A DNA stretch of 34,211 bases from Acidobacteriaceae bacterium (GTDB lineage: Bacteria > Acidobacteriota > Terriglobia > Terriglobales > Acidobacteriaceae): assembly GCA_003152695.1 (NCBI GenBank), contig PMAT01000054.1, positions 1 to 34,211 on the forward strand. Direction: 5' to 3'. The notes beneath the pieces were generated by a model. The model searched no databases, had not been told where the DNA came from, and saw nothing but the letters and a program-made list of their open reading frames with translations. Each line of letters starts with the position of its first letter. The stretch's first letter is position 1. Below are positions 1 through 34,211 of this stretch, in pieces. A program made the position numbers and the translations under genes.

Positions 1-44
1 CTCTTATCGAGGGGCACCCGGCGATGGTGTCAATCGGGGAAACC

Positions 45-563
45 TTAAGGCAGCACATATCCGATCTCGCTTGCTCTTTTCGTGTACGCGCCCCACCATT
101 CCGCGCTGATCTTTCCATCATCTTTCAGTTTCTTGACCACCTTGTGTGGGTCAACCAGCAAAATGTAGCCCCGCTTCTTGCTTCCATTTGGAGCGACCCG
201 TACGAAGCCCAACTCGGTTAGAGTGAGTATGCGCTCTTCCCAAGACCGCACATTCCTGCCGCGACTCACGAATCCGGCGGCAAAAGCGAAAGCCTCTACA
301 TCAGTGACCTCAATGAAGTAATCGTCGAACGCGCGGCACCACAATTCGAAATAAGTGCGCGAGACGTCGTGTCCTTTTTTGCGCTCGGCTAGCTGCTCAA
401 TGAGTGTCATGATCAGTCCGAGGGTACGTGGAATCGTGGTAAACCCACCACTCACTTGCCGTCGATCCCAGAGATCGCCTACGCAGCCAGGAAAAATCTG
501 GTTCCTCAAGTTTTTCCGCTTCTCTTCGGCAGGATTGATCTTCGGTTGTCCAGTTGTGGCCAT
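45..563 (-). CDS. Hypothetical protein, possible winged-helix-like
   Basis: This 172-residue gene matches no family I can name. The start is well supported: GGAGG lies about 8 nt before the ATG at 563. The protein is basic at both ends (EEKRKN near residue 15; KKLKDD near residue 145). Its middle is helical, with the segment RTYFELWCRAFDDYF around residue 70, and is followed by a GFV..RKRGYILL-like stretch that could be a wing. I recall similar unnamed proteins, with TIPRT and VVKKL segments, in accessory or plasmid contexts, so a DNA-binding or replication-related role is possible but is inference only. It has no signal peptide or membrane segment. A perfect palindrome lies just upstream (591-612), which suggests specific regulation. 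Confidence 0.7.
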   Translation of the reverse strand: MATTGQPKINPAEEKRKNLRNQIFPGCVGDLWDRRQVSGGFTTIPRTLGLIMTLIEQLAERKKGHDVSRTYFELWCRAFDDYFIEVTDVEAFAFAAGFVSRGRNVRSWEERILTLTELGFVRVAPNGSKKRGYILLVDPHKVVKKLKDDGKISAEWWGAYTKRASEIGYVLP

Positions 564-590
564 ATCAGCCTCCGTTCTTGTTTACGTCAA

Positions 591-612
591 CCCGCGTTGG
601 CGCCAACGCGGG
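591..612. promoter_or_regulatory. 22-bp perfect palindrome upstream of the first gene
   Basis: CCCGCGTTGGC is followed immediately by its exact reverse complement, with no loop. Allowing one bulged base, the symmetry extends to AAC/GTT on the flanks. It lies 28-49 nt upstream of the ATG at 563 and next to TTGACG on the gene strand. A loop-free palindrome suits a homodimeric repressor site better than a terminator. The binding protein is unknown. Confidence 0.5.
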
Positions 613-1026
613 GTTTGCCTTCCACCCAGTTGCCTCTACGGATGGCAATCTGGAGGAGCAAATCCATTCTCTCTCGTAAGCACAGTAAAATCAACAACTT
701 AGTAGCGCAGTACATCAAGAAGACATGGTCTAATAGTTGAAAAAATTGAATGCGAAGTGGCTCATCAAAGCAAAAGACCGCTCGCCTCGTGCGCATTTGC
801 GCCTACCCTATGTTGAAAAGGCAGATGGTTACGCTGTATTGCTGTGCTCCCTGTTCTCTATGTGATCATAGTTGTCGATGTGCTCCAGGTAGTCCCAGTG
901 ATGGGGGAGGGGTGGAGGGGGTATCTGCGATCTTGTCCGGTCTCGCACTGGCGAGAGCCGAACTCGCGTAAGCTACCGTCCAAGGCGAGTGGCCCGCCCT
1001 TTCCATGCGAATACTAACTTCGGGTG

Positions 1027-1066
1027 CACCCACCCTTCTCGCCCGCTTTTGGCGAGAGGGTGGGTG
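1027..1066. repeat. Imperfect GC-rich hairpin
   Basis: The left arm 1027-1043 and right arm 1051-1066 pair over 16 bp with one bulged T, around a loop containing CGCTTTT. No T tract follows, so it is not a standard terminator. It has the look of a dispersed palindromic repeat. Confidence 0.55.
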
Positions 1067-1133
1067 CCCTGCGGCCGCAAGAATCCTAAGCTTGTTGTTG
1101 TGCCCGGCAGCCACCCTGTAATTTCTCGCAATG

Positions 1134-1226
1134 ATAGGGGTCCTTCGACTCCTCGCTCCACACCCCAGCAAGCACAAACCCGGTGCTTGCTGGGGACCCC
1201 GTTTCCGCTCGTCGCTCAGGATGACA
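1134..1226 (-). repeat. TGTCAT-family dispersed repeat, copy 1 (inverted)
   Basis: Read on the minus strand, this 93-bp element matches the 94-bp element at 7960-8053 except for two substitutions and one indel. It contains a perfect 13-bp stem (1163-1175 with 1183-1195) around a 7-nt loop. It lies between the unrecognised first gene and glgP. Confidence 0.85.
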
Positions 1227-1299
1227 GACGGGAATAGTTTTCATCCCTATGTGACACTCAGGATGACACCTTCACGAGCCGCAAACTCTGTCACGGCGC

Positions 1300-3885
1300 T
1301 TATGCTTCCTGATGGGTTTTCGTTTCGACGGGTGGCGCGACTGTGTCCAAGGCGGCAGCGTCGCCGTTAGGTTTGGCAGCGGGAGTCTCGGGACGGGCAG
1401 GCAATTTAGCCGCCCGGTTCAATTTTTCAAACGGGCCGATGTGCCAGATGTCGCGCGCGTATTCGGTGACGGTGCGGTCGCTGGAAAACTTGCCGATGCG
1501 GGCCACATTCAGGATGGCCTTGCGCCACCAGATTTCTTCCTTGCGATATTCGCCGCTGATGACTTGCTGGGTCGCGATGTAATCGGGAAAATCGGCAATG
1601 TGGTAGTAGCGGTCGCCGCGATGCACCAGTTCGTCGAAGATCCAGCGGAACAGGCCGTGCTCGTTGGGACAGAAGCGGTCCGAGGCCAGCGCGTCCATCA
1701 CCTCGCGGACGCTGGCGTCGTTGTCGTAGCGATCGCGCGGATTGTACGAACCCTTCTTCTGCATCTCCTGAATTTCTTCCGAGCGCAAGCCGAAAATGTA
1801 AATGTTGTCCGCGCCCACTTCTTCCGCGATCTCAATGTTGGCCCCGTCGTAGGTGCCGATGGTGAGGGCGCCGTTCATCGCCAGCTTCATGTTGCCGGTC
1901 CCTGAGGCTTCCATGCCGGCCATCGAAATCTGCTCGCTCAGGTCAGCGGCGGGCATGATCAACTGCGCCAGCGAGACGCGATAGTCGGGCAGGAAGGCAA
2001 TCTTGATGCTGTCTTTCACCTTCTCATCATGGTTCACCACCTCGGCCACGCTGTGGATGAGCTTGATGATCTGCTTGGCCGCCCAATATCCGGGAGCGGC
2101 CTTGCCCGCAAAAACATAAGTGCGCGGCACGTCCGGCACCTCGCCGCGCTCCACAATGCCCAGGTAATCGTGGATGATGCCCATCACGTTCAGCAATTGC
2201 CGCTTGTACTCGTGAATGCGTTTGATCTGGACATCGAACAGCGAATCCGGGTCCACCACCACGCCGGTCTGGTTCTCGATGGCTGCTGACAGCTTCAGCT
2301 TGTTCTGCCGCTTGACCTCTTTGAAAGCCTCGCGGAAGTTCGCATCCGTGGCAAACTTTTCCAGCTCATGCAGGCGGTTGAGATCGGTAATCCACTTGCG
2401 CTCGTCGAGCGTGTTGCTGATCAAATCAGTGAGTCCGGGATTGGCTTCCATCAGCCAGCGGCGGGGCGCAACGCCATTCGTCTTATTGTTGAACTTCTGC
2501 GGCCAAATCATTGCAAATTCAGGGACTAAGTTCTTTACGATCAGATCGCTGTGCAGCCTGGAAACGCCATTGACCGAGTGGCTGCCCACGATGCAGAGGT
2601 GCACCATGCGCACCTGCTTTTCGTAACCTTCCTCGATGATCGACATCTTGCGCAACTTCTCGCCGTCGAGGAAGGAATACTGCTGCATCTCGCGCAAGAA
2701 CTGATGGTTGATGTTGTAGATGATCAGCATATGCCGCGGCAGCACCTTTTCCAGCAGCGGCACCGACCACTTTTCCAGCGCCTCGGGTAGCAGGGTGTGA
2801 TTGGTATAACCCAGAGTGCGCTGGGTGATGTCCCACGCGTGGTCCCATTCCAACTTGTAGTCGTCGAGCAAAGCGCGCATCAGCTCGGCGACCGCCAGGC
2901 TGGGATGAGTGTCGTTCATCTGGATGGCGACTTTAGACGGCAGTGCCTCAATGTCTTTATGCTGCTGACGGAAACGGCGCATCAGGTCGCCGATGGCGCA
3001 GGCGACCAGGAAGTACTCCTGCACCAGGCGCAGTTCCTTGCCGCTCATGACCGAGTCGGCGGGATACAGCAGCCGGGAAATATTTTCCGAGGCAATCTGT
3101 TGTTCGACGGCGCGGATGTAATCTCCGCGATTGAAGATCTCGATATCGAAATCCTCCGAGGCGCGGGCGCTAAACAATCGCAGCCAGTTCACGGTTTGTC
3201 CCAAATAGCCGACGACGGGCATGTCCGCGGGTATGCCCACTACGATCCTTGGATTAAGCCAGCTCTGCTTCAGGTTCTCGTTGGGATCGCTGCCGGTTTC
3301 AACGCGACCGTACAGCGGAATGCTGACCGCGTCTTCGGGATGTTCGATCTCAAACGGAGTGCCGTTGGCCTTCCAACGGTCAGGTTTCTCACGCTGGAAG
3401 CCGTTGAAGATCTCCTGCTTGAACATGCCGTATTCGTAGTCGATGCCATAGCCATAGCCGGCCATGCCCAGGGTGGCCAGCGACTCCAGGAAGCACGCTG
3501 CCAGCCGGCCCAGGCCGCCATTGCCCAGTCCGGCATCGGGCTCGCTGTCCAGCACCTCGTCGAGGCTGACGCCCAGGCCGGCCAGCACCTCGCGACAAAG
3601 TTCCCCCACCCGCAGGTTCGCCAGGTTGTCGGCCAGCGACCGCCCCATCAGGAATTCCATCGAAAGGTAGTACAGCTTCTTGGAATCCTTGTGGCGGTAG
3701 CGCGAGTCCGTCTCCAGCAGCCGGTCCACGATGCGATCGCGAATGGCCAGCGAGACCGGCTTCAGGTAATCGGAGGGCTTCAAGTCTGAGGTAGGACGGA
3801 CCAGGGTGTAACGAACGTGCCGCAGGATGGCTTCGCGCAAAAAATCGGCGGGCTGGCCCTGCGTGAGGAACTCGGGGGATGACAT
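1300..3885 (-). CDS. glgP: Glycogen/maltodextrin phosphorylase
   Basis: This cytoplasmic GT35 enzyme uses phosphate to release glucose-1-phosphate from the non-reducing ends of alpha-1,4-glucans. The 861-residue product is close to the family length. The pyridoxal-phosphate signature EASGTGNMKLAMNGA is intact, with the PLP lysine at about residue 667. The N-terminal half has GNGGLGRLAACFLESLATL and the hinge YGYGIDYEYGMF typical of the family. I chose the ATG at 3885 (MSSPEFLTQ) because the frame extends 33 residues further only into arginine- and tryptophan-rich sequence with no family resemblance. The last 35 residues or so are a Pro/Ala-rich tail beyond the usual end, possibly a disordered extension. 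It is transcribed alone; the next gene upstream is more than 150 bp away. Confidence 0.96.
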   Translation of the reverse strand: MSSPEFLTQGQPADFLREAILRHVRYTLVRPTSDLKPSDYLKPVSLAIRDRIVDRLLETDSRYRHKDSKKLYYLSMEFLMGRSLADNLANLRVGELCREVLAGLGVSLDEVLDSEPDAGLGNGGLGRLAACFLESLATLGMAGYGYGIDYEYGMFKQEIFNGFQREKPDRWKANGTPFEIEHPEDAVSIPLYGRVETGSDPNENLKQSWLNPRIVVGIPADMPVVGYLGQTVNWLRLFSARASEDFDIEIFNRGDYIRAVEQQIASENISRLLYPADSVMSGKELRLVQEYFLVACAIGDLMRRFRQQHKDIEALPSKVAIQMNDTHPSLAVAELMRALLDDYKLEWDHAWDITQRTLGYTNHTLLPEALEKWSVPLLEKVLPRHMLIIYNINHQFLREMQQYSFLDGEKLRKMSIIEEGYEKQVRMVHLCIVGSHSVNGVSRLHSDLIVKNLVPEFAMIWPQKFNNKTNGVAPRRWLMEANPGLTDLISNTLDERKWITDLNRLHELEKFATDANFREAFKEVKRQNKLKLSAAIENQTGVVVDPDSLFDVQIKRIHEYKRQLLNVMGIIHDYLGIVERGEVPDVPRTYVFAGKAAPGYWAAKQIIKLIHSVAEVVNHDEKVKDSIKIAFLPDYRVSLAQLIMPAADLSEQISMAGMEASGTGNMKLAMNGALTIGTYDGANIEIAEEVGADNIYIFGLRSEEIQEMQKKGSYNPRDRYDNDASVREVMDALASDRFCPNEHGLFRWIFDELVHRGDRYYHIADFPDYIATQQVISGEYRKEEIWWRKAILNVARIGKFSSDRTVTEYARDIWHIGPFEKLNRAAKLPARPETPAAKPNGDAAALDTVAPPVETKTHQEA

Positions 3886-4047
3886 AGAAAATGGCGGCCT
3901 GTCCGCTCTAGGGTAGCTGAGTGCCGCCCAACCCAGCGAACTCTCTTCCTGCCATTCTAATGCATGACTCTGCCAGCGGAACATCAGAGTTCTGCGGCGA
4001 GGCGGTGCGGACTTGACTGTCCGGATGCGACCTTCTTAGGTCGGAGC

Positions 4048-4245
4048 TTATGTCGCAGGGTGTCGATCGCTGACCAGAATGCCGCTTCGGGCATAGCTAT
4101 CGCGGGGCACTTCGACAAAAACGATGGTCAACTTATCCGGAGTGACGCTGAGTTCCTCTTGCAAGACCTCAGTGATGCGCTTGGCCGCCCGGCGTTTCTG
4201 CTCGGTGCTACGGCCTTGCAGCATGGTGATCTGAACGTGTGGCAT
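4048..4245 (-). CDS. 4-oxalocrotonate tautomerase family protein
   Basis: This is a 65-residue tautomerase-superfamily subunit. The product starts MPHVQITMLQGR, so removal of Met exposes Pro1, the catalytic base of the family. These proteins are small beta-alpha-beta units that assemble into hexamers or dimers and perform keto-enol tautomerisation. RAAKRITEVLQEEL forms the helix, and VTPDKLTIVFVEVPRDSYA matches the usual second half. The ATG at 4245 is preceded by AGGGAGGG, which fixes the start; a longer frame upstream has no support. No aromatic-degradation genes are nearby, so the natural substrate cannot be named. Confidence 0.88.
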   Translation of the reverse strand: MPHVQITMLQGRSTEQKRRAAKRITEVLQEELSVTPDKLTIVFVEVPRDSYARSGILVSDRHPAT

Positions 4246-4343
4246 CGGGCCCTCCCTATGTCCTGCGGATATGCCCGCCAAAGACGACAGCATGTCTTGC
4301 GGCTCGGCCAGAGCGGCAATCCGCGCAGGATGGCATAGACAGT

Positions 4344-4769
4344 TTACTTCGACAGTTCGTATCCGGCGAAGAAATAACTGAGCTCGAAACGCGAAGTGTC
4401 TTCGCCATCGGAACCGTGCACCGCGTTCTTCTCGATGCTCGACGCCCACTTCTTGCGGATGGTGCCTGCCTCGGCCTTCGCCGGATCGGTCGCGCCCATC
4501 AGCTTGCGGTAATCGGCGATGGCGGCTTCCTTCTCTAGCGCCATCACCACGATCGGACCGCTCGACATGAAGTCGGTCAGCGACTCGAAGAACGGCCGGT
4601 GAACATGCACGGCGTAGAAGCCTTCGGCCTGCGCCTTGGTGATGTGCAGCATCTTCATGCCGACAATGCGGAAGTTGTTTTCCAGCAGCGTGTTGATGAT
4701 GTCGCCGGTAGCGCCGCGTTCGAAGGCGTCAGGCTTGATGATGGAAAGAGTGCGTTGCAGTGTTTTCAT
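4344..4769 (-). CDS. ndk: Nucleoside diphosphate kinase
   Basis: The enzyme transfers the gamma phosphate of ATP to nucleoside diphosphates through a phospho-histidine intermediate, in the cytoplasm. The 141-residue length is typical. The N-terminal strand TLSIIKPDA is followed by the active-site segment NAVHGSD with the catalytic histidine at residue 118, and by GTIRKKWA just before it. The frame closes with [11 protein letters not shown]. The gene is on the same strand as its neighbours but separated by gaps, with a heptamer array (4795-4829) immediately upstream of its start region. No other close family fits. Confidence 0.97.
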
Positions 4770-4794
4770 GGGTGAGTTGTGTCCTTTGTAGCTC

Positions 4795-4829
4795 TCGCTA
4801 TTCGCTGTTCGCCCTTCGCTCTTCGCCAG
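4795..4829 (-). repeat. Heptanucleotide array, five TCGCNNT units
   Basis: Five consecutive 7-bp units in exact register begin TCGC (TCGCTAT, TCGCTGT, TCGCCCT, TCGCTCT, TCGCCAG). The array is inverted relative to the GCGAANA array at 5677-5711; the XRE gene lies between them. Confidence 0.85.
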
Positions 4830-4898
4830 AGGCTTGGTGCCCTAGGTTCGCGTCCGTCTTTTAAACGCCAACCTGGGCAAAGACACGCTTTTCGCCTA

Positions 4899-4926
4899 TA
4901 GCTTTTAGCCGTTAGTCTTTAGCCAA
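4899..4926. repeat. Heptanucleotide array, four TAGYNNT-like units
   Basis: Four 7-bp units in register (TAGCTTT, TAGCCGT, TAGTCTT, TAGCCAA) lie 20 bp before a TGTCAT-family repeat fragment. The unit resembles the AGCTAAA array at 14104 read on the other strand. Confidence 0.75.
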
Positions 4927-4938
4927 TAAATCTTGAAT

Positions 4939-4984
4939 TGTCATTCCGACCGAGTGGCTTCAGCCACGAGCGGAGGAATCTGCG
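4939..4984 (+). repeat. TGTCAT-family repeat fragment
   Basis: It begins TGTCATTCCGACCGAG and continues into a hairpin GTGGCTTCAGCCAC and GAGCGGAGGAATCTGC, the same word order as the copies at 17348 and 24317. It lacks the 13-bp-stem hairpin. Confidence 0.6.
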
Positions 4985-5059
4985 GTTCGTCCCGAAGATT
5001 AATCCCCGCCGTTGTGGTCGAGCCGGCCCTCAGGTCAGATCCCACCGACGGTCTCGCCC

Positions 5060-5605
5060 TCAGCAGCCTTTGCCAGCGTCAGGCAGTGCCGCGAACCAGT
5101 CAAGGCCAAGTGCCTTGCAGATGTGGTAGAGTGCGTCAACGCAGAAGTCCCACAGGGACTTCGGATCACGGAGCAGCGCTTCGATGTCCCATCCTATAAG
5201 GTCACCGAGCTGCTCTGTGCTCAGACCACTTTCCACAACCTTCTTGGCGACCCGCGCGGAGACATCATCAAAAGTCACTGTTTGCTTGACTTCTTCCCCC
5301 TCGCGGCCGAGAAGAAGCACCCTCGGTTGCACACCTAGAATGCGCCCTAGCCCTGCGATCTTGTTAAGCGGCACAACGATGAATGCTTCGTAATCGTATG
5401 ACTCGAGATCGCAGTACGAATGTATGGTGATCCCGAGGCGACGGGCTATCTCGTTCTCGCTAAGGCCCGCTTGTAATCGCGCTTGTCGAATTCTGTCCCC
5501 CACAGAAGGCCACTGCAGCGGTTCTAAGTCATCAAGGTTTTTCGCCGACCAGTACGCCTCAAGTGCGAGTTCGGCGCGATGTCGCTCTCCAGTTGAGACG
5601 CTCAT
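5060..5605 (-). CDS. XRE-family helix-turn-helix regulator
   Basis: This 181-residue protein probably binds DNA. Residues of roughly 35-90 match a Cro/C1-type domain: VGDRIRQARLQAGLSENEIA, then RRLGITIHSYCDLES, then LGRILGVQPRVLLL. The C-terminal half has a second helix-rich unit (LSTEQLGDLIGWDIEALL..ICKALGLDW) that looks like a degenerate repeat of the same fold. The start at 5605 is supported by GGAG five nt before the ATG; the upstream frame is in repeat DNA. The gene stands alone between ndk and sucD, which are otherwise housekeeping, and is bracketed by inverted heptamer arrays. It could be an orphan antitoxin-like regulator, but no toxin partner is visible. Confidence 0.8.
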   Translation of the reverse strand: MSVSTGERHRAELALEAYWSAKNLDDLEPLQWPSVGDRIRQARLQAGLSENEIARRLGITIHSYCDLESYDYEAFIVVPLNKIAGLGRILGVQPRVLLLGREGEEVKQTVTFDDVSARVAKKVVESGLSTEQLGDLIGWDIEALLRDPKSLWDFCVDALYHICKALGLDWFAALPDAGKGC

Positions 5606-5676
5606 AGGACTCCAACCACCGGGACAGACGGTCACGAAGACGCTGGTCCGAAGGCCAGCTCTACCCGACCCCTCTG

Positions 5677-5711
5677 ACGAAAAGCGAATAGCGAAAGGCG
5701 AATAGCGAGCT
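5677..5711 (+). repeat. Heptanucleotide array, GCGAANA units, abutting sucD stop
   Basis: Five units in register (ACGAAAA, GCGAATA, GCGAAAG, GCGAATA, GCGAGCT) end exactly at the base before the sucD stop codon. It is the inverse of the array at 4795-4829. Confidence 0.85.
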
Positions 5712-6596
5712 CTATCGTTTCGCCGCCATGCCGGTCGCCTGCACCAGCGTCTCCCCGATCTCGGCCGGCGATTTCGCCACGTGAATGCCCGCGGCTTCCA
5801 TCGCCTTGATCTTCTCCGCGGCAGTTCCCTTCCCGCCGGAGATGATGGCGCCCGCGTGGCCCATGCGGCGTCCCGGAGGCGCGGTCTGCCCGGCGATAAA
5901 TCCGACCACCGGCTTGCGCACATTCTTCTTGATGAACTCGGCCGCAGTCTCTTCGGCGGTGCCGCCGATTTCGCCAATCATGATGATCGCTTCCGTCTCC
6001 GGATCGTCGTTGAACAGGCTGATCGCGTCCACGAAGTTGGTCCCGATGATCGGATCGCCGCCGATGCCAAGCGCCGTGGACTGCCCGATGCCGCGCGTCG
6101 TCAACTGGTACACCGCCTCGTAGGTCAGCGTGCCCGAGCGCGAAACGATGCCGACATTGCCTTCCTTGTGAATGTGCGCCGGCATGATGCCGATCTTGCA
6201 CCTGCCGGGCGAAATGATTCCCGGACAGTTCGGTCCGATCAGGCGCGAGTTCTTCGTCTTCAGGAACTCCCACACCTTCACCATATCCATGGTGGGAATG
6301 CCTTCGCTGATGCAGACGATGAGCGGCACGCCGGCGTCGGCAGCTTCCATGATGGCGTCGGCTGCGCCCGGCGGCGGAACAAAGATTACCGTCGCGTTGG
6401 CGCCGGTTTTCTCCACGGCATCGCTCACGGTGTTGAAGATGGCCCAGCCTTCATGCGTAGTGCCGCCCTTGCCGGGAGTCACGCCGCCGACCACATTCGT
6501 TCCATAAGCAGCGGCATTCTTGGCGTGGAAAGTGCCCTCGCGCCCCGTCAGTCCCTGCACCAGTAATCGCGTTGACTTATCAACCAGTATGCTCAT
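5712..6596 (-). CDS. sucD: Succinyl-CoA synthetase alpha subunit
   Basis: The alpha subunit binds CoA and carries the phospho-histidine of the TCA-cycle reaction succinyl-CoA + Pi + NDP to succinate + NTP. The 294-residue product has the CoA-binding Rossmann start [20 protein letters not shown] and the phosphohistidine segment [10 protein letters not shown] with His at residue 247. [11 protein letters not shown] and [12 protein letters not shown] are also family hallmarks. Its ATG overlaps the sucC stop in the sequence ATGA, so translation of the two subunits is likely coupled. The stop codon touches a heptamer array. Confidence 0.98.
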
Positions 6597-7771
6597 TGGA
6601 CCCCCTTGGCGGCGGCGACAACCTTCTCGGCCGCGTCTTTCATGGTCTCTGCCACGATGAATTTCAGTCCGCTCTCTTTTAAGGTCACACGGCCCTGCTC
6701 CACGTTGGTTCCCTCCAGCCGCAGCACAATCGGCAACTGGATGTTGGTCTTGCGGGCCGCGCTGACGATGCCGTTGGCCAGCGTGTCCACGCGCAGGATG
6801 CCGCCGAAAATATTGATGAGCACCGCCTTCACGTTCTTGTCGCTCAGCAGGATCTCAAACGCGTGCGTGACCTGCTCTTCGTTGGCGCCGCCGCCCACGT
6901 CGAGGAAGTTGGCGGGCATGCCGCCTGCGTACTGGATGATGTCCATGGTCGCCATCGCCAGGCCGGCGCCGTTGACCATGCAACCCACATTGCCGTCGAG
7001 CTTGATGTAGTTCAGGTTGTACTTGCTGGCTTCGACCTCGAGCGGGTCTTCCTCGCTCAGGTCGCGTAGCTCCTTGATGTCGGGATGGCGATAGAGCGCG
7101 TTGTCGTCGAAGTTCATCTTGGCGTCGAGCGCGAACAGGCGTCCGTCGGTGGTGGTGATGAACGGATTGATCTCGACCAGCGAGGCGTCGGTGTCTTCCG
7201 CCGCGCGCGCCAGCGCCATCATGAACTTCACCGCGCCGCTGATGTACTTGGCGTCGAGGCCCAGCCGGAAGGCGATCTCGCGCGCCTGAAAGGCTTGCAG
7301 CCCGAAGCCGGGGATGATGTGCACTTTGATGATGGCGTTGGGATCTTTGGCGGCGACCTCTTCGATCTCCATGCCGCCCGCCGCCGACGCCATGAACACC
7401 AGGCGTCCGTTGCCGCGGTCCAGCACGATGCCCAGATACAGCTCGCGCGCAATCGGCAGCGTCTCTTCAATCAGCAGGCGCTGCACTTTCTTGCCTTCGG
7501 GACCGGTCTGGTGCGTGACCAGATTCATCCCCAGCATTTTTCCCGCCAGCGCGCTGGCTTCTTCGGGCGACTTGGCGAGTTTGACGCCGCCGCCTTTGCC
7601 GCGGCCGCCCGCGTGGATTTGCGCTTTGACGACAACTCCGGTCGCCCCGTCGTGGAACAGGGCCTTGGCCGCAGTGTCTGCTGCTTCGCGGCTTTCGACC
7701 ATGTGCCCACGGGGCACCGCAACGCCGTACTTCGCGAGGATGGCTTTTCCCTGGTACTCGTGTATTTTCAT
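6593..7771 (-). CDS. sucC: Succinyl-CoA synthetase beta subunit
   Basis: The beta subunit carries the ATP-grasp nucleotide site and the succinate site, and pairs with sucD just downstream. The 392-residue length is near the usual 385-390. It begins [17 protein letters not shown] and has the glycine-rich loop [18 protein letters not shown]. The C-terminal part has NFLDVGGGA and [11 protein letters not shown], typical of the CoA-ligase domain. No strong ribosome site precedes the ATG at 7771. Order beta then alpha with a 4-nt overlap is the common bacterial arrangement. Confidence 0.98.
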
Positions 7772-7896
7772 GTTTGTATGATGACCGCCGCCGAGTGGCG
7801 CGCGGCCCAGACCAGACGGGCTGGACTTGGCTGCTCCTTATGAGGATCGTGTAACAGTAGGAAACTTATGATTGTAACGGACGGAGAGAGTGGGGA

Positions 7897-7952
7897 GCAA
7901 TTGGCGATTGGCAATCAGCAATCAGCACTCAGCAATCAGCACTCAGCAATCA
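7897..7952 (+). repeat. Heptanucleotide array, eight GCAMTCA-type units
   Basis: Exactly eight 7-bp units in register: GCAATTG, GCGATTG, then GCAATCA and GCACTCA alternating. It ends 7 bp before the TGTCAT repeat. Confidence 0.9.
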
Positions 7953-7959
7953 GTTGTTG

Positions 7960-8053
7960 TGTCATCCTGAGCGACGAGCGAAAACGGGGTCCCCAGCAAG
8001 CACCGGGTTTGTGCTTGCTGGGGTGTTGGAGTGAGGAGTCGAAGGACCCCTAT
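7960..8053 (+). repeat. TGTCAT-family dispersed repeat, copy 2
   Basis: This 94-bp element is nearly identical to the inverted copy at 1134-1226. Its core is a perfect 13-bp stem (7991-8003 with 8011-8023) around loop CGGGTTT, followed by the words GAGTCGAAGGACCCC. Confidence 0.88.
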
Positions 8054-8115
8054 TCCTGCCGGCAAAACCCGATTCGTTCAAGTTCCACGTTTCAAGGCGG
8101 CCAGCAATGCCTCGG

Positions 8116-8185
8116 GCTGAATGCTGAGTGCTGACGGCTGAATGCTAAGCTAGTTGCTCATTACTAGTTGCTAGTTGCTAATTGC
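8116..8185. repeat. Heptanucleotide array of ten units upstream of trpD
   Basis: Ten 7-bp units in unbroken register: five GCTGANN-type, then five TAGTTGC/TAATTGC-type. It is followed by TTCTTCCC and the trpD ATG. The second half is the reverse complement of the GCAAYTA units seen at 21361 and 24244. Confidence 0.88.
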
Positions 8186-8193
8186 TTCTTCCC

Positions 8194-9243
8194 ATGCTTC
8201 TCGACGCGCTGCACAAAATCGCCAACCATCGCACTTCCCTCACCCGCGAGGAGGCGCGCGAGGTCATGTCGCAAATCCTGCGCGGGGAGGCCACCGACGC
8301 GCAGATTGCGGCGCTGCTGGTCGCCCTGCACATGAAGGGCGAGACGGTCGAGGAGATCGTCGGCTTTGCGCAGGCCATTCGCGACGAGGCCGCGCCGTTG
8401 CAAACCGAGGACGGCGAAGCGCTTGACCTCAGCGGCACCGAACGCGACGCGCTGGTGGACACCTGCGGCACCGGCGGTGACGCCAGCGGCACATTCAACA
8501 TTTCCACCGCGACGGCGCTGGCCATCGCCGGCGCTGGCGTGCGGGTTGCGAAGCATGGCAACCGCAGTATCAGCTCCAAGTGCGGCTCGGCCGACGTGAT
8601 GGAGGCGCTCGGCGTCAACATTAACCTGCCACCGGCGCGCATTGCTGCCTGCCTGCGCGAGACTGGCATCGCATTTTTGTATGCCCCGGCCATGCATTCG
8701 GCCATGAAGTATGTGCAGCCGGCGCGCCGCGAGTTGCGGTTGCGCACCGTCTTCAATCTGCTGGGACCGCTGACCAACCCGGCGCGCGCTTCGGCGCAGG
8801 TGGTCGGCGTCTATTCCGCCGACCTGGTGGAAAAGCTGGCCGAGGCGCTGAGCGAACTGGGATTGCGCCGTGCGCTGGTGGTCCACGGACGCGATGGGCT
8901 CGACGAGATCACCATCTCCGGCCCCAGCAAAGTTGCCGAAGTCCGCAACGGTCAGGTGCGCGTGTACGAAGTCACGCCGGAAGATTTTGGCTTGCAGCGC
9001 GCGCCGCTCGGCGACATCGCCGGAGGCGACGCGCAGCAAAACGCGGCCATCATCCGCGCGATTCTCGATGGCGAGCGCTCCTGCCGCCGCGATGTAGTTC
9101 TGCTGAACGCCGCCGCAGCGCTGGTCGCCGCCGGACACGCCGACCACATCGGCGACGCCGTGTCCCTGGCTGCCTATGCTATCGATAGCGGCCACGCGCG
9201 CCAGCGGCTGCAATTGCTGGTGGAGTTTACGCGGAGTGAATAG
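8194..9243 (+). CDS. trpD: Anthranilate phosphoribosyltransferase
   Basis: The enzyme joins anthranilate to PRPP in the second step of tryptophan synthesis. The protein has an N-terminal helical domain ([27 protein letters not shown]) and the PRPP-binding segment DTCGTGGD at residues 89-96, followed by [29 protein letters not shown] and [11 protein letters not shown] are further family signatures. I chose the ATG at 8194 (349 residues) over an in-frame TTG 12 bp upstream because the latter lies inside a heptamer array; neither has a good ribosome site. No other trp gene is next to it. The stop codon TAG is the first three bases of a TAGTGGA array. Confidence 0.96.
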
Positions 9244-9261
9244 TGGATAGTGGATAGTGGT
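9241..9261. repeat. Heptanucleotide array, three TAGTGGA units between convergent genes
   Basis: TAGTGGA, TAGTGGA, TAGTGGT fill the whole gap between trpD and the convergent TPR gene; the first unit contains the trpD stop codon and the last touches the other gene's stop. Confidence 0.7.
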
Positions 9262-10154
9262 TACTGAATGCGCGCCAGCTCTGTGACATAGAGCTGATTG
9301 CCGGGAAATTCCTTCGCCAATCCCGCCAGAAGAGTGCGCGCGGTTGGCCGGTCCTTGTCGCGCAACGCCGCCACCGCCAGCAGCAGCCGCGCGAAGGGCG
9401 CAAGATAGCGGCCTTTGTCGGCCGTGAGGCGCAGGCGCTGCAGACCTTCCTGCTTGTCGGTTTGCGCGCCGGTCATGCGCAGCACCCACCGTACCGGGGC
9501 AGGATTGGTTCCCAGCAAGTAATTTTCCACGCCGATGGCGAGGTAAGCGTCATAACAGGTCGGATCGATGGCCAGCAGCTTTAGCGCGATGGTGCGTCCC
9601 GTCTTCATGTAGGCCAGACTCGCCAGATTTCGTTTCTCGATGAGCGCGGCATAGTCGGCGCGCAGCCCGTTGGCCATGACCTGCGAGAACAAGGCGTTCT
9701 CGTCATCCGGCTTCTGGGCCAGAATCTTGGCAGCCAGCTCATCGCTCTTAGCCAGCTCCTTTTCCAACTCCATCTTCAGCGCTGGATCAGGTGTGCGTTT
9801 CTTGCGCCCGTCGAATGCCTTGTCATCCAGGAAGAGGTCCGATTCCAGTATGTGTAAGCGATCGAACTCGGAAAATAAATATGCGGCAGCATTGGATGCA
9901 TACCCCATCGGGTCTGCGGGATGAGTTTGCTGGTAGCTGAGGAAGGTGGCATGGGCCGCCGGAAAGTCGAGGCCGTACATCTGCCGGAAACCGCGATCGA
10001 GCATTTGCGGGTCTTGCGCAACCGGAGCCATAGCCGCCTCGGCGCTCAACAGCACCGGCGTGAGAACTCCGAAAACTACGCAAATGCAAAACCGCCGAAG
10101 TAATACCAAACCCCACACCTTCTCGTTCAAACGTTCAGATGAACATAAGAACAC
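9261..10154 (-). CDS. Secreted TPR-like protein, paralogue of the 28.3-kb gene
   Basis: The product of up to 297 residues has a hydrophobic N-terminal stretch (FCICVVFGVLTPVLLSAEA) that looks like a signal peptide, then helical pairs of TPR style (DRGFRQMYGLDFPAAHATFL; TAYLFSEFDR-like; ALKLLAIDPTCYDAYLAIGVENYLLG). It aligns along most of its length with the larger gene at 28340-29557, sharing GLRA.Y, LAIDP/LELDP and the FPGN/FPRN turn. Function is unknown; an extracytoplasmic scaffold is a reasonable guess from the repeats. The start is uncertain: the frame opens with GTG at 10154, and TTG at 10130 or GTG at 10118 would still keep the signal peptide. Confidence 0.78.
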   Translation of the reverse strand: MFLCSSERLNEKVWGLVLLRRFCICVVFGVLTPVLLSAEAAMAPVAQDPQMLDRGFRQMYGLDFPAAHATFLSYQQTHPADPMGYASNAAAYLFSEFDRLHILESDLFLDDKAFDGRKKRTPDPALKMELEKELAKSDELAAKILAQKPDDENALFSQVMANGLRADYAALIEKRNLASLAYMKTGRTIALKLLAIDPTCYDAYLAIGVENYLLGTNPAPVRWVLRMTGAQTDKQEGLQRLRLTADKGRYLAPFARLLLAVAALRDKDRPTARTLLAGLAKEFPGNQLYVTELARIQ

Positions 10155-10258
10155 GGCGATTCACAAATAGATGTCACAAATTGGTCACAAAAGGCGGCGC
10201 TCTCCAGCGCCAAAGGCACTTGCCACATCTCAATGCGCGCCTGGATGCTAAGAGTGTG

Positions 10259-11014
10259 ATGCTGATCCTCACTTCAGAGGCAAACTATACTGGCCTTGTG
10301 AAGACAAGCGATTCGGTGGTTGGGGTGACTGTCGCCAAAGCCGAGGACAGAGGGACGTGGAGCGTCCCGGAAGCTGCGCTGATTGGCATCATTGCTTTCT
10401 GCTTCATCCTAATACTACCGTTCCTCTCGCTGCGGCCCATTCACGACCATGGCTTTTTCAGTAGCAGATTCCAGGAGCGGGAGGTCACAACGCTCATTTC
10501 CCTGGCGGGAACAACGCTAATCCTTGCACCGGTCATTTTGCTGATCATCAAGAAGCGTCATCTCGGGGGATGGTGGAAAAGCATCGAGTGGAATAGTGGA
10601 AGATACATTTGGGAATCGGCAATTTCTGGCGCTGTTCTTGCCGTGGTTTGGTCTCTTTGCCTGAAATATCTACGTGGCACTGCTGGCTCTTTTCGCGACA
10701 CTCATCTGGCTCTGACTGTAATTCTGGCCGTAACCACAGAGGTGCTTGCGTCAGCCGCTGTGGGAGAAATGTATTTCAGGGGGATCCTGTTCGTGGCGTT
10801 GGCAAAGAGATTCGGCGCGACAGTTTCTGTTCTTGTAACCACCGTCGCTTTTACATTCGTGCACCTTGGACATATGTTCTATGTCTTACCAGTTGCGGTG
10901 ACACTGGGGGTCTGGCGTCTGAAGACGAAATCTGTTGCTTCTTGCTTCGCTTTGCATGCGTCCTACAATCTTTTCATATTGATTTATCTGCTGGTGAGAG
11001 GGAAAGCCTCGTGA
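10259..11014 (+). CDS. CPBP-family membrane protein with an altered active-site motif
   Basis: This is an integral membrane protein of about 251 residues with several hydrophobic segments (IGIIAFCFILILPFL; LISLAGTTLILAPVILLII; AVLAVVWSLCL and others). The C-terminal half matches the CPBP/Abi (Rce1-like) protease family: motif 1 is GEMYFRG at residues 169-175, motif 2 FTFVHLGH with His202, and motif 3 HASYN with His233 and Asn237. Motif 1 is normally EExxFRG; here the first Glu is Gly, so catalysis is doubtful. I chose the ATG at 10259 because a longer frame from 10139 overlaps the start of the divergent TPR gene. Substrate unknown; some members modify peptides or confer bacteriocin immunity. 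Confidence 0.85.
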   Translation: MLILTSEANYTGLVKTSDSVVGVTVAKAEDRGTWSVPEAALIGIIAFCFILILPFLSLRPIHDHGFFSSRFQEREVTTLISLAGTTLILAPVILLIIKKRHLGGWWKSIEWNSGRYIWESAISGAVLAVVWSLCLKYLRGTAGSFRDTHLALTVILAVTTEVLASAAVGEMYFRGILFVALAKRFGATVSVLVTTVAFTFVHLGHMFYVLPVAVTLGVWRLKTKSVASCFALHASYNLFILIYLLVRGKAS

Positions 11015-11062
11015 CGCCGGTCTGGTGAGATGGTCCTACCCGCAAAGCTCGATTCTTAGCCT

Positions 11063-11089
11063 TTGGCACTCATGCCATTTGAGTGCCAA
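11063..11089. promoter_or_regulatory. CIRCE operator (HrcA binding site)
   Basis: TTGGCACTC, a 9-nt spacer, and GAGTGCCAA form a perfect inverted repeat matching the CIRCE consensus (TTAGCACTC-N9-GAGTGCTAA) with one symmetrical change in each arm. It lies two bases upstream of a -35 box and 108 nt before hrcA, so HrcA probably represses its own operon. Confidence 0.95.
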
Positions 11090-11091
11090 CC

Positions 11092-11121
11092 TTGACATCA
11101 ACCCGCCTTGCTCCCTAAAAT
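11092..11121 (+). promoter_or_regulatory. Sigma-70-type promoter of the hrcA operon
   Basis: TTGACA at 11092-11097, an 18-nt spacer, and TAAAAT at 11116-11121. The CIRCE site abuts the -35 box. Confidence 0.75.
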
Positions 11122-11196
11122 GAGAATGCGGAATTGTATCCTGCACCTCTGTAAATAATTGCAAGAACAGAGGTTAGCTTCCGCCAGACCTTAATC

Positions 11197-12246
11197 ATGG
11201 ACGCATCGGCCAACATCGGCAGACGGGAACGCGAGATCCTCACCGCCATCGTGGAGTCTTACATCTCTACGGGTGAGCCCGTGGGCTCGCGGACCCTGGC
11301 CCGCGCCAATCCCGAGAACCTGAGCGCGGCTTCCATTCGCAACGTGATGGCCGATCTGGCCGACGCTGGATTTCTGGAGCAGCCGCATACCTCGGCTGGC
11401 CGGGTCCCGACCACCAAGGCCTATCGCTTTTACGTGAAGCAGTTGACCGGTGAGGCGCGCCTGTCGCCCGCCGACGAGAACCTGATCCAGGGAAGCCTGC
11501 AAGGTCTGCAGGATGTGCCCGAGTTCATGGAGCGCACTTCGCACGTGCTGTCGCTGATTTCGCACAGCGTGGGCGTTACCGTCAGCTCGGCGGCGGGGCA
11601 GCACAACGCGCTGGAGCATGTGTACTTCCAGCGCATGGCCGACAAGAAAGTGCTGGCCGTCGTGGTCATGCGCAACGGCGTGGTGCGCGACCGCGTGCTG
11701 CGGCTCAGCCAGGATTTGCCGGTGGCCGATCTGGAAGCGGCCGCGGCCTACATCAATCAGAACTTCCGCGGTTGGGAGATGGAGTCGCTGCGCAACGAGA
11801 TCAGCAAGAGGATTCAGCAGGAGCGCAGCGAGTACGATCGCCTGATGCGTTCGGTGGAGCAGCTCTACGCGCAGGGCGCGCTGGCCACCGAAGGGCCCGC
11901 CCAGGCAGTGTTCGTGGAAGGCGCGTCGAACCTGGTGATCACCGAGCAGGACCAGGAGCGCCTGCGCCAGTTGCTGGCCACGTTGGAGGAAAAGCAGCGC
12001 ATTGTCGATCTACTGTCTGCGTACCTCGACGTTCGCCAGGAAGCGGTGCGCGTAGTTGTGGGTCTGGAAGACGCCATGCCGCATCTAAGTAACTTCGTGC
12101 TGATTGGGATGCCGGCCCGGATGGGCGACGAGGTATTGGGCTCGCTGGCGGTGATTGGCCCGACCCGCATGGATTATGAGCACACCATCACGGCGGTGTC
12201 GTACATCGCGCGGCTGTTCGATCAACTTTGGAACGAATCGACGTAA
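11197..12246 (+). CDS. hrcA: Heat-inducible transcription repressor HrcA
   Basis: HrcA represses heat-shock genes by binding CIRCE and is tuned by GroE. This 349-residue protein has the N-terminal winged helix (REREILTAIVESYISTGEPV, GSRTLAR, SAASIRNVMADLADAGFLEQ) and the hallmark PHTSAGRVPTTKAYRFYV at residues 67-84. The C-terminal part has ESLRNEIS and a GAF-like region ending in YIARLFDQLW. It heads an operon hrcA-grpE-dnaJ-rsmE with a CIRCE element upstream, consistent with self-control. grpE begins 8 nt after its stop. Confidence 0.97.
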   Translation: MDASANIGRREREILTAIVESYISTGEPVGSRTLARANPENLSAASIRNVMADLADAGFLEQPHTSAGRVPTTKAYRFYVKQLTGEARLSPADENLIQGSLQGLQDVPEFMERTSHVLSLISHSVGVTVSSAAGQHNALEHVYFQRMADKKVLAVVVMRNGVVRDRVLRLSQDLPVADLEAAAAYINQNFRGWEMESLRNEISKRIQQERSEYDRLMRSVEQLYAQGALATEGPAQAVFVEGASNLVITEQDQERLRQLLATLEEKQRIVDLLSAYLDVRQEAVRVVVGLEDAMPHLSNFVLIGMPARMGDEVLGSLAVIGPTRMDYEHTITAVSYIARLFDQLWNEST

Positions 12247-12254
12247 AAATACTT

Positions 12255-12842
12255 ATGCCAGCCAAGAAACACAATGGAGGTTCCAGCAAGGCGGAGTTGG
12301 AACTGGACCACGAACTTCCGCCAGCAGAAGGTGGAGATAACGCTGCTCCGCATGGTGGCGCCGACACGGCCGCGGCGGAAGAACCGCAATCGGAGTTGGA
12401 GCGGATTCGCGCTGAACGCGCGGCCTATCTCGATCGCGCGGCGCGCATTCAGGCCGAGTTTGAAAACTATCGCAAGCGCAGCGAGAAACAGCAGCAGGAG
12501 TTCCGGGAATACGCGCTCACCGATGCGATGAAGACGTTGCTGCCCATTCTCGACAGCCTGGACCGCGCGCTAAACACCAAGGCGGCATCGCTGGACGATT
12601 TTCACGCCGGCATCGAGCTCATTGACAAGCAGTTTCATGACGCGCTGGCGAAGCTGGGGGTGCAGCCCGTCGCGGCAGAGGGCGAACCGTTCGATCCCAA
12701 TGTGCATCAGGCGATCCAGATGGTGGACACCGACGAAGTCGAGGACAACCACGTGATCGACGAGTTGCAGCGCGGCTACAAGTTGAAGGACCGGCTGCTG
12801 CGTCCGGCGATGGTGCGCGTGGCTCGCCATCCCAAAGCGTAA
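12255..12842 (+). CDS. grpE: Nucleotide exchange factor GrpE
   Basis: GrpE releases ADP from DnaK in the Hsp70 cycle. The 195-residue product has an acidic disordered N-terminus, then the long dimerising coiled coil (IRAERAAYLDRAARIQAEFE, NYRKRSEK) and the C-terminal beta domain with FDPNVHQAIQMV and VIDELQRGYKLKDRLLRPAMVRV, all family hallmarks. I start at ATG 12255, 8 nt after hrcA; an in-frame TTG at 12228 would overlap hrcA. No dnaK follows, which is unusual for this gene order. Confidence 0.97.
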   Translation: MPAKKHNGGSSKAELELDHELPPAEGGDNAAPHGGADTAAAEEPQSELERIRAERAAYLDRAARIQAEFENYRKRSEKQQQEFREYALTDAMKTLLPILDSLDRALNTKAASLDDFHAGIELIDKQFHDALAKLGVQPVAAEGEPFDPNVHQAIQMVDTDEVEDNHVIDELQRGYKLKDRLLRPAMVRVARHPKA

Positions 12843-12867
12843 TACATTTCGAAAAAGGTAAACAGTT

Positions 12868-14001
12868 CTGGCTACCAACGTAAAACGCGATTACTACGAA
12901 GTGCTGAGCGTCAGCCGCACGGCCAACGACCAGGAAATCAAGAGCGCCTATCGCAAGCTCGCGCTGCAGCACCATCCTGACCGCAATCCCGACGATCCAG
13001 CGTCCGAGGAGCGCTTCAAGGAGTGCAGCGAAGCCTACGCGATCCTCGCCGACAGCGAAAAGCGCGCGCGCTACGACCGCTTCGGTCACGCGGGAGTTTC
13101 CAGCGGCCCGGGCGGCAATGGCGGATTCGACGCCACGGTGTTCAACGATTTCCACGACATCTTCGGCGACCTCTTCGGATTTGGCGATATGTTCGGCGGC
13201 CAGGCGGGACGCAGCCGTTCGCGCGCCCAGCGCGGCGCCGATCTGCGCGAGGACCTCACTCTCGAGTTCGAGGAAGCCGTGTTTGGCGTCACCAAGCAAG
13301 TGCAGGTGCGGCGGCTGGAAGAGTGCGACCTGTGCAAAGGCAGCGGCGCGGCGCCGGGCAAAGCGCCCATCACCTGCACTACCTGCGGCGGGCGCGGGCA
13401 GATGCGTTATCAACAGGGCTTCTTCTCCATATCGCGCACCTGCAGCACCTGCCAAGGCGCGGGCAAACTGATCGTCGATCCCTGCTCCCAGTGCAGGGGC
13501 CATGGCCGCGTCACGCGCCAGCGCACGGTCACGGTCAAAGTTCCCGCGGGAGTCGAAGAAGGCGCGCGCATGCTGTACTCGGGCGAGGGCGAGGCCGGCG
13601 TTTACGGTGGACCGTCCGGCGACCTCTACGTGGTGCTGCACGCCAGGGAGCACGCGTTCTTCGAGCGTGAAGGCAAACACCTGTATTGCGCCGTGCCAAT
13701 TTCTTTCGCGCAGGCGGCGCTGGGCACCGAGATCACCGTCCCTACGCTCGATGGTGAATGTGTCGTGAAAATTCCCGAGGGCACGCAGCCCGGGACCACG
13801 TTCCGGGTGAAGAACAAAGGTGTGCCAGTGCTCAACGGTCACGGGCGCGGCGATTTGCACGTCGAAGTCAAAGTGCATACGCCGTCGAAACTCAGCAAGC
13901 GGCAGCGCGAACTCTTGCAGGAGTTGCAGAGCACCACCTCGGTGGAGAACAAGCCCGTCAGCCGCTCGCTGCTGAACAAGATGAAGGATATGTTTCAGTA
14001 G
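12868..14001 (+). CDS. dnaJ: Chaperone protein DnaJ, apparent CTG start
   Basis: DnaJ delivers clients to DnaK and stimulates its ATPase. All four regions are present: J domain with HPD at residues 36-38, a G/F linker (GGNGGFDATVF, FGFGDMFGG), four CxxCxGxG zinc repeats between residues 153 and about 213 (CDLCKGSG, CTTCGGRG, CSTCQGAG, CSQCRGHG), and the C-terminal substrate domains. The first canonical start codon in frame is GTG at 12901, but this would cut off KRDYYEVL, the conserved beginning of helix I. The only sensible start upstream is CTG at 12868 (reading ATNVKRDYYEVL after Met), 9 nt after AAGG; a stop at 12859 closes the frame further up. The 377-residue length then matches the family. 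Confidence 0.95.
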   Translation: MATNVKRDYYEVLSVSRTANDQEIKSAYRKLALQHHPDRNPDDPASEERFKECSEAYAILADSEKRARYDRFGHAGVSSGPGGNGGFDATVFNDFHDIFGDLFGFGDMFGGQAGRSRSRAQRGADLREDLTLEFEEAVFGVTKQVQVRRLEECDLCKGSGAAPGKAPITCTTCGGRGQMRYQQGFFSISRTCSTCQGAGKLIVDPCSQCRGHGRVTRQRTVTVKVPAGVEEGARMLYSGEGEAGVYGGPSGDLYVVLHAREHAFFEREGKHLYCAVPISFAQAALGTEITVPTLDGECVVKIPEGTQPGTTFRVKNKGVPVLNGHGRGDLHVEVKVHTPSKLSKRQRELLQELQSTTSVENKPVSRSLLNKMKDMFQ

Positions 14002-14009
14002 CGGGGAGA

Positions 14010-14065
14010 TCGCTGTTCGCCTTTCGCTGTTCGCCTTTCGCGTTTTGCTTTTTGCGTTTCGCTCA
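14010..14065 (-). repeat. Heptanucleotide array, eight TCGCNNT/TTGCNTT units
   Basis: Eight units in register (TCGCTGT and TCGCCTT alternating, then TCGCGTT, TTGCTTT, TTGCGTT, TCGCTCA) begin 8 bp after the dnaJ stop. It is inverted relative to the second half of the array at 14104-14180. Confidence 0.9.
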
Positions 14066-14103
14066 TGAAGTGCCGCCGCTGCGCGGCTTCGCTGTTTGCT
14101 AAC

Positions 14104-14180
14104 AGCTAAAAGTTAAGAGCTAAAAGCCAGGGGCCGGAGACCGAAGCGAAAGGCGAAGAGCGAATAGCGAAAAGCGCTTC
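14104..14180 (+). repeat. Heptanucleotide array of eleven units upstream of rsmE
   Basis: Eleven 7-bp steps in unbroken register: AGCTAAA, AGTTAAG, AGCTAAA, three transitional units, then GCGAAAG, GCGAAGA, GCGAATA, GCGAAAA, GCGCTTC. The rsmE ATG follows after three C residues. It pairs as an inverted repeat with 14010-14065. Confidence 0.88.
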
Positions 14181-14183
14181 CCC

Positions 14184-14978
14184 ATGACCCGACGCCGCTG
14201 GATTGCCGACGAGTTTTCCGGTGATCGCGCTGTCTTGACCGGCGCGCACGCCGCACATTTGTCGCGCACCTTGCGCGCGCGCGTCGGCCAACATTTCGAC
14301 ATCGCCTGCGGTGATCAGCTACGGCGTGGCGTGGTGGCCAGCGTCAGCGACGAGCGCGTGGAGTTTGCGTTGGGCGAGGAAGTCACGGCCCGCGAGGTTG
14401 TGCCCATCACCCTGTTGCTCGCCGTCTTCAAATTCGATCGCATGGAGTGGGCGCTCGAGAAATGCACGGAGCTGAACGTCACCACGATCGTCCCTGTGAT
14501 TGCGCGGCGCACGGAAAAGCACCTTGCCCTTGCGGCGGACAAGCGCGTCGAGCGCTGGCGGAGGATCGCTCGCGAGGCGGCCGAGCAGTCGCGCCGCATC
14601 GCACCACCCGAGATCGCCGCCCCGGTGAAGCTGCAGGAAGCGCTCGCCAACTTCCACGACTCCGCTGTCATCCCGAGCGAGGGCTTTAGTCCGAGCAGCG
14701 GGACCCGGGTACATCCGGTTTGCGATCTGCGAATCGTTCTGGCAGAAACCGGACCGGAAGCCACGCTCAGCGAAGTGCTGCGCGCTCGCGACAATGTGAC
14801 CTCGCTGGCGCTCGCCGTCGGTCCTGAAGGCGGCTGGACCACGGATGAGTTGCGGCTCTTCGAGTTGTCGCAATGGCTTGCTGCGTCACTCGGCGATACC
14901 ATTCTCCGCGCCGAGACCGCCGCGATTGCGGCAGTAGCGGTGGCCAGGTCGGAGTTGGAATCAGCAACTAGCGTTTAG
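14184..14978 (+). CDS. rsmE: 16S rRNA (uracil-1498-N3)-methyltransferase RsmE
   Basis: RsmE methylates N3 of U1498 of 16S rRNA using SAM. This 264-residue SPOUT enzyme shows an N-terminal PUA-like domain ([14 protein letters not shown]), the [13 protein letters not shown] segment, and the knotted SAM site ([14 protein letters not shown] and [13 protein letters not shown]). Residues of roughly 161-176 ([12 protein letters not shown] region) are not typical of the family and are encoded by a TGTCAT-type repeat inserted in frame. Start is ATG 14184 right after a heptamer array. It follows dnaJ in the same direction, a common neighbourhood. Its stop codon lies in another heptamer array. Confidence 0.94.
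14665..14709 (+). repeat. TGTCAT-family fragment inside rsmE
   Basis: The bases TGTCATCCCGAGCGAGGG followed by a GGACCC word match the opening of intergenic copies. Its length keeps the rsmE frame open and inserts about 15 residues between the two halves of the SPOUT domain. Confidence 0.65.
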
Positions 14979-14984
14979 CACTCT
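14964..14984 (+). repeat. Short heptamer array spanning rsmE stop
   Basis: GCAACTA, GCGTTTA, GCACTCT are in register. The rsmE stop TAG (14976-14978) bridges the second and third units, so the final residues ATSV are array-encoded. Confidence 0.65.
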
Positions 14985-14993
14985 GGCGACTGC

Positions 14994-15105
14994 TGTCATC
15001 CTGAGCGAGTCGAAGGACCCCTATAGCAACCACGAACCTCGGCTTAGTATAGGGGTGCTTCGACTCGCGTTCGCTAAAACCGGCGAACGCTCGCTCAGCA
15101 TGACA
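14994..15105. repeat. TGTCAT-family long imperfect palindrome
   Basis: It starts TGTCATCCTGAGCGAG and ends CTCGCTCAGCATGACA, with internal CCCCTAT/ATAGGGG and GAGTCGAAG/CTTCGACTC pairing. The 112-bp unit could fold into one long arm. It sits between rsmE and cysK. Confidence 0.8.
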
Positions 15106-15109
15106 CCTC

Positions 15110-15151
15110 AATGTTTAATATTTTGGGTTCAATGTTTAATGTTTTGCGTTC
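15110..15151 (+). repeat. Two 21-bp direct repeats (three heptamers each)
   Basis: AATGTTT, AATRTTT, TGSGTTC repeated twice with two mismatches. The 21-bp unit equals three 7-bp steps, in line with the other arrays. Confidence 0.7.
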
Positions 15152-15252
15152 CGAATAAAATGTTGTTGTTGCCTGTAGCTGGTTCTTTACTCGCCTCCAC
15201 TGAATCAAACCGTATATCCACTGCCTCAGGTCAAACTTTTTGGGAGATCGCT

Positions 15253-16218
<966 letters not shown>

Positions 16219-16221
16219 CAA

Positions 16222-16926
16222 ATGTTTGCATCCATGCGTGAGGACATTGCCGCAGTCAAGGACCGTGATCCCGCGGCCAAGTCCTCGCTTGAAATCATCC
16301 TGCTCTACTCCGGGCTGCACGCGCTGTGGGGCTTCCGCTTCCACCACTGGCTGTGGATTCGCGGCTGGCAATTCCCTGCCCGGGCCCTGTCGCAAGTTGC
16401 CCGGCTCATCACCGGCGTCGAGATCCATCCTGGCGCGCAAATTGGCCGGCGCTTTTTCATCGACCACGGAATGGGCGTGGTCATCGGCGAGACCACCATC
16501 GTGGGCGACGATGTCACGTTGTACCAGGGCGTAACGCTGGGCGGCACCGGCAAGGAACACGGCAAGCGTCATCCCACCATCGGCAACAATGTCGTGGTCG
16601 GCTCAGGCGCGAAAATACTGGGCAATATTACCATCGGCGAAAATTGCCGCATCGGCGCCGGCTCGGTGGTGCTGCGCGATGTGCCCGACAACTCAACCGT
16701 AGTTGGCGTGCCCGGCCACATTGTTCTCCGCGAAGGCCAGCGGGTGGTAATCATCGATCCCAAGCAGATCAACGACCCTCTGTCGGAGGCGCTGGCAGCA
16801 GTGGCCAACGAAGTCAAACTGCTGAAGGACGAGGTGTGCCGCCTGCAAGGTCGCCAGCCGTCCCCAGCCCTGGCCAAGGGAACCGACAAGCTGCAGCAGG
16901 TGATCGAGATGGATTATCAGATATAG
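16222..16926 (+). CDS. cysE: Serine O-acetyltransferase
   Basis: CysE acetylates serine to give the substrate of CysK. The 234-residue protein has a shorter N-terminal helical domain than the enterobacterial enzyme, then the left-handed beta-helix of hexapeptide repeats ([47 protein letters not shown]). The active-site segment [13 protein letters not shown] is intact. A tail of about 50 residues ends in isoleucine (MDYQI), the residue that in known cysteine synthase complexes inserts into the CysK active site. Start is ATG 16222, 3 nt after cysK; ATG 16234 is an alternative. Confidence 0.96.
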
Positions 16927-16928
16927 AA

Positions 16929-16943
16929 GCGGCGCTTCGCCGC
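16929..16943. terminator. Possible weak terminator hairpin after cysE
   Basis: GCGGCG and CGCCGC pair around a CTT loop just past the cysE stop. There is no T tract, so intrinsic termination is uncertain. Confidence 0.3.
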
Positions 16944-17048
16944 GGATGCTCGCCGAGCTTCGAAGACGAGGAGCCAGGGCCCCGTCCAGGTCCCGTCATG
17001 CGGTCTGAACTAGTTGACTGTAGCTGAATTTGTGTCATGCTGTGGGAC

Positions 17049-17207
17049 ATGAAAAAGAAGAAAGTCGATCCGCTGGCGTACGCCGCCAAAGTGCGTAAGG
17101 ACGCGGATCGGATGCAAGCCATGAGCGAGGCCTTCGGCTCCCACGGAAAATTGGCCCCCGAGAAAACCAACCGCAAAGCGACCCGGAAAAACAAGAGGAC
17201 GGAATGA
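17049..17207 (+). CDS. Small lysine-rich hypothetical protein
   Basis: A 52-residue open frame begins MKKKKVDPLAYAAKV and ends KATRKNKRTE. It is very basic, with Lys/Arg clusters at both ends and a central helix (DADRMQAMSEAFG). The ribosome site is poor (GGGAC next to the ATG). The composition suggests a nucleic-acid or ribosome-associated peptide, but this is only inferred. No family recognised. Confidence 0.45.
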   Translation: MKKKKVDPLAYAAKVRKDADRMQAMSEAFGSHGKLAPEKTNRKATRKNKRTE

Positions 17208-17347
17208 CCCCGTCGGCAGCTTCCCTAACGGTTCGTCTCCGCAGTAATTCACTCTCCTGAAAATCGCTGGAACCGCGCTGTTTTTCCCGGGCTAGAGATC
17301 GCTGTCTAAGGAACGTCCCCCAGGGTGTGTGGATTTCTCTCCGCAGT

Positions 17348-17455
17348 TGTCATTACGAGCGAAGCGAGGAATCTGCTTTCGGTCGCGCTGGAACGACCGC
17401 CGTGGAAAAAGCAGGTCCTTCACGGCCTGCAGGCCGTTTTCGTCTTGTCAACCGC
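17348..17455 (+). repeat. TGTCAT-family repeat overlapping the 3' end of tetR
   Basis: TGTCATTACGAGCGAAGCGAGGAATCTGC and a downstream AAAGCAGGTCCTTCACGGCC word match the 24317 copy. It contains the stop and encodes about the last 30 residues of the TetR product in antisense. Confidence 0.65.
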
Positions 17456-18099
17456 AGAGGGTGGCGGCCGTTGTTCGCCGCGCCCTTGAGCACCAGGCGG
17501 CAGACATCCGCGATGTACTCCTCGCTCAGTTGCTCGTGACGAATGAGAAAGCGCATATAAATGGCGCCGTAAAGCACGTCGAGCAGCAGATCGAGATCCA
17601 GGTTGCGGGGGAGTTCGCCGCGTTCCATTCCCCGTCGAAGAGTCTGATAGGCTTCCTGCCGCCGGGGCCGGAGAAAACGCTCGCGAAAGGCCTGGATGAG
17701 ACCGGGGTCGGACTGGCCGCCGGCGATCACCGCTGACACGATGCGGCCGCGCCGCGAACGCAGGATCGCCAGGAACTGATTCATCTGCCGGCTCATGTCC
17801 TTATAGACCGAGCCGCTGTCGGGGAAATGCAATTCCTCTTCCGCGCTGGAGGCGAAGGCGTCCACCACCAGGGCCCCTTTGTCGGGCCACCAGCGATATA
17901 CGGTCGCCTTGCCCACGCCGGCGTGGGCGGCGATGGCCTCAATCGAGAGTTCCGCGAAACCGGTGCGCTGCAGCAGCCGGCTGGTGCTGCGCAAGATGGC
18001 TTGGCGCGCCTGTTCGCTGCGCGGCCGCCCCGGCAGGCGTTTGCCGCCATTGTTGTTTTCCGGCGACCGTTTTTCAGCAGCGGAAGGGGTTTGCGCCAT
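17353..18099 (-). CDS. TetR-family repressor, likely of the efflux operon
   Basis: The 248-residue protein has a TetR/AcrR helix-turn-helix at about residues 30-75 (RQAILRSTSRLLQRTGFAEL, SIEAIAAHAGVGKATVYRWW, PDKGALVVDAF). The ligand domain resembles the TetR_C_11 type. It is divergent from an RND efflux operon starting 115 nt away, so it most likely represses that operon and itself. The last 40 or so residues (RKRPAGREGPAF..ADSSLRS) are beyond the normal end and come from a dispersed repeat. I use ATG 18099; ATG 18114 is equally possible. Confidence 0.92.
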   Translation of the reverse strand: MAQTPSAAEKRSPENNNGGKRLPGRPRSEQARQAILRSTSRLLQRTGFAELSIEAIAAHAGVGKATVYRWWPDKGALVVDAFASSAEEELHFPDSGSVYKDMSRQMNQFLAILRSRRGRIVSAVIAGGQSDPGLIQAFRERFLRPRRQEAYQTLRRGMERGELPRNLDLDLLLDVLYGAIYMRFLIRHEQLSEEYIADVCRLVLKGAANNGRHPLRLTRRKRPAGREGPAFSTAVVPARPKADSSLRS

Positions 18100-18127
18100 G
18101 CCCCACGATAGCATATATTTGAATCCA

Positions 18128-18140
18128 ATACGTAGCGTAT
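18128..18140. promoter_or_regulatory. Candidate TetR operator
   Basis: ATACG-TAG-CGTAT is a perfect inverted repeat between the divergent tetR and efflux genes. AATCC/GGATT arms at 18122-18126 and 18147-18151 lie around it but are off-centre. Assignment as the TetR site is inference from position and symmetry. Confidence 0.55.
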
Positions 18141-18213
18141 CGAATCGGATTTCTTATGATTCCGGCTTTGGCGCCTACGGGCGACATGCTCTGATTGGAG
18201 TCCTACCCGACCG

Positions 18214-21200
18214 ATGTGGATTGTTGCCCTAGCGCTCCGGCGTCCTTATACCTTCGTGGTCATGGCGCTGGTGCTGATTATCCTGACGCCCATCGTGGTG
18301 CTGCGCACGCCGGTCGATATTTTTCCCGACATCAACATCCCAGTAATCAGTGTGGTGTGGAACTTTGGGGGGTTTGCCCCCTCGGACATGGCCGACCGCA
18401 TTGTCACCAACTCCGAGCGTGGCATCAACATCACGGTCAACGACATCGAGCACATCGAGTCGCAGTCGGTCAGCGGCGTGGGCGTGATTAAGATCTTTTT
18501 CCGGCCGCAGGCCAATATTCAGACGGCGCTGGCCCAGGTGACCGCGATGGTGCAGACCACGGTGCGCGGCCTGCCGCCGGGGACCACGCCGCCGTTGGTC
18601 ATCTCCTACTCGGCATCGTCCACGCCGGTAGTGCAGCTCGGCCTCAGCAGCAAGACCATTCCCGAGCAAGTGCTGTTCGACTTGGGTCAGAACTTTCTGC
18701 GCAACCAACTGGCCACCGTCCACGGCGCGGCCACGCCCTATCCCTACGGCGGCAAGATACGGCAGGTGCAGGTCGATCTTGACCTGCCGCGGCTGCAGGC
18801 CAACGGTCTTTCTCCCAACGACATTGTTAATGCCATCAACACGCAAAATCTGATTACCCCCAGCGGCACTGCCAAGATCGGGTCGCTGGAATATCAGGTC
18901 GAGATGAACAGCAGTCCGCAGACCATCGCGGAGTTGAACGATCTGCCGGTCAAGACGGTGAACGGCTCGACCATCTACATGCGCGATGTGGCCCACATCC
19001 GCGACGGCTTCGCGCCGCAAACCAACATCGTGCGCCAGGATGGAGTCCGCGGCACCCTGATGTCGATCTATAAGATCGGCGGCGCGTCCACCCTCAGTAT
19101 CGTGAGCGCAGTGAAGGGTGTGCTGCCCATTGCCGCGCAGTCCCTGCCCCGAGACATCACCATCAAGCCGCTGTTCGATCAGTCGCTGTTCGTGCGCGCT
19201 TCCATCAACGGAGTGTTGAAGGAGGCGGTCACCGCCGCTGCCCTCACCGCCGTCATGATCCTGCTGTTTCTGGGAGACTGGCGTCCCACCATCGTCATTT
19301 CGATTTCCATTCCGCTCTCCATTTTTGTTTCCGTGCTTCTGCTGAGCGCGCTGGGCGAAACCATCAACATCATGACGTTGGGAGGTCTGGCCCTGGCGGT
19401 CGGCATCCTGGTGGACGACGCCACGGTCGAGATCGAGAACATCGAGCGCAACCTTGCCCAGGGCAAGGAGATGAGACAGGCCATCCTGGATGGCGCTTCG
19501 CAGATCGCGGTGCCGGCGTTCGTCTCCACACTGTGCATCTGCATCGTGTTCGTGCCCATGTTCTTCCTCACCGGCGTGGCCCGCTACCTGTTCGTGCCGC
19601 TGGCCGAAGCCGTGGTGTTCGCGATGCTGGCATCCTACTTCCTGTCACGCACCCTGATTCCGACCCTGGTCATGTACATCATGCGTGGGCACGAGCATCG
19701 CGCCGCCGGGCCCAAAACAATCTTCGGCCGCTATCAACGCGGGTTCGAGCGCGGGTTTGACAACTTTCGCAACGGCTACTATCAGCTCCTGGAAACCACC
19801 CTCGAGCATCGCAAGCTGTTTGCCGCCTGCTTTCTCGCGTTCTGCGTGCTCTCGATGGGCCTGGTGTTCTTCCTCGGCGAAGACTTCTTCCCTAACGTTG
19901 ACGCTGGCACGATGCGCCTGCACATGCGTGCTCGCCCCGGCCTGCGGGTGGAAGAAACGGCGCGGCTGACCGATGAGGTGGAAGCCTATCTGCGGCAGCA
20001 GATTCCCAAGGACGAGCTGGTCACCATCCTGGACAATATCGGGCTGCCGTATTCGGGAATCAATTTGTCGTACAGCAACTCCGGCGTGGTGGGAACCAGC
20101 GATGCCGAGATCCTGGTGGGCCTGAACGCCGAACATCATCACGCGACCCAGGGCTACATCCGGAAATTGCGCGAGGAGTTGCCGCGACAGTTCCCCGGCG
20201 TGGAGTTCTTCTTTCAGCCGGCCGACATCGTGACCCAGATTCTGAACTTCGGATTGCCGGCGCCGATCGACATCCAGGTCACCGGTCAGGACATGCAAGG
20301 CAACTACGTCATTGCGCAACAAATCGCCAATCGCCTGCGTCACGTGAACGGCACCGCCGACGTGCATGTGCAACAGGTGCTAAGTTTGCCGACGCTGCAT
20401 CTGCAGATTGACCGCAACAAGACCACGCAAGTGGGAATGAATGCGCGCGACGTGGCGCAAACCGTGCTGGTCGCGTTGAGCGGCAGCTTCCAGACCGCGC
20501 CTAACTTCTGGTTGAATCCCAAGAACGGCGTGACCTACCAGGTAGCGGTCCAGTCCCCGCAATACCGCATGACCTCGGTGCAGGACCTGATGAACATGCC
20601 GGTAAACGATCCCGGCGTGCAGAGCTCGCAGGTGCTGGGCAACCTGGTGCAGTTGACCCCCACGGCCCGGCCGCTGGTGGTCTCGCATTACAATGTGCAA
20701 CCGGTGATCGACGTGTACGCCAGCACCCAGGACCGTGATCTGGGCGCGGTGGCCAAGGACACGATGAAAGTCTTGCAGCCGTTCCAGCAGCATCTGCCGC
20801 GAGGCACGCAAATCATCGTTCGCGGACAAGTGGTGACCATGCAGTCGTCGTTCATCGGCTTGGGCATCGGACTGCTGATGGCGATTTCGCTGGTGTACTT
20901 CCTGATCGTGGTGAATTTTCAGTCCTGGCTCGATCCGTTCATCATCATCACCGCCCTGCCGGGAGCGCTGGCCGGCATTTGCTGGATCCTGCTGCTAACC
21001 CATACCACGTTGAGCGTGCCGTCACTGACCGGCGCGGTAATGTGCATGGGCGTGGCCACCGCCAACTCCATTCTGCTGGTTTCGTTTGCGCGCGAGCGCA
21101 TGAACCTCGGCATACCGGCGGCCCAATCCGCGCTGGAAGCGGGCTACACTCGAATCCGTCCGGTGCTGATGACCGCTCTGGCCATGATCATCGGCATGGT

Positions 21201-21375
21201 GCCGATGTCGTTGGGGTTGGGCGAAGGCGGCGAACAGAACGCGCCGCTGGGACGCGCGGTGATCGGCGGGCTGTTGTTCGCCACCGTGGCGACTCTGTTT
21301 TTTGTGCCATCTATTTTTGCCATGATTCACGGCCATCGCGAGGCAAAGCGGGCGAGAGAAGCAGTTAGCAATTAG
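18214..21375 (+). CDS. RND efflux transporter permease (AcrB/HAE1-like)
   Basis: This 1053-residue inner-membrane pump exports drugs or other small molecules using the proton gradient. It has the usual twelve-helix layout: first helix at residues of roughly 12-30, then the porter domain, a TM4 motif GGLALAVGILVDDATVEIEN with the Asp pair 401-402, and C-terminal helices ending AMIIGMVPMSLGLGEGGEQN. The TM10 lysine of AcrB (K940) is replaced by Ala950 in GVATANSILLVSFARE, so proton relay differs from AcrB. GGAG lies 13 nt before the ATG. The adaptor and outer-membrane channel follow. Its last residues AVSN and its stop codon are inside a heptamer array. Confidence 0.96.
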   Translation: MWIVALALRRPYTFVVMALVLIILTPIVVLRTPVDIFPDINIPVISVVWNFGGFAPSDMADRIVTNSERGINITVNDIEHIESQSVSGVGVIKIFFRPQANIQTALAQVTAMVQTTVRGLPPGTTPPLVISYSASSTPVVQLGLSSKTIPEQVLFDLGQNFLRNQLATVHGAATPYPYGGKIRQVQVDLDLPRLQANGLSPNDIVNAINTQNLITPSGTAKIGSLEYQVEMNSSPQTIAELNDLPVKTVNGSTIYMRDVAHIRDGFAPQTNIVRQDGVRGTLMSIYKIGGASTLSIVSAVKGVLPIAAQSLPRDITIKPLFDQSLFVRASINGVLKEAVTAAALTAVMILLFLGDWRPTIVISISIPLSIFVSVLLLSALGETINIMTLGGLALAVGILVDDATVEIENIERNLAQGKEMRQAILDGASQIAVPAFVSTLCICIVFVPMFFLTGVARYLFVPLAEAVVFAMLASYFLSRTLIPTLVMYIMRGHEHRAAGPKTIFGRYQRGFERGFDNFRNGYYQLLETTLEHRKLFAACFLAFCVLSMGLVFFLGEDFFPNVDAGTMRLHMRARPGLRVEETARLTDEVEAYLRQQIPKDELVTILDNIGLPYSGINLSYSNSGVVGTSDAEILVGLNAEHHHATQGYIRKLREELPRQFPGVEFFFQPADIVTQILNFGLPAPIDIQVTGQDMQGNYVIAQQIANRLRHVNGTADVHVQQVLSLPTLHLQIDRNKTTQVGMNARDVAQTVLVALSGSFQTAPNFWLNPKNGVTYQVAVQSPQYRMTSVQDLMNMPVNDPGVQSSQVLGNLVQLTPTARPLVVSHYNVQPVIDVYASTQDRDLGAVAKDTMKVLQPFQQHLPRGTQIIVRGQVVTMQSSFIGLGIGLLMAISLVYFLIVVNFQSWLDPFIIITALPGALAGICWILLLTHTTLSVPSLTGAVMCMGVATANSILLVSFARERMNLGIPAAQSALEAGYTRIRPVLMTALAMIIGMVPMSLGLGEGGEQNAPLGRAVIGGLLFATVATLFFVPSIFAMIHGHREAKRAREAVSN

Positions 21376-21402
21376 CAACTAGCAATTAGCAACTAGCAAC
21401 TA
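21361..21402 (+). repeat. Heptanucleotide array, six GCARYTA units spanning permease stop
   Basis: Six units in register (GCAGTTA, GCAATTA, GCAACTA, GCAATTA, GCAACTA, GCAACTA). The permease stop TAG is at 21373-21375, inside it. The reverse-complement array at 21513-21540 completes an inverted pair. Confidence 0.92.
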
Positions 21403-21512
21403 GTATTTCAGCAGCGTTGAGCACGCAGTTTGCACCTAATGATTAGCAACATCGAGACCAACTATTTCGCAGGGATGAAAGCAGCCAGGCGCCGTCAGTT
21501 AGCGGTTTTTAC

Positions 21513-21540
21513 TAATTGCTAACTGCCAATTGCTAACTGC
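21513..21540 (-). repeat. Heptanucleotide array, four YAAYTGC units before adaptor gene
   Basis: TAATTGC, TAACTGC, CAATTGC, TAACTGC in register, ending 14 bp before the adaptor ATG. It is the reverse complement of the 21361 array, with the gap between them containing no gene. Confidence 0.88.
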
Positions 21541-21554
21541 CAGGATTTATACCT

Positions 21555-22781
21555 ATGGATTCGCCTTCAAATCGAGCTGACGTTAGTGAACCCGAACATC
21601 ACGCGGCCGAAATCACGGCGCCGCCCAAGCTTCCTCCGGCGACGCCGCGCAAGGCGCTGTTCATGATCGCTGTGGTGGTGCTGGCGCTGGTGGCCGGCGC
21701 CGTAATCACCATGCTCATGCGCATCCACAGCAGCCGCGTGCTTGCCCAGGAAACCGAACGGGAATCGGTTCCCACGGTGGCCGTACTTCATCCCATCTCG
21801 GAGAAACCCGACGAAGAACTGGTGTTGCCGGGCTCGCTGCTGGCGTTCGAGGAGTCTCCCATCTATGCCCGCACCAACGGCTACCTGCTGCACTGGTACA
21901 AAGACATTGGCAGCCGGGTGACCAAGGGCGAACTGCTAGCCGACATCGACACTCCGGAAGTGGACCAGGAATTGATGCAGGCCCGGGCGACGCGCCAGCA
22001 GATCTTGGCGCAGATGGACCTGGCCAAAATCAATTCCGACCGTTATCTCAGCCTGCGCACCACCGATTCGGTTTCGCAGCAGGAGGCCGATCAGCAGGCC
22101 AGCGGCTATCAACAGGCCAAGGCCAACCTGGACGCAAATGACGCCAACGTTCGCCGTCTGGAAGAACTGGAGGCGTTCAAACACGTGTACGCGCCCTTCA
22201 GCGGAGTGCTGACCAAGCGCAACGTCGATCCCGGCGCGCTGATCAACGCCGGCGGCACCGGCAAGGAACTGTTCGACATGGCCCGCGTCGATCCCCTGCG
22301 CGTGTACGTCAGCGTCCCGCAAAGTTACGCGCCCGCCATCAAGAACGGGATGGAAGCCTGGGTAACGCTGCAGGAGTTGCCGGGACAGAAGTTCAGAGGA
22401 ACGGTGGCGCGCACCGCCGAATCCATTGATCCCACTACGCGCACGTTGCTGACGGAAGTGGACGTGCCCAACAAAGACGGACGCCTGCTGCCAGGCTCCT
22501 TCGGCGAAGTTCATTTCCGGCCGGGCATCAACGGGCAGAAAATCACGCTGCCGGTCAACACCATGCTCTTCCGCCAGGAAGGGCCGCGCGTGGCGGTTGT
22601 GGGGAGCGATAACAAGGTGCAACTGCGTCCCATCACCATCGGCCGCGATTACGGCTCGACGCTGGAAATACTGGGCGGCGTTGACGTCGGGGACCAGGTG
22701 GTCATCAATCCCGCCGATTCGCTGGAAGAAGGTCAGCAGGTCAACATCGCTCCCGCCAACCAGGGAGGCAAAACGTCATGA
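21555..22781 (+). CDS. RND periplasmic adaptor (membrane fusion protein)
   Basis: The 408-residue adaptor links the pump to the outer-membrane channel. It has a cytoplasmic Pro-rich start, one membrane helix at about residues 34-56 (ALFMIAVVVLALVAGAVITM), a lipoyl-type segment (YARTNGYLLHWYKDIGSRVTKGELLADIDTPE), a coiled-coil hairpin (QELMQARATRQQILAQMDLA, QQEADQQASGYQQAKANLDA) and the beta-barrel part with SPFSGVLTKR-like sequence (YAPFSGVLTKRNVDPGALI). Its end overlaps the next gene by 4 nt. The anchor is a helix rather than a lipobox. Confidence 0.95.
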   Translation: MDSPSNRADVSEPEHHAAEITAPPKLPPATPRKALFMIAVVVLALVAGAVITMLMRIHSSRVLAQETERESVPTVAVLHPISEKPDEELVLPGSLLAFEESPIYARTNGYLLHWYKDIGSRVTKGELLADIDTPEVDQELMQARATRQQILAQMDLAKINSDRYLSLRTTDSVSQQEADQQASGYQQAKANLDANDANVRRLEELEAFKHVYAPFSGVLTKRNVDPGALINAGGTGKELFDMARVDPLRVYVSVPQSYAPAIKNGMEAWVTLQELPGQKFRGTVARTAESIDPTTRTLLTEVDVPNKDGRLLPGSFGEVHFRPGINGQKITLPVNTMLFRQEGPRVAVVGSDNKVQLRPITIGRDYGSTLEILGGVDVGDQVVINPADSLEEGQQVNIAPANQGGKTS

Positions 22782-24241
22782 AGTGGCTGACCCTGACGGT
22801 CGGTGTCGCCGTCAGCGTTTTGCTGATGGGATGCGCGGTGGGACCGAAATATCAGCGACCGCCGGTCCAGGCCCCCGAGGCCTACAAGACGCAAGGCCCG
22901 TGGCGTGTGGCCGCGCCGAAAGATTCGCTTCCCAAGGGCGCCTGGTGGGAGATCTTCAACGACGCCGAACTGAACAACTACGAGCAGCAACTGCTGAAGG
23001 CGAATCAGTCGCTGGTCGCCGCGCAAGACCGCCTGAACCAGGCGCGCGCGCTGGCGCGGGTAGCCGCGGCCGGACTTTTCCCGCAAGCCAGCACCGATCC
23101 CAACGCATCGCGCAACCGCTACTCGGGAAATCGGCCGCAAGTCGTCACCCTCGGGCGGCCGCTCACCCAGAGCACCTACGAAATTCCTTTTCTGCTCAGT
23201 TACGAACCCGACCTCTTTGGAAAATACCGCCGAACTCTGCAAGCCTCGAATGCGACTCTGCAAGCCACGGCGGCGGACATGTACAACGTCAACCTGGTGC
23301 TGACTGCCGAACTGGCCGCCGACTACTTCAGCTTGCGCGAGCTTGACGCCGAAACTCAGGTCGTGCAGGAATCGGTTGACATTCAGCAGAAGGGTTTGCA
23401 GCTGGTGCAGAACCGGCATACCGGCGGAGTCGCCTCCGGACTCGACTTGGCCCAGCAGCAGACCCTGCTTGATTCCACGGTCGCGCAACTGAGCCTGGTG
23501 CAGCAGCAGCGCGTGCAGTACGAACACGCCATCGCGGTGCTGACCGGAAATGCGGCTTCCACTTTCAGCGTGCCGGTGGCCCCGTTGCACACGACACCGC
23601 CTCCCATTCCGCTGGGCGTGCCTTCTGACCTGCTGGAACGCAGGCCCGATGTGGCGACCGCCGAGCGCAACATGGCGTACGAAAACGCCGAAGTCGGCGT
23701 TGCCACCGCGGCGTTTTATCCGCAACTCACTCTCTTCGGGGGCGGTGGCTTTCAAAGCACCGATATCACCAACCTGATCAGCGCGCCCAGCGCCATCTGG
23801 TCGCTGGGTGGCGACTTGTTGCAGCCGATCTTTGAAGGCGGACGCAATCGCGCCAACCTGGCGGCCACCAAAGCGGCCTACGGCGAATCGGTCGCCAATT
23901 ACCGCGAGGCGGTGCTGACCGCATTCCAGCAGGTGGAAGATGGACTGTCGGGACTGAACGCGCTTTCGCAGGCGACGACCAGCCAGAACGCCGCCGTCTC
24001 CGACGCGCGCCGTGCCCTGCAGATCGCCAACAACCGCTACGTCGGCGGCGTGACCTCTTACCTCGACGTCATCACCGCTCAGTCGGCGTTGCTGACCAAC
24101 GAACGTCTCGCGACCCAGCTACTCGGGCAGGAGATGGTGACTTCCGTCTATCTGGTGAAGGCCGTGGGCGGAGGTTGGGATGCCTCGCAGATTCAGAATG
24201 AGCAAGTGCGGCCGAAGGCGATCCAGGCGGTGCAGCAGTAG
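22778..24241 (+). CDS. Outer-membrane efflux lipoprotein (NodT/TolC family)
   Basis: The 487-residue channel subunit has a lipoprotein signal with lipobox LLMGC, so Cys19 should be acylated. Two related OEP domains follow: the first with LVAAQDRLNQARALARVAAAGLFPQ, the second with LLERRPDVATAERNMAYENA and AAFYPQLTLFGGGGF, the classic NodT signature. It ends with YVGGVTSYLDVITAQSALL. ATG overlaps the adaptor stop (ATGA) and GGGAGG lies 9 nt upstream. It completes the tripartite efflux operon 18214-24241. A heptamer array starts 2 bp after the stop. Confidence 0.95.
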   Translation: MKWLTLTVGVAVSVLLMGCAVGPKYQRPPVQAPEAYKTQGPWRVAAPKDSLPKGAWWEIFNDAELNNYEQQLLKANQSLVAAQDRLNQARALARVAAAGLFPQASTDPNASRNRYSGNRPQVVTLGRPLTQSTYEIPFLLSYEPDLFGKYRRTLQASNATLQATAADMYNVNLVLTAELAADYFSLRELDAETQVVQESVDIQQKGLQLVQNRHTGGVASGLDLAQQQTLLDSTVAQLSLVQQQRVQYEHAIAVLTGNAASTFSVPVAPLHTTPPPIPLGVPSDLLERRPDVATAERNMAYENAEVGVATAAFYPQLTLFGGGGFQSTDITNLISAPSAIWSLGGDLLQPIFEGGRNRANLAATKAAYGESVANYREAVLTAFQQVEDGLSGLNALSQATTSQNAAVSDARRALQIANNRYVGGVTSYLDVITAQSALLTNERLATQLLGQEMVTSVYLVKAVGGGWDASQIQNEQVRPKAIQAVQQ

Positions 24242-24243
24242 AA

Positions 24244-24299
24244 GCAGTTAGCAGTTAGCAACTAGCAATTAGCAACTAACAATTAGCAGTTAGCAACCG
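24244..24299 (+). repeat. Heptanucleotide array, eight GCARYTA units
   Basis: Eight units in register: GCAGTTA twice, then GCAACTA, GCAATTA, GCAACTA, ACAATTA, GCAGTTA, GCAACCG. It starts two bases after the outer-membrane gene stop and is the same unit type as at 21361. Confidence 0.92.
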
Positions 24300-24316
24300 C
24301 CTCGCTAGTTTTGAAT

Positions 24317-24464
24317 TGTCATCACGAGCGGGCGAACCGGGGTCCCCAACAAGCGCCGGGTTTGCGCTTGTTGGGGTGAAGTTCAGGCCGTGAGGGATCT
24401 GCTTTTCCCTCAGCAGTCATTACAGCGCTCATAAAAGCAGATTCCTCGCTGCGCTCGTAATGAC
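24317..24464. repeat. TGTCAT-family long repeat with covarying hairpin
   Basis: TGTCATCACGAGCG opens and CGCTCGTAATGAC closes the element as inverted ends. Inside, stem 24344-24356 pairs perfectly with 24364-24376 around loop CGGGTTT. Compared with the 7960 copy, two stem pairs have changed on both sides. Confidence 0.85.
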
Positions 24465-24592
24465 CACTCCAAAGACGAATCGCTCCGGCCGCCGAAGTCG
24501 TTGACCTCAGCGGCTGAAGCGATTTCTTGCTCCCTTGGGACTCGAAGCCGGCCGAGAGAGTATTCCCGTTACACCAGACCTGGGCAGAGTCC

Positions 24593-25057
24593 CTACTCTT
24601 TGTCGTAGACCGCGACGGTCGTGACCTTTTGGCCCTTCGCGTTAGTCCCGGCCGAGGTGACGGTACGGCTTTTGCCATCGGCCGCCACGACAATGCGACT
24701 GGTACTAACGATCTTGCCACCTTTCTTGCTGGTGATCTCCATTGTGTGCGCATTAATCTGCTTGTACGCACGTTCGTCAACCCCCGCATCGCCAGTGACG
24801 GGGTAGAATTTGCCGTCGTACTTGCCCGTCCACTCGATCTGCAAGGACTTACCGTCAGCGGTCATGCCGTCCAGCGCGACTTTCACCTGGTCGCCCGCCG
24901 CCTCGTAAACAACCTTCTGGTTTTTCGTCGCTCCGGGAGCGAATTTCGATTTGGCCTCGTTCAGTTTCCAGGTGCCCATATTGACATCGCTGGCGAAGCA
25001 CACCGCCGCTGCCACAAAGCACAGCGCCATGGTCATTGCAATCGTTCTGGTTTTCAT
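24593..25057 (-). CDS. Small secreted protein, function unknown
   Basis: The 154-residue protein has an N-terminal signal peptide (MKTRTIAMTMALCFVAAAVCFA) with likely cleavage after CFA. The mature part is rich in beta-strand-like segments (MGTWKLNEAKSKFAPG; QIEWTGKYDGKFYPVTGD; RTVTSAGTNAKGQKVTTVAV), suggesting a small beta-barrel or lipocalin-like fold; I cannot name the family. The start is well fixed by AGGAG six nt before the ATG at 25057. It lies downstream of another small secreted protein in the same direction, but a repeat-filled gap separates them. Confidence 0.82.
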   Translation of the reverse strand: MKTRTIAMTMALCFVAAAVCFASDVNMGTWKLNEAKSKFAPGATKNQKVVYEAAGDQVKVALDGMTADGKSLQIEWTGKYDGKFYPVTGDAGVDERAYKQINAHTMEITSKKGGKIVSTSRIVVAADGKSRTVTSAGTNAKGQKVTTVAVYDKE

Positions 25058-25076
25058 GGTTTCTCCTGATTGAAAA

Positions 25077-25132
25077 GCAACTAGCAATTAGTAATTAGCA
25101 ACTAGCGATTCGTACTCAGCAATTAGCAGTAG
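25077..25132 (+). repeat. Heptanucleotide array, eight units
   Basis: GCAACTA, GCAATTA, GTAATTA, GCAACTA, GCGATTC, GTACTCA, GCAATTA, GCAGTAG in register. It forms an inverted pair with 25163-25197. Confidence 0.88.
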
Positions 25133-25162
25133 TTAAGCCGCGCCTGGATGGTAATTCTGCGG

Positions 25163-25197
25163 CTTTAGCTAACTGCTAATTGCTAGTCGCTAGTTGC
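25163..25197 (-). repeat. Heptanucleotide array, five units inverted to 25077
   Basis: CTTTAGC, TAACTGC, TAATTGC, TAGTCGC, TAGTTGC, then TTCTTCC and the stop of the next gene. The terminal word TTCTTCC also ends the array before trpD at 8186. Confidence 0.88.
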
Positions 25198-25204
25198 TTC
25201 TTCC

Positions 25205-25966
25205 CTACTTACCCGGCAGATAGCTCAATTCCGGGTGAAATTGGATGATCTCGCTCGTCTCATTTTCGACGGAGCGATCGATCCGATCGACGATGGAATC
25301 CGCCTCGGCCTGCCCAAAAGCCTCCTTCAGCATGTCGCGGAAAGGCTTCACGTCGGGTTTCTCCTCGAAGTCGGCCCAGCTGCTACGCGGCAGCAGGAGG
25401 ACATAAGTTCCGGTGCGACCGCCACTCGCCAGCGTGTACCATTCGAAATTGACTGGCCACTTGGTCTTCTGGGCGGCGTCGTAGATCCGGGAAATGGCGC
25501 TGCGAAAATCCGACCCTTTGCCGTAGCGCACATGGAAGGTGACGACCTCGTCGAACTTGGGAGCCATGCCGGAACTCGGAGGATTGCTGACCTTCGGCAT
25601 CCCCTCGTAGTACATAGCGGTCACCGACTCCACGTAATTGCCCACCACCTTCTGATATTCCTCCAGGTCGGCCTGGTCAGGAATGGGCGGCTTATCAAAA
25701 TCGGACCAGTGTTGATTGACGCGGCCTACGATGTAGGTCCCAGTGTCCGGTCCGGTGAGGGTCTCCCACACCAGTAGAGGTTGGGGGTCATTCTGTTGCT
25801 TGTGCCAGGCTGCTTTCTGTTTGCGCCCGTTCTCATATTGCGTCACCATGCCGTTCTTGGGCCTTTGAAACTCCAGTGCGGCAACGGTACCTGGTTTCTC
25901 CTGCGCGACCACCGAAAATGCGAACAACACGACAGCAAAAGCTGCCAACAGCTTCTTGGTTCTCAT
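25205..25966 (-). CDS. Secreted protein, two-domain repeat, function unknown
   Basis: The 253-residue product starts MRTKKLLAAFAVVLFAFSVVAQ, a clear signal peptide. The mature part appears to contain two related halves, each with a tyrosine/threonine strand and a SDF or ADF turn (GTYIVGRVNQHWSDFDKPP; GTYVLLLPRSSWADFEEKP), resembling a duplicated alpha/beta dimeric-barrel-type unit. GGAGG precedes the ATG at 25966 by five to six nt, fixing the start. I cannot assign function. It is convergent with nothing; the flavoenzyme gene diverges upstream. Confidence 0.84.
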   Translation of the reverse strand: MRTKKLLAAFAVVLFAFSVVAQEKPGTVAALEFQRPKNGMVTQYENGRKQKAAWHKQQNDPQPLLVWETLTGPDTGTYIVGRVNQHWSDFDKPPIPDQADLEEYQKVVGNYVESVTAMYYEGMPKVSNPPSSGMAPKFDEVVTFHVRYGKGSDFRSAISRIYDAAQKTKWPVNFEWYTLASGGRTGTYVLLLPRSSWADFEEKPDVKPFRDMLKEAFGQAEADSIVDRIDRSVENETSEIIQFHPELSYLPGK

Positions 25967-26208
25967 CTGTCCTCCAATTTTTTTCACATGGTTGAAGTTG
26001 AATTCGGTAAAGCGTACGGGGCCCGTTACTCCGGAACGTCTATGAGCACTGGCGGCACGGACGGCCGCTCAACTGCCCTGGGTAAGCTGCAATTCGCAAT
26101 TTTATTTTGTATTGGGATATGCGGGCATTTTACACCAGTGCGGCGGACGGGACCGAAAATTCCGACACTGTCCCGACGAAGCGCGCCCGGTGCTCTATCA
26201 TGGCGCCT

Positions 26209-27429
26209 ATGCCCAAGGTTGCGGATGTTCTGGTGGTCGGTCTGGGGGCGGTTGGCAGCGCGGCGCTGTATCAATCCGCCAAGCTGGGAGCGCGCGCCAT
26301 TGGTATCGATCGCTTCCATCCGCCGCACGATCAGGGCTCATCGCACGGCGATACTCGCATCACCCGCGAGGCCATCGGCGAGGGCCGCGAGTTCGTGCCC
26401 CTGGTGCAGCGCTCCAACCAGATCTGGGAGGAACTGGAGGCCGCGACCAGCCGCAGCCTGCTCGTCCGCAACGGAGCCCTGGTCCTCGCCTCGCCGGCCA
26501 CGCCCGGCAATCATCATGGCTCGACCTCGTTCATCCACGACACTATCGCCGCGGCTACGGAGTTCGGTATCGCGCATGAAGTCTTGAGCACCGACGAGCT
26601 GCGCCATCGCTATCCGCAATTCCGTTTGCGCGGCGATGAAATCGGCTACTTCGAACCCGGCGCAGGATTTCTTCGTCCCGAGGCATGCATCGAAACGCAG
26701 CTCTGGTTGGCGCAGAAGTTGGGCGCCCAAGTCCGCACCGCAGAAACAGTCGTCGGTTGCAAGCCCATGCAAGATGGCACGGTTGAGGTCACAACCGGCG
26801 CCAATACCTATTCCGCCGCCAAGGTCATCGTGACTGCCGGCCCGTGGATAGAGAAGATGCAGGAGCTGCTGGGCGAGAGCCGTGCCGCGTATTTCAAGGT
26901 CTATCGGCAGGTGATGTACTGGTTTGCGCTGGCGGGGCACACCGAGCAGTACTCGCCGGAGCGCTTTCCGGTTTTCATCTGGATTGCGGGCAACCGGCCA
27001 CGCGACATGATGTACGGCTTCCCTGCCCTGGATGGGCCGCACGGCGGGCTGAAGGTTGCCGCCGAGCAATACGACGCCACGGTCGATCCGGATGCGGTCC
27101 CGCGCGCCGTCAGCGATGCGGAGATCTCCGCCATGTACAGCGAGTACATCGCGCCGCACTTTCCCGACGTGTCCGGCGAATGCCTGCGCACTGCAACTTG
27201 CCTGTACACGGTCACGCCCGACGCGAAATTCATTGTCGATCAGTTTCGCAACTATGAAAATGTTGTTTTCGCGTCCGCCTGCTCCGGCCACGGCTTCAAG
27301 CATTCCGCAGCGTTAGGCGAAGCGCTCGCCGCGCAGGCGTTAGGACATCCTTCGCGCATTGATCTATCGGGATTCAGTGCGCAGCGATTCTCGGGCTGGG
27401 CCGTAGGAGAGAACTCCTGTGCATCCTAA
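26209..27429 (+). CDS. FAD-dependent amine oxidase, sarcosine/N-methyltryptophan oxidase type
   Basis: This 406-residue flavoenzyme probably oxidises an N-methyl amino acid or similar secondary amine with O2, giving H2O2. The dinucleotide fold is at the N-terminus (VLVVGLGAVGSAALYQSAKLG..IGIDRF), followed by QGSSHGDTRITR, a hallmark of the monomeric sarcosine oxidase/SolA group. Cys331 in TATCLYTVTPDAKF aligns with the cysteine that binds FAD covalently in sarcosine oxidase. GHGFKHSAALGEALA closes the FAD domain. ATG 26209 or 26200 are possible starts; the longer frame from 26107 is unsupported. Exact substrate cannot be told from sequence. Confidence 0.92.
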   Translation: MPKVADVLVVGLGAVGSAALYQSAKLGARAIGIDRFHPPHDQGSSHGDTRITREAIGEGREFVPLVQRSNQIWEELEAATSRSLLVRNGALVLASPATPGNHHGSTSFIHDTIAAATEFGIAHEVLSTDELRHRYPQFRLRGDEIGYFEPGAGFLRPEACIETQLWLAQKLGAQVRTAETVVGCKPMQDGTVEVTTGANTYSAAKVIVTAGPWIEKMQELLGESRAAYFKVYRQVMYWFALAGHTEQYSPERFPVFIWIAGNRPRDMMYGFPALDGPHGGLKVAAEQYDATVDPDAVPRAVSDAEISAMYSEYIAPHFPDVSGECLRTATCLYTVTPDAKFIVDQFRNYENVVFASACSGHGFKHSAALGEALAAQALGHPSRIDLSGFSAQRFSGWAVGENSCAS

Positions 27430-27901
27430 GATTGTTCAACTCGACGGGTTTGAGGTCATCGGGATTGCAACCCGAACCAATAACGCCAAAGAAGCGGGGC
27501 CAGACGGCGCCATTCCGAAGTTGTGGCAACGCGTGATGCGGGAACATGTGATCGATCACGTTCCTGAAAAGACTGGTCCGACCCTGTACGCTGTTTATAC
27601 CGATTACGCCAGCGATGCCAACGGCGACTACACACTGCTACTCGGAGCGAAGGTGGGACCCGAGACCAAAGCGCCCGCAGGGATGATGACAACGACCGTT
27701 CCCGCCGGACAATATGCAGTGTTCACCAGCGAGCGTGGGCCGGTAGCCAGGGTTGTGGTCGAAACCTGGATGCGAATCTGGGCTTACTATCAATCACCCG
27801 CCAATGGCCAGCGAGCCTGCCACGCCGACTTCGAACTGTACGATGAGCGCGCTACCGATCCAAGTAATGCGCAGGTGGACATCTACATCGGCCTGAAGTA
27901 G
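27419..27901 (+). CDS. GyrI-like / AraC effector-binding-domain protein
   Basis: This 160-residue protein matches the stand-alone effector-binding fold seen in GyrI and the integron cassette protein Cass2: FEVIGIATRTNNAKE, IPKLWQRVMRE, YAVYTDYASDANGDYTLLLGAKV, and VPAGQYAVFTSERGPV. Such proteins bind small cationic compounds. It starts with GTG at 27419, 11 nt inside the flavoenzyme gene, with AGGAG about ten nt upstream, so the pair is translationally linked. A ligand-binding helper for the oxidase is an attractive guess, but not shown. Confidence 0.88.
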   Translation: MHPKIVQLDGFEVIGIATRTNNAKEAGPDGAIPKLWQRVMREHVIDHVPEKTGPTLYAVYTDYASDANGDYTLLLGAKVGPETKAPAGMMTTTVPAGQYAVFTSERGPVARVVVETWMRIWAYYQSPANGQRACHADFELYDERATDPSNAQVDIYIGLK

Positions 27902-27924
27902 CCGCGACAGTAAGAAAAATCCAC

Positions 27925-27995
27925 CACGGAGGCACCGAGATCACGGAGGAAACTCGGTAGAAAATGAGAACTCCGTGTCCTCTGTGTCTCCGTGA
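27925..27995. repeat. CACGGAG-type inverted repeat between convergent genes
   Basis: The left arm (27925-27948, CACGGAGGCACCGAGATCACGG) pairs with the right arm (27971-27995, CTCCGTGTCCTCTGTGTCTCC). It may stop transcription from both sides. The word CACGGAG recurs within each arm with 7-9 bp spacing. Confidence 0.7.
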
Positions 27996-28027
27996 TAAAT
28001 GATTTTCGGTAGTGGGTCAGTTTGAAA

Positions 28028-28255
28028 TTAGCGGCGAAGCAATCGACGGTATTCCCAAAGAAACCCAAGGGCAAAGCTGGTGAGCACGATAATCCATGAG
28101 GATGGGGATTTCACAAATGATACGGGGTCCCAGCCCACTGTGACGCCGTCTTTGGAAGGTGCAAGAAACAAATAGGCCAACACACCGACAAATACGACCA
28201 CGAACGCCATAACGACGGACAAAAGACCAACTCCAATGCTCTTGATTAGATTCAT
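28028..28255 (-). CDS. Small two-helix membrane protein
   Basis: A 75-residue product with helix one at about 6-30 (IGVGLLSVVMAFVVVFVGVLAYLFL), a soluble loop (APSKDGVTVGWDPVSFVKS) and helix two (WIIVLTSFALGFLWEY), ending in basic RRLLRR. It has the profile of a genuine small membrane protein; no family recognised. ATG 28255 is preferred over a start 23 residues upstream because that extension is not conserved-looking. Confidence 0.62.
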   Translation of the reverse strand: MNLIKSIGVGLLSVVMAFVVVFVGVLAYLFLAPSKDGVTVGWDPVSFVKSPSSWIIVLTSFALGFLWEYRRLLRR

Positions 28256-28339
28256 TCGCCCCGCTTGATTTTCGAAAGGGTTGACGTGTGTCAGCCCTGC
28301 TCCCAAGGCCCACGCCTGTAACATCGCAATAATCCAGAT

Positions 28340-29557
28340 TCACGGCGCTTTGTACGCCTGCTTCATGTAGTGACGCGCCAAGTCAGCCTCGCCGGAGGCG
28401 GAGTCCTCGGCGATCACTGTCCGATACTTTTCCAGCGCAGTGTCGCGCTTCTGCAGCAAGTCATACATTTGGCCGGCCGCCAGGGTCGCCTTCTGGCGCA
28501 GTTCCGGATCGTTGCCGTGGCTGGCGGACAGATCGTAAGCCTCGGCAGCTTCCTGATACTGGCGCTGGCCACGCAGCGCTTGGCCCAATCCATACGCCGG
28601 CACCTCGATGCGGCACCCCGCATAAGCATTGCTGCGACAGCCCGCCAAGACCTTGCGATAGGCTGCAATCGCTTCCTGCCCGTGTCCGGCGGCATTCAAC
28701 AGGTGGGCGTATTCGGAGGCCACCATAAAGTTGCGCGGAAATTCGGACTGCATTCCGCTGACCACCTTCAAAGCCTCGTCATATTTCTCTTCCCTGCGAA
28801 GAAACAGGGCCAGCACGATCTTGCCGTCGCTGGCCACTTCGCTGTGGGCGCCGGCCACCACTTCGCGCAGATAGTCCAGGCCCTTGCGCTTGTTGCCGCT
28901 GATCCCCACCACCGACGCGGCCACCTTGGCCGGCCAACTAAGGCTGCCCACGATGTAGAGGTCAGTACCGATCAGAAGCTTGGCGTCCACGTATTTGGGA
29001 TCCAACTCCAACACCCGCTCGTGATCGTGGCGCGCGCTCACGGCGCTGCGCAGGGCGGCGAACCAGGCCTTTTCGGCCATGCCCATGTAGGTGGCGCGTA
29101 GGCCCCGCGTAACGCCGCGCGCGTACAAGGCGTCAACGTTGTTGGGATCCTTGTCGAGCTCGGCTTGCGACAGCGCCAGCGCCTGGGCGCTTAACTGTTT
29201 GACTCGGTCGTGCACCTTGGGATCGAGCGGCTCGGGATGCTTTTTGGTAAGAAAGCTGTCGGCGGCATAAGCCTCGGTGTCGAGCGCCCCAATGCGGTAC
29301 AGCTCCCTGAAAATCACCCCGGCCAGAGCGTGATTGACGGCGAAGGGGTCGTCGGGATGGGCTTGCTGGGTGGCCTCGAACTCGCGGACCGCCTTGTCGT
29401 ATTCCAGGTTGTAGAAGTAGTCGAAGCCCTTGCGCGTGGCCGGGTCGTTGTCCGAACGCACGGGAACCGGGGGCGATGCAGATTGTGACAGGCCACGGCT
29501 GGCCACCGCAATGCAGCCCATAACTAGGAAGCAAAAGTACAGTCGGTAAGGTTTCAT
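28340..29557 (-). CDS. Secreted TPR protein (larger paralogue)
   Basis: The 405-residue protein has a signal peptide (MKPYRLYFCFLVMGCIAVASRGLSQ) and many TPR-like helix pairs: DYFYNLEYDKAVREFEATQQ at about 45-65, HERVLELDPKYVDAKLLIGTDL near 180, KYDEALKVVSGMQSEFPRNF near 260, and GQEAIAAYRKVLAGC near 300. It aligns with the 9261-10154 gene over about 250 residues but has an extra C-terminal repeat block. The segment WPAKVAASVVGISGNKRKGLDYL corresponds to VRWVLRMTGAQTDKQEGLQRL in the paralogue. Function unknown; likely periplasmic. Start is ATG 29557, with GTG 29560 just before. Confidence 0.85.
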   Translation of the reverse strand: MKPYRLYFCFLVMGCIAVASRGLSQSASPPVPVRSDNDPATRKGFDYFYNLEYDKAVREFEATQQAHPDDPFAVNHALAGVIFRELYRIGALDTEAYAADSFLTKKHPEPLDPKVHDRVKQLSAQALALSQAELDKDPNNVDALYARGVTRGLRATYMGMAEKAWFAALRSAVSARHDHERVLELDPKYVDAKLLIGTDLYIVGSLSWPAKVAASVVGISGNKRKGLDYLREVVAGAHSEVASDGKIVLALFLRREEKYDEALKVVSGMQSEFPRNFMVASEYAHLLNAAGHGQEAIAAYRKVLAGCRSNAYAGCRIEVPAYGLGQALRGQRQYQEAAEAYDLSASHGNDPELRQKATLAAGQMYDLLQKRDTALEKYRTVIAEDSASGEADLARHYMKQAYKAP

Positions 29558-29587
29558 CACCGGTGGCTACTGAGAAGTTTACCCGAT

Positions 29588-29890
29588 ATGGCAAGTCGCC
29601 AAAAGGAGCTACAAATACTCAAGCACTCTTTTGGTCGCGCCATGACAAATGCTGACCGTCCACGCCGTCTCAAAGAACAGTTCTCCGAAACCGAAGCTGC
29701 TGCCGCGCTGGGCATCAGCATCAGCCGCCTCCACCAGCTCCTGGATGCGTACATCTTCACCCAGAGCAGCACACGTCCGGAGTGGATTGAGTTTAACTCC
29801 AACGACTTGGTGCTGCTGAGCTACTGGAACAAGAACGGCAAAGTCCGCCCACCGGCACGAAAAGTCCTGCAAATGCCCAAGCGGAAGTGA
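29588..29890 (+). CDS. Small MerR-like helix-turn-helix protein
   Basis: The 100-residue protein contains a short DNA-binding-like segment (KEQFSETEAAAALGISISRLHQLLD) in the style of MerR/excisionase first helices, then EWIEFNSNDLVLLSYWN and a basic tail (PPARKVLQMPKRK). It is divergent from the TPR gene with starts only 30 nt apart. Start could be ATG 29588 or ATG 29642 (giving 82 residues). Target unknown. Confidence 0.68.
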   Translation: MASRQKELQILKHSFGRAMTNADRPRRLKEQFSETEAAAALGISISRLHQLLDAYIFTQSSTRPEWIEFNSNDLVLLSYWNKNGKVRPPARKVLQMPKRK

Positions 29891-29958
29891 GCCATGAGCT
29901 AAGCGGTGCGGCCTCCCGCCTATTGCAACCGCAGAACAGCCTGCCGCAGTAGAGCGAC

Positions 29959-30774
29959 TTACACCCCGTGATTGATGGGCCCGCTGCCTTTTCCTAGCGG
30001 GTATGCGGCGGCGATTGCCTTGCGAACGTATTCCTTCGCTGCCCGGACGGCCCCCGGCAGGCTGGTTCCGTGCGCCAGTTGGCAGGCCAGAGCCGTGGCG
30101 AAGGCGCATCCCGTGCCGTGAGTCGAGCGGGATTCCAGGTGAACTCCGGGAAAGACTTCCTCCCTGGCCGAACCCGCCGACCCGTAAAGGAGGTAGTCGT
30201 TAGCTTCCGGCAAGTGTCCGCCGGTGATTACCACTGCCCGGCTGCCGAGTTCGCGAAGCTTTCCTGCCATTGCCCGCAAACGTGGTAGCACTTCCTCCCA
30301 CGGAGCGTCGGTCGCGACCGGCTCGACCCCGGCCAGCGCCGCCGCCTCATCGACGTTGGGAGTGATGACATCCGCAAGCGGCAGTAGCCTTTTGACGAGG
30401 ACCTCTTGCCCGCGCTCGTCCAGCAAAATTGCGCCAGACGACGACTGGATCACCGGGTCGAGGACGATGTTCGGCAGCCGCCGGGCCTCGAGGAAGTCGG
30501 CAACCGCCGCCGCGACGTCCCCCGACCCCAGCATCCCGACTCGGACAGCGGCGATTTCCAGGTCGCCCGCCAAGGTCGCGAGCGTTCGCGCTACCAGCTC
30601 AGGATTCACTGGCTGGACGCCGAATACTCCCTGGGTGGACTGCACGGTCAAAGCCGTAATGCAGGTGACGGCATAGCAGTTTTGGGCAGCCGCGGTTTTT
30701 ATATCGGCGGTGATTCCGGCTCCCGAAATGGGATCGTAACCCGCAATGCTCAAGACGACGGGCGGCTGGCTCAT
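29959..30774 (-). CDS. thiD: Hydroxymethylpyrimidine/phosphomethylpyrimidine kinase
   Basis: ThiD phosphorylates HMP twice for thiamine synthesis. The 271-residue ribokinase-fold protein starts PVVLSIAGYDPISGAGITAD and has the substrate region TALTVQSTQGV, VLDPVIQSSSG, LADVITPNVDEAAAL, and the anion-hole segment STHGTGCAFATALA with the catalytic-loop cysteine. The usual SGGAG is ISGAG here. No thi neighbours and no TPP riboswitch are visible upstream, so it probably is expressed on its own. Start ATG 30774; the frame opens six codons earlier. Confidence 0.94.
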   Translation of the reverse strand: MSQPPVVLSIAGYDPISGAGITADIKTAAAQNCYAVTCITALTVQSTQGVFGVQPVNPELVARTLATLAGDLEIAAVRVGMLGSGDVAAAVADFLEARRLPNIVLDPVIQSSSGAILLDERGQEVLVKRLLPLADVITPNVDEAAALAGVEPVATDAPWEEVLPRLRAMAGKLRELGSRAVVITGGHLPEANDYLLYGSAGSAREEVFPGVHLESRSTHGTGCAFATALACQLAHGTSLPGAVRAAKEYVRKAIAAAYPLGKGSGPINHGV

Positions 30775-30965
30775 TGGACGACTGTACCGCAATCATCCTC
30801 GCCGAGGTAGTCAGGTGACGGGCTTAAGGGAGCGTGCGAGAGTTCGAGGCGAGTTGGCACGCTCGAACGAGCTGCCCAAACTCCAGCCCCGCAGGGGCGG
30901 AATTGACTCTAGCCCAGGGCGGAAGCCCTAGGTACAGTGGAGAAAAACCAACGAGTCCCGTAGCC

Positions 30966-31010
30966 GGGGTCCCCAACGAGCGCCGCTTTTGCGCTTGTTG
31001 GGGTGGGTGA
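30966..31010 (+). repeat. Dispersed hairpin repeat, third stem variant
   Basis: Stem 30971-30983 pairs with 30991-31003 around loop CGCTTTT, with one G-T wobble. The sequence matches the 24344 version except in the loop and one stem base. Confidence 0.75.
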
Positions 31011-31328
31011 GGGACGGCACAGTCCTCGCACACCCTCTGAGGCGATCGAGCTTCGTTCCCAAGTCGAATCCACCCAACGTTTCCCCTCAAAAAATCTTCG
31101 TAACTAATTGTAAATAAGTAGCTTATTTTGTCTCTCAGCCTTCCAACCCCAGTCTCTGCGTCCCCATCTCAATCACAAGCGCCTTCCGTCAATACGCGTT
31201 CTACCGGGCAGATCGAGCCTGTTTACCGCCGTTCTTGCCGGAGGGAAGGCGGTTGTTCTTGTCAACGAGGCCTAGCACGAAACTCCCTTGAGGGCAAGCA
31301 CGAAGGTAGGACTCCCACGTTAGTTGGG

Positions 31329-31358
31329 TTGACTCTTACGTCTTGCGGTGGATAGACT
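31329..31358 (+). promoter_or_regulatory. Candidate sigma-70 promoter of rlpA
   Basis: TTGACT at 31329-31334, an 18-nt spacer, and TAGACT at 31353-31358, about 57 nt before the ATG. Confidence 0.45.
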
Positions 31359-31414
31359 TATAAGGATTGACACAGACCCCGGGAGGACCAAACTTAACGA
31401 TGAGAGGTGTTTAA

Positions 31415-31882
31415 ATGTTACGAGTACTTAGCCAGGTCGCGGTGACCATGGTTTTTGCCACCGCACTAGGCGCGGCACCCGGTAATAGCACACCGGAATC
31501 GAAGCAGCAAGGGACCCCAGGACAGATTCAGGAAAAAGTGAAGCCGGTTAAGACCAAGAAGTTTCAGGTTGGGAAGGCTTCCTGGTACGGCCGCATTTTT
31601 CAGCATAAGCAGACGGCCAGCGGCGAACCGTACGACATGGACCAACTCACAGCGGCGCATCGCACCTTGCCGCTGGGTTCCTGGATCAAGGTTACAAATC
31701 TGAGAAATGACCGGTCAGTCGTCGTCCGCATTAACGATCGCGGACCCGTGCTGAAGAACCGGATCATTGACTTGTCCTATAGCGCGGCCAAAATGCTCGG
31801 CATGGGCCACGACGGCGTCGATCCAGTCAGGCTGGAGGTCGTCGAGACCCCACTCATAGCGGAGTACGCGGGCCCGCGGTAA
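31415..31882 (+). CDS. RlpA-like septal lytic transglycosylase
   Basis: The 155-residue exported protein has a short hydrophobic signal, a charged linker and then a double-psi beta-barrel domain of the RlpA family at about residues 51-145 (VGKASWYGRIFQHKQTASGE, TAAHRTLPLGSWIKVTN, VVRINDRGPVLKNRIIDLS). Asp108 in RINDRGP matches the catalytic aspartate of RlpA. The SPOR domain that targets many RlpA proteins to the septum is missing. GAGGTG six to seven nt upstream supports ATG 31415. pyrF follows 29 nt downstream. Confidence 0.9.
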   Translation: MLRVLSQVAVTMVFATALGAAPGNSTPESKQQGTPGQIQEKVKPVKTKKFQVGKASWYGRIFQHKQTASGEPYDMDQLTAAHRTLPLGSWIKVTNLRNDRSVVVRINDRGPVLKNRIIDLSYSAAKMLGMGHDGVDPVRLEVVETPLIAEYAGPR

Positions 31883-31911
31883 TCCCGTCTTAATGCGGTA
31901 AACTTGAGCCG

Positions 31912-32640
31912 ATGGATAACAAAGACCGGCTCATCGTGGCGCTCGATGTCCCGGGCGCCACGCAAGCCCGCCAAATCGTCCAAACTATCGGCGACGCCGC
32001 CACCACGTACAAGATCGGGAAACAGCTCTTTACGGCCGAGGGGCCGCAGGTCGTCCGCGACCTGGTTGCCTCCGGCCGCAAGGTCTTTCTCGACCTGAAA
32101 TATCACGACATCCCCAACACCGTCGCCGGGGCGGTCCGCTCGGCTGCCGAACTCGGCGTCAGTATGCTCACCGTCCACGCCTCCGGCGGCAGCAAGATGC
32201 TGCGGGCCGCCGTCGAAGCCGCCAGCCAGTCCCCGACCAAAGCTAAGCCGATGGTGCTCGCGGTAACCGTACTGACCAGCCTGTCGGATTCTGACTTGCA
32301 GGAATTGGGGATTGCGGGAGATGTCCTGAGCCAGGTGCTTCGCTTAGGAGCGCTGGCCCGCGCGGCAGGTTGCGGAGGCTTAGTCGCCTCGGCCCAGGAA
32401 GCTCGCGCGCTGCGCAAGGCCTTGGGCGAGGGATTCGCCATCGTGACGCCGGGCGTGCGTCCGGCCGGAGCCGCCGCCGGAGATCAGGCCCGCGTAGTCA
32501 CTCCGAAGGATGCCATCGCCGCCGGAGCAACTTATCTGGTGGTTGGCCGGCCGATCCTGGAAGCTCCCGACCCGGCAACAGCCGCCCAGCAGATCGCGGA
32601 TGAGATTGCAGCCGCCTGCCGGCAGGAAGCGGTCAGGTAG
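31912..32640 (+). CDS. pyrF: Orotidine-5'-phosphate decarboxylase
   Basis: PyrF makes UMP from OMP, the last step of pyrimidine synthesis. This 242-residue TIM barrel starts DRLIVALDVPG and contains the catalytic array FLDLKYHDIPNTV with Asp61, Lys63 and Asp66, plus VTPGVRPAG and the phosphate-gripping end YLVVGRPI. It is short and typical of the smaller OMPdecase group. Start ATG 31912, 29 nt after the RlpA gene, so the two may be co-transcribed. Confidence 0.96.
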   Translation: MDNKDRLIVALDVPGATQARQIVQTIGDAATTYKIGKQLFTAEGPQVVRDLVASGRKVFLDLKYHDIPNTVAGAVRSAAELGVSMLTVHASGGSKMLRAAVEAASQSPTKAKPMVLAVTVLTSLSDSDLQELGIAGDVLSQVLRLGALARAAGCGGLVASAQEARALRKALGEGFAIVTPGVRPAGAAAGDQARVVTPKDAIAAGATYLVVGRPILEAPDPATAAQQIADEIAAACRQEAVR

Positions 32641-32699
32641 AGCAGTTTCCGAATCGGTATAGTCCCGCGAGATAGCGGCAGGTCTCACTGGCTACCCGG

Positions 32700-33107
32700 T
32701 CACACCCGTTTCTTGCTTTCGACCTCCGCGACCCGCGCCTTCACCAGTTTCTTAACCAGTGCAATCGGTAGTGGCTTGTCTGTAGGGAAGTGGATGGTCC
32801 CTTTGGAGGTGGAGAAGCCCTTCAGTTCGTCCTTAAAGGCTTCCACAACCGCGGCCGTGGGAAACAAACTGCAGTGGTTCGAAAACGCAGCAAACCACAC
32901 CAGCATTCCCTTGTACTTGAACGCAGGAATCCGATAGCTGATGGTCTCAGTAGCTTCAGCTGGCACGGCGGAGCGGATCGCTGCGCGCAGCTTGTTCAAA
33001 ACGCTGCGGGCGGGTTCGGGGACACCCGCAAGGTAGTCATCAACGTTCTTCGGAGCGCCGTTGCCTTTCGTCGCAGAACTGGGTTTGCCGGATTTCGCTT
33101 TTTTCAC
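32700..33107 (-). CDS. DUF1801/YdhG-like protein
   Basis: The 135-residue protein matches the YdhG/DUF1801 family (frataxin-like fold, function poorly known): VDDYLAGVPEPARSVLNKLR, TETISYRIPAFKYKGMLVWFAAFSNHCSLFP, and KGTIHFPTDKPLPIALVKKLVKARVAE. It starts with GTG at 33107 after a lysine-rich tail; the longer open frame upstream is repeat-derived. The ribosome site is weak. Confidence 0.85.
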   Translation of the reverse strand: MKKAKSGKPSSATKGNGAPKNVDDYLAGVPEPARSVLNKLRAAIRSAVPAEATETISYRIPAFKYKGMLVWFAAFSNHCSLFPTAAVVEAFKDELKGFSTSKGTIHFPTDKPLPIALVKKLVKARVAEVESKKRV

Positions 33108-33129
33108 GCCGGCAATGCTACAACGAAAA

Positions 33130-33155
33130 CCCCATCCAAGGAAGCTTGGATGGGG
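33130..33155. repeat. Hairpin with 11-bp perfect stem
   Basis: CCCCATCCAAG, loop GAAG, CTTGGATGGGG. It lies between the DUF1801 gene start and the end of the next gene. A related CCCACCC/GGGTG word set lies at 34150-34190. Either a terminator for the upstream minus-strand gene without a T tract, or a dispersed repeat. Confidence 0.55.
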
Positions 33156-33232
33156 CACTCTCAGGATTCCTTGCCTGCACCACCCGCGGGCACCCAAACG
33201 ATGGTTGTCTGGGCCACCCGCCCTGCTCATCT

Positions 33233-34087
33233 CTAGTTGATGATCCGCACCTTCTTTGCCTGCAAATGCGCGAGAACTCGCTGCTTCTCCGACGTATATT
33301 GACGGTCATGCAATGAGACCTGTACCGACGCAATCAGCGCGTCTCGATAGGCTTCCAACGAAGCTTTCTGATCTACCTCGCCCCCCACGAACATCTGCGT
33401 GTTGACCCAGCGTAGCCAAGACTCGAAGTCCTTCGGGTGCGCGTGCATGTGAGCATAAAACGGGACGGGGCATGTGGATAAGAGAAACGCTAGATCGCGA
33501 GTTATGACATCAGCCAAATCGGTGATTGCGAGATCAGCGCTCGCCTCCGTCATTAGAGTCGGTCCCAAGATACCGCAGACAGCCGATGCGCTTCGTAATC
33601 GACTGGCGTATGTCGGTTCCCTGCGGGATAGTTTAGAGATTGTTGTGCGGAGGTCACAGACCAGAGGAGTAGTCGGTTCGCACGAAATTGCATTGACGAG
33701 ATTTCCCAACACCTCGGGTTTCAGGACATCTCGCAAGTAGGGATCGAGGATTTCGGGGAGGGTCGCAATCCATCGCCGGGCCAAATCTCGATCCTCCTCG
33801 AACTTCTTTTCAGCCGTTAAAGGACAGTGCACGACTGCAAGAAGGCCACGGAGTGACTGGTGCCTTATATACGTTGTTCTAAGCTCGGGCCCGGCAAAGT
33901 CCCCAGCCGTAGAAGGAAAAAGACCCAGGGTCGGATAGAGGACCTCGTACGCCCCTTCTTTACAGATTGGTGCTTCTGCATGCGCGCGATCCACTACACC
34001 GAGTGAGCACAGCAACACGGCAAGTAGAGTCACTGTGTATCGGTTGTTGTTCACTTGCCGGCTGTAATTATCGTCCCGCATATTCAT
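33233..34087 (-). CDS. Secreted protein of unknown function
   Basis: The 284-residue product has a signal peptide (YTVTLLAVLLCSLGVVDRAHA, cleavage after AHA likely). The mature protein has six cysteines, including VVHCP, AISCEPTTPLVC and LLSTCPVP, which could form disulfides, and helical segments with no family I recognise. GAGGGG four to five nt before the ATG supports the start at 34087. It is the last gene of the window and appears complete. Confidence 0.75.
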   Translation of the reverse strand: MNMRDDNYSRQVNNNRYTVTLLAVLLCSLGVVDRAHAEAPICKEGAYEVLYPTLGLFPSTAGDFAGPELRTTYIRHQSLRGLLAVVHCPLTAEKKFEEDRDLARRWIATLPEILDPYLRDVLKPEVLGNLVNAISCEPTTPLVCDLRTTISKLSRREPTYASRLRSASAVCGILGPTLMTEASADLAITDLADVITRDLAFLLSTCPVPFYAHMHAHPKDFESWLRWVNTQMFVGGEVDQKASLEAYRDALIASVQVSLHDRQYTSEKQRVLAHLQAKKVRIIN

Positions 34088-34211
34088 TCCCCTCTGCGCG
34101 ATTGACGAAAACCTCTAGCTAATGCGTCAGTCAAGCTCCGGATGGCAGGTTGGCCCACCCTAACATTCTGAGGGTGCCCCACCCAAGCTGGTTTTGTGTT
34201 CAGTCTCATGA
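34088..34211. other. Right-edge intergenic sequence
   Basis: It contains a CCCACCCTAACATTCTGAGGGTG inverted motif near 34150-34175 and nothing coding. Confidence 0.4.

Follow-up and report, generated by a model that had tools for sequence, protein, structure and literature searches.

The array units of the window

The window, i.e., the whole stretch of 34,211 nucleotides analyzed here, is a contig (C115) of the 4.5-Mb draft genome of an Acidobacteriaceae bacterium (G000; 99.4% complete). In it, the gap between an AcrB-type gene and an HlyD-type gene contains an array of heptamers at each edge, the right one being the inverted counterpart of the left one. Other arrays follow a dnaJ-type gene or surround an ORF that encodes an HTH_31-type protein (Table 1). 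Using a single score cut-off, 12 period-7 arrays were detected in the window and none at any other period from 2 to 13, while periods 14, 21 and 28 gave 10, 9 and 2 arrays, respectively, at the cut-off used for period 7.

Table 1. Arms, middles and associated features of the array units in the window.
Feature	Position	Strand	Remarks
Left arm, TTCGCTN family	4795..4826	-	Array detection and pair scoring
Cargo ORF between arms 4795 and 5678, 181-aa HTH_31-type protein	5060..5605	-	PF13560, E 4e-07; coordinates derived from the ORF end at 5060
Right arm, GCGAAAN family	5678..5708	+	Array detection and pair scoring
Left arm, GCAATCA/GCAATTG heptamers	7897..7953	+	Array detection and pair scoring
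Right arm, GCTGAAT/GCTGAGT heptamers	8116..8146	-	8116-8141 in pair scoring
Second right-hand array, GCTAGTT family	8149..8186	-	Array detection
Left arm, TTCGCTG/TTCGCCT family	14010..14062	-	8 bp after dnaJ-type gene
Extra GCTAACA-type array between arms, not the partner of 14010	14098..14126	+	Array detection
Right arm, GCGAAAA family, true partner of 14010-14062	14144..14176	+	Scored as part of 14098-14176
Left arm, AGCAAYT heptamers	21360..21403	+	Holds stop codon of upstream AcrB-type gene (18214-21375)
Middle (loop)	21404..21508	.	Same-locus homologues in G002, G003 and G008
Right arm, AATTGCT/AACTGCC heptamers	21509..21542	-	12 bp 5' of HlyD-type gene start at 21555; 21509-21540 in pair scoring, 21514-21542 in array detection
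Unpaired AGCARTT array	24243..24296	+	Left edge of its gap; no inverted partner nearby
Left arm, AGCAAYT family	25076..25128	+	25076-25106 in pair scoring
Right arm, GCTAATT family	25168..25198	-	Array detection and pair scoring

The preliminary description of this DNA had proposed five inverted pairs in the window, and four of them were recovered to within a few bases. Their inverted alignment scores were 22 (21360-21403 with 21509-21540) and 18.5 (25076-25106 with 25168-25198, 7897-7953 with 8116-8141, and 4795-4826 with 5678-5708, the arms of this last pair lying 851 bp apart in one called gap), and their direct scores were 2-6. The fifth pairing, of 14010 with 14104, had to be corrected: 14098-14126 consists of a different heptamer, and the inverted partner of the TTCGCTG array at 14010-14062 is the GCGAAAA array at 14144-14176.

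Long palindromes of a dispersed kind, among them the TGTCATCCTGAGCG...CGCTCAGGATGACA type, are also present in the window at 7954-8115, 14940-15170 and 24296-24560. Such palindromes are often found inside or beside array units, and the genome encodes no Y1 transposase to move them. At 15108-15151, a 21-base repeat of a different, AT-rich kind (TCAATGTTTAATATTTTGCGT) adjoins a palindrome.

Neighbouring arrays match as inverted pairs

All the sequences compared are metagenome-assembled drafts, and the nearest named relatives in one protein-based scan were peatland Acidobacteriaceae MAGs; G006, G008, G002 and G003 correspond to palsa_357, palsa_254, palsa_354 and bog_382, respectively. The array statistics cover 1,155,275 bases of G000 (about a quarter of the genome) and 969,700 bases of its congener G006, with genes called by a simple codon-score script (77-79% coding). 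The array pattern AGCAAYTAGCAAYTAGC has 30 + 27 occurrences in G000, where the pattern read backwards has none, and it is present in 12 of 41 genomes, comprising 9/9 of the genus (G000 included) and 3/32 others. At a score of 10, G000 yielded 120 period-7 arrays; any other period between 4 and 13 gave 1-32.

Neighbouring arrays 20-400 bp apart were aligned in both orientations, taking a score of at least 14 as a match. In G000, 19 of 26 such pairs matched in inverted orientation and one in direct orientation, against a background of 9.75% and 8%, respectively, for random array pairs; the inverted score was the higher one in 20 pairs and the lower one in 6. At larger distances, inverted and direct matches numbered 1 and 1 of 6 pairs (400-800 bp), 1 and 0 of 12 (800-1500 bp), 4 and 1 of 18 (1500-3000 bp), and 0 and 1 of 37 (>3000 bp). 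G006, with 95 arrays, gave 13 inverted and one direct match among 24 neighbours at 20-400 bp. The corresponding figures were 5 and 1 in G008 (n = 11), 6 and 0 in G003 (n = 9), 5 and 0 in G002 (n = 7), and 1 and 0 in G001 (n = 1), and the stretch of G012, which belongs to another genus, contained no such pair. Pooling G000, G001, G002, G003, G008, G012 and a smaller G006 set, 40/61 pairs were inverted and 3/61 direct, counts that are not fully independent because the stretches of the relatives are often mutually orthologous.

The pairing first noticed in the window is therefore borne out beyond chance (19 vs. 1 in G000, 13 vs. 1 in G006), and the contrary outcome named beforehand, i.e., that array orientations are independent within one gap, did not occur. 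At the score used, 7 of the 26 pairs of G000 and 11 of the 24 pairs of G006 had no inverted match, and the arms within one pair are not exact mirror copies.

Arms of a pair agree in family and polarity

The arrays fall into several heptamer families, such as AGCAAYT, AGCAYTT, GCGAANN, AGTTTCN, AGTGGNT, CAGTTGY and others. Within a gap, the 5' arm type (AGC-, AGT-, AGTTTC-) occupies the left edge and the reverse complement of that type the right one; in the GCGAA family the sign is reversed, but just as fixed. Since an inverted pair reads the same on either strand, polarity amounts to one choice per family. This rule, including the opposite sign of GCGAA, was read off G000 and then applied unaltered to G006. 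Counting the arrays located at most 40 bp from a called gene end (20 arrays of G000 and 12 of G006 lie farther away and were left out), it was obeyed by 81/87 and 68/72 arrays, respectively, at both starts and stops. The six exceptions of G000 were all counted, and only one, in C100 near 128393, was judged true on reading; of the rest, C89 28580 is marked '?', C89 198080 precedes a thiS-like gene that the calls had missed, C128 66540 and C125 near 3409 are AGC units that were misread, and the array at C100 113689 is composite. By reading, three of the four exceptions of G006, likewise all counted, are of AGGGG/CCCCT type or mixed, and one is palindromic (AGCTG).

Both arms were assigned to one family in 15/26 pairs of G000, with a permuted mean of 3.1 and none of 20,000 permutations as high; an alternative count of 16/26 includes one pair with both arms unassigned. 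Even within the AGC superfamily, arms resemble their own partner more than the arms of other pairs, the mean match being 19.25 within and 16.27 between pairs for 16 pairs from several genomes (p 0.005), and 20.39 and 15.91 for the 9 pairs of G000 (p 0.003). As judged from these sequence comparisons, the arms share both family and polarity. The family itself can differ between species: in the gap at C8 10222, G000 has a TCAGCAC/GAGTGCTG pair and G006 an AGCAACT/AGTTGCT pair.

A fixed polarity at gene ends could also arise boundary by boundary, if arrays formed separately before starts and after stops as translation or sequence signals and the pairs only seemed inverted. Single arrays do obey the polarity too: TTGCTAA precedes 16 starts and its complement 3, and TTAGCAA follows 21 stops and its complement 4; in addition, the TAACTGA arrays of Beggiatoaceae are described in the accessible text of PMC4679880 as lying mostly just 5' of starts. 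However, such signals predict neither the shared family in both arms, nor pairs within genes, nor the joint absence of both arms, and we consider this explanation highly improbable. Translation signals alone were rejected as an explanation: an SD-like motif was found in 7/24 genes with an array at the start vs. 327/783 others, a weak difference that rests on simple gene calls. Regarding their location, some arms lie far from gene ends, as in C8 22752-22912 (419 and 213 bp from the edges), and others hug gene ends even in gaps of 382-1173 bp, an arrangement that fits short original gaps only if the middle arrived with the unit.

Units differ between orthologous sites

The full 21360-21542 unit is found in the AcrB-HlyD gap of G000, G002, G003 and G008, with homologous middles (86-91% identity) and the left arm is 44, 52, 60 and 121 bp long in four species. 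The gap of G006 has 22 bp, 17 of which are a stub of the left-arm array, and no period-7 array was seen at this locus in the deeper relatives G001, G007 and G012. When the flanks were placed in a tree with these three genomes as the root, G006 branched within the filled ones (supports 0.88-0.94), so that the loss of the unit in G006 is the simplest reading of its absence. A similar stub occurs in G000 near 21.5 kb of C8, where G002, G006 and G008 have pairs.

We have examined 21 units of G000 across the relatives; the two flanks were available for 13 of them in one or more of the relatives' stretches, and for 12 in G006. By reading, the 12 sites of G006 contain a pair in five cases (one with a worn right arm), neither arm in four, a remnant in two and a loop-less mini-palindrome in one. 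In C1 of G006, at the site matching 19185-19313 of C36 in G000, CTCAGCATTCAG is directly followed by CTGAGTGCTG, the two short arms being joined without a middle, as if a middle had been inserted at, or deleted from, the tip of a hairpin. Gaps of relatives that lack the whole paired unit, which the preliminary description had suggested looking for, do exist. No target-site duplication was visible by eye in the filled/empty comparisons, although between species old ones could have been lost.

The gene mnmG has two in-frame insert positions (8180-8400 and 9440-9745 of L033, a stretch of C120 in G000). Both sites are hypervariable, with heptamer arms and palindromic repeats, and their content is unlike between most species read; in one loop of mnmG, the in-frame units differ from species to species. 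Site 1 was compared in 11 genomes (14 rows, three genomes appearing twice): G006 and G008 carry AGTTTC/GAAACT pairs there, and G005 a GTTGTC/GACAACC pair; G000, G001, G002, G003 and G013 show mixtures with palindromic repeats or single arms, G014 (another genus) has a CCGGCTT array, and G012 and G023 have no array. Every row has a stop-free frame; the one printed for G006 differs from the mnmG frame, which is open too. At site 2 (11 rows, 9 genomes), G000 has an AGTGG/CCACT pair, and G006 and G008 have AGTTTC/GAAACT pairs; the G003 row contains 2 stops in its best frame, which may reflect a copy-number change breaking the gene or an assembly error. The inserts within mnmG imply that the units are not gene-end signals only.

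In the draft genomes, species differ at orthologous gaps and at positions inside one gene: certain ones have a unit, and others lack it, retain a remnant or carry a different one. With such gains, losses and swaps between close relatives, the units of this soil bacterium resemble a rapidly changing type of DNA insertion more than random stutter. The idea that the arrays are arms of larger hairpin units, and not random slippage, is upheld by the shared family, the joint folding and the whole-unit presence or absence, with the reservation that slippage may contribute, the arm length ranging from 44 to 121 bp.

The arms fold together, but a role as terminators is not well supported

We have folded 38 of 40 units, namely those with middles of up to 250 nt, which had been chosen for inverted similarity, and compared each one with a control in which the right arm was flipped. 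The real unit folded better in 38/38 cases (mean -60.9 vs. -37.3 kcal/mol), and the fold of the 21360-21542 unit proposed in the preliminary description gave z values of -4.2 as RNA and -3.8 as DNA. The smallest middle among 52 matched units has 20 bp. Elsewhere these genomes contain 14-bp inverted repeats with shorter loops (0-9 bp in 9 cases and 10-19 bp in 2), and thus, the 20-bp minimum may not mean hairpin cleavage. A unit is best read as a heptamer array on the 5' side, a middle of at least 20 bp that is mostly unique, and the reverse-complement array on the 3' side.

The strong predicted RNA stems would also fit elements acting at the RNA level, with hairpins under selection because they end transcription, stabilise mRNAs or serve as RNase III sites. 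In agreement with this, 13 of the 18 classed units are in co-directional gaps (7 ++ and 6 --; 4 are divergent, -+, and 1 is convergent, +-), 19 units having been tried, one of them unplaceable (C71 44425), and the matched units C89 198080 and C120 49653 having been left out. In addition, a terminator-like hit at 21491-21506, followed by a T run, lies within the middle of the 21360-21542 unit, and another one at 24285-24301 overlaps the array at 24243. However, co-directional gaps are the commonest class anyway (406/629 gaps of at least 20 bp), units occur in four divergent gaps and within mnmG, and they are missing from sister species. A consensus terminator scan of positions 14000-26000 gave 17 hits vs. 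11.6 +/- 3.9 in shuffled sequences, and an Rfam search of the window returned no match. Intrinsic terminators have a GC-rich stem and then a T run, after stops, and the arms are not GC-rich. The terminator role hinted at in the preliminary description is accordingly not well supported, the T-run hit inside the 21360 unit being the point in its favor. The units in divergent gaps and inside a gene make it unlikely that a role at the transcript level maintains them as a class, and we regard RNA-level elements as a quite unlikely explanation.

Middles and cargo genes

The middle of a unit can carry other repeats or a small gene. The gap orthologous to 14003-14182 of the window contains in G006 (L164 2608-3563) a toxin-antitoxin-like DUF433/DUF5615 gene pair, and in G000 only the arms. 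By eye, a DUF433-like piece lies between the arrays of the orthologous gap in G002. The S23-type four-helix-bundle family PF05635 has four matches in G000 (L231, L232, L233 and L234; one is a 35-residue fragment), all of them (4/4) at most 150 bp from an array and 2/4 between matching inverted arms. Among 813 called genes, 119 (14.6%) have an array at either end and 18 (2.2%) at both ends; since PF05635 was searched after one case had been seen, 3/3 is the fairer count. The stretches of G006 contain two S23-like genes with arrays nearby, neither of them bracketed.

The middle at 21404-21508 has no second copy beyond its own locus in 11 genomes, the next hit having an E value of 0.036. When 1.155 Mb were compared, 25 of 35 between-array stretches had no second copy at E 1e-3, a search that would miss the shortest ones, and the other 10 contain partial repeats that occur elsewhere, several of the CATCCTGAGCG palindrome type. 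The middle as a dispersed element is unsupported for the one middle and for these 25 stretches. Phage records gave no match to the gap.

The cargo genes, the presence or absence of units, the different units at one site, the inverted arms of short tandem repeats around unrelated middles, and the position of PF05635 genes (4/4 near arrays and 2 bracketed, against the background given above) would be accounted for by non-autonomous foldback-type transposons, with the arrays as terminal inverted repeats and a transposase acting in trans to cut and paste the unit with its contents. Against this possibility are the locus-bound middle and the 25/35 single-copy stretches, together with the lack of visible target-site duplications in the filled/empty comparisons. 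The Y1 transposase (PF01797), the only transposase family searched, is absent from the 99.4% complete genome, with positive controls in 5/14 genomes, and mobilisation of the RAYT/IS200 type (REP/BIME) was rejected on this basis. Transposition of this kind appears unlikely.

The unique middles are also what could be expected from the healing of a double-strand break in which a templated polymerase adds one and the same heptamer to both 3' ends, in a telomere-like way or by copying another array, and the ends are rejoined around filler DNA. The same heptamer running outward from both gene-side 3' ends would produce the observed polarity, and in the mnmG of G005 the flanking codons are replaced with no visible target duplication. 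On the other side, this analysis identified no enzyme or template RNA, and neither of the two reverse transcriptase genes found has an array in its locus of 3.5-3.7 kb, so that a reverse transcriptase link was rejected. Break healing seems very unlikely.

A model of fold-back insertions

We give about even chances to the reading that the arrays of each inverted pair are the arms of a single fold-back (hairpin) insertion, formed and changed at the DNA level. In such a process, which would act on DNA, slippage would alter arm length in 7-nt steps, and strand folding would allow one arm to template the other, so that both arms would keep a single family. Cleavage of the hairpin or template switching would delete the unit or swap its middle for filler DNA. 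The frequent position of arms right at gene ends would follow from short original gaps and from the loss of most insertions within genes. Hairpin formation and cleavage at palindromes have been described in Escherichia coli (PMC4245961 and PMC3315005); in our analysis no polymerase, nuclease or recombinase could be tied to the units.

A bolder version, in which the units form a class of bacterial foldback elements whose arms actively capture and move DNA among gene gaps and protein loops, seems quite improbable; were it true, S23/four-helix-bundle proteins might take part in the process, the 23S rRNA intervening sequences would be a special case of the class, and the captured DNA would include filler, palindromes, and toxin-antitoxin-like and S23-type genes.

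Relation to known repeats and significance

We file the units as a variant of the inverted pairs of Xanthomonas that works like a foldback insertion. The accessible text of PMC4692102 describes GGGAATC heptamer arrays that are mostly intergenic, lie near one neighbouring ORF (mean 28 nt) and are generally unlinked to known mobile elements; close pairs on opposite strands number 70 in Xcc and 75 in Xac and were noted as able to form stem-loops, and Xac shares the context of 83% of the Xcc repeats, with 90% lying between the same ORFs. The units described here are likewise period-7 arrays lying close together in opposite orientation, mostly intergenic and near genes. In contrast to the single G-rich, quadruplex-forming family that this text presents as largely stable between two species, there are here many families without a GGGAATC-type unit, and the pair was kept at 5/12 G006 sites (by reading). 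Also unlike what is described there are the fast turnover, the middles with genes, the different units at one site and the in-frame insertions in mnmG.

The TAACTGA arrays of Beggiatoaceae, some cyanobacteria and Bacteroidetes are period-7, mostly intergenic and near start codons according to the parts of PMC4679880 that are accessible, which report for the Maribeggiatoa genome direct, largely start-sided arrays with one inverted case in 170 sets. The related heptamer TAACTGC occurs in our genomes, but the arrays described here are found at stops and starts alike, with the orientation set by the side of the gap. Cyanobacterial heptanucleotide arrays are named STRR, and they are similar to ours in having several heptamer families per genome. 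The heptanucleotides of Calothrix are mentioned in the accessible text of PMC4692102.

As the accessible portions of PMC3573991 and PMC4079207 present them, the eukaryotic foldback transposons Galileo and Tetris resemble the units in their inverted arms of tandem repeats, variable arm length and variable or missing middle. However, these transposons are eukaryotic, with arms mostly of hundreds of bp and target-site duplications, features of which none was shown here; Galileo has a known transposase, and none was assigned here, PF01797 being the only family searched, and absent. Since neither target duplication nor transposase was found, we do not claim membership in the foldback transposons. 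The 23S rRNA intervening sequences with an S23 protein, as treated in the accessible text of PMC4990558, are similar in having a PF05635-type gene inside an insertion, as in the 2/4 matches between inverted arms. The units described here differ from them in being located between or in protein genes, in having arms made of heptamer arrays and in mostly lacking an S23-type gene. A literature search found no published description of the many-family, cargo-bearing, fast-turnover variant.

The units would offer a system in bacteria where, inside a single genus, repeat insertions able to form hairpins appear and disappear, carry genes, and differ in family with both arms concerted. The orthologous filled and empty sites make the origin of heptamer arrays and of long intergenic hairpins testable, and the inserts of mnmG indicate that heptamer units can contribute in-frame protein segments.
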